Position numbers and translations under genes: made by a program
Part shown: one piece after another, positions 1 through 52,230 of the stretch
How the letters are laid out: each line of letters opens with the position of its first letter
How positions within the stretch are numbered: the first letter of the stretch is position 1
NCBI GenBank assembly: GCA_900168235.1
Contig: FUZG01000018.1
Span: 1-52,230, forward strand
Direction of reading: 5' to 3'
DNA from: Lachnospiraceae bacterium
Lineage (GTDB): Bacteria > Bacillota > Clostridia > Lachnospirales > Lachnospiraceae
Length of the DNA: 52,230 nucleotides
The notes under the pieces: generated by a model
What the model saw: the letters and a program-made list of their open reading frames with translations, nothing else
The model's database searches: none
Told to the model about the DNA's origin: nothing

Positions 1-95
<95 letters not shown>

Positions 96-325
96 TGATC
101 CGGTTTCAAGATCAGCTAGCTTTTCGCTTCGCGTTTCTTTTTAACCGATTTACTGTCGACCAGATCGCTCTGATCTTCAGGTTCGTTTTTATTGCATTTC
201 TGAAATTTCGTTTTGAATTTTCAGGGTTGCATTGCTGTTTGTTTGTCAAGGTTCAGTTCTGTCGGACCGCTTGTTTACTAGACTTTCGAGGTGTTTCGCT
301 CGTGTCTCTCGCGGCGACATGTGAT

Positions 326-354
326 ATCTTATCATCCTATACTTTATGTGTCAA
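326..354 (-). promoter_or_regulatory. rRNA operon promoter
   Basis: On the minus strand TTGACA (354-349), a 17-base spacer and TAAGAT (331-326) lie about 230 bases upstream of the 16S 5' end. A second TTGACA (249-244) lies closer to 16S, but I see no matching -10. The stretch 96-421 otherwise holds the rRNA leader. I see no 5S gene or tRNA in it. Confidence 0.6.
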
Positions 355-421
355 CACCCTTTTTACATTTTTTTCAAAACTTTTTAAATCAGTTAGAAAT
401 ACTGCCGTCTAACAATCGAAA

Positions 422-464
422 AAATGGGATGTGCAGGGCATTTCTGCCCTTTCACATCCCATTT
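422..464 (-). terminator. groESL terminator
   Basis: A long hairpin with outer arms AAATGGGATGTG / CACATCCCATTT and inner arms AGGGCA / TGCCCT. On the minus strand it is followed by a run of T. It lies 27 bases past the groEL stop codon and separates groESL from the downstream rRNA promoter. Confidence 0.85.
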
Positions 465-490
465 ATCAGGTATCAATACCTGCTTATTTC

Positions 491-2137
<1,647 letters not shown>

Positions 2138-2161
2138 TCAGATTTATTGTTTTCTATATGA

Positions 2162-2449
2162 TCAGTCGATCACTGCAAGGATGTCGCTCTGACGAACAAT
2201 GATAACCTTTGTCTTGTCATCAAGCTCGATCTCTGTTCCTGCATACTTGGAATAGATGACCTTCTCGCCCTTCTTAACTTCCATCTTGATCTCTTTGCCG
2301 TCTACAACTCCACCAGGACCAACTTCAAGGATCTCAGCCTGCTGGGGCTTTTCCTTTTCCTTACCCGGAAGTACGATTCCGGATGCTGTTGTCTCTTCTG
2401 CTTCGATGGGCTTCAGTACTACCCTGTCTGCTAACGGTTTTAACTTCAT
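2162..2449 (-). CDS. groES: Co-chaperonin GroES
   Basis: 10-kDa co-chaperonin that caps the GroEL ring. The 95-residue protein starts MKLKPLADRVVLKPIEAEE, has the GIVLPG mobile-loop segment around residue 24, and ends VRQSDILAVID. I chose the ATG at 2449 because AAGGAGG sits 7-8 bases upstream and the length fits the family. An upstream in-frame codon would place the N-terminus inside the CIRCE operator and add 22 residues not found in GroES. First gene of the groES-groEL operon. Confidence 0.97.
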   Translation of the reverse strand: MKLKPLADRVVLKPIEAEETTASGIVLPGKEKEKPQQAEILEVGPGGVVDGKEIKMEVKKGEKVIYSKYAGTEIELDDKTKVIIVRQSDILAVID

Positions 2450-2504
2450 TTCAAAAGCCTCCTTCAGTGCTATGGTTTGCTTTAATAATGCCTTTTTTGT
2501 TTTA

Positions 2505-2531
2505 CTAGCACTCATTTAGCACGAGTGCTAA
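2505..2531 (-). promoter_or_regulatory. CIRCE operator (HrcA binding site)
   Basis: Minus-strand arms TTAGCACTC and GAGTGCTAG are separated by 9 bases. This matches the CIRCE consensus TTAGCACTC-N9-GAGTGCTAA except for the last base. It lies between the promoter and groES, as expected for HrcA repression of the heat-shock operon. Confidence 0.95.
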
Positions 2532-2542
2532 TCACAGTTGAT

Positions 2543-2571
2543 ATAATACTTTTATCTGGTCATCGAATCAA
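2543..2571 (-). promoter_or_regulatory. groESL promoter
   Basis: Minus strand TTGATT (2571-2566), 17-base spacer, TATTAT (2548-2543). The predicted transcription start is about 10 bases before CIRCE, so bound HrcA would block initiation. Confidence 0.75.
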
Positions 2572-2675
2572 CTGTGTGGATCATCTGTATTCTCATTTTA
2601 TTATTAGTTTATCTCTTTTATTCTCTATTATACTCTTTTTAGATTTATCCAAATCATATTTATGTTTTTTGCGCA

Positions 2676-2719
2676 AAAATTTGCCGTGCAGACAGCTACG
2701 ATCTGCACGGCAATTTTTT
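2676..2719. terminator. Terminator after the DUF819 gene
   Basis: Perfect 12-bp inverted repeat TTGCCGTGCAGA / TCTGCACGGCAA with a 9-base loop and T-runs on both sides, so it can act in either direction. It ends the minus-strand DUF819 transcript and insulates groESL. Confidence 0.88.
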
Positions 2720-2740
2720 GTATTACAATTTTCTGTTACT

Positions 2741-3904
2741 CTATGCAAAAATCTGCATAAGGTGCGCTGTCAGGATTCCAAGAGGTGTTCCGATGACATA
2801 TCCTAAGAGCGCCATTAGGATACCTACCGGGATCAGGGAACCTGAGTATGTTCCTGCAAGTACGGGAGCCGATGCGGTTCCTCCGATATTTGCGAGGGAT
2901 GCAACTGCCGCTGTAAACATGTCGATCTTCAGAAGCTTTGAGAGAAGGAGCATGAGTACGCAGTGGATAGCGAGGATTATGAATCCTGTAAGAATCCATG
3001 CAGGAGCATCGCCGAGTTCTAAGAGGGATGCGCGGGATGCAAGAAGTGCTACTACGCTGTACAGAAGGAGATTTGATACTTCTGCGGAACCGGCTGTTTT
3101 TCCGAGAGGTGATACAGCTCCGATAAGTCCAAGGATCGTGATGAAAAGGATAGTCCAGGTTGCCTTATCAAGGAAAGGTGCAGCACCATTTATGGCCACA
3201 CCGACATTCTGTCCGATAGTGGATACTACAAGCGCAGTACCTATGAGAAGAAGCAGACTCTGGAATGTTACAGGACTTGTATTGAGCTTTGCTTCATCTT
3301 CCAGACGGTTTGATACTTCATCGAGTACCGTTGTGTCTGCATTTGTCCACTTATTAAACTTGGGTGCGAGATTTATTGCCCAGAGCAGGAACATTACCCA
3401 GATCGAGTAATCTATAGAGTCGATAACGAGCGCGTAACCCATGTCAGCCTCGGAGATATTGAGCGCTGCCTGAACAGCTACCATATTTCCGGAACCGCCG
3501 AGCCATGAACCGCAAAGTGCGCCGAGTCCCATCCACGCATCAGCTCCGATAAATCCTTTCATGATAATGAATGCAACGACAAATCCGATGACTATCGTTA
3601 CTGATGCTGAAAAGAATCCTATCAGCATTTTGGGACCGAGCTTTATAACTTTACGAATGTCACATCGAAGGAGCATCGTAAATACCATTGCGTAGGTCAG
3701 TGAATTTTTTAATGCACTGTACGCCGGCTTCGTTGCTTCCATATCCCATATACTGAGTGTGCAGAGGAGCATGGATATAAGGTAGAGAAGTACAACTGCG
3801 GGAATAAAACGGAAGATCTTCCACCCTGTCTTTTTTTCAAGCGTCACCAACACTGCCGCAAGAAAGATCAGGACTGCTACATAGGTAAAACCATCAGTAA
3901 TCAT
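2741..3904 (-). CDS. DUF819 family multi-pass membrane protein
   Basis: A 387-residue, very hydrophobic protein of the DUF819 (YjcL-like) family, with about 10 predicted membrane segments. Glycine-rich motifs include GALCGSWLGGSGNMVAVQ near residue 130 and ASLANIGGTASAPVLAG near residue 335, arranged like the two pseudo-symmetric halves of a secondary transporter. The family has no settled function. It is divergent from a dipeptide epimerase and close to a dipeptidase, so transport of dipeptides or muropeptide fragments is a reasonable guess, but inferred from neighbours only. The start has a GGGGG-type ribosome binding site. It has its own promoter and terminator. Confidence 0.85.
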   Translation of the reverse strand: MITDGFTYVAVLIFLAAVLVTLEKKTGWKIFRFIPAVVLLYLISMLLCTLSIWDMEATKPAYSALKNSLTYAMVFTMLLRCDIRKVIKLGPKMLIGFFSASVTIVIGFVVAFIIMKGFIGADAWMGLGALCGSWLGGSGNMVAVQAALNISEADMGYALVIDSIDYSIWVMFLLWAINLAPKFNKWTNADTTVLDEVSNRLEDEAKLNTSPVTFQSLLLLIGTALVVSTIGQNVGVAINGAAPFLDKATWTILFITILGLIGAVSPLGKTAGSAEVSNLLLYSVVALLASRASLLELGDAPAWILTGFIILAIHCVLMLLLSKLLKIDMFTAAVASLANIGGTASAPVLAGTYSGSLIPVGILMALLGYVIGTPLGILTAHLMQIFA

Positions 3905-3982
3905 AAAAAACCCCCTTTTTAATTGTTTTGATCTCAGGACTTCTCTACTCCTTTACGTTGAAGTCTTAAAATCGTTTTTAAA

Positions 3983-4011
3983 ATTATACAATAACACTGA
4001 CGTTCCTACAA
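3983..4011 (-). promoter_or_regulatory. Promoter of the DUF819 gene
   Basis: Minus strand TTGTAG (4011-4006), 17 bases, perfect TATAAT (3988-3983). The roughly 70-base leader contains a 6-bp GACTTC/GAAGTC hairpin. The divergent epimerase promoter must lie in the same 166-base gap, but I cannot point to clear boxes for it. Confidence 0.7.
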
Positions 4012-4070
4012 CGAATCATGGTAAACTTGTTGCATAGGATATGTACAAAAAATTACAGGGAGGGTTATGC

Positions 4071-5165
4071 ATGAAGATCACTGAAGTGAAACTTGGCAGG
4101 ATTTCTGTCCCGCTCCGTGTTCCATTTAAGACTGCTCTGAGAAGAGTTGACAGCGTGGAAGACATCATTGTAGAGATCGTCACGGATACCGGACACAAAG
4201 GATACGGAGAAGCTCCTCCGACCGGAGTCATTACCGGAGACACAATAGGCGCGATCGTCGGCGCGATCCGCGATCACATTGCTCCAAAGATCACCGGTCT
4301 CGATATTTTGGATCTTGAAGATGTTCTCCAGACGATCCAGAAATCCATCGTTCATAACTCTTCTGCAAAAGCTGCAGTAGATATGGCAGTTTATGATCTT
4401 TATGGCCAGTACTACAATATTCCTGTTTATAAGCTTTTCGGCGGTGCGAGAAAGTCTATCAGCACGGACATCACCATCAGCGTAAATGATCCTGATGTCA
4501 TGGCCATAGATGCTTCAGATGCGGTAAAACGCGGATATGATACTCTTAAAGTCAAAGTCGGCGCAGATACATCTCTTGATGTTGAGCGTCTGTCCAAGGT
4601 CCGTTACGCTGTCGGAAAAGACGTACGCATCAGGATCGACGCAAATCAGGCATGGTCTCCAAAGGAGGCTGTACGGATACTCAGCAATATGTGGAGCAGG
4701 GGTCTTGATATCGAACTTGTGGAACAGCCTGTCAAGGCAGGAGATATTGATGGACTAAAATTTGTAACCGAAAACAGTCCTGTTCCTGTACTTGCGGACG
4801 AATCAGTTTTCTCTCCTGAGGATGCCCTAAAGATCATGCATATGCACGCTGCTGACATGATTAATATAAAGCTCATGAAGTGCGGCGGACTTTATAATGC
4901 TCTGAAGATCATATCTGCCGCGGAAGTTTACGGCGTTGAATGTATGCTGGGATGCATGCTCGAAGCCAAGGTTTCCGTAAATGCAGCTGTCGAGCTTGCA
5001 TGTGCAAAAAAGATCATCACACGGATAGATCTGGACGGACCTGTTCTCTGCTCAGAAGATCCGATAATCGGCGGTGCTGTTTTCAATGAAAAAGAGATCA
5101 CCGTCTCCGACGAACCCGGAATGGGAATAAAGGGATTTGAAAGAGGACGACTCATATATATTTAA
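4071..5165 (+). CDS. ykfB: Dipeptide epimerase (L-Ala-D/L-Glu epimerase-like, enolase superfamily)
   Basis: A 364-residue muconate-lactonizing subgroup enolase-superfamily enzyme. Members of this clade interconvert L-Ala-D-Glu and L-Ala-L-Glu in murein peptide recycling, or act on related dipeptides. Seen: the KxK catalytic pair at K160/K162 (LKVKVG), metal ligands D190 (RIDANQAW), E218 (ELVEQP) and D243 (LADES), and the opposite-face lysine near 267 (INIKLMKCGG). The start at 4071 is chosen because GGAGGG lies 6 bases upstream. An earlier ATG at 4041 has none. It is the only protein gene on the plus strand, divergent from DUF819 and convergent with pepD. The exact dipeptide specificity cannot be read from sequence. 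Confidence 0.9.
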   Translation: MKITEVKLGRISVPLRVPFKTALRRVDSVEDIIVEIVTDTGHKGYGEAPPTGVITGDTIGAIVGAIRDHIAPKITGLDILDLEDVLQTIQKSIVHNSSAKAAVDMAVYDLYGQYYNIPVYKLFGGARKSISTDITISVNDPDVMAIDASDAVKRGYDTLKVKVGADTSLDVERLSKVRYAVGKDVRIRIDANQAWSPKEAVRILSNMWSRGLDIELVEQPVKAGDIDGLKFVTENSPVPVLADESVFSPEDALKIMHMHAADMINIKLMKCGGLYNALKIISAAEVYGVECMLGCMLEAKVSVNAAVELACAKKIITRIDLDGPVLCSEDPIIGGAVFNEKEITVSDEPGMGIKGFERGRLIYI

Positions 5166-5180
5166 TAATATGAACATTTA

Positions 5181-5225
5181 AAAGAACTGACGCTGTTTGT
5201 TTACACAAACGCACCAGTTCTTTTT
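5181..5225. terminator. Bidirectional terminator between epimerase and pepD
   Basis: AAAGAACTG / CAGTTCTTT outer arms enclose an inner GTTTGT/ACAAAC stem, with A-rich and T-rich flanks. It sits in the 79-base gap between two convergent genes and can serve both. Confidence 0.85.
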
Positions 5226-5244
5226 ATTGCTGCTTATTTATTTC

Positions 5245-6693
5245 TCAATCTTTTACTGCGAGTACTTTCAGAATGAAGTCCCATACTCTCTTTGTTGAAG
5301 AAATGCTGAGTGTTTCTTCCGGTGTATGAACGCCTGACATCTGCGGTCCGAAAGATACTGCATCGATGCCATCAAGCTTATCAGAGAAAAGTCCGCACTC
5401 TACGCCTGCATGGATTCCCTGTACGATAGGTGTCTTGCCATACATTTCTGTCCAGATACGAACCATATCATCACGAAGCTTAGAATCTTTTCTATACTCC
5501 CATGCAGGATATGCACCCTCAAAGGAATACTCAGCGCCCTCATGCTCGATGATTCGCTTCATTCGTCCGATAAGAAATTCTTTTGCTGAATTTACACTGG
5601 ATCTTACTGCATAACGGTAATGTACAAATTTTTCCTCAGTGCCCATAACACCCAGATTAAGACTTGTCTCTACCATGTTTTCTACATCAGCGCTCATTGC
5701 CTGAACACCGTTGGGAAGTGCGAAAAGGAGTGACAGTGCTGAATCAAGGGATTCTGCTGTGAGAACTTCTGCTGAAGACTCACCCTTCTCTGTAATAACG
5801 ATGTTGAAGGAAGGATCCTGTACAGAAAATTCATCCTTTATCTTTTCTGCTTCTGCCTCGGCTGCAGCGCGGAAGTCAGAAATCTGATCTGCAGGAACGA
5901 TGAAGTCAAGCTCAGACGCACGCGGGATCGCATTATCCTTTGATCCGCCCTTCATTCCTATAAGTGCTGCACCTGTCTTTTCTGTAACTGCTGCAGCAAC
6001 TCTTCCTGCCATGATATTTGCATTTGCGCCGCCAAGAATGATCTGGATGCCGGAATGTCCGCCTGTGAAGCCCTTGAGATCTACATGAACAGCTACACCG
6101 CTCTTTGTTTCTCTCTTTATCTCGAGCTTGCTGTCTACTCTTCCGCCACCGGCACAGCTTGTGAGGAAGATTCCTTCATCCTCGGAATCCATGTTCAGCA
6201 TACGGCGGTTTTTAAGTCCGGAGAGATCAATGTGGCTTGCGCCCTCCATTCCTGTTTCTTCGGAAACAGTGAAGACTGCCTCAATAGAAGGATGCGGGAT
6301 ATCATCAGAATCCATGATCGCCAGAGCATATGCTATAGCTATACCGTCATCTCCTCCAAGAGTTGTTCCCTTTGCTGTAACGTTGTCACCAACGATCTCA
6401 AGCTGAAGACCTTCTTTATCCATATCGATAGTGCATGTGTCTTCTTTTTCATTTACCATGTCCAGGTGTCCCTGAAGGATCACTCCCGGAACGTTTTCAT
6501 AACCCGGAGTTGCCGGACACTTGATGATAACGTCATAAAGATCGTCCTGCTCTACTTCAAGTCCGCGGTCCTTTGCGAACTTTACGCAGTAATCGCTTAT
6601 TGCTTTCTCATTATATGATCCGTGAGGGATCTGTGTAATATCCTCGAAAAACTGAAATACTTTCTTTGGTTCGAGATTTTCAAGTACTCTCAT
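5245..6693 (-). CDS. pepD: Aminoacyl-histidine dipeptidase (Xaa-His dipeptidase, M20 family)
   Basis: A 482-residue cytoplasmic zinc dipeptidase of the PepD/carnosinase-like M20 family, the usual size. Seen: HLDMV with H76 and D78, the bridging Asp in GGDDG (115-116), the catalytic Glu pair EETG (145-146), NMDSEDEG, and a C-terminal GIHAGVECGLF metal-binding motif. It cleaves a broad range of dipeptides, classically those with C-terminal His. The start has GGAGG 7 bases upstream. Convergent with the epimerase and near the DUF819 gene, which fits a peptide-use neighbourhood. Confidence 0.95.
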   Translation of the reverse strand: MRVLENLEPKKVFQFFEDITQIPHGSYNEKAISDYCVKFAKDRGLEVEQDDLYDVIIKCPATPGYENVPGVILQGHLDMVNEKEDTCTIDMDKEGLQLEIVGDNVTAKGTTLGGDDGIAIAYALAIMDSDDIPHPSIEAVFTVSEETGMEGASHIDLSGLKNRRMLNMDSEDEGIFLTSCAGGGRVDSKLEIKRETKSGVAVHVDLKGFTGGHSGIQIILGGANANIMAGRVAAAVTEKTGAALIGMKGGSKDNAIPRASELDFIVPADQISDFRAAAEAEAEKIKDEFSVQDPSFNIVITEKGESSAEVLTAESLDSALSLLFALPNGVQAMSADVENMVETSLNLGVMGTEEKFVHYRYAVRSSVNSAKEFLIGRMKRIIEHEGAEYSFEGAYPAWEYRKDSKLRDDMVRIWTEMYGKTPIVQGIHAGVECGLFSDKLDGIDAVSFGPQMSGVHTPEETLSISSTKRVWDFILKVLAVKD

Positions 6694-6724
6694 CTGATTG
6701 CCTCCATATATTCATTGGTCACAA

Positions 6725-6760
6725 GGAAGAAAACAGATCCGCTTTTCAACAGATCTGTTC
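6725..6760 (-). terminator. Terminator after the TPR gene
   Basis: AACAGATC / GATCTGTT stem (8 bp) followed by TTCTT on the minus strand. It lies between the TPR gene stop and pepD. Confidence 0.6.
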
Positions 6761-6778
6761 CCCCTGAGTTTCATTATA

Positions 6779-8362
6779 TCACTGTCCTGCAGCCTGCTGT
6801 TGTTGCTGCTGAGCTGCCGCAGCCGCTGCGGCTTCCTGTGCCTGCTGAAGTGCCTGCGCCTGAAGCGCTGCCTGAAGTGCCGCCTGCTGCGCCGCTTCAT
6901 CAGCTGCATTATTCTGACCGGTCGTATCCGCAGTATTTCCCTCTTCAGGAGAAGCCTTACTATCGTCTTCCTCACCCTTATCCAGGAATCTCTGAGCCTT
7001 GGACTTGAATGATGAGTTCGGGAAATCCGAGATCAAACGGTTAAACAACTCTGTTGCTTTATCTTTATTATCACTCTTCAGATAACTCTGAGCGAGATAG
7101 TAAAGTGCTGAATCGCTTTCCTGATCAAGATCATATGCTCTTGTCAGATTTTCTATAGCTCCTGCGTAATCACCATCATTATACTGATCGATACCTGATG
7201 ACAGATACTGCTCTGCCGCTTTCGCAGATACATTGCTGTCAAGGAACTTATACAGTCCCAGGAACTGCTCCGATACCTGATTGCCGCTGGTCGTCTGGAT
7301 CTGTTCCAGATAACTTGCTGCGGTAAGCGCATCCTCCGGATCGTTTATATAACTCTGGGCTGCCTGCAGAAGGTAATTATAATCCTGCATGACACCGCTT
7401 GAGCCTGTATATTCCTCAAGAGAGAGCTGTGCTTCATCATTTGACTGCTGAAGGGATTCTATCTGACGGTTCAGATCATCCATATCCGCAGATTTTGTGG
7501 TAAGCTCTTCTGAAACATTTTTCAGATGATCATTTATGTCTGATTTTGCAGACTGTATCCTTGCGGGAAGGACCAGGAACCACATAACCGCTATTCCAAG
7601 CGCCAGTCCTATAAGGATATTAACGATGGTCTGACGGCCTGTTCTCTCCGGACCATTAAGCGGCTGGATTATGGTCTCGTTTCCGCTCTGATATGTGATG
7701 GCTTCCTCACGCTTTTTAAGAGGTTTGCCTGTCTTTGCTTCTCTTTCAGCAATCTCCTGCTTTGCTTCCTGAAGATATGTACGTACCGCAGTATTTCCGC
7801 TGTCTATCTGGATCGCACGCTCAAGTATCTTCTTTGCCTTCATGTACTCTTTATTGTGGATATAAATGAGTCCGAGAAGCTGGTAAGCCACCATCAGGTT
7901 TCCGTTAAGCGAGAGAACTTTTTTAAGCTGGATCACTGCAAGATCAAGATCTCCCCTTTTCGCATATGAAAGAGCCTGATTATATTTCTTTACCGCCTGA
8001 TTTACTGAATTAAGACGGGTCTGATTGTTCTGAACGTCATTAATGAAATCATCCGCAATATTTTTTCTGGGACGGATGCTCTTGGAAATGATCCATTCCG
8101 AAAGAGCTGACACTACTTCGCCCATCTCAAAATAAACAAGTCCCAGAAGATTTCTTGCCGGAATATTATTTTTATTACATTTCAGACTTTGACGAAGGCA
8201 CTCTGCCGCGCCGCTAAGATCCCTGATCCTCGCTCTTTCCAGACCTTCATTATAGTAAGTATTGGAAAGTCGGATTATTCTCTTGTAAACCCCGACATCT
8301 GCGCCGCAGGCTGTGCAAAAATCATCCTCTGATAATGTACATCCGCAGTTATAGCATTTCAT
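6779..8362 (-). CDS. Zinc-ribbon, TPR-repeat membrane protein with Gln/Ala-rich tail
   Basis: 527 residues, not a named family. Order seen: an N-terminal zinc ribbon (CYNCGC...CTACG, residues 3-19); TPR-like helical repeats over about residues 30-210; one membrane segment around 245-265 (IVNILIGLALGIAVMWFLVL); a coiled-coil-like stretch rich in Gln/Glu/Asp (about 270-310); more TPR repeats (about 385-460); then a low-complexity tail of acidic residues followed by Ala/Gln runs. The layout suggests a cytoplasmic zinc-ribbon/TPR half and an extracytoplasmic TPR half, a scaffold or envelope-assembly factor. Downstream of the FapA-like and 49-residue genes, probably one operon. Function unknown. 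Confidence 0.85.
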   Translation of the reverse strand: MKCYNCGCTLSEDDFCTACGADVGVYKRIIRLSNTYYNEGLERARIRDLSGAAECLRQSLKCNKNNIPARNLLGLVYFEMGEVVSALSEWIISKSIRPRKNIADDFINDVQNNQTRLNSVNQAVKKYNQALSYAKRGDLDLAVIQLKKVLSLNGNLMVAYQLLGLIYIHNKEYMKAKKILERAIQIDSGNTAVRTYLQEAKQEIAEREAKTGKPLKKREEAITYQSGNETIIQPLNGPERTGRQTIVNILIGLALGIAVMWFLVLPARIQSAKSDINDHLKNVSEELTTKSADMDDLNRQIESLQQSNDEAQLSLEEYTGSSGVMQDYNYLLQAAQSYINDPEDALTAASYLEQIQTTSGNQVSEQFLGLYKFLDSNVSAKAAEQYLSSGIDQYNDGDYAGAIENLTRAYDLDQESDSALYYLAQSYLKSDNKDKATELFNRLISDFPNSSFKSKAQRFLDKGEEDDSKASPEEGNTADTTGQNNAADEAAQQAALQAALQAQALQQAQEAAAAAAAQQQQQQAAGQ

Positions 8363-8395
8363 CTGTCATCACCTGTTATCCTGAATTTTTGACTA

Positions 8396-8545
8396 TTAAT
8401 CATCTTTATCTTTTGACTTAACACTAAGCATGGAAAAAAGAAGATCCATCATATCAGTAACATCATGATTGTGAATTGCTTCTTCTGCGTCTTCTACTTC
8501 CAGTGATGGATGAAATTTTTTAAGTTCCTCTTCAAAATCTATCAT
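8396..8545 (-). CDS. Small acidic protein, 49 residues, unknown function
   Basis: An uninterrupted 50-codon frame begins MIDFEEELKKFHPSLEVEDA and ends SKDKDD. AAAGGT precedes the ATG by about 6 bases. It fills the gap between the FapA-like gene (14 bases upstream) and the TPR gene, in the same direction, which is the spacing of a real operon member. Composition is acidic with one amphipathic helix (ITDMMDLLFSMLSV-like region near residues 30-42). No recognised family and no signal peptide or membrane segment. Confidence 0.7.
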   Translation of the reverse strand: MIDFEEELKKFHPSLEVEDAEEAIHNHDVTDMMDLLFSMLSVKSKDKDD

Positions 8546-8559
8546 AATGACCTTTCTGT

Positions 8560-9972
8560 TTATCGCTCATTGAACGGACGAGGGAGCAGATTTCCATTAT
8601 CGTCCATGAAGAACTGCACCGATGTTCTGTCTATATCAACAAAGTACTGCTGATCTCCCATGTAGATCATTACTCCGGAATATGCTTTGCCCCGGGCGAT
8701 GACCCGTACATTTTCAGCACGGTCTCTCAGATCATCGAAATCCATGATCTTCTGACGGAGATTTGTAACCTCTGCCTTTATTTCAATCTTTTCACGCATG
8801 AGATTTTTGCGCTCTGCCATGGTCAATTCATCTGCTATTCCCGTTCGGACATCACGTTCAATCTCATCCAGTCTGGTAGATACTTCTTTCAGACGGTCGC
8901 TTATTTCTTTTTCCTGTTTACACAGATCCTGATACTGGTTTTCCATATTATCGCTGATACCAACGTAAATACGGGTCTGGAGTCCTACGTCATTTCCAAG
9001 GTAAACGCTGTCGATTCCCTGGATCGCACGGCACAGACCGCCGACTATGGCACCGAAACCACCGGTTGCAGTTACCATTCCGTTGACCAAAAGCTTTGAA
9101 GCGATTATATGGTTGGCAGATACGTTTCCGCCTGCCTCTACTGTCGTATACTCGATAAATCCTGCAAGCAGGTCACCATTACATTTTACGACAGCAGTAC
9201 CGTTTCCGAGTATTCCGCCCTTTACAATGATATCTTCTCCGGCTGTTATCGATGCACCGTGAAAGATACCATCAATAGTCACGCTCTTTGTTGCCGTGAT
9301 ATTGATTCCGGAACGGACGGTACCATGAATAACAACGTCTCCCTTGAACGTAATGTCGCCGAAGACGTTATTTATATCCTGATTGTACTCTTTTAATCCG
9401 ATAACACTGAGCTTTGTATTGGTACGCTCTATCCTGCCATCCATGGTGGCAGTATAGGTCTGTGTTTCAGAATCGAATGTGCATCCTGCCGTAAGGAATG
9501 GTCTTAGTTCCTTTACGCGCTTTGGCGGTATCACTTTACCCTTTACAGTGATACCTGTCTCACCCTGAACCGCAGGGTGATAAACAGCGAGCTTGTCACC
9601 GTTATTTACACACTCAATGACATTAACACTGGTATAATCCACAGATCCGTCTTCACGAATCTGCGGCCGGCGGGTCTTGGGATCTGATGTATCAAAAAAA
9701 TACTCATAGTATCCATCCTGCCCCGGGACAGCCGGCTTTCCTTCAGCAACGAGCTCTTCCCGATTATACAGATGTTTCTTTGCCATCGCAGCAAGGCGGG
9801 AACTGTCTATGCCGTCAGTTATCCCCGCTTCCTCCAGGAGTCCAAGAAGATCATCCTTGGTATACTCCTTGCCTTTTTCCGGAGGCACAAGAGTCAGATA
9901 CGCCTTCATTTCGCTGTCTCTTATGACAACGCGGCTTTCCGGTTTTTTCTGCTCTTCACGTTCTTCTGCCAT
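8560..9972 (-). CDS. FapA / DUF342 family protein
   Basis: A 470-residue protein of the DUF342 (flagellar-assembly-A-like) family. The N-terminal third is an α/β region. The middle (about 195-320) is a Gly/Val/Ile-rich parallel β-helix-like repeat (GDVVIHGTVRSG, GGNVSANHIIAS), as in polymer-forming cytoskeletal proteins. It is followed by a coiled coil (about 340-425, KEISDRLKEVSTRLDEIERD). Members occur next to flagellar, sporulation or cell-surface genes. The biochemical role is not established. The start has GGGGG 7 bases upstream. Downstream of valS by 48 bases and upstream of the small and TPR genes. Confidence 0.85.
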   Translation of the reverse strand: MAEEREEQKKPESRVVIRDSEMKAYLTLVPPEKGKEYTKDDLLGLLEEAGITDGIDSSRLAAMAKKHLYNREELVAEGKPAVPGQDGYYEYFFDTSDPKTRRPQIREDGSVDYTSVNVIECVNNGDKLAVYHPAVQGETGITVKGKVIPPKRVKELRPFLTAGCTFDSETQTYTATMDGRIERTNTKLSVIGLKEYNQDINNVFGDITFKGDVVIHGTVRSGINITATKSVTIDGIFHGASITAGEDIIVKGGILGNGTAVVKCNGDLLAGFIEYTTVEAGGNVSANHIIASKLLVNGMVTATGGFGAIVGGLCRAIQGIDSVYLGNDVGLQTRIYVGISDNMENQYQDLCKQEKEISDRLKEVSTRLDEIERDVRTGIADELTMAERKNLMREKIEIKAEVTNLRQKIMDFDDLRDRAENVRVIARGKAYSGVMIYMGDQQYFVDIDRTSVQFFMDDNGNLLPRPFNER

Positions 9973-10020
9973 AACTGTAACCCCCTGTATGAAATATTTA
10001 TACCCCAGTTCTGACTAATA

Positions 10021-12684
10021 TTATTTCTGGAGAGCCTTCAGTCTTTCCTGAACCTCTTCCATCATTTTTTCGTACTTTGCAAGCTTATCCTTTTCCTCCT
10101 GGATCTTTGCTTCCGGAGCCTTTGAAAGGAACTTCTCATTTGCAAGCATATTGTGAGAGCGCTTCAGCTCGCCTTCGAGCTTCTTCTGTTCTTTCTGCAG
10201 ACGCTTGATCTCTTCCCCTATATCAACCAATTCCTTAAGCGGGATGAATACAGTAGCAACACTTGTCACTACAGAAACATCGTCATCTGCTATACCGTTC
10301 TTATCTGCCTGAACATTTACACCTTCAGCACCTGCGAGAGCTGCGAAGAAGAGCTTTCCGTTTTCAAATGCTGAACGCACATCCTCAGCCTCAGAAACGA
10401 CTGTCATATCTACTCTCTTAGAAGGAGCAACATTCATCTCGTTACGAACGTTTCTGATTCCCTTTACGGCTTCACGGATGCAGTCAACATCTGCAGCTTC
10501 GCGTACAAAGTTATATTTATCCTCAAATACTGGCCACTCTGCGATCATTACGGATTCAGGGCTTTCAAGTCCGGTCTCCTCACGTACTGTGCAGTAGATC
10601 TCCTCTGTTACGAAAGGCATGAACGGATGCAGCATCTCAAGAGAGCTGATAAGAACTTCTCTAAGAGTCCAAAGAGCTGCGTTCTGGCTCTTTGCATCAT
10701 CTGTATTGTAAAGTCTCGGCTTAACCATCTCGATGTACCAGTCACAGAGACTCTCCCAGATGAAGTCGTTGATCTTCTGTGCTGCGATACCGAGCTCATA
10801 CTTTTCCATGTTCTCGGTAACGTCACGTACTGTCTCATTGAGACGGCAGAGTATCCAGCGGTCTGCATTCTCGAGCTCATCAAGTGCAGGCTCTGTGATA
10901 ACCTTTCCATCCATGTTCATGAGGATGAAACGTGAAGCATTCCAGATCTTATTTGCAAAGTTACGGCTTGCTTCAACACGCTCATATGAGAAACGCATAT
11001 CATTTCCGGGTGCATTACCGGTGATAAGTGTAAATCTCAGAGCGTCTGCGCCGTATTTATCAATAACATCCAGCGGATCGATACCGTTTCCGAGGGACTT
11101 ACTCATCTTGCGTCCCTGCTCATCACGTACCAGACCGTGGAACAGAACTGTCTTGAACGGCTTGTCCTTCATCTGCTCAAAGCCTGAGAAGATCATACGG
11201 ATAACCCAGAAGAAGATGATGTCATAACCTGTTACAAGAACGTCTGTCGGATAGAAATAATCAAGCTCAGGTGTCTTCTCCGGCCATCCAAGTGTTGAGA
11301 AAGGCCACAGTGCAGAAGAGAACCATGTATCAAGTGTATCGGAATCCTGATGGAAGTGTGTTCCTCCGCATTTCGGACATGTATCAGGCATTTCCTTTGC
11401 AACGACTACTTCACCGCACTCATCACAGTAATATGCCGGGATTCTGTGTCCCCACCAGAGCTGTCTGGAAATACACCAGTCACGGATATTGTCAGTCCAG
11501 TTGAAGTATGTCTTCTTCATACGGTCAGGAATAAGCTTGATGTCGCCGTTTCTGACAGCCTCTGCTGCCGGCTTGATAAGCTCATCCATCTTTACGAACC
11601 ACTGCTGTTTTACAAGAGGCTCGATAGTTGTATGACAACGGTCATGTGTTCCAACATCGTGTGTATAATCTTCGATGCGGACAAGAAGACCCATTCTGTC
11701 AAGTTCCTTTACGATGGCATCACGTGCAGCCATTCTGTCCATGCCCTGATACTTGCCGCCATTTTCGTTAATGGTAGCATCATCGTTCATGATATTGATG
11801 ACAGGAAGGTTCTTTCTCTTTCCTACCTCAAAGTCGTTAGGATCATGTGCCGGTGTGATCTTTACAACACCTGTACCAAACTCAAGATCAACGTATTCGT
11901 CTGCAACGATCGGGATCTCTCTGTTCATGATCGGAAGCATTACTGTCTTGCCGATGAGATCCTTATAACGATCATCTTCCGGATTTACAGCAACCGCAGT
12001 ATCACCGAGCATTGTCTCAGGACGGGTTGTAGCAAATTCGATAAAACGTCCCTCTTCGCCTACTACCGGATACTTGATATGCCAGAGGTGTGAATCCTGT
12101 GACTCATACTCAACCTCAGCATCAGAAATTGTTGTCTGACATACAGGGCACCAGTTTACGATCTTATTGCCCTTGTAGATAAGACCTTTATTGTAAAAGC
12201 CGACAAATACTTCATTTACAGCATTTGAACAGCCGTCATCCATTGTGAAGCGCTCACGGTCCCAATCACAGGAGATACCGAGCTTTTTAAGCTGGGATGT
12301 GATGATTCCGCCGTACTCATTCTTCCATTCCCAGGCACGCTCAAGGAACTTCTCTCTTCCAAGATCTTCCTTGGAAGTACCTTCTTCCTTAAGCTTCTGA
12401 ATGATCTTTACCTCAGTCGCGATGGAAGCGTGGTCTGTACCGGGCTGCCAAAGCGCGTTATATCCCTGCATTCTCTTAAATCTTGTAAGGATATCCTGCA
12501 TTGTGTTATCCAGCGCATGTCCCATATGGAGCTTACCGGTAATATTCGGCGGCGGCATGACGATGGAGAAAGGTTTCTTTCTTTTATCTACCTCAGCATG
12601 AAAATACTTTTTGCTGAGCCATTTTGAGTAAATTCTGTCCTCAATCCCTTTGGGATCGTATGTTTTTGCCAATTCTTTTGCCAT
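10021..12684 (-). CDS. valS: Valyl-tRNA synthetase
   Basis: Class I aminoacyl-tRNA synthetase that charges tRNA-Val. 887 residues, the normal length. Seen: the HIGH-type motif as HMGH (53-56), KMSKS near residue 530 (GRKMSKSLGNG), an editing (CP1) domain between them containing TTRPETMLGDTA, an embedded zinc-knuckle-like CDECGE...CPKCGG segment, and a C-terminal coiled-coil arm (LVDIGEEIKRLQKEQKKLEGELKRS). An AAAGGA ribosome binding site precedes the ATG. The roughly 100-base leader lacks a T-box (no AGGGTGGNACCGCG-type antiterminator), so regulation differs from many Firmicute valS genes. Confidence 0.98.
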   Translation of the reverse strand: MAKELAKTYDPKGIEDRIYSKWLSKKYFHAEVDKRKKPFSIVMPPPNITGKLHMGHALDNTMQDILTRFKRMQGYNALWQPGTDHASIATEVKIIQKLKEEGTSKEDLGREKFLERAWEWKNEYGGIITSQLKKLGISCDWDRERFTMDDGCSNAVNEVFVGFYNKGLIYKGNKIVNWCPVCQTTISDAEVEYESQDSHLWHIKYPVVGEEGRFIEFATTRPETMLGDTAVAVNPEDDRYKDLIGKTVMLPIMNREIPIVADEYVDLEFGTGVVKITPAHDPNDFEVGKRKNLPVINIMNDDATINENGGKYQGMDRMAARDAIVKELDRMGLLVRIEDYTHDVGTHDRCHTTIEPLVKQQWFVKMDELIKPAAEAVRNGDIKLIPDRMKKTYFNWTDNIRDWCISRQLWWGHRIPAYYCDECGEVVVAKEMPDTCPKCGGTHFHQDSDTLDTWFSSALWPFSTLGWPEKTPELDYFYPTDVLVTGYDIIFFWVIRMIFSGFEQMKDKPFKTVLFHGLVRDEQGRKMSKSLGNGIDPLDVIDKYGADALRFTLITGNAPGNDMRFSYERVEASRNFANKIWNASRFILMNMDGKVITEPALDELENADRWILCRLNETVRDVTENMEKYELGIAAQKINDFIWESLCDWYIEMVKPRLYNTDDAKSQNAALWTLREVLISSLEMLHPFMPFVTEEIYCTVREETGLESPESVMIAEWPVFEDKYNFVREAADVDCIREAVKGIRNVRNEMNVAPSKRVDMTVVSEAEDVRSAFENGKLFFAALAGAEGVNVQADKNGIADDDVSVVTSVATVFIPLKELVDIGEEIKRLQKEQKKLEGELKRSHNMLANEKFLSKAPEAKIQEEKDKLAKYEKMMEEVQERLKALQK

Positions 12685-12729
12685 GATTCGTTATGTCCTT
12701 TCATACCGGCATCCTGCCCGGTAAACCCG

Positions 12730-12781
12730 AAAAAAGCGCAGAAATGCACAGTTTGCATACTTTATCATGATAAAATCTGCG
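12730..12781 (-). terminator. Probable terminator after the flippase-like gene
   Basis: CGCAGA / TCTGCG arms enclose two small palindromes (TTTATCATGATAAA and TGCA-aactg-TGCA) and are followed by six T on the minus strand. It starts directly at the stop codon. The short outer stem makes this moderate. Confidence 0.45.
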
Positions 12782-13837
12782 TCAGGATTTGTCAAGGCGG
12801 GCAGAACACAGTCTGTATAATTGCATCACGACAAGATATACGGCACAGAATAATACCATCCCATAAAAGCTTATTGTTCTTGAAAGGAGCATTGACGGCG
12901 CCAGGAATTTTGCACCAAAAATATTTCTAAAAGCAAGCAGGTAGCAGGTTTCATTGATACCTACCGCTCCGGGTATCGGCATCATATCCGCTGCAACAGA
13001 AACCGCTGCCGCCAGCAGGACGATTGTCATAAAATCCGCGCCTTCTAATCCAAATGCACGGAACACGACCCAGGTGACACCAAATCTGCATATCCTCTGA
13101 AATACGCTGAATAAAACAACTCTGTAAAAAATATGCGCATGACGGAGAATATATGCAGAACCTTCACGATAATGCCTCATACTGGACTCCAGCTTCTTTT
13201 TTCTGTAATCCAGATCTCTGATGATATGAAAGTGAGCAAGGATCACATAAAATGCCACTATCGTCTGATGAAGGATACCTCCAAAAACAAGGATTATGAA
13301 CATCAGCAGTACTGACGCTGAGTTAAGAAACAGTCCCAGCCAGAAGAGCCATTTCAGCCTGCCGAAATTTTCTATAAGGCTCCACTTTCCCATAACCGCC
13401 ATTATGCCCATGAGAATGAGCAGAGCCCCTTTATAGGCAATGGCTATTACCATAAGTGTTATGGCTGATGCAGAAAATGGTACACCGTCTTTTTTCATTT
13501 CTACTATCTGCATGGGCTGTCCTCCTGATGCAGAAGGTGTCACTGCGTTGAAATATATCTCTATCAGCACGTACTTTATGCATCTCAGAAAAGATGCCGG
13601 AGCTGATATGGATTTCAATATTTTTCCTATGTTCCAAGCTTCAAATGAAACGAATCCAAGATTCATGAGCACCGCTGCCGCGATCCATTTCATATCCGCC
13701 TTGCGGAGTACGTCTATAGTTTCTTTATAATCAAATCTTGAAAATATTATTGTAAATGTTATGCCTATCAGAAGGATAAGTACACAGACGTATATGGCAT
13801 TTTTCATACCTTCTGACATCTTTTTCTTTTCTGTCAT
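12782..13837 (-). CDS. UPF0104 / LPG-synthase transmembrane-domain family protein (YbhN/AglD-like)
   Basis: A 351-residue protein with about 8 membrane segments. It belongs to the family defined by the flippase half of lysylphosphatidylglycerol synthase (MprF). Seen: the family motif NAVTPSASGGQPMQ near residue 95 and PIPGAVGINE near residue 290. The aminoacyl-transferase half of MprF is absent, so it is not a complete LPG synthase. Members are thought to move or bind lipid-linked molecules. The start codon overlaps the ybaK stop (ATGA), so the two are translationally coupled. Confidence 0.85.
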   Translation of the reverse strand: MTEKKKMSEGMKNAIYVCVLILLIGITFTIIFSRFDYKETIDVLRKADMKWIAAAVLMNLGFVSFEAWNIGKILKSISAPASFLRCIKYVLIEIYFNAVTPSASGGQPMQIVEMKKDGVPFSASAITLMVIAIAYKGALLILMGIMAVMGKWSLIENFGRLKWLFWLGLFLNSASVLLMFIILVFGGILHQTIVAFYVILAHFHIIRDLDYRKKKLESSMRHYREGSAYILRHAHIFYRVVLFSVFQRICRFGVTWVVFRAFGLEGADFMTIVLLAAAVSVAADMMPIPGAVGINETCYLLAFRNIFGAKFLAPSMLLSRTISFYGMVLFCAVYLVVMQLYRLCSARLDKS

Positions 13838-14313
13838 TTTGCCTCGATGTCGGCTACATCCGCTCTAACAACCCGAATTAGATCTGCCGGCGAAAGCTCT
13901 ATGGTGCATCCGACTCTTCCTCCGCTTATATAGATTGTATCGAACGTTTCTGCAGTAGAATCAATAACTGTGCGAAACTGTTTTTTCATACCAAGGGGAC
14001 TGCATCCGCCTCTGATATATCCGGTAAGGGGTGTGAGTTCTTTTACGTGAATGAGTTCTACGTTTTTCTCGCCTACCGCCTTTGCAGCAGCCTTAAAATC
14101 TACTTCTGCCGCAACCGGGAGAACAAACACATAATGCTCTCCGCTCTTTCCTGTTGCGACAAGTGTCTTGAACGAGCGATCAACATCATGTCCTAAAATT
14201 TCCGCACTATGAACACCATCTGTGAACTCTGATGCTTCATAAGTATCAACTTTGTATTCGACTTTATTTCGCTCAAGGATCCTCATTGCATTGGTCTTTG
14301 CTTCCTTTGCCAT
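13834..14313 (-). CDS. ybaK: Cys-tRNA(Pro)/Cys-tRNA deacylase YbaK (EbsC family)
   Basis: A 159-residue YbaK-family trans-editing enzyme that hydrolyses Cys wrongly attached to tRNA-Pro. Seen: the conserved DVDRSFKTLVA segment with the catalytic Lys, GYIRGGCSPLGMKK, and the C-terminal ELSPADLIRV. The start at 14313 (MAKEAKTNAMRIL) has AGGAGA upstream. Longer in-frame starts would run through the promoter region and give residues not typical of the family. Overlaps the flippase-like gene by 4 bases. Confidence 0.92.
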   Translation of the reverse strand: MAKEAKTNAMRILERNKVEYKVDTYEASEFTDGVHSAEILGHDVDRSFKTLVATGKSGEHYVFVLPVAAEVDFKAAAKAVGEKNVELIHVKELTPLTGYIRGGCSPLGMKKQFRTVIDSTAETFDTIYISGGRVGCTIELSPADLIRVVRADVADIEAK

Positions 14314-14343
14314 TCCTGTTCTCCTTTTTTTGTCTTCACGATG

Positions 14344-14352
14344 ATTATAGCA
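14344..14352 (-). promoter_or_regulatory. Extended -10 promoter of ybaK
   Basis: Minus strand TGCTATAAT is a perfect extended -10 (TGnTATAAT), about 30 bases upstream of the ybaK start codon. No convincing -35, which extended -10 promoters do not need. Confidence 0.5.
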
Positions 14353-14356
14353 CAGG

Positions 14357-14389
14357 AAAAGGCAGTTATCCGTACTACGGATCCCTGCC
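14357..14389 (-). terminator. Terminator after ptsI
   Basis: GGCAG/CTGCC outer and ATCCGT/ACGGAT inner stems followed by TTTT on the minus strand. It separates ptsI from ybaK. A second, upstream 11-bp inverted repeat (CTGTTTTTCAG / CTGAAAAACAG, 14401-14439) lies between this and the ptsI stop. Confidence 0.55.
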
Positions 14390-14450
14390 CTCTCTGCTAT
14401 CTGTTTTTCAGTCAAGCCGAAAGACCTGCTGAAAAACAGCCATATTTAAA

Positions 14451-16076
14451 TTATTTGCTGAGATCGATGCTTCTGATCTGCTTTCTCAGCGGAAGCACGC
14501 TGCTTGCGTTTACTGACAGCTCATCAACACCCATTCTGAGGAATGTCTCTGTAAGAGTCAGATCTGCACCAAGCTCACCGCAGATGCCTACCCAGCATCC
14601 GTGACGATGACCTGCTTCGATCGTCATCTGGATCTCTTTAAGAACAGCAGGATGATGTGTATCCATGAAAGGATCCAGCATAGCATTCTGTCTGTCGATA
14701 GCGCAAGTGTACTGTGTGAGGTCGTTTGTACCAAGTGAGAAGAATTCAACTTCCTCTGCGAGTTCGTCTGCGCACATAACAGCAGCCGGAGTCTCGATCA
14801 TGATACCAACCTGAAGACTTCCGATCTTTACGCCCTCGTTCTCAAGCTCACGCTTGCACTCGTTAAGGATCTCCTTACACTCGCGAACTTCTCTTACGCT
14901 TGTGATCATCGGGAACATTACTGCAAGATTACCAAATGCAGATGCTCTGAGGATCGCACGGAGCTGACGCTTGAAGAAATCCTTTCTTGTAAGGCAGATT
15001 CTTACTGCTCTGTAACCAAGTGCCGGATTTTCCTCTGCTGCAAGCTTCATGTAGTCGATAGTCTTGTCCGCACCGATATCACATGTACGGATGACAACAA
15101 GCTTCGGAGCCATTGTCTCAACTACTCTCTTATACGCCTGGAACTGAGTTTCCTCAGACGGATCTGAAGGGCTGTTGAGATAAACAAACTCTGAACGGAA
15201 AAGTCCGATACCCTCGGCATCGTTTGCCTGAACGGCACCCATGTCGTCAGGACCTCCGATATTTGCGTAAACCTTGATGGTCTTTCCATCGATGGTTGTA
15301 TTTGTCTTTCCCTTAAGGTCAAGAAGAAGTGACTCCTTGCGGATGTCCTCAGCCTGCTTCTCCTTAAGTGACTTGATGAGATCCTCTGTAGGATCAACAT
15401 AAACACATGCGTTGTAGCCATCAAGTATAGCTAACTTTCCATCCCAGCTCTCATCGATCTGCTTACACTGGATGAGTGCCGGTACGTTCATGCTTCTTGC
15501 AAGGATAGCTGTGTGTGAATTTGTGCTTCCCTCGCGTGTGATCATACCGAGAAGGAGAGACTTATCAAGCTTTACTGTCTCAGACGGAGCTAGATCCTCT
15601 GCTACGAGGATGCAAGGCTCATCCTTGTCATCTGCTACTGTATCATAGCCAAACAGTACATCAAGCATAGAATTACCAACGTCAAGAACGTCTGCGCTTC
15701 TTGCCTGGAAGTAAGGATCATCCATGTCACTGAACATCTGCGCCATGTTTGCGAATCCCTGACGGACAGCATACTCTGCAGTGCGATTCTGCTCTGCGAT
15801 GATAGACTTTACGGAATCAAGAAGATCATCATCATCGAGCATATCTGCATGAAACTCAAAGATAGCTGCTGTCTCTTCACCTGCTGCGATAACAGCCTTA
15901 TCGTACAGTCTTCTCTGCTCTTCCTGTACCTTAACTCTTGCTTTTTCAAAGCGGTCGAGCTCCGGAATAGGATCTGCAACTGTCTCTTCTGTTACGTTGT
16001 ATTCCTTCGGCTTAAAAATGCGAATCTTACCGATCGCGATCCGATTCAGGACGCTGGTTCCGGTTCCTACCTGCAT
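14451..16076 (-). CDS. ptsI: PTS enzyme I (phosphoenolpyruvate-protein phosphotransferase)
   Basis: Takes phosphate from phosphoenolpyruvate and passes it to HPr for sugar uptake. A 541-residue protein from the ATG at 16076. Seen: the active-site His in REGSTNSHTAILARS near residue 190, the PEP-binding TIM barrel with GLFRSEFVYL, FPMITSVREV, GIMIETPAAV, FSLGTNDLTQY, and the catalytic Cys in GICGELGAD near residue 500. The start is chosen because AGGAGGG lies about 9 bases upstream and just past the ptsH stop. An in-frame start further upstream would lie inside ptsH. Confidence 0.97.
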   Translation of the reverse strand: MQVGTGTSVLNRIAIGKIRIFKPKEYNVTEETVADPIPELDRFEKARVKVQEEQRRLYDKAVIAAGEETAAIFEFHADMLDDDDLLDSVKSIIAEQNRTAEYAVRQGFANMAQMFSDMDDPYFQARSADVLDVGNSMLDVLFGYDTVADDKDEPCILVAEDLAPSETVKLDKSLLLGMITREGSTNSHTAILARSMNVPALIQCKQIDESWDGKLAILDGYNACVYVDPTEDLIKSLKEKQAEDIRKESLLLDLKGKTNTTIDGKTIKVYANIGGPDDMGAVQANDAEGIGLFRSEFVYLNSPSDPSEETQFQAYKRVVETMAPKLVVIRTCDIGADKTIDYMKLAAEENPALGYRAVRICLTRKDFFKRQLRAILRASAFGNLAVMFPMITSVREVRECKEILNECKRELENEGVKIGSLQVGIMIETPAAVMCADELAEEVEFFSLGTNDLTQYTCAIDRQNAMLDPFMDTHHPAVLKEIQMTIEAGHRHGCWVGICGELGADLTLTETFLRMGVDELSVNASSVLPLRKQIRSIDLSK

Positions 16077-16095
16077 ACCTGTGAACCCTCCTGAC

Positions 16096-16353
16096 TCAGA
16101 AATTTTCCTTAAGATACTTCTCGATAGCTTCTGCTGCAGCAGCCTCGTCATCACCTTCAACTGCAACAGTAATTGTCTCGCCCTGCTTGATGCCCATTCC
16201 CATAAGAGCAAGAAGCTTCTTCATATCACAGGACTTATCATCCTTCTTTACAGTTACAGAACTTGCATAGTTCTTTGCTTCCTTCACGAGAAGTCCAGCC
16301 GGACGTGCGTGAATACCTACGGGATCAGTTACTGTAAATGTGAATTCCTTCAT
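16096..16353 (-). CDS. ptsH: Phosphocarrier protein HPr (Lys at position 46)
   Basis: An 85-residue HPr that relays phosphate from enzyme I to sugar-specific EIIA. The active-site His15 is present in the GIHARPAG motif. The helix-2 start, which in Bacillus carries regulatory Ser46 (NAKSIMG), reads DMKKLLALMGMG, so residue 46 is Lys. This HPr should not be a substrate for HPr kinase at that site and could not serve as the usual CcpA corepressor. First gene of ptsH-ptsI, 19 bases before ptsI, with a clear promoter and a roughly 100-base leader. Confidence 0.95.
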   Translation of the reverse strand: MKEFTFTVTDPVGIHARPAGLLVKEAKNYASSVTVKKDDKSCDMKKLLALMGMGIKQGETITVAVEGDDEAAAAEAIEKYLKENF

Positions 16354-16457
16354 GATGTTCCTTTCATCGCCCTTTTCTGTGCTTGAGCACGGGCTTAAGT
16401 AAAATATATTTTCTCTATCCGTCCGCTGAACACAGGGGCGGATTTAATCATTGCATT

Positions 16458-16486
16458 AGTATAGTCACAGATTTAACAATTTTCAA
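16458..16486 (-). promoter_or_regulatory. ptsHI promoter
   Basis: Minus strand TTGAAA (16486-16481), 17 bases, TATACT (16463-16458). It lies about 105 bases upstream of ptsH. The leader contains a GTGCT/AGCAC hairpin near 16381-16395. Confidence 0.72.
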
Positions 16487-16564
16487 GCAAAAGATACTAG
16501 ACACTTTCTAGGGATTATGTGGATTTTCCCAAAATTTTTGTATACATTGGTTATTTTCCGACAT

Positions 16565-18025
16565 TCAATCCATAAAAAGTTTTCTTTTCCGAGCAACCAT
16601 TTCGTCTATTTCGTTCATATAGAGTTCAACGTCTTTATGTGTATCGCACCGCACCGTATTTCCGTCATCCAGAAGGCGCTTTGTTACAGTTCCTGCACCG
16701 ATAGCCACAATGGACTGAACCTCTTCCATCATGAGGATGTTATATAAACCTTCTTTTCCGGGTCTGGAATATCCTGTGTTTTCAAAGTTTCCGCTGATAT
16801 TCTTCTGACGATAGAGATAGTAGGGCACGAGTCCCATGTCTTTCGCTCCCTGTTCCGCGATCTTCATGGTGTTGTCGGTCGTATGGATGCAGTCATATCC
16901 CATCTTGTCGATAACTTCTGCAAGTCTTGATGCCCGCTTTATAGCAAGAGAGTGAACTGTAAGATCATCCGGTCCGAGCTTTTTTATCTCCTCGACGGTA
17001 TTTCGCACATCATCGTCTGTTTCTCCCGGAAGTCCAAGGATCATGTCCATATTTATGTTGTCGAATCCCACTTCTCTCGCATCCACAAATGCTCTTCGTA
17101 CATCATCCACAGAATGATGCCTGCCAATGAGCTTTAATGTCTCATCCTTCATGGTCTGCGGATTTACGGAAAGCCTTGTAACCCCATGCTTTTTCATAAC
17201 CCGGAGCTTTTCTATCGTGATGGAATCCGGTCTTCCCGACTCAACGGTAAATTCTTTTAAGTGCGAGAGATCAAGCTCCTTTTCTAGACAGGTAAAAAGT
17301 CTCTCAAACTGATCCGGAGTAAGTGTTGTAGGTGTTCCGCCGCCTACATAAATGGTGTCTAATGTCTGATCCTTAAATGCTTCTGCCGTGAAGCGGATCT
17401 CTTTTTCCACGCAGTCAAGATACTGATCTACTCTCGACGCCCATGCACCAATGGGGTACGAAGTAAATGAGCAGTAAAGACAAGTAGTAGGGCAGAAAGG
17501 TATGCCTATATAGAGGCTGTATCCATTGTGACGGAAACCTGACAGTATACGTATTTCTCTCTCTGCAATGTCCACTGCAAGGTCATTTTTTTCATCACTG
17601 ACAAGATAAGTGGACCTCATATATTCCTTGGTCTCATCAGCAGAAAGTCCTGACTCCAGACATTTTTTTGCCATATTTGTAGGACGGATTCCGTTTAATG
17701 TTCCCCAGGGCAGTTCTTTTTCAAATCTTTTAGAGAGTACATGATACAGATCTCTTTTCAGGCGGTTTTTCATATCCACCCTCTCTGTATCAGACACGTC
17801 TACGAGCAGAAAAGATGCAAGTCTTTCATCGTTGAAGAAAAGACGGTATGCATATCTTTTTGCATCATGCTCTCCGGGCTCAGTGAAAAGCCCCGTATCT
17901 AAAAGAATCTGCTCTAAGAGCTCCGGCACTACTTTTATACTGATCTCCTCTGCAGGCAAAAACGCTTTTACCAGCGCATAAAGATCATTTCTGAAAACCT
18001 CCCGGCTTATCTCGATCCGGACCAT
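16565..18025 (-). CDS. hemZ: HemZ-type radical SAM coproporphyrinogen dehydrogenase-like protein
   Basis: A 486-residue radical S-adenosylmethionine protein of the HemN/HemZ group. Seen: the 4Fe-4S motif CPTTCLYC (C178, C182, C185), the SAM-binding YVGGGTPTTL, the ESGRPDSI and MDMILGLPGETD motifs of the HemN family, and a HemZ-type N-terminal extension of about 165 residues. HemZ is proposed to act in oxygen-independent haem/porphyrin metabolism. Many clostridial copies occur without a full haem pathway, so the substrate is uncertain. It begins 3 bases after the thiamine pyrophosphokinase stop, so the two are an operon. Confidence 0.88.
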   Translation of the reverse strand: MVRIEISREVFRNDLYALVKAFLPAEEISIKVVPELLEQILLDTGLFTEPGEHDAKRYAYRLFFNDERLASFLLVDVSDTERVDMKNRLKRDLYHVLSKRFEKELPWGTLNGIRPTNMAKKCLESGLSADETKEYMRSTYLVSDEKNDLAVDIAEREIRILSGFRHNGYSLYIGIPFCPTTCLYCSFTSYPIGAWASRVDQYLDCVEKEIRFTAEAFKDQTLDTIYVGGGTPTTLTPDQFERLFTCLEKELDLSHLKEFTVESGRPDSITIEKLRVMKKHGVTRLSVNPQTMKDETLKLIGRHHSVDDVRRAFVDAREVGFDNINMDMILGLPGETDDDVRNTVEEIKKLGPDDLTVHSLAIKRASRLAEVIDKMGYDCIHTTDNTMKIAEQGAKDMGLVPYYLYRQKNISGNFENTGYSRPGKEGLYNILMMEEVQSIVAIGAGTVTKRLLDDGNTVRCDTHKDVELYMNEIDEMVARKRKLFMD

Positions 18026-18028
18026 ACT

Positions 18029-18667
18029 TCAATTCCTTTCAAATTCTCTTTCTTTACACTCATGAATCACGAGAAGCGATCCGTTTCTTACGGTTATCTC
18101 CGCTTCTTCACCTATCAGCATATTGCTGACGCCGAGAGTGATATTGTTTGTCATTACACCGTTTTTCATGGTGTACTTCATGTTCAGGATATCGACACCT
18201 TCAGCTCTGTCGGACAGCGCAAAAATGGATACCATTCCTTCCTCTTCTGCTGATATGCAAAGAGTATCATTGTGAATGACCGTCATCACGGAATCTTTTC
18301 CGTAAAGCCAGCCTCTTGCTCCTTTTTCTGCAAGTCCGGTCAAAGTCTGGATATTTGCGATCGTATGACTTTCCCTGCCTCCGGTTCCTCCGAAGATCCT
18401 GAAGTCTTTATATCCCCGCTCTAATCCTATTCCCACAGAATGGGCGATATCTGTGTCATCTTTTTGTACATTCAGGCAGATAACATTGGGATGATCCGGG
18501 ATTTCTCCGGCTCTAGAATCAAAGTCACCAACTACCATATCAGGTTCGACTCCTGCACTTTTCAGGTGATCGTACCCGCCGTCTGCAGCTATCACAAGGT
18601 CTCCGCTTTCCGGTCTGAGGGATAATCCAAAAAAGTCTCCCGCGCCGACGATAAAACATTTTTTCAT
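18029..18667 (-). CDS. thiN: Thiamine pyrophosphokinase
   Basis: Converts thiamine and ATP to thiamine pyrophosphate. About 212 residues. Seen: AADGGYDHL near residue 29, VVGDFDS, DDTDIAHSV, and the FGGTGGRESHTIANI motif, then the C-terminal thiamine-binding β-domain. The start at 18667 (MKKCFIVGAG) is chosen over an ATG 7 codons upstream because GAGGA lies 6 bases before it. Upstream of hemZ in the same operon. Confidence 0.93.
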   Translation of the reverse strand: MKKCFIVGAGDFFGLSLRPESGDLVIAADGGYDHLKSAGVEPDMVVGDFDSRAGEIPDHPNVICLNVQKDDTDIAHSVGIGLERGYKDFRIFGGTGGRESHTIANIQTLTGLAEKGARGWLYGKDSVMTVIHNDTLCISAEEEGMVSIFALSDRAEGVDILNMKYTMKNGVMTNNITLGVSNMLIGEEAEITVRNGSLLVIHECKEREFERN

Positions 18668-18693
18668 TCTGTTCCTCGTTTTTTCCATAAGTT

Positions 18694-18737
18694 AAAAACT
18701 CCCTGCGAAACAGTGTAAACTGTCATCCACAGGGAGT
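18694..18737 (-). terminator. Terminator after the HPr-like gene
   Basis: ACTCCCTG / CAGGGAGT outer arms with an inner ACAGT/ACTGT stem, followed by a T-run on the minus strand. It makes the HPr-like gene a single-gene transcript. Confidence 0.8.
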
Positions 18738-18793
18738 CAACGCACCGTACTGAGCCAAATACGGTATATATTAATTTCTCCTGAAATCTATAC

Positions 18794-19018
18794 TCAGGCG
18801 ATCGCGAACTTATCGACCATTGCCTCAAAGTTCTGATCATATCCATTGTACTGAACTGTCAGATCTCTGTTAAGATCGAGTCCGAGTACTCCAAGGATTG
18901 ATTTTGCATCAATGATAATGTGATTATAGAACACGTCGATGTCGAAATCGCACTTTCCGCTTGTGCGAACAAATTCTCTGACCTGTTCGGGTTTCAGTCT
19001 GATCTTACGCTCTCTCAT
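18794..19018 (-). CDS. HPr-like (Crh-like) protein lacking the catalytic histidine
   Basis: A 74-residue protein with the second half of an HPr fold. IIIDAKSILGVLGLDL (about residues 34-49) lines up with the Ser46 region of HPr (NAKSIMGVMSLG), giving S40 as the Ser46 equivalent, and DLTVQYNG follows as in the β4 strand. The N-terminal strand region has no GIHARPA motif and no His at the active-site position, so it cannot carry phosphate from enzyme I. This matches the logic of Bacillus Crh, a regulatory HPr relative. The ATG at 19018 has GAGAGG 8 bases upstream. Transcribed alone, between its own promoter and terminator. Confidence 0.8.
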   Translation of the reverse strand: MRERKIRLKPEQVREFVRTSGKCDFDIDVFYNHIIIDAKSILGVLGLDLNRDLTVQYNGYDQNFEAMVDKFAIA

Positions 19019-19131
19019 ATATAACACCTCTCTAAAGCTTTGTCTCAGTTTGAACCCTTTAAATTTATACCCTTAAAACTTGCTTTGAATAAAGCCGGAA
19101 CAACGATCCTCATCTCGAATTCCGAAGAAAG

Positions 19132-19159
19132 ATTATACTACGCACGGATTAATTTACAA
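19132..19159 (-). promoter_or_regulatory. Promoter of the HPr-like gene
   Basis: Minus strand TTGTAA (19159-19154), 16 bases, perfect TATAAT (19137-19132), about 105 bases before the start codon. The AT-rich stretch 19160-19327 holds no gene that I can see. Confidence 0.65.
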
Positions 19160-19327
19160 TGTATATTTCCGAAAAATATTTTAAACTTGTACTGTTTTTT
19201 CGTATACATAATATACATATTTTTATTAAATGTTTATGTATTTGAACTCAATATCACCAACTGTTTTTCTGAATGATACAAATATTTTTTACCAACACCC
19301 CGTTTAGTAAGCCTCACCAAGACCACT

Positions 19328-19355
19328 AAAAAAGGAATATCCCGAAGGATATTCC
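19328..19355 (-). terminator. asnA terminator
   Basis: Perfect 9-bp stem GGAATATCC / GGATATTCC with a four-base loop, followed by six T on the minus strand, 40 bases past the asnA stop. Confidence 0.9.
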
Positions 19356-19395
19356 TCTTTCTTCTATAATATATGTTTTTCTGTAATAATCAGGA

Positions 19396-20403
19396 TCAAA
19401 GAAGATGGATTCCTGCTGCTTCTGCTTTTTCTGCATCCTCATCCTTCCAGATGGAAGACTGAACCTCACCGATGTGAGCCTTTCTAAGGAAGTAAAGGCA
19501 GATTCTGGACTGGCCGATACCGCCGCCGATAGTATAAGGAAGTTCTCCGTTAAGGAGCATCTTCTGGAACATCAGCTCTGCTCTCTCTTCACAGCCTGCT
19601 TTCGTAAGCTGTTCTGCAAGGGACTCCTCCGATACGCGGATACCCATGGATGAAAGCTCAAGAGCACAGTCAAGAACCGGATAATATACGATGATATCAC
19701 CGTTCAGGCTCCAGTCATCATAATCCGGCGCACGTCCGTCGTGCTTCTCGCCGTTTGAAAGCTTATCACCGATCTGTGAAAGGAAGATCGCGCCGTAGCG
19801 CTTTGCGTACTCATACTCTCTTTCCTTCGGTGTCAGATTCGGGAACTCATCAAGAAGTTCCTGAGTTGTTACAAATGTGATCTTTTCAGGAAGGATGGGC
19901 TCCAGAAAATCATACTTTTCTGAAAGATACTTCTCAGTCTTTTTCAGAGCTTCGAAAACGTGATTTACGATCATAGTAAGAGTGTCTGTATTTCTCTCGC
20001 TCTTCTCGATGATCCTTTCCCAATCCCACTGATCAACATAGATAGAATGAAGGTTATCTGTTTCTTCATCTCTGCGGATAGCGGACATATCTACATATAA
20101 TCCCTCTCCAGCATTAAATCCATAACGCTTCAGAGCAAATCTCTTCCACTTTGCAAGTGACTGTACGATTTCTACAGTACGGTCTTTCTGCTCTCCAAGA
20201 CCAAAGCTTACAGGTCTTTCCACTCCATTCAGATTATCATTAAGACCGGATTCAGGTGTTACAAAAAGCGGTGCTGATACACGTGTAAGATTAAGCTCAC
20301 CAGCTAATGCACGCTCAAAGAAATCCTTCACCTCTTTGATAGCTATCTCAGTTTCTCTTATACCCATATCGGTATGATAGTTTTCCGGAATATTGATACT
20401 CAT
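19396..20403 (-). CDS. asnA: Aspartate-ammonia ligase (asparagine synthetase A)
   Basis: Makes asparagine from aspartate, ammonia and ATP. A 335-residue class II synthetase-like protein of normal length. Seen: [16 protein letters not shown] near residue 41, [37 protein letters not shown], and the C-terminal [25 protein letters not shown]-type active-site segment. AsnA uses free ammonia, unlike glutamine-dependent AsnB. Followed by a strong terminator. Confidence 0.97.
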
Positions 20404-20480
20404 GAATAATATTATCCTTTCGATTTATCTGAGTCAAAAACACTTTCACTCACTAAATCATTAGTTTAATACAGTGGATA

Positions 20481-21350
20481 TCAATGTGCAAGTATTTCAT
20501 AACCATCATTGGTCACTACGATCTGTACTTCCCACTGAGCAGACGGTTTGCCGTCCTCTGTGTAGATTGTCCAGCCGTTATCTGCATCTTCATAGATCTC
20601 TCTGCGTCCGAGATTGATCATAGGCTCGATAGTAAAGCACATTCCCGGAACCATGAGCATCTCTGTATTCGGCTTTGACACGTAGCTTACCCACGGCTCT
20701 TCATGGAAGTCAATACCACAGCCGTGACCACCGATCTCTTCAACTACCGAATAGCCCTGAGACTTACAAAATTCGTTGATTGCAGATCCCATATCTCCAA
20801 GGAATCTCCAGGGTTTTACCTGCTCAAGTCCTATGTCGATCGCCTTATGCGCATCCTCAACGAGCTTTTTGGTAACAGGATCTACGTCACCGATCATGAA
20901 CATTCTGGATGAATCGGAAATGAATCCATTATATATGGTAGAGCAGTCAACATTGATAATGTCGCCGTCTTTCAGTACGTCATTTTCAGAGGGGATACCG
21001 TGGCACACCTGATCATTGATAGATGTACATACACTCTTCGGGAATCCCTCGTAGTTAAGGGGTGCAGCAATAGCGCCAAATTCCTTTGTCTTCTCTACAA
21101 CCCATTCATCAATTTCCTGTGTTGTCACACCGGCTTTGATCTTTGATGCTACATAATCCAGTATAGCGATATTTCTCTTACCGCTCTCCCTGATACCGTC
21201 GATCTGTTCCTTTGTCTTAATGATCTTGTGAGGAGGTACGATATGACCCTGATCACGGATCACCTCGATCTTTGAATCAAAAGCTAAATGACAGCTCTTG
21301 TATTTTTTCCCGCTTCCACACCAGCAGGGATCGTTTCTACCTATCTGCAT
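20481..21350 (-). CDS. map: Methionine aminopeptidase type I with N-terminal SEC-C zinc motif
   Basis: Removes initiator Met from nascent proteins. 289 residues. The N-terminus carries a SEC-C motif (C9, C11, C20, H21 in PCWCGSGKKYKSCH), then the M24 pita-bread fold with metal ligands in INVDCSTIYNGFISDSSRM (two Asp), GGHGCGIDFHEEP (His), CFTIEPMIN (Glu) and AQWEVQIVVT (Glu). The start at 21350 (MQIGRNDPCW) has AAGGAG 8 bases upstream. An upstream in-frame codon has none. The SEC-C extension is common in Clostridia and may bind the ribosome or SecB-like partners. Confidence 0.95.
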   Translation of the reverse strand: MQIGRNDPCWCGSGKKYKSCHLAFDSKIEVIRDQGHIVPPHKIIKTKEQIDGIRESGKRNIAILDYVASKIKAGVTTQEIDEWVVEKTKEFGAIAAPLNYEGFPKSVCTSINDQVCHGIPSENDVLKDGDIINVDCSTIYNGFISDSSRMFMIGDVDPVTKKLVEDAHKAIDIGLEQVKPWRFLGDMGSAINEFCKSQGYSVVEEIGGHGCGIDFHEEPWVSYVSKPNTEMLMVPGMCFTIEPMINLGRREIYEDADNGWTIYTEDGKPSAQWEVQIVVTNDGYEILAH

Positions 21351-21387
21351 TAAAAGTCTCCTTCCAATTCCTATTAAACTCATATCC

Positions 21388-21879
21388 TCAGCTCCTGTCT
21401 CTCAGAAAGCTGTTATCAATCGCTAACATCATCATTGCGCCTATCGTAACGCCGATCGCATCTACGCATACATCAGAAAAGCTTCCTGACCTGCCTCGTA
21501 CAAACAACTGATGGACCTCGTCACTGCACGCATATATTATACTGAACACTACCGTCCCAAAGTATAACAGGATTCTGCGATTTGTCCATAGAATAAACAT
21601 AAAGTACACCGAAGCCGCCAGCATAGTGTATTCAGTGATATGGGCAAGTTTTCGCACAGCGCCTTCTATAGCTTCCGCTGAAAGATTGGCTTCTGCGGAA
21701 CTTAGATCAAAGCCGCCTATCCATTCCGCAGCCTGAACAAGTCTATACGAAACAGACATACTGCTTTCGGAAGATCTCGAAGCCTCGGCTGATGAAAAAA
21801 TAAAAATTGCGGACATAAGAATGACGGCCGGCAAGGCCGCCATAATTTTTAATATTGATCTTTTCATTTTCGGATCCAT
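21388..21879 (-). CDS. VanZ-like family membrane protein
   Basis: About 163 residues with four hydrophobic segments. VanZ-like hallmarks are KLAHITEYTMLAASVYF near the middle and SDEVHQLFVRGRSGSFSDVCVDAIGVTIG near the C-terminus. VanZ proteins confer low-level teicoplanin tolerance in one case. Most homologues have no known role. The start is uncertain: the ATG at 21879 lies just after the upstream stop, a longer frame begins at 21915 and overlaps the permease gene by 35 bases, and neither has a strong ribosome binding site. Five bases from map... 37 bases upstream of its start, so likely cotranscribed. Confidence 0.8.
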   Translation of the reverse strand: MDPKMKRSILKIMAALPAVILMSAIFIFSSAEASRSSESSMSVSYRLVQAAEWIGGFDLSSAEANLSAEAIEGAVRKLAHITEYTMLAASVYFMFILWTNRRILLYFGTVVFSIIYACSDEVHQLFVRGRSGSFSDVCVDAIGVTIGAMMMLAIDNSFLRDRS

Positions 21880-21880
21880 A

Positions 21881-22645
21881 TCAAAACGCTTTACGTTTGA
21901 ATCTGGTGCATCCAATGATGCAGCTAAGTACGGTATAGATCACACTGGAGATAATGATCTTTGGAACATCTCGCGTAGCATAAAACTGAAGTGTCTGGAA
22001 CTGTGGTGTTATGAGGATATTTGTGATCCAGACTGCAGGCAGGAAGTGAATCTTCTCTGTTGCAAGGAATATAAGTATCCTCGGTATTATCACGATTCCC
22101 AGCACAAAAAACATAAACGCTCTTTTCTTTGGTGTAACAGAAAAGAGGAAAGCATTGCTTATCGATACTCCTGTAACAAACAGAGGCATCGCAATGAGCA
22201 CCGCTTCTGCAAAGTCAAGAACCACCGAAAGATCGATAGTTCCGTCATGCACCTGAAATACCCATGTTATCAGGAGAAATGCTACTGTAGCGAAAATAGC
22301 GCACAGGAACATTATTATCTCTGATGCAATAAGTTTTCCTAAGTACATCTTTGTTCTAGATAATCCTATCGTTGATTTATCACGGATAAGCGGATTCGGA
22401 TATTCATCACCAAATACATTATCTGCAGCAAACCAGCATGCATAATAGGGTATCCAGAAAAATCCCTTTGCAAACATGATCAGATTATATGCAAAGGTAC
22501 CGTCATTCGTTCCGTAATAGATACTACGGAACGCTGACATTGCACCGTTTGCAAGTAATGCTGTAAGAATGATACCAACCAGATAAAATCTTGTGTACTT
22601 TTTCTTCAGAGCCTTATTAAGCTCTGCTTTCATATAATATAGCAT
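21881..22645 (-). CDS. ABC-2-type permease-like membrane protein (orphan)
   Basis: 254 residues with six hydrophobic stretches and an N-terminal amphipathic start (MKAELNKALKKKYTRFYLVGI), the pattern of ABC-2 membrane subunits. No ABC ATPase is adjacent and no signature links it to a named transporter. AAGG lies close before the ATG at 22645. A second ATG four codons on is possible. Between guaB (39 bases) and the VanZ gene, same direction. Function unknown. Confidence 0.65.
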   Translation of the reverse strand: MLYYMKAELNKALKKKYTRFYLVGIILTALLANGAMSAFRSIYYGTNDGTFAYNLIMFAKGFFWIPYYACWFAADNVFGDEYPNPLIRDKSTIGLSRTKMYLGKLIASEIIMFLCAIFATVAFLLITWVFQVHDGTIDLSVVLDFAEAVLIAMPLFVTGVSISNAFLFSVTPKKRAFMFFVLGIVIIPRILIFLATEKIHFLPAVWITNILITPQFQTLQFYATRDVPKIIISSVIYTVLSCIIGCTRFKRKAF

Positions 22646-22683
22646 ACCGCCTTTTTCCCGACCGTATCGACCACGTGGATCAA

Positions 22684-24224
<1,541 letters not shown>

Positions 24225-24254
24225 TTCATATATTATTCAGATCAGTGCGTTTTT

Positions 24255-24752
24255 TTAAATTGTTACCTTTGAGGGGTAACTCATCCTGAGAGCTTTTAAC
24301 ATTTCCTCTCCGGGCTCGAGTAATACTCTCTCCTTTGCGTCACCGTTATGGATGATCATGACATATCTCGTTTTAGAAGTATCTCCTGATGTAAAATCCA
24401 CGTTCCTGGTACTTACATTATTAAACTGATCAAGCTTGGATGATCCCTCCGGAGCAAAAACCTCCATCTTGGCAAGTTCATAGTTTTTTGCCTTTTTTCT
24501 CTTTTCTTTTGAAAAGATCCTGTCGATCTGAAGCTCTCCTGCGCAAAAAAGGTACTCATACTCAACCGACAGCATCGGCAGACAGAAATAGTCAACAGCA
24601 AGCATGATGATACCGGGAACAAACAGCAGCAGTATTCCCATGAGTCCGCCGATCAGCAACATTGCGGTCACAGCATACGCCGCAACCCGTATGAGACCTG
24701 CTGCGGGACTGTTTTTACCGGGAACAAGCCATTCAACATAAACGTCATTCAT
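24255..24752 (-). CDS. Conserved small membrane protein, unknown function (DUF6106-like)
   Basis: 165 residues. Two adjacent membrane segments lie at about residues 20-55 (YAVTAMLLIGGLMGILLLFVPGIIMLAVDYF), then a cytoplasmic or exposed α/β domain of about 100 residues with basic (SKEKRKKAKNYELAKMEVF) and acidic patches. It resembles uncharacterised lachnospiral proteins of the DUF6106 type. That assignment is from memory of the pattern and not firm. It stands alone between the guaB promoter and a terminator. Confidence 0.7.
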   Translation of the reverse strand: MNDVYVEWLVPGKNSPAAGLIRVAAYAVTAMLLIGGLMGILLLFVPGIIMLAVDYFCLPMLSVEYEYLFCAGELQIDRIFSKEKRKKAKNYELAKMEVFAPEGSSKLDQFNNVSTRNVDFTSGDTSKTRYVMIIHNGDAKERVLLEPGEEMLKALRMSYPSKVTI

Positions 24753-24810
24753 GTTTATTTCAATTTCCTTTCCGATGCAATTTTGACAGCACCTCAGCTA
24801 TCATAGCACA

Positions 24811-24848
24811 AAAAACCGTTAATATGCACGATTCTCTGCGTATTAACG
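24811..24848 (-). terminator. Terminator after the addB-addA-CPBP operon
   Basis: CGTTAATA / TATTAACG arms (extended by GC pairing inside) followed by GGTTTTTT on the minus strand, 14 bases past the CPBP stop. Confidence 0.85.
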
Positions 24849-24861
24849 AATTTTAAGTTTT

Positions 24862-25467
24862 TCAGTGTCGCGGAAATAAAGGTCTTACGGGCTCAATGCT
24901 TTTTCCCTTAACCTTTTTAGCCAGCCAGTACAGCATATAGCCGGACAAGAGAAAGCACGCACTCATGGATATCACACGCCATGGCTCTTCATTTAAGTGT
25001 CCCATCGCAGGAATGAAAGCCGATGAATATATGAACGCATTTGCCGCCCCGTGCATGATAACGGATGACAGCACTAGGTCAGTCCTCCAATATACAAAAC
25101 AAAATAAAAGCCCGAATATAAAGGCATACACGCCCTGAACCACGTTTCCATGGTACATACCGAATATTATGGATGAAACGACAGCCGCTGCCACCGCCGA
25201 TACATACACCTTTAACCTGCCGAATAATACCCATCGAAAAAGAACCTCTTCCAGCACAGGTGTCACCACTCCATAGAGCAGGAGCCCCTGGATCAGAGAA
25301 TACCGGAACATTGAAGGGCGTATATTTTCTGCATATTCAGGCATCCATCTTTCAAGAGGCAGAAGCGCTGCGAGCTGATTCAATGCGACCGCTGCCGCGA
25401 TCCCGAGAGGGATCATGAGGATCAGGAGCCTTGACTGGGAGCATATTTTTTCAATGAGATTTTTCAT
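24862..25467 (-). CDS. CPBP-family intramembrane metalloprotease
   Basis: 201 residues, about six membrane segments. The CPBP (Rce1/CaaX-like) motifs are present: EEVLFR near residue 69 (EExxxR), FGMYHGN near 104 (FxxxH) and the later MHGAANA near 140. These proteases process prenylated proteins or bacteriocins in other organisms. The substrate here is unknown. The start overlaps the addA stop by 4 bases, so it is the last gene of the addB-addA operon, although a role in DNA repair is not implied. Confidence 0.85.
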   Translation of the reverse strand: MKNLIEKICSQSRLLILMIPLGIAAAVALNQLAALLPLERWMPEYAENIRPSMFRYSLIQGLLLYGVVTPVLEEVLFRWVLFGRLKVYVSAVAAAVVSSIIFGMYHGNVVQGVYAFIFGLLFCFVYWRTDLVLSSVIMHGAANAFIYSSAFIPAMGHLNEEPWRVISMSACFLLSGYMLYWLAKKVKGKSIEPVRPLFPRH

Positions 25468-28400
25468 AGTGAGATCACCCTTCTTAATGACACGGAATAA
25501 ATAAGCTTTTCTACAACTTTTTTACCTGTGAGCTGCTCTAAAGCCTCAGCATAAAGCCGGAGCTGTTCTCTGTATCTGTCAATAAGTATCTCTTCATCTG
25601 AAACTCTGTCGGTCTTGTAATCTACCAGCACCAGACCTTTTTCTTCTTCAAAAAATGCGTCTATGATACCCTGAATCTGTATCATTTCATCGGAAGGAAA
25701 ATCAGGATCAAGCTCTGATGCAGGTCTGCCAATGAGAAAAGGCTGTTCTCTGAAAAGCTTCTGCTCTTCATCAGCTATCCTCATTCGTTCTGCAAGCTCA
25801 GACCTGCCAAATTCCACAAAGTCTATTTCACGCATCTTTCTGCGGCTCTCAACAGAAAACCTTTTTTCTTTCATAAGACGGTTAAGATATTTTTTTACAC
25901 CATCTTCATCCGGTTTTTCTGATAAAGGAAACAGCTCAAATGCCTTGTGGTACGCGGTTCCGAGCTCTGCTGCCGCTGCCATCCGCTCCCGTTCCTGCTC
26001 AAGATCGGCTTCACTTTTTTCAGCCTCATCATCAACTTCCGGAAACAGCTCTTTTGCAGGAATCTCTCCTTCTTCCATGGCGCGCTTTTTTAACTGCGAC
26101 ACGGATACTTTTACAGGAACTGCAAAAGTGTCCTCATGGGCATACTTCCATCCTGCAGAGCGGAGCATTTTTTTGTGGATCTCATCATCAAAGATCTCCG
26201 CTGTATCCAGCGTCTTGTATAAAGCCATCCTTTCAAGACGCTCGGTCTGTTCTGTGACCTCTTCCTCTACTGCACTTTCAAGAGAAATTTCATTTATAAC
26301 GATGGTTCCGTCTTCTAAAAATGAATCCTTTGCGCATTGCAGGAAATCAAGATATGAGGACGTTCCTGACATTCCCTTTCCTGCCTCGCCAAGCCACTTT
26401 TCCGTATCTTTTACCGCCGCGGTCATTATGAGCTTTTCCTGAGCTCGTGTCATAGCAACGTAAAAAACACGCAACTCTTCGCCTATGGCGCTTATCTTTT
26501 TACGAACAGCTATGGTGTCTTTAAGTACAGAGCTGTGTTTCAGGCGGAGAGACGGATCCGTAAAATTCATTCCTATACCCAGATCTTTATCCGTGATTAT
26601 ATCATTTCTTGAGTCACTGAAATTAAACTCATGGGTCAGATTTCCAATAAATACTATTGGAAACTCAAGTCCCTTTGACTTATGAATGGTCATGATGCGA
26701 ACAGCATTTTCCTGATCCTGTTCCGATGCTTCGCCCATTTCAATGTCGTTCTTACGGATCTTCTCGATATATCTGACAAAGCGGAACAGACCTCTGTAGC
26801 TGGTCTTTTCATAATCAGCAGCTCTCGATATCAGAAGCTCCAGATTTGCAGATGCCATACCGCCCTTAGCCGCAGCATAGAGACCGAAACCTGTATCCCT
26901 TATCATCATGCGAAGGAGCTCATGGATCGGTGTATGAGGCACCTGTGCTCTGTAATACCTTAGATCCTTTAGAAATCTCTGCGCTTTTTCTGACAGTTCA
27001 GCGCTTGCCTTCTGACCGTCTTCATCCTCTATTTCGCCCGCTGCCGCGCATACACAGTCATAAAAAGAGCCTTCCGGGCTGCAGAGCCTGATCTCAGCCA
27101 TTTCAGCAGGAGAAAATCCGCCTATGACGCTTCCCATAACTGCCGCCAGCGGGATGTCCTGCCTCGGATTATCTATGATAGTTATATAGCTTATGATGGT
27201 GCGTATCTCTTCCGTCTGAAAGTATCCGCTCCTGGACTCCAGCGATACAGGTATACCCGCATCAGTGAGCGCTTTTCTGTATATCTCATCAAGTCCGCCG
27301 CTCATGGATCTGAGAAGTATGACTATATCCCCGTATCCTGCCTTACGGACTTCTTTTGTATCACGGTTCTGGACATCAAATTCACCGACGAGTTTTTTTA
27401 TCCTTACAGCAGTTTCTCTTGCTTCAAGTTCCTGCCTGCCAATATCATCGTTGGTATCGTACCGGATGAGCATAAGCTCCGATGTATGTTCCCTGGTGTC
27501 ATCAGAGTATGACGCTCCGTAATAAAGCTCTGCATCCTTGTCATATTCCACGTTTCCAACGTTACTGTGCATGATATCTCGGAATACGGTGTTTACGGAA
27601 TCAAGCACGCTTTTTCTGGATCGGAAATTTTTTGACAGAACTATCTCTTCGCTCTTTTCATCAGTCTTGCATCGTTCTGAGCGGTCGATAAATATGCCCG
27701 GTTCTGCAAGGCGGAAGCTGTAAATACTCTGCTTAACATCACCTACACAGAAATAGTTATTCTCTCTTGCGATGGATGTGAGGATCGCTTCCTGAACGTT
27801 ATTACTGTCCTGATATTCATCAGTCATTATTTCTTCAAAATACTCTCTGTAGGCATCGCTGGCAGGGGTCATAAGTATCTTTAGCGCATAGTGCTCAAGA
27901 TCCGAAAAGTCCAGAATATTGCTCCTCTGCTTCTTTTCCATGAATTTCGCAGAAAAGGCAAGCGTGAGTCTTGAAAGCTCCTGCACATTCTGTCTGCATG
28001 AAATCAGCTCATCTACAGCGTCTTCCGCCGATCTGGAAAAGAGCTTTTCACCAAGACCTGTCATCCTGTCCTTCCAGGTTTTCCGCATATTTTTAACCTG
28101 TTCTCTTAAGTCAGGATTAATATTTTCATCCTTCTTTGATGAAAGCCGTCCGTAGCTGAGATTCTGCACAGCACCTCTGATACTGCTGTAATCCTTCGCC
28201 GCCATGACTGCTTCCACTGCGTCCATATCCTGATGCACGTTATCAAGATATATGTACGGACCGTCAGCTTCTTCGCATATCGCTTCTGCTCTCTTCATCA
28301 TGTCCAGGACTTCTCCGCAGACGATATGGGCAAGATCTGCCGCTGCCCCTGACCAGCGCTGTTCTTCAATAGGCTTCGTCTCAGCTTCTATATAGGGATC

Positions 28401-28982
28401 TGCAAGTGCCTGGAGCCATCCTTCCGGGTCTACACGGCTTCCTGCCGCGTTAAAGAGATCCAGCACCGCTTTCCTTATGTCCTGATCATCCTTTTTAACA
28501 GAACACTGCTCCAGAAAGTCCAGAAATTCCTGCCTTTTCTCCTCATAAGCTTCGTCCAGTGTTTCATTTACGGCATCGTCCCTAAGAAGCGCCATTTCAG
28601 TCTCGTCACCGATCCTAAATGACGGATCCAGATCTATCCTGTCAAAATTGTCCCTTATTACCTGACGGCAGAATGAATCGATGGTCATGATATGGGATGC
28701 ATGAAGGAGATTCAGCTGTTTCTCTATCTGCTCATTATCAGGATCTTCTTCCTGCGCTTTTTCCAGTCTTTTTCCGATACGTTCCCTCATCTCCGCAGCT
28801 GCTGCGTTAGTGAAGGTAACGACCAGGAGCCTGTCGATATCAACAGGCTTTTCAGGGTCTAAAAGTCTCTGTATTATACGTTCGACCAGCACTGCGGTCT
28901 TTCCCGATCCCGCCGCTGCCGCTACCAGTATATTTTTTCCTCTATGCTCTATGACTTTTGTCTGATCTTCTGTAAAATTCAT
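25464..28982 (-). CDS. addA: ATP-dependent helicase/nuclease subunit A
   Basis: UvrD-family helicase and nuclease of the AddAB complex, which resects double-strand breaks for recombination. 1172 residues, typical size. Seen: Walker A AAAGSGKT near residue 20, the TFTNAAAAEMRERI motif, DEYQDSN (Walker B-like) near 392, QSIYSFRLAEPGIF, MTIHKSKGLEFP, VAMTRAQEKL, and the C-terminal RecB-type nuclease motif LVDYKTD near residue 1130. Overlaps addB by 4 bases (ATGA). Confidence 0.97.
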   Translation of the reverse strand: MNFTEDQTKVIEHRGKNILVAAAAGSGKTAVLVERIIQRLLDPEKPVDIDRLLVVTFTNAAAAEMRERIGKRLEKAQEEDPDNEQIEKQLNLLHASHIMTIDSFCRQVIRDNFDRIDLDPSFRIGDETEMALLRDDAVNETLDEAYEEKRQEFLDFLEQCSVKKDDQDIRKAVLDLFNAAGSRVDPEGWLQALADPYIEAETKPIEEQRWSGAAADLAHIVCGEVLDMMKRAEAICEEADGPYIYLDNVHQDMDAVEAVMAAKDYSSIRGAVQNLSYGRLSSKKDENINPDLREQVKNMRKTWKDRMTGLGEKLFSRSAEDAVDELISCRQNVQELSRLTLAFSAKFMEKKQRSNILDFSDLEHYALKILMTPASDAYREYFEEIMTDEYQDSNNVQEAILTSIARENNYFCVGDVKQSIYSFRLAEPGIFIDRSERCKTDEKSEEIVLSKNFRSRKSVLDSVNTVFRDIMHSNVGNVEYDKDAELYYGASYSDDTREHTSELMLIRYDTNDDIGRQELEARETAVRIKKLVGEFDVQNRDTKEVRKAGYGDIVILLRSMSGGLDEIYRKALTDAGIPVSLESRSGYFQTEEIRTIISYITIIDNPRQDIPLAAVMGSVIGGFSPAEMAEIRLCSPEGSFYDCVCAAAGEIEDEDGQKASAELSEKAQRFLKDLRYYRAQVPHTPIHELLRMMIRDTGFGLYAAAKGGMASANLELLISRAADYEKTSYRGLFRFVRYIEKIRKNDIEMGEASEQDQENAVRIMTIHKSKGLEFPIVFIGNLTHEFNFSDSRNDIITDKDLGIGMNFTDPSLRLKHSSVLKDTIAVRKKISAIGEELRVFYVAMTRAQEKLIMTAAVKDTEKWLGEAGKGMSGTSSYLDFLQCAKDSFLEDGTIVINEISLESAVEEEVTEQTERLERMALYKTLDTAEIFDDEIHKKMLRSAGWKYAHEDTFAVPVKVSVSQLKKRAMEEGEIPAKELFPEVDDEAEKSEADLEQERERMAAAAELGTAYHKAFELFPLSEKPDEDGVKKYLNRLMKEKRFSVESRRKMREIDFVEFGRSELAERMRIADEEQKLFREQPFLIGRPASELDPDFPSDEMIQIQGIIDAFFEEEKGLVLVDYKTDRVSDEEILIDRYREQLRLYAEALEQLTGKKVVEKLIYSVSLRRVISL

Positions 28983-31900
28983 TTCTCTCCCTGCAGCCCT
29001 TCTCTCATAAGATCCAGTATGTCATCCGCGCTGCTTATCTTCGGCAGTTTCCTTACGTTATAGCCCGGCACGTCCTTATCAAATCCGCAGCAGTCCCTGA
29101 AACTGCACCACTCACATTCTCTCTGCTTATCATATTCCGCAGGTGCAGGATCCACGTTTCCGCCTGCTATCTCACGGCGGAAGTACTCACTCATACGACG
29201 TACATGGTCTGATACGACCTTAAAGTTTTCATCACTCACAACCGCAGAACGGCTGTCAAAATTGCCGTCTTTTTTCACACTGACGGGAATGACCAATGAA
29301 CTTCCGTCGGATAGATCTTTGTCAAATAACCTTGCAACCTGCGGATCAGAGTTGACGATACCCCTGAGACGCAGTTTTTTACGTATCTGAGTCTGTATCT
29401 CTTCCTCTTCACCTGTAGTCACAGAGGATACCGGGATCACCGGATCATCTATGTGATAGTAAAAAACTCCCGCCGGACGTACTTCTTTATCAGGATGCTC
29501 TATACGCTCTATCTCCATAGCGCCGTTCATGTAGATCACGAGCTGAAGATCGAGACCGTAATAAATCCTGGACAGATCAAATTCCTTGTTGCCTGATTTG
29601 TAGTCGATTACCGACAGATAAACAGTATGACCTTCTTCTGTCGTATCTATGCGGTCTATACGTCCGTAAAAACCATCCAGACTGAACTCTTTCTCAAAGG
29701 CTGACGCCCTGAATGAACCGGCTTTTGCCTGAGCCCCGAGATTTTTTACGGTAGTCAAAAGTATCCGTTCCATTCGTGTCACAAAATAGCGGTTCCGCTC
29801 ACTGCTCATGAGCACCACATTCTCGTTTTCTGTAAGGAAACGGTGCAGGGCTTCCGATGTGATGGTCTCTGCTTCCTCTGCGGAAAGATCTGCAAAGGTC
29901 TTTTTCTGCTCAGAAAGGACTTCCGATACGAGCTGGAGCACACCATGAAGGATCGTTCCGAGGTCCCGCCTTTCAAATCCAAAGTCTTCTCTTTCCCTGA
30001 GCCTCAGACCGTACTGCATAAAGTGCTCACAGGCACAGACCGCAAATCTCTCAAGCCTTGAAGGTGATGCACCAAAGGACTTTCCGTAAAGCGCCTTTGC
30101 GACTGTTTCCGATATCTTGTCCGCGCTGTGTGACCTGTATGCTGCATCAAGCATCATATCAAGCTTTCCACGGCTATCCTCTATAACCGCAGAGCTTCTG
30201 TAGAGCTCCATCGTCTTTTCGTCAGGTTCTTTCCGAAGACTCTGACTCAATACTTCCAGTGCGTCTTCAGGTGCAAAAAATTGTTCTCTGATATCTGCAT
30301 CCGATATGGCCCTCTTATTCACATCAGGGAACATCCTCTGCACCGTATTCAGGAACCAGGACGGACGCATGCCTTTTCCCTCGATATTGCGCTCAGAAAG
30401 TGTGAGATAAAGCTTCTCCGAGGGCTTTGTCACGCAGAGATAAAAATATAATTTCTGCAGACCGACTTTTTCCCGTGCGGTGGGAGAAAGCTCATACTGC
30501 CTATCTTTTAAGTACTCTCTGTCCATATCTGATAGGATTCCTGACCCGCTATTCTGGGCAGGGATCACATCATCATTGAGCCCAAGGAAGAAAAGGGCAC
30601 GAATACCGGAGAAACGGCTTCTCGTCATATCTCCCGCTGTGACCGTATCTGTTCCGGGCGGGATGACACCGATACGAATCTCATCAAACCCTGCATTTAA
30701 GACATCGAGATAGTCAGATAAAGGCATCACTTCGTCAGGTATGAGATTTTCCATCCTGTCGAAAAGTTCACTTAACTTTCCGTCTATCTGCCTGTACTGG
30801 TCCGCAGCTTCCTGACGGCCTTCCTCCTCAAAGCGGAGTGCCATCTTCTCCATCTTTTCAGGTACATTTTCTGACTCGATAAATGCACGGAGTGCATCCG
30901 TATACTCTTTTACAGTAACCTTTCTCTTTGTCATCACTGCGTCAAGAGGCTCGAGAATAGCTGTAAAGCGCTCTCTCACAGAGTTAATCCTTTCTAACTC
31001 TTCCTCTTTCATACTGCGGGTATGAATAGCAAAACGCTGTCTGTATTTTTTCCTGCCCCGGATGTTCATGGCTCTCACATAATTTTCAAAAAGATCCACA
31101 TCCTCCGAGTCAAAGTCAGATAGTCCGGTCCTCAAAAAATGAAATACCGATTCATAGCTGTACTTCTCTGTTTCTATCTCGATAGCGGATCTTATGAACT
31201 CCGTAAAAGGATTCAGCAGAAGCTCATTAGTCGTATCGATAAAGCATGGTACACCGTAGCGGGCTGCTTCATTTGTCAAAAAGCGTCCGTAACGGTTCAC
31301 ATCACTCATGACTATACCGATCTCTCTGTAACGGTATCCTTCCTCCTGCACCAGACGGCGTGCTTCTGCTGCTGCGAAAGCTGCCTCAGTGGAAGGAATG
31401 TCAGCTTCTACGATCTGAATACTGCTGTCCGCGCCGTCATGCGTCATTTTCGGTGGATTTTTGCCTCTCTTACGAAACAGATTTTCTTCGAGAAATACCA
31501 GATCTTTATGGCTGTCATCCCATCTTACATGACGACTGTAAAATGAATCATTTTCACGACCGCCTTCTACTTCCCAGCCTGCTTTTTCCGCCATCATGCG
31601 TAGATTTGCAATGGTCTTAACGGACAGCGAAAAGAAAGCACCGTCCTTTCCATCGTATGGAAGACAGACCGTACAATCTGAAATATGATTCATAAGGCTT
31701 TGCAGGAAACGATACTGGATAGGGGTAAATCCTGTGAAACTGTCCAGGATTATGGATGCGCCTTTTAGAAATCCGGCTTTGTCCATCACGAGCTCTGCCT
31801 GATCAAGAAGCTCTTCTTTTGTGATAAACTCATCACCCATCCTGTCACGGAACGCTCTGTAAAGTACTCCTATATCCTTTAATTTTCCCGAAAGATATTG

Positions 31901-32350
31901 ATGTCCTGCGTCACCTTTACACATTTCATCAACTTCTTCCGGTGTGATCTCGTACTGGATAAATTCTGAAATTACTGATTTGATCTCACTGATATAGCCC
32001 TGCCGTCTTATACTGCCGCCGAGAACATCAAGTTCTTTTTCGTGCTCTGCTGCGAGACGGGTCAAAATAAGATTTTTACCTGTATCATCAAGTATTTCTG
32101 CTGTATCGCCGCCTGCACTGTCAAAAATTCTGTGAGCAAGACGGGCAAACGACAGGACATCTATGTTCATGATCCCATGACGGGGATGCATGGAAATTAT
32201 CTTTTGTGTAACTGCGTGAGAGAACTGCTCAGGAACTATTACGATATAATTCTTGTGCATATTCTCTTCGGATCTTTTGATCATATCTTCAAAAACAGCA
32301 GTTGTTTTTCCGCTGCCTGAAGGTCCGAGGATCAACTTTAATAAGGACAT
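28979..32350 (-). CDS. addB: ATP-dependent helicase/nuclease subunit B
   Basis: Partner of AddA, holding Chi-recognition and a second nuclease domain. 1123 residues from MSLLKLILGPSGSGKT, with Walker A at about residues 9-16. Near the C-terminus it has a RecB-type nuclease VIDYKSG motif. Cysteines are placed for the 4Fe-4S cluster: one set in FAVCACEHF and the rest in CEWCSFRDCC. The start at 32350 has AAAGGAGA 6 bases upstream. A longer frame 7 codons earlier has none. The start codon lies in the arm of an 11-bp hairpin, described separately. Confidence 0.96.
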   Translation of the reverse strand: MSLLKLILGPSGSGKTTAVFEDMIKRSEENMHKNYIVIVPEQFSHAVTQKIISMHPRHGIMNIDVLSFARLAHRIFDSAGGDTAEILDDTGKNLILTRLAAEHEKELDVLGGSIRRQGYISEIKSVISEFIQYEITPEEVDEMCKGDAGHQYLSGKLKDIGVLYRAFRDRMGDEFITKEELLDQAELVMDKAGFLKGASIILDSFTGFTPIQYRFLQSLMNHISDCTVCLPYDGKDGAFFSLSVKTIANLRMMAEKAGWEVEGGRENDSFYSRHVRWDDSHKDLVFLEENLFRKRGKNPPKMTHDGADSSIQIVEADIPSTEAAFAAAEARRLVQEEGYRYREIGIVMSDVNRYGRFLTNEAARYGVPCFIDTTNELLLNPFTEFIRSAIEIETEKYSYESVFHFLRTGLSDFDSEDVDLFENYVRAMNIRGRKKYRQRFAIHTRSMKEEELERINSVRERFTAILEPLDAVMTKRKVTVKEYTDALRAFIESENVPEKMEKMALRFEEEGRQEAADQYRQIDGKLSELFDRMENLIPDEVMPLSDYLDVLNAGFDEIRIGVIPPGTDTVTAGDMTRSRFSGIRALFFLGLNDDVIPAQNSGSGILSDMDREYLKDRQYELSPTAREKVGLQKLYFYLCVTKPSEKLYLTLSERNIEGKGMRPSWFLNTVQRMFPDVNKRAISDADIREQFFAPEDALEVLSQSLRKEPDEKTMELYRSSAVIEDSRGKLDMMLDAAYRSHSADKISETVAKALYGKSFGASPSRLERFAVCACEHFMQYGLRLREREDFGFERRDLGTILHGVLQLVSEVLSEQKKTFADLSAEEAETITSEALHRFLTENENVVLMSSERNRYFVTRMERILLTTVKNLGAQAKAGSFRASAFEKEFSLDGFYGRIDRIDTTEEGHTVYLSVIDYKSGNKEFDLSRIYYGLDLQLVIYMNGAMEIERIEHPDKEVRPAGVFYYHIDDPVIPVSSVTTGEEEEIQTQIRKKLRLRGIVNSDPQVARLFDKDLSDGSSLVIPVSVKKDGNFDSRSAVVSDENFKVVSDHVRRMSEYFRREIAGGNVDPAPAEYDKQRECEWCSFRDCCGFDKDVPGYNVRKLPKISSADDILDLMREGLQGEK

Positions 32351-32380
32351 ATCGGATCTCCTTTCCAACATGTCCTTATT
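32340..32380 (-). promoter_or_regulatory. Hairpin over the addB translation start
   Basis: A perfect 11-bp inverted repeat, AATAAGGACAT / ATGTCCTTATT. In the minus-strand mRNA one arm holds the addB AUG and the following codons, and the 19-base loop holds the AAAGGAGA ribosome binding site. No T-run follows, so it is not a terminator. It could restrict translation of addB relative to nadE. Confidence 0.55.
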
Positions 32381-32383
32381 ATA

Positions 32384-34300
32384 TCACGCCTTTAGGCTCT
32401 CTACTTCCTGTATCCAGAGCGCTGCGCCGGCATCTGACGGCATACGCAGGTCACCTCTCGGAGAAACTGCGACTGTACCAACCTTCGGGCCATCCGGCAG
32501 ACATGATCTCTTGAACTGCTGCTGGAAGAATCTGCGATAGAAAGTTTTCAGCCACTTAAGTATCACCTCTGTATCATAAATTCCGTCAAACGTAGCTTTT
32601 GCAAGACGATAGATCTTCCTCGGACGGAATCCGAACCGGAGCATGTAATACAGGAAATAATCATGAAGCTCGTAAGGTCCTACAAGGTCCTCCGTCTGCT
32701 GTGAGATCTTTCCATCCTCAGGCGGAAGGAGCTCAGGGCTCACAGGTGTATCAAGGACATCAGAAAGCACGGCTTCCAGCTCCTTATCCCCGCAGGTATC
32801 TGCATAGTAGCGGACAAGGTGACGCACAAGAGTCTTCGGAACTCCGCTGTTTACACCATACATGGACATGTGATCACCGTTGTAGGTTGCCCATCCCAGC
32901 GCAAGCTCAGACAGGTCGCCTGTTCCGATGACTATACCGCCGTTTTTATTCGCAACATCCATAAGGATCTGGGTACGCTCTCTTGCCTGGCTGTTTTCAT
33001 AGGTAACATCATGAATACTCTCATCATGTCCTATGTCTTCAAAGTGCTGTCTGACAGCCTTCAGGATATTTATTTCCTTAAACTCCGCACCAAGTGAGCG
33101 GATAAGAGTCACTGCGTTATTATAAGTGCGGTCAGTGGTTCCAAAAGCAGGCATTGTCACTGCTGTGATACCCTTACGGTCAAGTCCGAGACTATCAAAA
33201 GCACGGACTGTTACAAGAAGCGCAAGCGTCGAATCCAGACCGCCCGAAATACCGATAACTGCATTTTTTGCATTGATATGCTCAAGTCTCTTTTTCAGAC
33301 CGCATGCCTGAATGGAGAGGATCTCCTCGCATCGTCTGTTCCTGCTCTCCATGTCATCAGGAACAAAGGGAAATCTTGCAGGTACGGAAAGAAGCTCTGT
33401 TTCTGTCTCATCCAGATGGAACGGGATAACAGTATAGTCGAACTGGTCCGCAGCCGGGAAGGTGTTCATCCTGCGCCGTTCTGAAAGCAGCTTTTCTATA
33501 TCGATATCGCCGTAGATCACGGAATTACGGAAAAGTGGTGCTTCTGCCACGATCTTTCCGTTTTCTGTGATCATGCTGTCTCCTGCAAATACCAGATCCT
33601 GACTGGATTCGCCGTCACCTGCGCAGGCATACACGTAACCGCACACGAGGCGTGCTGAAATGGCGGAGATCATGTTTTTCCTGTAATCTGCCTTTCCGAT
33701 CACTTCATCACTTGCAGACAGATTTACGATGATGGATGCTCCCGCTGCCGCATGATCGATGGACGGAGGGCACGGAACCCACACGTCCTCACAGATTTCA
33801 GCCGCAACTGAGAACTCCGGATTTGTTTCATTTTCAAAAAGGATCGATGTTCCGAAAGGAATGTCACGCCCCTCGAAGCGGATCATATCTACTTCTGCGC
33901 TTCCCGGAGTGAAATGTCTTGCCTCATAAAACTCGTTGTAATTCGGGATATTTGTCTTTGGAACAAATGCCAGCACCAGACCGCGATGAAGTACCGCCGT
34001 CACATTATAAAGCTTTCCTCTGCACTCAAGCGGAAGTCCCACAAATACCAGTGAATCAAAATCTTTTGTGAAGTGAGCAAGCGCAGTCAGCTTTTTTCTG
34101 CACTCATCCAAAAGGCTTTTCTGAAGGAACAAATCTCCGCATGTATATCCTGAAAGTGAAAGCTCAGGGAAAACTATTATCTTTGCTCCCTTTGCGGATG
34201 CATCCGAAATAATAAGCTCCATCTGCTCTTCATTCCATGCAGGATCAGCGACTTTAACCTTTGGAGTTGCCGCCGCTACTCTGATATATCCATCTCTCAT
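32384..34300 (-). CDS. nadE: Glutamine-dependent NAD+ synthase
   Basis: Final step of NAD synthesis, amidating NaAD with glutamine nitrogen. 638 residues, two domains. The N-terminal nitrilase-type glutaminase has Glu in FPELSLSGY, Lys in PKTNIPNY and Cys in EICEDVW. The C-terminal ATP-pyrophosphatase synthetase has the SGGLDST P-loop, GTGDLSELALGWATY and PKTLVRHLVR. The ATG at 34300 (MRDGYIRVA) is preferred to a GTG 8 codons upstream. The ribosome binding site is weak (GGAG 11 bases away). Follows hslO by 34 bases. Confidence 0.95.
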   Translation of the reverse strand: MRDGYIRVAAATPKVKVADPAWNEEQMELIISDASAKGAKIIVFPELSLSGYTCGDLFLQKSLLDECRKKLTALAHFTKDFDSLVFVGLPLECRGKLYNVTAVLHRGLVLAFVPKTNIPNYNEFYEARHFTPGSAEVDMIRFEGRDIPFGTSILFENETNPEFSVAAEICEDVWVPCPPSIDHAAAGASIIVNLSASDEVIGKADYRKNMISAISARLVCGYVYACAGDGESSQDLVFAGDSMITENGKIVAEAPLFRNSVIYGDIDIEKLLSERRRMNTFPAADQFDYTVIPFHLDETETELLSVPARFPFVPDDMESRNRRCEEILSIQACGLKKRLEHINAKNAVIGISGGLDSTLALLVTVRAFDSLGLDRKGITAVTMPAFGTTDRTYNNAVTLIRSLGAEFKEINILKAVRQHFEDIGHDESIHDVTYENSQARERTQILMDVANKNGGIVIGTGDLSELALGWATYNGDHMSMYGVNSGVPKTLVRHLVRYYADTCGDKELEAVLSDVLDTPVSPELLPPEDGKISQQTEDLVGPYELHDYFLYYMLRFGFRPRKIYRLAKATFDGIYDTEVILKWLKTFYRRFFQQQFKRSCLPDGPKVGTVAVSPRGDLRMPSDAGAALWIQEVESLKA

Positions 34301-34334
34301 GATCAATCCATCTCCGTTCCGCACTCACGCGATA

Positions 34335-35234
34335 TTATTTTCTGAGATTACCTGTTTTCTTTGCCTCAGCCAAAAGCTCTTTTACGTCATCCACGCTGAA
34401 AGTATATGCTTTTCCGCAGAATTCGCATCTGATCTCAACAGGTTCGCCTTCTTCGATAAGCTTATTTAACTCTGCTTCACCGATACTGATAAGAACTCTT
34501 GATACCTTTTCTACACCGCAGTCACACTTAAATTCTACAGGCATGGGATCAAATATCTTCGGTTCAAGTCCGTCGAGTACAAGGCGGATGATATCCTCAG
34601 GCTTATTTCCTTCTTTTAAGAGATCTGTTACTGAGTGGATCTTTGCCACATTTTTTTCAACCGCAGAGATTGACTCTTCTGATGCACCTGGAAGCATCTG
34701 AACGATAAATCCGCCTGCCTCACGGACTGTATTGTCATGGTTCATTAGTACACCAAGTCCTACCGCTGACGGAACCTGCTCACTGGATGCAAAGTAATAG
34801 GTAAGGTCTTCTGCGATCTCACCGTTTACGAGAGCCGTCTGTCCGATATATGGATCTTTTAATCCAAGATCTTTTATTATCTGAAGTGTTCCGTGTCCGA
34901 CTGCTTTACCTACATCAAGCTTATGGTCTGATTCACGTATCGGTACGATAACCTCCGGCTCAAGAGCAAAGCCTTTTACATGACCGCGGGCATCTGCTGT
35001 TACTGTAAGTCCTTTTACCGGACCGTCACCACGGATCTGAAGTGTGATCATATCATCACCTTTCAGCATTGCGCCCATCATTGCTCCGCCTGTCAGGAGT
35101 CTTCCCAGCGCCGCAGAGATCACCGGACTTGTGTTATGAGCCTTTCTTGCTTCTTCTACTGTATTTCTTGTTGTAGCCGCAAAAATACGGACATCGCCGT
35201 TTTTTGACATTGCTCTTACCATATAATCGTTCAT
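34335..35234 (-). CDS. hslO: Redox-regulated chaperone Hsp33
   Basis: Holdase chaperone activated by oxidative unfolding. 299 residues. The C-terminal redox switch is present: CDCGVEKV (CxC) and CEFCGK (CxxC), which bind zinc when reduced. The N-terminal domain has GRLLTGGAMMGAMLKGDD, TLQIRGDGPV and MLPGASEE. The start at 35234 (MNDYMVRAMSKNGDV) has GAGGT about 8 bases upstream. Longer frames run into the promoter. First gene of a possible hslO-nadE-addB-addA-CPBP run. Confidence 0.95.
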   Translation of the reverse strand: MNDYMVRAMSKNGDVRIFAATTRNTVEEARKAHNTSPVISAALGRLLTGGAMMGAMLKGDDMITLQIRGDGPVKGLTVTADARGHVKGFALEPEVIVPIRESDHKLDVGKAVGHGTLQIIKDLGLKDPYIGQTALVNGEIAEDLTYYFASSEQVPSAVGLGVLMNHDNTVREAGGFIVQMLPGASEESISAVEKNVAKIHSVTDLLKEGNKPEDIIRLVLDGLEPKIFDPMPVEFKCDCGVEKVSRVLISIGEAELNKLIEEGEPVEIRCEFCGKAYTFSVDDVKELLAEAKKTGNLRK

Positions 35235-35261
35235 AATAATACCTCGCAATTCTAAAAACAG

Positions 35262-35290
35262 ATTATATAAAATCTTATTTCTTTTTGCAA
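35262..35290 (-). promoter_or_regulatory. hslO promoter
   Basis: Minus strand TTGCAA (35290-35285), 17 bases, perfect TATAAT (35267-35262), about 28 bases before the hslO start. Confidence 0.75.
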
Positions 35291-35377
35291 TTTGTGCTGT
35301 TACCGCTACCATTCATTCGCTTACAGCCCGCTCACATAACGGCTTTTGAAATAAAGTGAATTTTTTCAAAATTCATA

Positions 35378-35406
35378 TTGACATCGAGTTTTTTTGTGTC
35401 TATAAT
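35378..35406 (+). promoter_or_regulatory. Consensus promoter of the tRNA-Arg pair
   Basis: Perfect TTGACA (35378-35383), 17 bases, perfect TATAAT (35401-35406), 37 bases before the first tRNA-Arg. The strongest promoter in the window by match to consensus. Confidence 0.92.
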
Positions 35407-35442
35407 ACATCATGTTGCGTCGCAAGACACAATGCATAACAT

Positions 35443-35516
35443 GCGTGCGTAGCTCAGCTGGATAGAGCGTCTGGCTACGGACCAGAAGGTCGTGGGTTCG
35501 AATCCTGTCGCACGCA
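35443..35516 (+). tRNA. tRNA-Arg (anticodon ACG), copy 1
   Basis: 74 bases. Acceptor GCGTGCG / CGCACGC, D-arm GCTC...GAGC, anticodon stem TCTGG / CCAGA with loop CTACGGA (ACG), T-loop TTCGAAT, discriminator A. CCA is not encoded. Confidence 0.96.
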
Positions 35517-35562
35517 TATTTTATGTTTATCTTGATGCGTCGCAAAACAAAATATTTAACAT

Positions 35563-35636
35563 GCGTGCGTAGCTCAGCTGGATAGAGCGTCTGGCTACGG
35601 ACCAGAAGGTCGTGGGTTCGAATCCTGTCGCACGCA
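35563..35636 (+). tRNA. tRNA-Arg (anticodon ACG), copy 2
   Basis: Identical in sequence to the copy 120 bases upstream. The spacer also repeats part of the copy-1 leader (TGCGTCGCAA...TAACAT before each gene). Tandem duplication under one promoter. Confidence 0.96.
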
Positions 35637-35646
35637 TAATATTTAA

Positions 35647-35676
35647 GGAGATTGGCTTTCGCCAATCTCCTTTTTT
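35647..35676 (+). terminator. Terminator of the tRNA-Arg pair
   Basis: GGAGATTGGC / GCCAATCTCC perfect 10-bp stem with TTTC loop and six T. Confidence 0.95.
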
Positions 35677-35678
35677 GC

Positions 35679-35856
35679 ATGGCTCGCACTAAACTCGACA
35701 ATACCTCGTTAAGTGCCACAACCGCCTGCTCACTATGCTCGATAATACCTCGTTAAGTGCTCGCAACCGCCTGCTCACTATGCTCGATAATACCTCGCTG
35801 AGTGTGCAGGCATGGCTCGCACTATACTCGACAATACCTCGTTAAGTGCTCGCAAC
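35679..35856. repeat. Four tandem copies of a ~45-bp repeat
   Basis: Units at 35679-35722, 35723-35767, 35768-35811 and 35812-35856. All share a core CTCGAyAATACCTCGytrAGTG, and units 1/4 and 2/3 are the closest pairs. Each unit is an imperfect palindrome (GCACT...AGTGC). The last unit contains the final four codons and stop of the GNAT gene (V-A-S-T-stop). There are no spacers, so it is not CRISPR. Confidence 0.88.
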
Positions 35857-36681
35857 AACTTCTGCCCAGGCGGGGATGAAGCCTGCCCGTATTGCTACGT
35901 CCATCGAAAGGGAATGGCTCTCACTTGTTCCGTAGAATGGAAGCTTTCCAAATGTCAGTACCCTTGACGCGATCTTTTCTGTGAGGTAGGTTGCGAGTCC
36001 CATGCCTTCGTATTCGGGGTCAATATCCACGCCTATCTGCCACAAGTACTTTCCGTCTTCTGATGCACCTGTCATTGCAACGAGCTTTCCTTTATCCACC
36101 GCTGCCACTGCAATCCTGTCAGGCTGGGTTTCTGAATAGACAAGTGAATGAGGGAACAGTCCGTCCTTTCCCTCACCACGATGTTCTATCCTGAATTCTG
36201 CTATCTCTTTATCATAAAACCATATGAGTTTCAGATCCGTTCCCTCTATTTCATCCTGGTCATCATCTCCAAAGATTTCTGAAGCTTCCTGCCTGCTTGT
36301 AGGAATCTCCTTTATATCATCTTTTTTTACTGTTGAAAAAATTTTCTCATCAGGAAGAAAATAAACATGGGTATCTGCAATTTTATGTCCATGCTTTTTC
36401 AGTTCCTCATCAAGCATCCGGAGATTTTCAAATTTACAGAACCACTCCGGTTTCGCCTTTTCATATTTTTCCCTGATCCAGGGCAGGATCTCAGGATCTG
36501 CCATTATATATGCATCACCTTTATAAAAAACTCCCATGAAAAAAGTCGAAAGACCTGCATATCTTCTGGCTCCCGGAAGTTCCTTTCTTTCATTTATCAT
36601 GATCCTGTAAAGTTCCTCTGTCTCCGGGCTGCAATTCGTATCCAGCCTGAATTGGGAACGGGCAATTTCATCAAAGTTCAT
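35842..36681 (-). CDS. GNAT-family N-acetyltransferase
   Basis: 279 residues. The C-terminal third is a GNAT domain, with the acetyl-CoA-binding segment in DPEYEGMGLATYLTEKI near residue 225 and SMDVAIRAGFIPAW near the end. The N-terminal half is a separate α/β region without a recognised family. The substrate is unknown. GAAGGA precedes the ATG. It starts 48 bases after the Ldh2 gene, so it may be the last member of the transporter/dehydrogenase operon. Its last codons and stop lie in a tandem repeat, so the C-terminus (VVAST) may be a recent replacement. Confidence 0.8.
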   Translation of the reverse strand: MNFDEIARSQFRLDTNCSPETEELYRIMINERKELPGARRYAGLSTFFMGVFYKGDAYIMADPEILPWIREKYEKAKPEWFCKFENLRMLDEELKKHGHKIADTHVYFLPDEKIFSTVKKDDIKEIPTSRQEASEIFGDDDQDEIEGTDLKLIWFYDKEIAEFRIEHRGEGKDGLFPHSLVYSETQPDRIAVAAVDKGKLVAMTGASEDGKYLWQIGVDIDPEYEGMGLATYLTEKIASRVLTFGKLPFYGTSESHSLSMDVAIRAGFIPAWAEVVAST

Positions 36682-36729
36682 TTTTTTGTCCTTCTATATT
36701 GTTATAACGGGTTCAGACTCCACTATAAC

Positions 36730-37827
36730 CTATAAGGATACACTTTGACAAAGGATATCTTCATCTGCCATGTTTATTCCCAATTCTTTAATTATCTGAC
36801 CAATCTCACTCATGGTCTTATTGCTGATCGGTATACCTGTCCGTTTTCTTTCTTCAGCTTTCAAAAATTCCTTTTCGCCTGGTACAAAAATATGATCCTG
36901 CCCCTTCGCTTTCTTTGCACTATGAATCTCATCGATCATTTCTGACATTCTTTGTTTTACACCATCAGGATCACCAAATAATGCAGGATCTATCGCATAG
37001 AAGCAATGACTTGTATCACCTTTGTCTGTCTTATGCTTTGATGCCGCTCCGCCGGAAAGAACACTGGTCATTATCTCACAGATCATAGAGAAACCATATC
37101 CCTTGTATCCGGACTGTTCCTCACCGTCACCACCGACGGGAAGTATTCCGCCGCCCCGTTTTTCACCTATACACTCAAGTATCCTTATCGGATCATAGGA
37201 TACACTTCCTTCTTCATCGACAGCCCATTCACTCGGAAGTTTCTTTTCGAGCTTTTTATATAGTTCGATCTTCCCTCTTGTGACTACAGTCGTTGCTCCG
37301 TCAAACAGGAACGGATCATCGCCATCCGAAGGAACTGCTACAGCGATCGGGTTTGATCCCAGAACTGCCTCTGCCGAAAAGGTTGGAACCATTATCGCTA
37401 CGGTATTTGTCATGCTTATGCCGATCAGACCTTCCCTCGCAGCCATAAGAGCATAGTAGCCCGCTATCCCATAATGATTTGAATTTCTGACCTGGACAAG
37501 ACCTATACCGTGGACTTTCGCCTTTCGTATTGCTTCATCCATGGCACTGACCGATACTATCTGCCCCATTGCAGACTCTGCGTCTATCACGGAGGATATA
37601 GGAGTTTCAAATACAGTCTTCGGTACGGCATATTTATTTACAATATTCTCTTTTAATAAATTGTAATATTTCATTATCCTGGAAATACCGTGAGATTCCA
37701 CTCCGAAAAGATCCGCCGTTAAAAGCACATCCGTGATCTGTCTGCTGTCAGCATCCGAAAAACCAAGTGCTTTGAAGATCCTTTTTCCAAGATCCATATA
37801 CTGTGCAGTTGTTATTTTCGTATACAT
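36730..37827 (-). CDS. Ldh2/malate-(sulfo)lactate dehydrogenase-family oxidoreductase
   Basis: 365 residues of the Ldh_2 (malate/L-lactate/sulfolactate/ureidoglycolate dehydrogenase) family, which uses NAD(P)H and has a fold unlike classical lactate dehydrogenase. Seen: LFGVESHGISR near residue 50, the catalytic-His motif VRNSNHYGIAGYY near 115, GSNPIAVAVPS near 160, and SGYKGYGFSMICEIM near 240. Substrates in the family are 2-hydroxy/2-oxo acids including 3-sulfolactate/sulfopyruvate. Which one applies here cannot be read from sequence. Nine bases after the ABC ATPase gene. Confidence 0.88.
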   Translation of the reverse strand: MYTKITTAQYMDLGKRIFKALGFSDADSRQITDVLLTADLFGVESHGISRIMKYYNLLKENIVNKYAVPKTVFETPISSVIDAESAMGQIVSVSAMDEAIRKAKVHGIGLVQVRNSNHYGIAGYYALMAAREGLIGISMTNTVAIMVPTFSAEAVLGSNPIAVAVPSDGDDPFLFDGATTVVTRGKIELYKKLEKKLPSEWAVDEEGSVSYDPIRILECIGEKRGGGILPVGGDGEEQSGYKGYGFSMICEIMTSVLSGGAASKHKTDKGDTSHCFYAIDPALFGDPDGVKQRMSEMIDEIHSAKKAKGQDHIFVPGEKEFLKAEERKRTGIPISNKTMSEIGQIIKELGINMADEDILCQSVSL

Positions 37828-37835
37828 ATTTTCCT

Positions 37836-38627
37836 TTATATCGCGTAGTCCTCCTGTGCAGAAACCTCTCCAAAAAATTCCTTATATACTTTCAACCGTA
37901 TCTGTTCAAAATCATAACTGGTCCTGCTTCTGGGTTCCGGCAGTTCCACATTTATTATTTTCTTTATCACTCCCGGTTTTGCAGACATGATTATGATTTT
38001 ATTTCCCATATATATTGCTTCATCAATATCATGAGTTACCAGAACTGTCGTCATGCGTTCTTCCTTCCAGATCCGCACAACTTCTTCCTGAAGATTCATC
38101 TTTGTAAACGCATCAAGTGCACCAAAAGGTTCATCCAAAAGAAGTATATGAGGACGATTTATCAAGGTCCTTGCAATAGCGACTCGTTTCTGCATTCCTC
38201 CTGAAAGCTGTTTTGGAAGCGCTTTTCCAAAACCTGAAAGACCTACCATATCCATGTATTTACGTACAAGCTCTTTTTTAGTCTTTTTAGGTGTGCTTTC
38301 CGGTAATCCAAATGCTATATTTTTTTCAGTATTATCCCACGGAAACAATCTTGATTCCTGAAACAAAACACCTACATCAACAGACGGCTTCTGAACCTGT
38401 TTACCGTTGATCAGGATCTCCCCTTCATTCGGAACATCAAGACCTGCTATCAGACGAAGCAGGGTACTCTTTCCGCACCCGCTCCCTCCGATGATGCTCA
38501 CGATATCTCCGGATTCGATCTCAAGATTTATGTCTTTCAGCACAACAAGCGGCTCTTTATCTATCTTAAATTCTTTTTTTACATGTCGAACAGAAATACT
38601 TTCGCCCTTTATTTCCTTGTCATTCAT
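37836..38627 (-). CDS. ABC transporter ATPase, SsuB/TauB (nitrate/sulfonate/taurine) family
   Basis: 263 residues. Walker A GGSGCGKST (47-55), Q-loop VGVLFQESRLFPW, signature LSGGMQKRVAIART, Walker B HILLLDEPFGALD, and H-loop VLVTHDIDEAIYMG. These are the residues and spacing of SsuB/TauB/NrtD-type subunits. It should power the permease and lipoprotein encoded in the same operon. GAGGTGG precedes the ATG. Between the two dehydrogenase genes, 9 bases from each neighbour. Confidence 0.93.
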   Translation of the reverse strand: MNDKEIKGESISVRHVKKEFKIDKEPLVVLKDINLEIESGDIVSIIGGSGCGKSTLLRLIAGLDVPNEGEILINGKQVQKPSVDVGVLFQESRLFPWDNTEKNIAFGLPESTPKKTKKELVRKYMDMVGLSGFGKALPKQLSGGMQKRVAIARTLINRPHILLLDEPFGALDAFTKMNLQEEVVRIWKEERMTTVLVTHDIDEAIYMGNKIIIMSAKPGVIKKIINVELPEPRSRTSYDFEQIRLKVYKEFFGEVSAQEDYAI

Positions 38628-38636
38628 CGAGCCACC

Positions 38637-39722
38637 TCATTTTACATCTCTTACCGATCTTATCCGTCTGCACGCTTCATGAATAGCTTCTTCAATATCC
38701 CTGTCTGAATATGCAAAACCATTTTCCGCAACAACAGGCCATTCATCCATCAATATTTCCGATAGTCTGAGGATCATCCGGTCAGGATCCGTACTTTCCC
38801 AATCTTCCGGTGTTTCAACCAGACCATATAAGAGCAGTTCGTCTATATATTTATTAATATAGTCGTCGTCCTTACCTTTCAGGATAAACTGGACCAACAA
38901 TCCAAATGCAACCTTTTCCCCGTGGAGCATATGTCTGCTTTCAGCGATCCTCGTCGAAGCAAAATAATATGGATGCGCAAATCCTCTTTTGGGTTTTCCG
39001 TCTGAAAAGCTTCCGCTTGCGCCCGCCAGATAAAAAATCGCATCCACAACTTTCTTGAACAGATCATCTTCAGTTTTTCCAAAATATGAATCCGTTCCCA
39101 ACTCTTTCAACAGATCAAAAGCAACTTTTGCTGTTGCAACATTTTGCAGCAAAGTGAGATCGCTTCCAAATTTTTCGATCAGGGGCTCAAACTCATACCA
39201 TTTTGCGAATGTATCCATGATACCGGATGCCAGATATCTTTTTGGTGCCTCCTTCAGCACCTGTGTGTCAGACAATATCAGCACCGGACTTTTTTTATTC
39301 CAATGAACAAGATCAAAATTCCCGTCATTTTTATAAAGGATCGATCTTGATGCCCAGCACGCACATGTCGCTGCGATCGTAGGTATGATAACTACAGGAA
39401 TATTTCTCAGGTCTCCTACCGCTTTTGCAGCATCGCAGATCTTTCCTCCTCCAATTCCAATTACAAGATCCGACTGCATCTCATCGGAAAATGACGCATA
39501 TTTTTGTATCTTATCGTAGACAGGATACCCTTCCATGATCATAAGTTCCGAAATAACATTCCACTCTTCCAGACTTTTTTCAAGCTCCTTTTCGACTTTT
39601 GACCATGCAGTTTTCCCGGCTATGATAAGCGCCTTTTTCCCATATACAGAAATATATTTTCCTGCCTCTGCAAGAATCCCGTATTCATTAATATATGTTT
39701 CCGGTGCTTTTATTGTAAGCAT
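38637..39722 (-). CDS. Metal-dependent alcohol dehydrogenase, glycerol dehydrogenase (GldA)-like
   Basis: 361 residues of the iron/zinc-dependent dehydroquinate synthase-like dehydrogenase family, nearest in layout to GldA. Seen: the NAD-binding VIGIGGGKICDAAKAVG (87-103), VIIPTIAATCACWASRS, and metal ligands expected at D170 (ASGIMDTFAKW), H250 (RGFAHPYYF) and H267 (MLHGEKVAFG). The enzyme oxidises an alcohol or reduces an aldehyde/ketone of a small polar compound. It is not next to a glycerol pathway but inside a sulfonate-type transporter operon, so a substrate such as a C3 sulfonate alcohol or another polar alcohol is possible (inference). Confidence 0.88.
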   Translation of the reverse strand: MLTIKAPETYINEYGILAEAGKYISVYGKKALIIAGKTAWSKVEKELEKSLEEWNVISELMIMEGYPVYDKIQKYASFSDEMQSDLVIGIGGGKICDAAKAVGDLRNIPVVIIPTIAATCACWASRSILYKNDGNFDLVHWNKKSPVLILSDTQVLKEAPKRYLASGIMDTFAKWYEFEPLIEKFGSDLTLLQNVATAKVAFDLLKELGTDSYFGKTEDDLFKKVVDAIFYLAGASGSFSDGKPKRGFAHPYYFASTRIAESRHMLHGEKVAFGLLVQFILKGKDDDYINKYIDELLLYGLVETPEDWESTDPDRMILRLSEILMDEWPVVAENGFAYSDRDIEEAIHEACRRIRSVRDVK

Positions 39723-39736
39723 ACGTTTATTTTCCT

Positions 39737-40504
39737 TTATTCATTCCAATACACTATCTTCTTTTCGAGTATATTTGTCACGAGATCTATCAACAGACCT
39801 ACCATTCCTATTACGACAACCCCTACAAACATAAGAGCCGGCTGGGATAATTCTCTCGCATATTGAATGAGATAACCTACTCCCATACTTGCCGCTATCA
39901 TTTCCGCTGTAACCACGCAGGACCAGGCTCTGCTTATAGACTGTCTTAATCCTGTAAATATCCCCGGCACGGCAGATGGCAGTATTATCTTAAAGATCAC
40001 TGTGAATCTGTTCTTTTCCAATGTTCTTCCAAGTTCCAGCAATTCATTATCCGTACTTTTTACGCCGTTTATCGTGTCTAAAAGCATCGGCCAGAAACTT
40101 CCGATCGCTATAACAGTAACCTTAGAACCTTCACCTATTCCAAGTGCCAGTATCAATAACGGTATCCAGGCAATGGGCGGTATAGGTCTGAGTATTCCTA
40201 TGAAGAGATCAAAAACGACCGCCATTTTTTCACTCAGACCTATAAAAAGCCCCAGTATCAATCCAAGTCCTGCCCCTATTAATACTCCCTTAAATACCCT
40301 GCCAAGGCTTGCCATTAAATGGAAAAAAATTGTCCTGTCACTTAGCATCAGCAAAAATTTGCCGAAAATTTTTGTCGGCTTCGACATTATCGTCGGATTG
40401 ATCATGTGCTCAGCACTCGCATATTCCCACAACACAAACAAAGCGACAAGTATCACCCACGATAATATACGAAGCCCTGTATATTTCTTTCCTTTCTTTT
40501 CCAT
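39737..40504 (-). CDS. ABC transporter permease, SsuC/TauC family
   Basis: 255 residues, about six membrane segments. The EAA-type cytoplasmic loop is ELLELGRTLEKNRFTVIFKIILPSAVPGIFTGLR near residue 150, and the family motif RPIPPIAWIPLLILALGIGEGSK lies near 105. It pairs with the SsuB/TauB-like ATPase. The start at 40504 (MEKKGKKYTGL) has AAGGAG 6 bases upstream. A longer frame 14 codons earlier lacks one. Confidence 0.92.
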   Translation of the reverse strand: MEKKGKKYTGLRILSWVILVALFVLWEYASAEHMINPTIMSKPTKIFGKFLLMLSDRTIFFHLMASLGRVFKGVLIGAGLGLILGLFIGLSEKMAVVFDLFIGILRPIPPIAWIPLLILALGIGEGSKVTVIAIGSFWPMLLDTINGVKSTDNELLELGRTLEKNRFTVIFKIILPSAVPGIFTGLRQSISRAWSCVVTAEMIAASMGVGYLIQYARELSQPALMFVGVVVIGMVGLLIDLVTNILEKKIVYWNE

Positions 40505-40556
40505 TACAGACTCCTTCAACACCCATATATGCAAAAATATGCACACGAAAGAATTT

Positions 40557-41777
40557 TTATCTCAGGGGCAAAACTGCATCTTTTTCAAGATACGGAACAT
40601 CAAATGAAAGTGTATCCGGATACTTTATCCCTGCGCCTGTATTTAAGAGGACCACGCTTTCTCCTTCTTTGATCCAATTATCTTTCCTGAGTTCCTTTGC
40701 CGCAGCATAGATAGCAGCTCCCTCCGGGCACACGAAGGTTCCTTCTGTCTGAGCCAGTTCCTTTAGCGCGCTCAGAATCTTCTCATCATCAACTGCGATC
40801 GCACAGCCATCTGTTTTATAGATAGCTTCCAGTACCAAAAAGTCTCCCAACGCCTTTGGTACGTTTATTCCAAATGCAACTGTTTTTGAATCTTCAAAAA
40901 ATTCAGACTCATTTTTCCGTTCATTGTAAGCCTTTACGATCGGAGAACATCCCTCTGCCTGAACGGCTACAAGCCGCGGAAGCTTCCCTTCAATAAAACC
41001 TAATTCTTTTAACTCCGTCAGCGCCTTATAGATTCCAACGATGCCGACTCCTCCTCCTGTCGGGTACAGAATCACATCGGGTGTTTTCCACCCAAACTGT
41101 TCCGCGATCTCAAGACCCATTGTCTTTTTTCCTTCAATTCGATATGGTTCCTTTAGTGTAGATGCGTCGAACCACCCATTCTCCTTAACTGACCTCGCTA
41201 CGATCTTTCCGCAGTCACTTATCAACCCCTTTACTAGATAAAGATCTGCGCCTGCTGCAGCACATTCATTTCTGGTAATTGAAGGAGCATCCTCCGGCAT
41301 GATGATAACTGCTTTTAATCCTGCCCTCGCGCTGTAGATCGACCATGCAGCACCTGCATTTCCGTTAGTCGGCATCGAAAGTACTTTTACGCCCAGTTCT
41401 TTTGCTCTTGATACACCAACAGCAGCCCCTCTCGCCTTAAATGTTCCGGTCGGGATAACTCCTTCATCCTTTATAAATAATTTGGAAATACCACTCTTTT
41501 CCCCTGCTTTCTTTAAGGGGATTACAGGTGTAAATCCCTCCCCAAGACTCACGATATTTTCGTCATCCTGTACCGGAAGAAGTTCTCTGTATCTCCAGAG
41601 ACTCTTTTCACGTCCCTTTAGGCTCTCCTTATTAAACTGCTTTGCTGCCTCTTTTAAGTCATAACTTACAAGAAGTGGTGATCCACACTCACAAAGCTGA
41701 TGGATCTCATTAATTTCGTACTCTCTTCCGCATTTAGGGCATCGCAGATTCTTTGCGAAGCTGTTTATCTTTGACAT
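40557..41777 (-). CDS. Threonine-synthase-like PLP enzyme with N-terminal zinc ribbon
   Basis: 406 residues, fold-type II pyridoxal-phosphate enzyme in the threonine synthase group (COG0498-type). N-terminal zinc ribbon C13, C16, C29, C31. PLP lysine K114 in TGTFKARG. Phosphate-binding glycines lie in YPTGGGVGIVG near residue 245. True threonine synthases usually have FKDRG and TGN-T/S, whereas this protein has FKARG and TNGNAGAAW, so another β-replacement or elimination reaction is likely. Archaeal cysteate synthase comes from this same group, which is notable next to a sulfonate-type transporter. The start at 41777 has GAAGGAG about 11 bases upstream. Substrate unknown. Confidence 0.82.
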   Translation of the reverse strand: MSKINSFAKNLRCPKCGREYEINEIHQLCECGSPLLVSYDLKEAAKQFNKESLKGREKSLWRYRELLPVQDDENIVSLGEGFTPVIPLKKAGEKSGISKLFIKDEGVIPTGTFKARGAAVGVSRAKELGVKVLSMPTNGNAGAAWSIYSARAGLKAVIIMPEDAPSITRNECAAAGADLYLVKGLISDCGKIVARSVKENGWFDASTLKEPYRIEGKKTMGLEIAEQFGWKTPDVILYPTGGGVGIVGIYKALTELKELGFIEGKLPRLVAVQAEGCSPIVKAYNERKNESEFFEDSKTVAFGINVPKALGDFLVLEAIYKTDGCAIAVDDEKILSALKELAQTEGTFVCPEGAAIYAAAKELRKDNWIKEGESVVLLNTGAGIKYPDTLSFDVPYLEKDAVLPLR

Positions 41778-41814
41778 GGCGGTTAATGCTCCTTCTTTCA
41801 ATAACTAAATACTT

Positions 41815-42876
41815 TTACTCTGTAACTCCTGAATTTTCGTAATAACTTGTATCAACAATGTCTTCGATCGTAAGCGTATCCTCGATAGTACCCTGAGACT
41901 TCAGGAAATCAAGAGTTCTCTGAATAGGAGCAACAAACTTATCCTCATCTATACTGATCGAACGGGTTCTTGACTCGAAACTTACTTTAGCGACCTCCTT
42001 ATCTGTTCCTGTAAGCTTTACAAAAGTATCTACAGTTTCTTCAGGATTTTCATCGATCCACTGCTTTGTTTTCTCTAAAACCTTAAGAACGCCTGTCACA
42101 ACTTCCGGATGCTCTTTTACAAACTCCTCACGACCGATCAGAAGATTTTCTATGATACCTGATTCACTATTATCTGCAACGATCACAGCGCCCGCATCGT
42201 TTGCTGCATTTAACTGATCGCCCTTTAAGATAGCACCGTCTACATCTCCTGATATCAGTGAGTTAAGGCTGTCTTCTGCTGACAGATTCACGATCTCCAC
42301 ATCTGTATCAGAAAGACCTGCATTGGCTATAAGTGTAAGAAGCATCTCGTGCTCGTTAGATGAGAACTTTACACCGATCTTCTTCCCCTTAAACTGATCT
42401 ACTGATGTGATTCCTGTTCCGGCTCCGGCATAGAGCTTAAATCCATCTTCAGAAAGATTTACGCTTGAGATAGCAACAAAATGGCTGTCATTAGCATCTG
42501 CAGTTACAAGAGGCATCGTTCCGAGAACTCCTAGATCAACATCACCTGCATTCATTGCTTCAACGATCGCAGAACCCTGATTTACAAAATTATCTACAAC
42601 GATCTTGATACCTGTATCCTTGAATTCCTCATCAAAATATCCGTTTTCTTCAGCTACCTTCAGGATAAAAAATGAAGGCTGATCACCAATGTGAACCTCC
42701 AACTCATCCTTGCTTTCAGCAGATGCCTGTGCTGTTTCAGAAGATTCAGCCACTGAAGCGCTTTCTGAAGCACTTTCTGCTGCACTTACATTTGTTTCCT
42801 TTGCCGAACCGCATCCTGCAAGCATAGACACAGCAAGAGCAGACACCATCACCAGATTGATCAATTTCTTTTTCAT
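41815..42876 (-). CDS. ABC transporter substrate-binding lipoprotein, SsuA/TauA family
   Basis: 353 residues. Lipoprotein signal MKKKLINLVMVSALAVSMLAGC with the lipobox Cys at 22, a Ser/Ala/Glu-rich linker to about residue 60, then a two-lobed NMT1/SsuA-like domain (GVLGTMPLVTADANDSHFVAI, GKKIGVKFSSNEHEMLL, SLISGDVDGAILKGDQ, EEFVKEHPEVVTGVLKVLEKTKQWIDENPEE). The family binds sulfonates, taurine, nitrate or the thiamine precursor HMP. The ligand is not evident. The start at 42876 has GAGAGG upstream. A TTG five codons earlier is inside that site. First gene of the operon, which favours high expression. Confidence 0.93.
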   Translation of the reverse strand: MKKKLINLVMVSALAVSMLAGCGSAKETNVSAAESASESASVAESSETAQASAESKDELEVHIGDQPSFFILKVAEENGYFDEEFKDTGIKIVVDNFVNQGSAIVEAMNAGDVDLGVLGTMPLVTADANDSHFVAISSVNLSEDGFKLYAGAGTGITSVDQFKGKKIGVKFSSNEHEMLLTLIANAGLSDTDVEIVNLSAEDSLNSLISGDVDGAILKGDQLNAANDAGAVIVADNSESGIIENLLIGREEFVKEHPEVVTGVLKVLEKTKQWIDENPEETVDTFVKLTGTDKEVAKVSFESRTRSISIDEDKFVAPIQRTLDFLKSQGTIEDTLTIEDIVDTSYYENSGVTE

Positions 42877-42919
42877 AATTTTTCCTCTCAAAAAGTATAG
42901 TTTTTGAAACTAATAATCA

Positions 42920-43039
42920 GAAACACGCATTTACTGCGTGTTTCGTATGAAAGTTTTTACTGCGCAGAAATGGGCAATTTTTAAATGCGAAGCATTGCCC
43001 ATTTCATGGCTTTTGGAATGTCTGCATTTCAAAAGTCAT
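42920..43039. repeat. Three-hairpin structured leader of the SsuA-like operon
   Basis: Hairpin 1: GAAACACGCA / TGCGTGTTTC, 42920-42944. Hairpin 2: GAAATGGGCAAT / ATTGCCCATTTC, 42967-43005, with a nested ATGC-GAA-GCAT. Hairpin 3: 15-bp stem 43006-43020 / 43025-43039 with two G·T positions. Hairpins 2 and 3 abut. None is followed by a T-run on the minus strand. Either a regulatory RNA leader or a palindromic intergenic repeat. The two G·T pairs favour the plus-strand transcript, which speaks somewhat for the repeat-element reading. Confidence 0.65.
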
Positions 43040-43065
43040 ATGTTTTATTCACTCCGTTATCTGTA

Positions 43066-43110
43066 TCAACAACGAATCAATCCTCCTGCTGCGCTTGATA
43101 AAAATCCCAT
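43066..43110 (-). CDS. Putative 14-residue leader peptide (MGFLSSAAGGLIRC)
   Basis: An ATG at 43110 is preceded by GAGGTG with a 6-base spacing, as good as any ribosome binding site nearby. The frame reads MGFLSSAAGGLIRC and stops with TGA. The only Cys codon is immediately before the stop. It lies about 55 bases after a good promoter and 26 bases before the hairpin series, upstream of the SsuA-like lipoprotein gene. This is the architecture of a translated attenuator. The coding claim rests on the ribosome binding site and position only. Confidence 0.45.
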   Translation of the reverse strand: MGFLSSAAGGLIRC

Positions 43111-43172
43111 GACCGACACCTCATTTTTGTACTATCCATACTTTCTCTATCTGCTTAATAGGTTTTGTCGAC

Positions 43173-43200
43173 ATTTTATCACTATATGCCGCATTGTCAA
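43173..43200 (-). promoter_or_regulatory. Promoter of the SsuA-like/dehydrogenase operon
   Basis: Minus strand perfect TTGACA (43200-43195), 16 bases, TAAAAT (43178-43173). It gives a leader of about 290 bases before the lipoprotein gene. Confidence 0.68.
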
Positions 43201-43265
43201 CAAATCCGGTCATAGTCATTTTTTATTACGTGTTATCGATAAAATATATAACCAATTTTTTGCAC

Positions 43266-43295
43266 AGAAAAAGCGGTCCGTTTTCACGGACCGCC
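43266..43295 (-). terminator. Terminator of the sugar ABC operon
   Basis: GCGGTCCG / CGGACCGC 8-bp stem, six-base loop, then TTTTTCTG on the minus strand, 63 bases past the last permease gene. Confidence 0.9.
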
Positions 43296-43357
43296 TTTCA
43301 GCACAGTTTCTAATTTTGTATGCTCACGGAAAGCAGAGGACTTTCCATGTATTGATC

Positions 43358-44380
43358 TTACTTACTTCTCTCCTTGATCAGTGCGAAGATACTCTGCAGG
43401 ATGATGAAGAAGCAGAGAAGTGCTGCTGTTGCAATGTTTGCCCAGCTAGAGAGGAGTTTACCGTTTGTAGTAACAAGCTGTGTGATAGTACCGTTGATGA
43501 GCACTCCTACGAAGGAACCGATAACGTTACCTACACCACCTGTAAGAAGCGTACCACCGATAACGGCAGATGCGATAGCATCCATCTCAAATCCACGCGC
43601 CTGCTGTACGGAACCTGACATTGTGTTCAGGCAGTACAGAACACCACCGATGGAGCAAAGGAATGAAGAAAGGATGTAAGCAAACATCTTTGTCTTCTTT
43701 ACGTTAAGCCCCATCATTGTAGCGGATGTCTCGTTACCACCTACAGCGTAAAGGACACGGCCGAACTTTGTGTACTTCAGCATGCAGAATACTACAACAA
43801 GTACGAGAAGAGCAACAACAACTGAAGGACGAATAAACGGTGCGATCATCTTTCCCTTCTTGTTCATGTAGCCAAGGAATGCAGGAAGGTTGATCTTTGC
43901 ATTTGCCCATCCATAGAAAAGAGGGTTGATGTCCTGTGTGATAGAAATCTGGCTTGTGTTGATAACCGCTGTCATACCACGTCCAAAGAACATACCTGCC
44001 ATGGATACGATGAAGGGCTGGATATCAAAGTAACTTACCAGTACACCCTGAACTGTACCAAATACAAGACCGATAACGAGTACCAGGATTACTAACGGAA
44101 CTGCACCCATGTGCTTATTTGACATACCGTCTGCAAGGATCATGCAGTCCATAGCGATCAGGGAACCAACTGAAATATCGATACCGCCTGTAAGCATTAC
44201 GCATGTCATACCGCAGGCAACACAGATAAGACCTGCATTAGTAATGAGAATGTTCAAAAATGTCTGTAAATGTGTGAAACCTTTATCTGCGTAAATTGCG
44301 CATCCAACACCGTACATTACAACGAAAAGTACAAATGTGATAAGCAGCAGAATATTATTTCCGTTTAATTTCTTAGCCAT
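43358..44380 (-). CDS. yjfF: Sugar ABC transporter permease, YjfF-like
   Basis: 340 residues, 8-10 membrane segments, ribose/galactofuranose (RbsC/YjfF) type. Seen: TCVMLTGGIDISVGSLIAM near residue 62, the PFIVSMAGMFFGRGMT segment, VGGNETSATMMGLNVKKTK (the EAA-like loop that contacts the ATPase) and GFEMDAIASAVIGGTLLTGGVGNVIGS near 275. One of two unequal permeases in the operon, as in E. coli YtfT/YjfF. The start overlaps the previous stop by one base (TAATG). Confidence 0.88.
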   Translation of the reverse strand: MAKKLNGNNILLLITFVLFVVMYGVGCAIYADKGFTHLQTFLNILITNAGLICVACGMTCVMLTGGIDISVGSLIAMDCMILADGMSNKHMGAVPLVILVLVIGLVFGTVQGVLVSYFDIQPFIVSMAGMFFGRGMTAVINTSQISITQDINPLFYGWANAKINLPAFLGYMNKKGKMIAPFIRPSVVVALLVLVVVFCMLKYTKFGRVLYAVGGNETSATMMGLNVKKTKMFAYILSSFLCSIGGVLYCLNTMSGSVQQARGFEMDAIASAVIGGTLLTGGVGNVIGSFVGVLINGTITQLVTTNGKLLSSWANIATAALLCFFIILQSIFALIKERSK

Positions 44381-45435
44381 TATGCTGCTACCTCCTTGCC
44401 TGCAGATACTTTCTTTGCCTTATGAGCTGCAAACCACTCCTTGAAGATAGGAGACTGGATCACAACGATAAGTACAACGATGATAGCCTTTACAACCGGT
44501 GCCTGGTCTGTGGAAACACCCATAGCCAGAAGGGTTGTTGTGATAGCCTGAATTGTGTAAGCACCGATGATGGAACCTGCAAGGTTGAACTTACCACCAC
44601 CAAGGCTGTTACCGCCAAGAGCTACAGAGAGGATAGCATCCATCTCGTAGTTAAGACCGATATTAGCAGAGTCAGCAGAGTAGATTCTGGAAGAAGCTAC
44701 GATACCTGCGATACCTGCGCAGATGCCGCATACAAGATAGCAGCTCCAGCAGATTACTGTGGAATTGATACCTGCGATACGTGCTGCACGGCTGTTGATA
44801 CCAACTGCCTGGATAAATGTGCCCATTGCTGTGTTCTTTAAGAACAGAGCTACGATAACGATAACTGCGATAGCTGCAAAGATCGGTGTCGGAAGCGGGC
44901 ATCCCGGAATGAAGTTACCGAGATAAGAGTAAGGCTTATATCTTACATAAACGATCATGTTTGCGTTTACGAGAAGTCCGATAGCACGGGCAGCCGTAAA
45001 CAGGATAAGTGTAGCGACCATAGGCTGAATCTTGAGCTTCGCTACAAGGAATCCGTTAAATCCACCGCAGATTGCTCCGAGAAGTACACCAAAGAGCATA
45101 CCTACGATCATCGGGTACTTCAGAACTGTTACTGAAGTTACTCCGTAACCTGCAAGCAGTGAACAGCATCCGCATGCAGAAAGTGCCATAACTGATCCAA
45201 CAGAGATATCTGTTCCTGCTGAAACAGCGACAACCAGTGTCATTCCAACTGCCAGGATTGCAATTTCTGAACCACGGTTCAGAACGTCGATCAGACGGCC
45301 GGAAATAATTCCGTTATTGATACCGATAGCAAAGAATCCGGCATCCTTAAAAAGGTTGATCAGAAGCACGAGCACCATGCTTACGATAGGCAGGAATAAT
45401 GGGCTTTTTCTGATCTTCTCCCACTTTTCTTTCAT
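44380..45435 (-). CDS. ytfT: Sugar ABC transporter permease, YtfT-like
   Basis: 351 residues, 8-10 membrane segments. Seen: GMTLVVAVSAGTDISVGSVMAL near residue 62, LKIQPMVATLILFTAARAIG, VGINSRAARIAGINST (ATPase-contact loop) and NYEMDAILSVALGGNSLGGGKFNLAGS near 270. It forms the heteromeric channel with the YjfF-like protein. The start overlaps the ATPase stop by 4 bases (ATGA). Confidence 0.88.
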   Translation of the reverse strand: MKEKWEKIRKSPLFLPIVSMVLVLLINLFKDAGFFAIGINNGIISGRLIDVLNRGSEIAILAVGMTLVVAVSAGTDISVGSVMALSACGCCSLLAGYGVTSVTVLKYPMIVGMLFGVLLGAICGGFNGFLVAKLKIQPMVATLILFTAARAIGLLVNANMIVYVRYKPYSYLGNFIPGCPLPTPIFAAIAVIVIVALFLKNTAMGTFIQAVGINSRAARIAGINSTVICWSCYLVCGICAGIAGIVASSRIYSADSANIGLNYEMDAILSVALGGNSLGGGKFNLAGSIIGAYTIQAITTTLLAMGVSTDQAPVVKAIIVVLIVVIQSPIFKEWFAAHKAKKVSAGKEVAA

Positions 45436-46958
45436 TTCTTTTCACCTCCAGCTATTGCATTCATGATGACGCCCTGAGTCAGCTCAGTCTCAGAACTTGT
45501 GAGCTCTCCTACCTTCTTACCGTCACGCATGATAAGCATTCTTGTACAGGTACGGATCATCTCATCCAGCTCAGAGGAAATGAAGATTACGCTCATTCCC
45601 TTCTTTGCAAGCTCAATGACTTTCTTCTGGATCTCAGTCTTGGTACCGATATCGATACCACGTGTAGGCTCATCAAGGATAAGCAGCTTAGGATCTGTTG
45701 CCAGCCAGCGGCCAAGGATAACCTTCTGCTGGTTACCACCGGAGAGCTGTCCTAAGAGTGTTTCTCTGGAAGCTGTCTTTACGTTCAGTTCCTTGATATA
45801 TTTATCAGCGATTTCAATCTGCTTCGCCATAGGAATCTTCTTGAAAAGGCCGTATCTTGCCTGAAGGGCAATGATTATATTCTCTCTTACGGAAAGACCT
45901 GCGATACATCCGTCTGCCTTACGGTCATCCGGAAGGTAAGCCATACCAGCCTTGATAGAATCAAGCGGTGTCTTTATCTTCAGTTCTTTTCCATCTATAG
46001 ACTCTGTACCGGTCTGAGCAATATCTGCTCCATAGAGGCAGCGAACAAGTTCGCTTCGTCCACTTCCCAGAAGACCTGCAAGTCCAACAACTTCACCCTT
46101 TTCGATCTCGAAATCAAACGGATGAATTGTTCCCTTATGGCTAAGTCCCTTTGCCTTAAGAAGTGTCTCTGCCTTACCCGGCTCGATCTCTGACTTCTCA
46201 ATAGCAGCCAGATCATCGACATCCTTACCGAGCATAGCTGCAACCAGCTTTACTCTCGGAAGTTCTTCAATCTTATATTCTCCAACAAATGTACCGTTTC
46301 TCATAACTGTGATACGATCACAGACCTCATATACCTGCTCCAGGAAATGAGTTACGAAGATGATACCAACTCCCTTAGCCTTAAGCTGACGCATAAGCTT
46401 AAAGAGCTTCTCAACTTCCTTATCATCAAGTGAAGATGTAGGCTCATCAAGAATAAGTGCCTTACACTCCATATCCACTGCTCTTGCAATGGCGATCATC
46501 TGCTGAATGGCGATGGAATAATTTTCCAGACTCTGGGTAACATCCACCTGAATATCCAGGTCATCCATAAGTTTCTGAGCCTGTTTATTCATCTTACGCC
46601 AGTCTATCGTTCTGATTGCTGTTCGCGGCTCACGTCCGATGAACAGATTCTCTGCAACGCTGAGATTAGGACAGAGATTTACCTCCTGATAAACTGTAGC
46701 TATACCGATATTCTGTGCATCCATGGTATTTCTGTTAAAGACATTTCCTTCAACACCTTCCATGTGAACTTCACCGCTGTCCCGATGATACACACCGGTC
46801 AGACACTTAATGATGGTCGATTTGCCGGCACCGTTCTCTCCCATGAGCGCGTGGATTTCGCCCTTTCTAAGTGTCAGCTGTGCATGATCCAGCGCAACGA
46901 CACCTGGGAATGTCTTAACGATGTCCCGCATTGTAATCAGAACATTTTCTTCCGCCAT
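45432..46958 (-). CDS. ytfR: Sugar ABC transporter ATPase with two nucleotide-binding domains, YtfR/MglA-like
   Basis: 508 residues. Domain 1 has Walker A GENGAGKST near residue 39, a signature reading NYSIAIQQMIAIARA and Walker B ALILDEPTSSLD. Domain 2 has a degenerate Walker A (GLLGSGRSELVRCL), signature LSGGNQQKVILGRW and LLILDEPTRGIDIG. This is normal for the RbsA/MglA family. It powers the YtfT/YjfF-like permeases. Separated from the binding-protein gene by a hairpin, which probably lowers its expression relative to it. Confidence 0.93.
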   Translation of the reverse strand: MAEENVLITMRDIVKTFPGVVALDHAQLTLRKGEIHALMGENGAGKSTIIKCLTGVYHRDSGEVHMEGVEGNVFNRNTMDAQNIGIATVYQEVNLCPNLSVAENLFIGREPRTAIRTIDWRKMNKQAQKLMDDLDIQVDVTQSLENYSIAIQQMIAIARAVDMECKALILDEPTSSLDDKEVEKLFKLMRQLKAKGVGIIFVTHFLEQVYEVCDRITVMRNGTFVGEYKIEELPRVKLVAAMLGKDVDDLAAIEKSEIEPGKAETLLKAKGLSHKGTIHPFDFEIEKGEVVGLAGLLGSGRSELVRCLYGADIAQTGTESIDGKELKIKTPLDSIKAGMAYLPDDRKADGCIAGLSVRENIIIALQARYGLFKKIPMAKQIEIADKYIKELNVKTASRETLLGQLSGGNQQKVILGRWLATDPKLLILDEPTRGIDIGTKTEIQKKVIELAKKGMSVIFISSELDEMIRTCTRMLIMRDGKKVGELTSSETELTQGVIMNAIAGGEKK

Positions 46959-47000
46959 TGTTTTTCTCCCTTAATTAACCAAAAGTTACTGCGATTTTTT

Positions 47001-47034
47001 AAAAATGGGGCGACCCCTTACCGGAGGCCGCCCC
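47001..47034 (-). terminator. Partial terminator between binding protein and ATPase genes
   Basis: GGGGCG / CGCCCC stem enclosing a further GC-rich loop, followed by ATTTTTAAAAAA on the minus strand. In a 140-base gap within the operon. Probably read through in part, so the binding protein is made in excess. Confidence 0.7.
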
Positions 47035-47098
47035 TCAAAACTGCCTATACCAGCATTTTGAAACAAAGATTAAAACTTAAACCGTTTGTCACTGTGAA

Positions 47099-48253
47099 TT
47101 AGTATGCAGCGTCAACGATCTCCTGAGTTACAGGGATAAGATCCTCAGTAACTTCCTCACCGCTTGCATTTGTGTATGTGATGGACTTCAGATCAGACTC
47201 AGCAACATACCAAGGCTCAGCCATGAATGTTTCCTTCTGAACTTCCTCGCCTGCCTGCAGAGACTGAACGATCTTTGCGCAGTCCGGACCGGAAAGAGGG
47301 TTGCACTGGAAGTCAGCGTTGATCTTTCCTTCAAGTACCTGCTGAAGACCTGCAGTACATGCATCGAAGGAGATAAGGATTACATCACCGTCAACACCGT
47401 AGGATACACCAGCTGCATCCATAGCCTGCTGAGCACCAAATGCCTCGTTATCGTTCTGGCAAACTACAACGTTGAACTTGCCGTTGTAAGACTTGCAGTA
47501 AGACTCCATAACTTCCTGGCCGCCTTCCTGTGTGAAGTCACCAGTCTGCTCATCAAGCTTGTTCCAGCCTTCAGAATCAACATACTGATCAAATCCCTCA
47601 GAACGTCCAAGCTGTGCAGAAGCACCTGTTGTACCGGAGATTACAAGGATGTTAAGCTCCTCGATGCCCTTAGCTGCTGCGTAATCCTTAAGCCAAGCAC
47701 CTGCTGCGATACCCTCGTTCTTGAACTGGGAACCAACCCATGCAGTGTACTTATCGGAGTCATCGATTGTACGGTCGATTACGATTACCGGAATACCAGC
47801 GTCCTCACACTCCTGAAGAACTGTATCCCAACCTGTTGATACGATCGGGTCGATTACGATGTAATCAACATCCTGCTGAATGAAGTTACGTACTGCCTCA
47901 AGCTGAGCTGCGGAATCGTTATCGCAGTCTACGAACTGAAGGTCGAAGCCGTTCTCTGCTGAGAAAGCATCCTGTACAGACTTTGTAGCTGCTGTACGCC
48001 AGTCAGACTCGTGACCAACCTGTGCGAAACCAACGGAGATTGTCTCACCTGATGCTGCATCAGCGCCTGCCTCAGAAGCGATCTCAGATGCTGCCTCCTC
48101 AGCGGATGCAACTGTCTCTGCTGCCTGAGAAGCTGCCTCAGATGCTGCCTCAGAAGAAGCTGCTGCCGGAGCCGGTGCGCTTCCGCCGCAACCTGCGAGC
48201 ATTGTTGCTGCCATTGCTGTGCTTAAGAGTACGCTAACTACTTTACGTTTCAT
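47099..48253 (-). CDS. ytfQ: Sugar ABC transporter binding lipoprotein, YtfQ-like
   Basis: 384 residues. Lipobox LAGC with Cys22, a long Ala/Ser/Glu-rich linker (about 25-70), then a periplasmic-binding-protein type I domain. The opening GFAQVGHESDWRTAATKSV and IDPIVSTGWDTVLQECEDAGIPVIVIDR match the YtfQ group, which binds furanose forms of sugars such as galactofuranose and arabinofuranose. Given the AraR-like regulator and sites nearby, L-arabinose(-furanose) or a related pentose is the likely ligand. A GGGAGG ribosome binding site precedes the ATG. Confidence 0.9.
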   Translation of the reverse strand: MKRKVVSVLLSTAMAATMLAGCGGSAPAPAAASSEAASEAASQAAETVASAEEAASEIASEAGADAASGETISVGFAQVGHESDWRTAATKSVQDAFSAENGFDLQFVDCDNDSAAQLEAVRNFIQQDVDYIVIDPIVSTGWDTVLQECEDAGIPVIVIDRTIDDSDKYTAWVGSQFKNEGIAAGAWLKDYAAAKGIEELNILVISGTTGASAQLGRSEGFDQYVDSEGWNKLDEQTGDFTQEGGQEVMESYCKSYNGKFNVVVCQNDNEAFGAQQAMDAAGVSYGVDGDVILISFDACTAGLQQVLEGKINADFQCNPLSGPDCAKIVQSLQAGEEVQKETFMAEPWYVAESDLKSITYTNASGEEVTEDLIPVTQEIVDAAY

Positions 48254-48286
48254 TGTGTTAATCCTCCCTTACATAAATAAGTATGT

Positions 48287-48321
48287 TTTGTATTTACAAA
48301 CGTGTATTTACACGGTTTGTA
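48287..48321. promoter_or_regulatory. AraR-like operator cluster upstream of the YtfQ-like gene
   Basis: TTTGTA-TT-TACAAA (48287-48300) has the arms and spacing of the Bacillus AraR operator (ATTTGTACGTACAAAT). GTGTA-TT-TACAC (48302-48313) and a half-site TTTGTA (48316-48321) follow at once. I see no strong promoter in this 102-base gap, so the sites may act on a weak promoter or as a roadblock. Confidence 0.62.
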
Positions 48322-48355
48322 CTATGTTAATAACAACTATACAGTGGTCTTCTCC

Positions 48356-49948
48356 TTACCAGTGCATTGTCTCGATAGCCTTTGCCTCTACATCGATGGC
48401 ATCCTTGTAGTTCTGGATAAATTTCTCATATCCTTCTACTTCTGCAGGATCAGGCTGAACTGTTGAACCCTTAAGTTCTGCAAAGATCTCCTTCTCAAGA
48501 TAATCTTCAAGCTTTGCTCCGTTACCTTCGATCATGTAAGCTGCAAGAAGAGCCATTCCCCAAGGACCACCCTCACTTGCTGTATCCATAACGGTTACCG
48601 GTGCATTTACAGCTGCTGCAAGATAATTCTGGCAAACACCCTTCTGTGTGAAGAGTCCTCCGTGACCTGTGATCCTGTCAACCTTTGCCTGCTCCTGCTT
48701 AAGAAGAATATCCATACCGATCTTTACTGCACCGAATGCTGTGTAAAGATGAGATCTCATAAAGTTTGCAAGATTGAACTTGCTGTCCGGCATATATGTG
48801 AAGAGCGGACGGCCCTCATTCAGATGTGTAACACCTTCTCCTGAATAATATCCGTATGAAAGAAGTCCGCCACAATCCTTATCACCCTCAAGAGAGTTAA
48901 AGAACAGTGTTTCAAATACCTTCTGCTCGCTTACTGCGACGCCTGCTTTTTCGGTAAACTCTTTGAAAAGACCAACCCATGCATTTATATGAGTAGTACC
49001 ATTATTTGCATGAGACATTGCTACGGGGAGACCTGTCGGTGTTGTAACCATATCGATCTCTCTGTAAACCTTTGAGAGAGGCTTTTCAACTACCAGCATT
49101 GCGAATGTTGATGTTCCTGCTGATACATTACCTGTTCTCGGAGCAACTGCATTTGTTGCTACCATTCCGGTTCCTGCATCACCTTCTGAAGGAGCGAGCG
49201 GGATACCTGCCTTAAGATTTCCTGTAGGATCGAGCCACTTAGCACCTTCTTCAGTAAGTGTTCCTGCCTTTTCACCGGCAACCAGAACCTTCGGAAGAAT
49301 GTCCTTTGTCTTCCAGGGATAATTCTCAGAAGCGATGAGCTCTTCGAACTTATCCATCATTGTCTGATCGTAGTCATTTGTATTTGAGTCGATCGGGAAG
49401 ATACCGGAAGCATCGCCAACACCTGTTGTCTTCTCTCCTGTAAGCTTCCATGTAGCGTAAGAATCAAGAGTTGTTACAAAATCAAGATCCTTAACGTGAT
49501 CTTCATGATCCAGAATACACTGATAAAGATGTGATATAGTCCATCTTAAAGGTACGTTGAAATTGAAAAGATCAGTAAGCTTGTCAGCAGCAGCCTGAGT
49601 ATTACTGTTTCTCCAGGTCTGGAACGGTGTGAGAAGCTTTCCGCTCTTATCGAATGCCATATATCCGTGCATCATAGCACTGATACCCATAGCACCGAAT
49701 GTTGTGATAGTCACGCCGTACTGCTCTTTGACACTTGCTGCCATCTTTGCGTAACAGTCCTGAACACCCTCGGTGATCTCATCGATACCGTATGTCCAGA
49801 TCCCATCAACCAGTGAATTTTCCCAGCGATGTGAACCCTTAGCAAGAACATTGCCCTTGAGGTCGATCAGCACTGCCTTGATGTTAGTGGAACCGAACTC
49901 AATACCAAGAGCGGTCTTTCCACTTTCAATCAGTTCTTTTGCTCCCAT
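48356..49948 (-). CDS. FGGY-family carbohydrate kinase (ribulokinase/xylulokinase-like)
   Basis: 530 residues from MGAKELIESGKTALGIEFGSTNIKAVL. It has the two actin-like ATPase domains of the FGGY family: the phosphate-1 loop GIEFGSTNIK near residue 14, GISAMMHGYMAF near 80, GDAGTGMVATNAVAPRTGNVSAGTS near 255 and the adenosine-site ITGHGGLFTQKG near 425. It is related to L-ribulokinase and D-xylulokinase but longer and not assignable to one by eye. The AraR-type regulator just upstream and the furanose importer downstream favour an L-arabinose-pathway kinase. The start at 49948 has AAGGAG 7 bases upstream. A start 8 codons earlier has none. Confidence 0.88.
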   Translation of the reverse strand: MGAKELIESGKTALGIEFGSTNIKAVLIDLKGNVLAKGSHRWENSLVDGIWTYGIDEITEGVQDCYAKMAASVKEQYGVTITTFGAMGISAMMHGYMAFDKSGKLLTPFQTWRNSNTQAAADKLTDLFNFNVPLRWTISHLYQCILDHEDHVKDLDFVTTLDSYATWKLTGEKTTGVGDASGIFPIDSNTNDYDQTMMDKFEELIASENYPWKTKDILPKVLVAGEKAGTLTEEGAKWLDPTGNLKAGIPLAPSEGDAGTGMVATNAVAPRTGNVSAGTSTFAMLVVEKPLSKVYREIDMVTTPTGLPVAMSHANNGTTHINAWVGLFKEFTEKAGVAVSEQKVFETLFFNSLEGDKDCGGLLSYGYYSGEGVTHLNEGRPLFTYMPDSKFNLANFMRSHLYTAFGAVKIGMDILLKQEQAKVDRITGHGGLFTQKGVCQNYLAAAVNAPVTVMDTASEGGPWGMALLAAYMIEGNGAKLEDYLEKEIFAELKGSTVQPDPAEVEGYEKFIQNYKDAIDVEAKAIETMHW

Positions 49949-50003
49949 TTTGTGCTCCTTAATATTATTCAAACCGGATTACCGGTTTTTAACTTTATAT
50001 AGA

Positions 50004-51122
50004 TCAATACTTCCTAAGTGATATCTCCGGATCCGGAAGATCCATATCCCTTATGGAATTTCTGAAAACCGGTTCGCTCTTAAATAAGTAATTGCCGTCA
50101 AATCCCGGTTCTTCAATCATCCTTATCAGATTCTCAGCTGTCTTTCTGCCGAGCAGTTCTTTCGGATGTGCGAATGAGGTGAACGGAACCTGACTGATCC
50201 TTGCAAGCTCCGAATCATCAAAACTTACAATAGACAGATCCTCAGGAACTCTGAGTCCCTTTTTAAGAGCCATTCCTATGAGCTGGAAAGCAGCTTCATC
50301 GTTGTAACATACAACCGCGGAACATTCTTTCAGTCTTTCAAATATATAGTCTTCAAGGATCGTAAGATCCTCAAGTGCACAGTTATCAACCCAAATGATG
50401 TAATTTGAATTGGTCTTGATCCTGGATTTCAGGAGAGCCTGTGTGTAACCGTAATATCTAAGCTGACCCTGTCCATCGTCACATTTGAAGATACCACCGA
50501 TCTTTTTATGTCCGTTTCTTATCAAAAGATCAGTTGCAGACTTGGCAATGCCTTCATCATCTATACGCACGCACGGCATATGAAGCGATGGGTAAGATGC
50601 ATTAAAGAAAAGGACCGGTATGTTTCTCCTGGCAAACTCCTTATAGAGCCTCAGGTTCGGATTAGGTAATGCACTCTTTGACGGTTCTGCGATAAGTCCA
50701 TCTATATCGCCTTTCTCCAACAGACTTTCAAGAATATCTGCTTCATGCATTATCCTGTCATCTGTGAATGAAAGCTGTGTGGTATATCCTGACTTCGCCA
50801 AAGTTGTCTCAATACCTTTTAACGTGGGCGGGAATATATATCCGTCAAGATATGTACTCATTACTGCTACGTTCATGTGACGTTCTCTCTTTATAGCTGA
50901 GATTCGATCACCGATATAAGTACCGCTTCCCTGAACCCTTGTGAGGATATGCTGGCTTTCTAATTCAGCTGTTGCACGACGGATGGTCTGTCTGCTGAGT
51001 CCGAACATCTCGCTGAGTTCATTCTCTGACTGAATCCTCTCGCCGTATTTAAGATTACCTGATTCAATATTATCTTTGATCCAAGTAATTACCCTCTGAT
51101 ACTTGGGTTCCTGTCCCGTCAT
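50004..51122 (-). CDS. araR: AraR-type transcriptional regulator (GntR N-terminus, LacI-type sensor)
   Basis: 372 residues. The N-terminal GntR winged helix (about 6-72) contains NELSEMFGLSRQTIRRATAELESQHIL and VQGSGTYIG. The C-terminal domain is a LacI/periplasmic-binding-type sensor (about 80-360, GGIFKCDDGQGQLRYYGYTQALLK, VVCYNDEAAFQLI, SIVSFDDSELARISQVPFTSFAHPKELLGRKTAENL). This hybrid layout is that of Bacillus AraR, which represses arabinose genes until L-arabinose binds. AAGGAAG precedes the ATG. Several TTGTAC/GTACAA sites in its own upstream region suggest autoregulation. Confidence 0.85.
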   Translation of the reverse strand: MTGQEPKYQRVITWIKDNIESGNLKYGERIQSENELSEMFGLSRQTIRRATAELESQHILTRVQGSGTYIGDRISAIKRERHMNVAVMSTYLDGYIFPPTLKGIETTLAKSGYTTQLSFTDDRIMHEADILESLLEKGDIDGLIAEPSKSALPNPNLRLYKEFARRNIPVLFFNASYPSLHMPCVRIDDEGIAKSATDLLIRNGHKKIGGIFKCDDGQGQLRYYGYTQALLKSRIKTNSNYIIWVDNCALEDLTILEDYIFERLKECSAVVCYNDEAAFQLIGMALKKGLRVPEDLSIVSFDDSELARISQVPFTSFAHPKELLGRKTAENLIRMIEEPGFDGNYLFKSEPVFRNSIRDMDLPDPEISLRKY

Positions 51123-51156
51123 GCTTCCTTCCCGATCTTTCCTAAAATCTCCTGAG

Positions 51157-51455
51157 CTTGTACAAGTCGTTCAACCTGTTTGGTTGACCATACAATTATA
51201 TAACATGTACAACTCATTTCCTTGCAAATGGTATTGTCAATTTCTATGTACAAGTATGGACCAAAACATACCAATAGTCAACAATGTATTGCAAATTTGT
51301 AGGTTGTACTAGTTTTAAGTTGTTGTTTTTGTATATTTTTCCGAACACAACTTAAAATTTGCCGTCAATCTGATCAGTTAGTCGACTTTTCACCCCATTT
51401 GTGTCTTATGTATACAAATTCTGATCTTTTACACCTTGTATATGAGCACTTGTAC
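51157..51455. promoter_or_regulatory. araR upstream region: promoter and AraR-like half-sites
   Basis: A promoter TTGACT (51281-51276), 17 bases, CATACT (51258-51253) reads toward araR. Around it are CTTGTACAAG (51157-51166), GTACAA (51207-51212 and 51248-51253, the latter touching the -10), TTGTAC (51304-51309) and TTGTAC (51450-51455). There is also an inverted repeat TCAACC/GGTTGA at 51171-51187. The 508-base gap 51123-51630 holds no gene that I can see. Confidence 0.45.
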
Positions 51456-51585
51456 CATACATGTACACATTTGTCCTTATAGTTTTATCACATGTATATT
51501 TGTAAACTTTACATATCAGCCTGGCTTACGCCTGATACGTTTCCTCATCGCTCGCAATCCGGATCTATATATAAAAATGCACGCA

Positions 51586-51622
51586 AAAAATCCCTTAGGA
51601 CATATCAACTGACCTAAGGGAT
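51586..51622 (-). terminator. Terminator after tRNA-CAU
   Basis: ATCCCTTAGG / CCTAAGGGAT perfect 10-bp stem followed by six T on the minus strand, nine bases past the tRNA. A weaker TATCAG/CTGATA hairpin lies further on at 51514-51537. Confidence 0.92.
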
Positions 51623-51630
51623 GATAAGAG

Positions 51631-51704
51631 TGGAGCTTCAGGGACTCGAACCCGGGACCGGACGGTTATGAGCCGTCTGCTCTAACCAACTGAGCTAAAG
51701 CTCC
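51631..51704 (-). tRNA. tRNA with CAU anticodon (elongator Met, or Ile2 read with lysidine)
   Basis: 74 bases. Acceptor GGAGCTT / AAGCTCC, anticodon stem GACGG / CCGTC with loop CTCATAA (CAT), T-loop TTCGAGT, discriminator A. CCA not encoded. The body resembles both elongator tRNA-Met and Firmicute tRNA-Ile2, so the amino acid is left open. The D-arm and acceptor are not those of initiator tRNA. Confidence 0.9.
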
Positions 51705-51726
51705 GTATGTAATATTGTATTGTGAT

Positions 51727-51759
51727 AAAAAAGCACCTCGCGCTCTATACTGCGCGAAG
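51727..51759 (-). terminator. Terminator between tRNA-Glu and tRNA-CAU
   Basis: CTTCGCGC / GCGCGAGG stem (one G·T pair) with an 8-base loop, followed by TGCTTTTTT on the minus strand. It would end the rRNA transcript after tRNA-Glu, leaving tRNA-CAU to read-through. Confidence 0.7.
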
Positions 51760-51769
51760 CGCGATTAAG

Positions 51770-51841
51770 TGACCCGGACGGGAATCGAACCCGTGTTACC
51801 GCCGTGAAAGGGCGATGTCTTAACCGCTTGACCACCGGGCC
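51770..51841 (-). tRNA. tRNA-Glu (anticodon TTC)
   Basis: 72 bases. Acceptor GGCCCGG / CCGGGTC with one G·T, anticodon loop CTTTCAC (TTC), T-loop TTCGATT, discriminator A. CCA not encoded. Confidence 0.95.
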
Positions 51842-51845
51842 AAAG

Positions 51846-51917
51846 CTCCCCGAGCAGGGCTCGAACCTGCAACAACTCGGTTAACAGCCGAGTGCTCTAC
51901 CATTGAGCTATCGAGGA
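51846..51917 (-). tRNA. tRNA-Asn (anticodon GTT)
   Basis: 72 bases. Acceptor TCCTCGA / TCGGGGA with one T·G, anticodon loop CTGTTAA (GTT), T-loop TTCGAGC, discriminator G. Four bases from tRNA-Glu and about 73 bases downstream of the 23S end. Confidence 0.95.
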
Positions 51918-51990
51918 ATATTGATGTTATGTACACCAAAAACCGAATCTCGAATCAAATTTTCATCCTGGAATAACTTCCCGATTTATC

Positions 51991-52230
51991 TTGGACAAGC
52001 ACTCGACCTATTAGTAATGGTCAGCTGCACACCTCACGGTGCTTCCACCTCCATCCTATCTACCCTGTACTCTTCAGGGGGTCTCGCGGATCTCATGAAT
52101 CCTTGGATATCTCATCTTGAGGTCGGCTTCACGCTTAGATGCCTTCAGCGTTTATCCGATCCGGATTTGGCTACCCTGTTGTGGAATTGGTTTCCAGCAG
52201 GTGCACCAGTGATCCGTCCATCCCGGTCCT
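51991..52230 (-). rRNA. rrl: 23S ribosomal RNA, 3' end only (partial)
   Basis: The minus strand reads the conserved 3' region of 23S rRNA, ending AATAGGTCGAGTGCTTGTCC near 51991. Also seen are GGATGGAGGTGGAAGCACCG upstream and the GGACGGATCACTGGTGCACC-type segment at the right edge. About 240 bases are present and the rest lies outside. The exact 3' end is uncertain by a few bases. Confidence 0.96.

Follow-up and report, generated by a model that had tools for sequence, protein, structure and literature searches.

We describe a six-gene operon of a Lachnospiraceae bacterium, located at positions 36730 to 42876 of the window (the whole 52,230-nucleotide stretch that was analyzed), which joins an SsuABC/TauABC-type importer to a threonine-synthase-like (ThrC-like) PLP enzyme and two unrelated dehydrogenases. 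Its gene order and families are conserved in one relative, G195, and its ThrC-like gene recurs near sulfonate transport genes. That the operon imports an organosulfur compound is well supported, and we would give an even chance to the more specific reading that it serves sulfur scavenging from 3-sulfolactate (2-hydroxy-3-sulfopropanoate) by an oxygenase-free route.

Organization and conservation of the operon

The initial annotation had described six open reading frames read in one direction with short gaps, and this was confirmed: all six lie on the minus strand, separated, with the chosen ATG starts, by 37, 52, 14, 9, and 8 bases. In gene order, they encode a substrate-binding lipoprotein of the SsuA/TauA family (41815 to 42876; Pfam domain NMT1), a zinc-ribbon, threonine-synthase-like PLP enzyme of the PRK08197 family (40557 to 41777; PALP, PF00291), an ABC permease of the SsuC/TauC type (39737 to 40504; BPD_transp_1, PF00528), an HcxA-like dehydrogenase of the Fe-ADH family (38637 to 39722; PF00465), an ABC ATPase of the SsuB/TauB/NrtD type (37836 to 38627; ABC_tran, PF00005), and an Ldh2-family dehydrogenase (36730 to 37827; Ldh_2, PF02615). 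The start of the PLP enzyme was set at 41777 and not at the longer open reading frame start at 41801, and that of the permease at 40504 and not at 40546. Genes for an aminotransferase or for sulfite handling are missing from the operon itself, and no aldehyde or histidinol-type dehydrogenase occurs among its Pfam domains. Past the Ldh2 gene, at a distance of 48 bases, lies a GNAT acetyltransferase gene (35842 to 36681, minus strand; PF00583) that may be an extra member of the operon; G195 carries an aminotransferase gene at this position. A promoter-like site upstream of the binding protein gene (43173 to 43200, minus strand) matches at 11 of 12 positions and has TG ahead of the second hexamer, such sites being no more common in the scanned region than in shuffled sequences (12 found versus 15.9 expected). 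An Rfam scan of window positions 34500 to 52230 at gathering thresholds gave tRNA and rRNA matches alone and no known riboswitch.

The view that the six genes form one system gained support from a survey of the family, in which one of 396 other sampled genomes (G195) proved to have a close relative of the ThrC-like gene and, with it, all six genes in unchanged order. Because this order recurs at 53 to 76% identity, the grouping is not a matter of chance. Downstream and on the same strand, G195 carries genes for an aminotransferase, a YeiH-family putative sulfate exporter, a MetY-like protein, ThiS, ThiF, JAMM, and a sulfite-reductase-like NIR_SIR protein, with a gap of 288 bases between the exporter and the aminotransferase; neither the YeiH-like nor the MetY-like protein reaches its NCBIfam cut-off, although they pass, or look like, Pfam families. 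These neighbors link the operon to sulfite and sulfur assimilation, in line with the sulfonate direction taken by the initial annotation, and it is plausible that the G195 cluster constitutes a path from sulfonate through sulfite to homocysteine. In the window's genome, an NIR_SIR gene lies elsewhere and is adjoined by ThiS-, ThiF-, JAMM-, and TusA-like open reading frames (named by eye). A Sat-type ATP sulfurylase was found in neither genome, and since both harbor a PAPS_reduct-family gene, we do not claim that they are unable to use sulfate.

The importer

The binding protein scored 171 bits with the SsuA family model TIGR01728, above its cut-off of 163.5, and the nearest solved folds to its structural model were TauA (6ssy) and SsuA (2x26, 3ksx, and 3e4r); both results support the sulfonate-type importer that had been proposed. 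The protein shares 71% identity with its G195 copy and also exceeds the Phosphonate-bd cut-off (33 versus 27 bits; the NMT1 score is 93 bits). The best NCBIfam models were SaoP, TauC, and SsuC for the permease and SaoA, ntrCD, and TauB for the ATPase, every score lying below its cut-off.

Two dehydrogenases

HcxA is the hydroxycarboxylate dehydrogenase of E. coli. Aligned to one E. coli hcxA sequence, the Fe-ADH protein shares the motifs PTIAATCA.W and GI.DT.AKWYE, and it carries AATCACW where two compared glycerol dehydrogenases have ASTDAPT, the STDAP motif being absent. On these motifs, a plain glycerol dehydrogenase was rejected. With the glycerol dehydrogenase model the protein scored 196 bits (cut-off, 336); the score with PRK10586 (NF007880), the model that we take to stand for HcxA, was lower (125 bits; cut-off, 429). 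The earlier label of a GldA-like metal dehydrogenase is better changed to HcxA-like, the motifs being closer to HcxA even though the glycerol dehydrogenase model gives the higher score. Read as HcxA-like, the protein gives the operon two 2-hydroxyacid dehydrogenases, which points to sulfolactate rather than to DHPS. The Ldh2 protein scored 381 bits with PF02615 and is the sole match to that model at E <= 0.001 in the window's genome. Its best NCBIfam model was L-sulfolactate dehydrogenase (NF040650), with 235 bits against a cut-off of 500, and the same model was the best for the G195 protein (248 bits, likewise below the cut-off). In 5 other genomes of the family, judged by eye, an HcxA-like gene is accompanied by a HisC-like aminotransferase gene (4 of the 5) and by SsuABC-like (3 of the 5) or polar amino-acid importers. 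These loci weigh against the sulfolactate reading, in that the dehydrogenase could act on a sulfur-free 2-hydroxyacid.

The ThrC-like enzyme

The ThrC-like protein has the sequence family and the fold of threonine synthases: it scored 658 bits (cut-off, 303) with NF006050, which NCBIfam names threonine synthase, its nearest solved folds are threonine synthases, and it has four zinc-ribbon cysteines (C21, C24, C37, and C39 in 414-amino-acid numbering). With TIGR00260, it fell just below the cut-off (163.5 versus 167.1 bits), and its relative from genome G778 lay above it (180.5 bits). A separate ThrC of about 500 amino acids that exceeds the TIGR00260 cut-off is present in all four genomes tested (G000, which is the window's genome, G195, G044, and G778), and the ThrC-like enzyme was therefore rejected as the housekeeping threonine synthase. 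At the PLP lysine, the three solved threonine synthase chains compared all have FKDRG, the counterpart here being FK[A/S]RG. FKDRG, a motif chosen within the present analysis, occurs in none of the 47 rows of the ThrC-like clade, an absence that does not single out the clade, because 20 of the 21 rows of a more distant clade also lack it.

No enzyme of the operon scored above the curated NCBIfam threshold for any family of sulfolactate or cysteate enzymes. With the cysteate synthase model TIGR03844, the ThrC-like protein scored 83 bits (cut-off, 325 [324.9]), and the first structural match behind the threonine synthases, at rank 22 and with 20% identity, was 9k3c, CapA2, presumably the cysteate synthase of Alistipes finegoldii. 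CuyA belongs to a D-cysteine desulfhydrase-related group, which we take to be TIGR01275. This model was absent among the NCBIfam matches listed for the operon (25 of 40 families), and a search with it found no gene over the cut-off in the window's genome or in G195, with one weak match below the cut-off on another contig of the window's genome; a CuyA orthologue was thus rejected. In the sections available from the open-licence literature, those of PMC5320631 and PMC12172450 included, we found no ThrC-like enzyme tied to cysteate cleavage. From Microcystis, one threonine-synthase-like enzyme with threonine deaminase activity is reported (PMC12172450, from the accessible part), an observation that counts against the sulfolactate reading.

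Genomic context of ThrC-like relatives

The ThrC-like clade is present in several phyla. An SsuC-type (SsuABC/TauABC) permease gene is found no more than 8 kb from the ThrC-like gene at 11 of 46 loci with at least 58% identity and at 0 of 36 loci below that value (Fisher test, P = 0.0018; P = 0.00013 without 12 Amycolatopsis loci). These P values serve for description, since some loci had been seen before the queries were chosen, and the loci are not independent. TauD is found near the gene at three of the 46 closer loci and SsuD at two, and this recurrence with sulfonate genes again favors the direction first proposed. RidA, found nearby at 9 of the 46 closer loci versus 0 of 36, fits the release of aminoacrylate by the ThrC-like enzyme. 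At 35 of the 46, there is no SsuC-type permease gene within 8 kb, some of these loci being ended early by contig ends, and at 8 of the 46, an amino-acid permease gene of the HisM type lies beside the ThrC-like gene; both counts tell against sulfolactate, since they leave room for a different amino acid as substrate.

On an A. cibarius plasmid, SsuABCD, the ThrC-like enzyme, a cysteine-type ABC importer, cysteine synthase, an M67 peptidase, and a MoaD/ThiS protein are encoded in a row. Locus L004 has the same core of binding protein, ThrC-like enzyme, permease, and ATPase, behind which come genes for an Asp/Glu-type racemase and a MetY-like protein; neither Ldh2 nor HcxA gave a match there within 8 kb. 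This layout and that of the window and G195 are both consistent with a lyase substrate that resembles aspartate, for example the amino acid cysteate. The SsuC- and binding-protein-type matches at L027 are weak (28 to 33% identity). The sulfonate-linked ThrC-like genes are not grouped (8 changes, with 96 of 500 shuffles as low) in a tree of 65 rows, which left out L128 (a duplicate), nine Amycolatopsis, three Aeromonas, and seven short or stop-containing rows, including L004, counted the rows with two contexts (L014 and L027) as sulfonate alone, and counted L043 as an amino-acid-importer row despite the lack of such a match at its locus.

Proposed route and alternatives

From these observations we infer a substrate and its stereochemistry, a transamination, a lyase reaction, and a fate for the sulfite. 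The SsuA-type lipoprotein, the permease, and the ATPase would import 3-sulfolactate, and the Ldh2 and HcxA-like enzymes would oxidize one enantiomer each to sulfopyruvate. An aminotransferase, the one encoded just downstream in G195 and a household one in the window's genome, would turn sulfopyruvate into cysteate, from which the ThrC-like enzyme, a putative cysteate sulfo-lyase, would beta-eliminate sulfite, giving aminoacrylate and then pyruvate and ammonium. The sulfite would be reduced by the sulfite-reductase-like protein and its sulfur passed to cysteine or homocysteine, probably via the ThiS-like carrier; in G195, surplus sulfite may exit by the YeiH-type exporter. That two dehydrogenases can interconvert the enantiomers of sulfolactate through sulfopyruvate, and that there is a branch with a cysteate lyase, is already described in the accessible parts of PMC11382572 and PMC10507020. 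The interpretation given in the initial annotation is thus partly supported: the sulfonate importer and the sulfur link stand, the GldA label does not, and the sulfolactate and cysteate family scores remain below their cut-offs. More tentatively, the ThrC-like clade could be a second, unrecognized cysteate sulfo-lyase family and the operon an oxygenase-free sulfolactate-to-homocysteine route, in which Ldh2 and a nonorthologous HcxA-like enzyme replace SlcC/ComC, with a candidate cysteate aminotransferase in G195 and candidate racemases in L004 and L007.

The sulfonate context would also fit if the Fe-ADH, working in the manner of a glycerol dehydrogenase, used DHPS at its C2, or if the dehydrogenases were side enzymes and the lyase took imported cysteate. 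The glycerol dehydrogenase model does outscore the HcxA-type model (196 versus 125 bits, both below cut-off), and L004 has a racemase where the dehydrogenases would be, but the HcxA motifs, the loss of STDAP, and the absence from the operon of any dehydrogenase of the aldehyde or histidinol type argue against DHPS, and cysteate import would need no 2-hydroxyacid dehydrogenase; we regard another C3 sulfonate as unlikely. A lyase or deaminase activity of the ThrC-like enzyme on cysteine, cystine, S-substituted cysteines, serine, or threonine, with the operon importing a 2-hydroxy analogue such as mercaptolactate, is rather improbable: the SsuA/TauA-type importer, the TauD and SsuD neighbors, and the YeiH-family and sulfite-reductase-like genes of G195 are more in keeping with sulfite than with sulfide or simple deamination, even if HisM-type permeases (8 of 46 loci), the cysteine-type importer of A. 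cibarius, the MetY-like genes adjoining in L004 and G195, and the Microcystis threonine deaminase (PMC12172450, accessible part) would agree with such an activity.

An operon that imports and salvages a 2-hydroxyacid without sulfur, or a phosphonate analogue (phosphonolactate, for instance), to give an amino acid or pyruvate would account for the recurrence, seen by eye elsewhere in the family, of HcxA-like genes with aminotransferases and SsuABC-like importers and for the Phosphonate-bd score of the binding protein; against the sulfur genes of the G195 cluster and the sulfur contexts of ThrC-like relatives, we hold it to be quite improbable. Least probable is an additional threonine synthase lying beside an importer unrelated to it, for which the name of NF006050, the nearest solved folds, and the G778 relative above the TIGR00260 cut-off would speak, and against which stand the separate ThrC in four of four genomes, the operon context, and the replacement of FKDRG by FK[A/S]RG.

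Were the sulfolactate reading correct, a family now labeled threonine synthase would provide a further, oxygen-independent desulfonating lyase, and such bacteria would draw on small sulfonates as sulfur sources for biosynthesis and not for respiration. It would also supply candidates that can be tested as cysteate aminotransferase and cysteate racemase, the genes for which are called unknown in Ruegeria pomeroyi in the available text of PMC11382572.

Comparison with known systems

The operon shares its importer type with SsuABC/TauABC systems that work with SsuD or TauD, but no oxygenase is found among the six genes, and desulfonation by a lyase is proposed instead. ComC is an Ldh2-family enzyme, and structure 2x06 is a match. 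The slcC-comC-suyAB sulfolactate module of Taurinivorans muris has two dehydrogenases for the two enantiomers (PMC10507020, accessible part), as proposed here; here, however, an HcxA-like Fe-ADH would fill the second role, and the six genes include none that is SuyAB-like. SuyAB, Xsc, and CuyA are the three sulfolyase routes listed for sulfolactate in the available text of PMC11382572, which describes the CuyA branch of Ruegeria and Roseovarius as leading from sulfolactate through sulfopyruvate and cysteate to pyruvate, ammonium, and sulfite. The intermediates that we propose are identical, and a PLP enzyme would strip sulfite from cysteate in both, whereas the ThrC-like enzyme would take the CuyA step here and the importer is of the SsuABC type. 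Cysteate synthases (TIGR03844; CapA2) have the PLP fold of the ThrC-like enzyme, and their sulfite addition is the reverse of part of the reaction proposed for it; they differ in that the context of the window is catabolic and the curated score is missed. Finally, the protein-thiocarboxylate homocysteine synthesis of Wolinella, reportedly the subject of work by Krishnamoorthy and Begley in 2011 that PMC5764234 cites, brings together MetY, a ThiS-like carrier, ThiF, and JAMM, as does G195, where, unlike in Wolinella, the set adjoins a sulfonate import operon.

Organization and distribution of the operon

All six genes of the operon proposed in the initial annotation were present on the minus strand, and Pfam and NCBIfam assigned each to its family: binding protein (41815-42876), ThrC-like enzyme (40557-41777), permease (39737-40504), Fe-ADH (38637-39722), ATPase (37836-38627), and Ldh2 (36730-37827). 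From the binding protein to Ldh2, the genes were separated by 37, 52, 14, 9, and 8 bases, lengths that depend on the chosen ATG starts. On the same strand, a sugar-type ABC permease gene preceded the operon, and a GNAT gene followed it after 48 bases. Beyond the GNAT gene were two tRNA-Arg(acg) genes 120 bases apart (35442-35637); a 117-aa ORF crossing both on the opposite strand is probably spurious. At the window edge (51630-52230), tRNA-Asn, tRNA-Glu, and tRNA-Met genes followed the 3' end of a large-subunit rRNA gene.

The whole operon, in identical gene order, was found in a relative from the same family, G195 (binding protein 71% identical, ThrC-like enzyme 76%, permease 68%, Fe-ADH 53%, ATPase 75%, and Ldh2 65%). 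Among 36 other genomes of the genus, the best ThrC-like match was no better than E = 4e-16 (2e-278 for the genome's own gene). The family sample (397 genomes including its own) contained 20 genomes with a match at E ≤ 1e-60, G195 being the only other close one (76%) and the remainder being 32 to 37% identical, while in the class sample (391 genomes, partly overlapping the family sample) matches at E ≤ 1e-130 occurred only in its own genome and in G778 (58%). The operon is rare and its distribution patchy, a pattern expected when genes are transferred in or often lost; its G+C content (42.2% versus 45 to 46% in the flanks) may weakly point to such a history.

Identity of the ThrC-like enzyme and the binding protein

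The ThrC-like enzyme is not the genome's threonine synthase, since a separate ThrC of ~500 aa scored above the curated cutoff in 4/4 genomes tested. When its predicted model (pLDDT 90.8) was compared with solved structures, ranks 1 to 21 were all threonine synthases, and the first other match, at rank 22 and 20% identity, was CapA2 of Alistipes finegoldii, a cysteate synthase of sulfonolipid synthesis. For Chryseobacterium, a cysteate synthase is mentioned as part of the sulfonolipid pathway (PMC11211663). The lysine motif read FK[A/S]RG in 47/47 rows of the ThrC-like clade and FKDRG in all three threonine synthases compared, but the aspartate was also missing from 20 of the 21 rows of a more distant clade, which leaves the motif by itself insufficient to distinguish the ThrC-like clade.

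The binding protein passed the SsuA-family cutoff and also that of Pfam Phosphonate-bd (33 bits versus 27). The seven best solved matches to its AlphaFold model (pLDDT 80.8) were TauA and SsuA chains (TM-score by query length 0.59 to 0.70; 20 to 24% identity), ahead of binders of HMP, thiamine, nitrate, and bicarbonate. These model matches weaken the thiamine-precursor or nitrate alternative kept in the initial annotation, although a fold shared by a family leaves the ligand unfixed.

Genomic contexts of ThrC-like genes

We surveyed 83 rows (80 loci plus L127, L128, and L139), or 82 loci since L128 duplicates L002, and split them into 46 closer (≥58% identity) and 36 distant (<58%) loci, some shortened by contig ends. 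An SsuC-type permease lay within 8 kb in 11/46 closer loci (L127, L004, L009, L010, L012, L014, L021, L027, L030, L048, and L139) versus 0/36 distant ones. The corresponding counts were 9/46 versus 0/36 for RidA and 8/46 versus 3/36 for a HisM-type amino-acid permease; TauD and SsuD neighbored three and two of the closer loci, respectively. Twelve of the 46 were Amycolatopsis loci with none of these five neighbors. In a 65-row tree, all labeled sulfonate, amino-acid-importer, and RidA groups fell within one 44-row set (support 100/100), and the other 21 rows carried no such label. Inside this set the sulfonate context was scattered, with clustering no stronger than chance (8 changes; 96 of 500 shuffles were as low), a pattern that would fit repeated coupling of a single function to different importers.

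Outside the survey, an annotated Aliarcobacter cibarius plasmid encodes a "threonine synthase" 64.6% identical to the ThrC-like enzyme, in a row comprising a sulfonate-binding protein, SsuD, permease, ATPase, amidohydrolase, the "threonine synthase," a cysteine-type amino-acid importer, a sulfate-binding protein, cysteine synthase, and an M67 peptidase, followed by a transposase and a MoaD/ThiS protein.

Several loci had further neighbors. In G778, L139 (1174-12239) holds NifH-, NifE-, and NifK-type nitrogenase-like proteins (best matches, under cutoffs), SsuABC-like importer genes, the ThrC-like gene, and a variant radical-SAM protein (NF045502), and resembles a nitrogenase-like sulfur-acquisition island; a second NF045502-type gene accompanies another importer (15539-19571). 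In a Campylobacteraceae genome, another variant radical-SAM protein (NF045502) lies between the SsuC-type permease and the ThrC-like gene (L030, 3165-4385). Several loci where RidA neighbors the ThrC-like gene also encode a histidinol-dehydrogenase-like protein and a DegT-type aminotransferase (L008, 8922-15354; L011; L017; L027, 2287-11200); these loci could oxidize an amino alcohol, e.g., cysteinolic acid, to cysteate or encode a DHPS dehydrogenase.

Contexts suggesting cysteate as a possible substrate

In G195, the operon is followed on the same strand by a class I/II aminotransferase (PF00155) and a YeiH-family protein (PF03601, 169 bits, above cutoff; TIGR00698, putative sulfate exporter, 93 bits, under the cutoff of 233). 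The 288-base gap between these two genes makes a single transcript uncertain. A small protein without a family comes next, and then a MetY-like enzyme (PF01053; TIGR01326, 418 bits versus a cutoff of 495), a 73-aa ThiS-like protein, a ThiF/MoeB adenylyltransferase, a JAMM protease, and a NIR_SIR protein (best NCBIfam match sulfite reductase subunit C, 150 bits versus a cutoff of 324). The window's own genome has a NIR_SIR gene above the Pfam cutoff, located away from the operon, beside ORFs that by eye are ThiS-, ThiF-, JAMM-, and TusA-like, serine acetyltransferase, and cysteine desulfurase. In L004, from an uncultured Clostridiales genome, a core of binding protein, ThrC-like enzyme, permease, and ATPase precedes an Asp/Glu-type racemase and a MetY-like gene, with no Ldh2 or HcxA match within 8 kb of the ThrC-like gene. 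In Desulfofundulus (L007), the ThrC-like gene accompanies RidA, an Asp/Glu-type racemase, and a dicarboxylate symporter.

An amino acid that resembles aspartate and bears a beta leaving group fits the racemase, RidA, and aminotransferase neighbors and the importers of dicarboxylates or amino acids. A sulfonate fits TauD, SsuD, the importers of the sulfonate type, and, in G195, the YeiH-family gene and the sulfite-reductase-like gene. From this context we infer that cysteate would meet both demands.

The two dehydrogenases and the substrate

For the Fe-ADH, initially labeled "GldA-like," the glycerol dehydrogenase model outscored PRK10586 (196 versus 125 bits, both under cutoff), but the protein lacks the STDAP stretch of two compared glycerol dehydrogenases, and two of its motifs, PTIAATCA.W and GI.DT.AKWYE, also occur in E. 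coli HcxA, which is annotated as hydroxycarboxylate dehydrogenase A. For Ldh2, the best curated model was L-sulfolactate dehydrogenase, under cutoff in both the window and G195, and the solved sulfolactate dehydrogenase 2x06 scored lower than two structure entries that bear the title malate dehydrogenase.

Five other family genomes (L167 to L171) carry HcxA-like genes 37 to 41% identical to the Fe-ADH, next to what appeared by eye to be a HisC-like aminotransferase (4/5) and SsuABC-like (3/5) or polar amino-acid importers. Such loci perhaps salvage other 2-hydroxyacids to amino acids, and their contexts count against a sulfolactate reading of the SlcC/ComC type. Overall, the operon likely serves the scavenging of a sulfonate, or at least of organosulfur. 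Whether its substrate is sulfolactate we consider evenly balanced, and the chances that the ThrC-like enzyme is a cysteate sulfo-lyase are about one in two.

Comparison with known systems

No family cutoff for these activities was reached, so we do not count the operon enzymes as members of the families of CuyA, ComC, or cysteate synthase; we propose that they work like them. MetY, ThiS, ThiF, and JAMM form the gene set of the protein-thiocarboxylate homocysteine pathway of Wolinella, which the G195 grouping resembles. Work on this pathway is cited in PMC5764234. Two reports describe SlcC and ComC as interconverting sulfolactate enantiomers via sulfopyruvate (PMC11382572, PMC10507020), and the operon is similar in that two unrelated 2-hydroxyacid dehydrogenases here adjoin a sulfonate-type importer.
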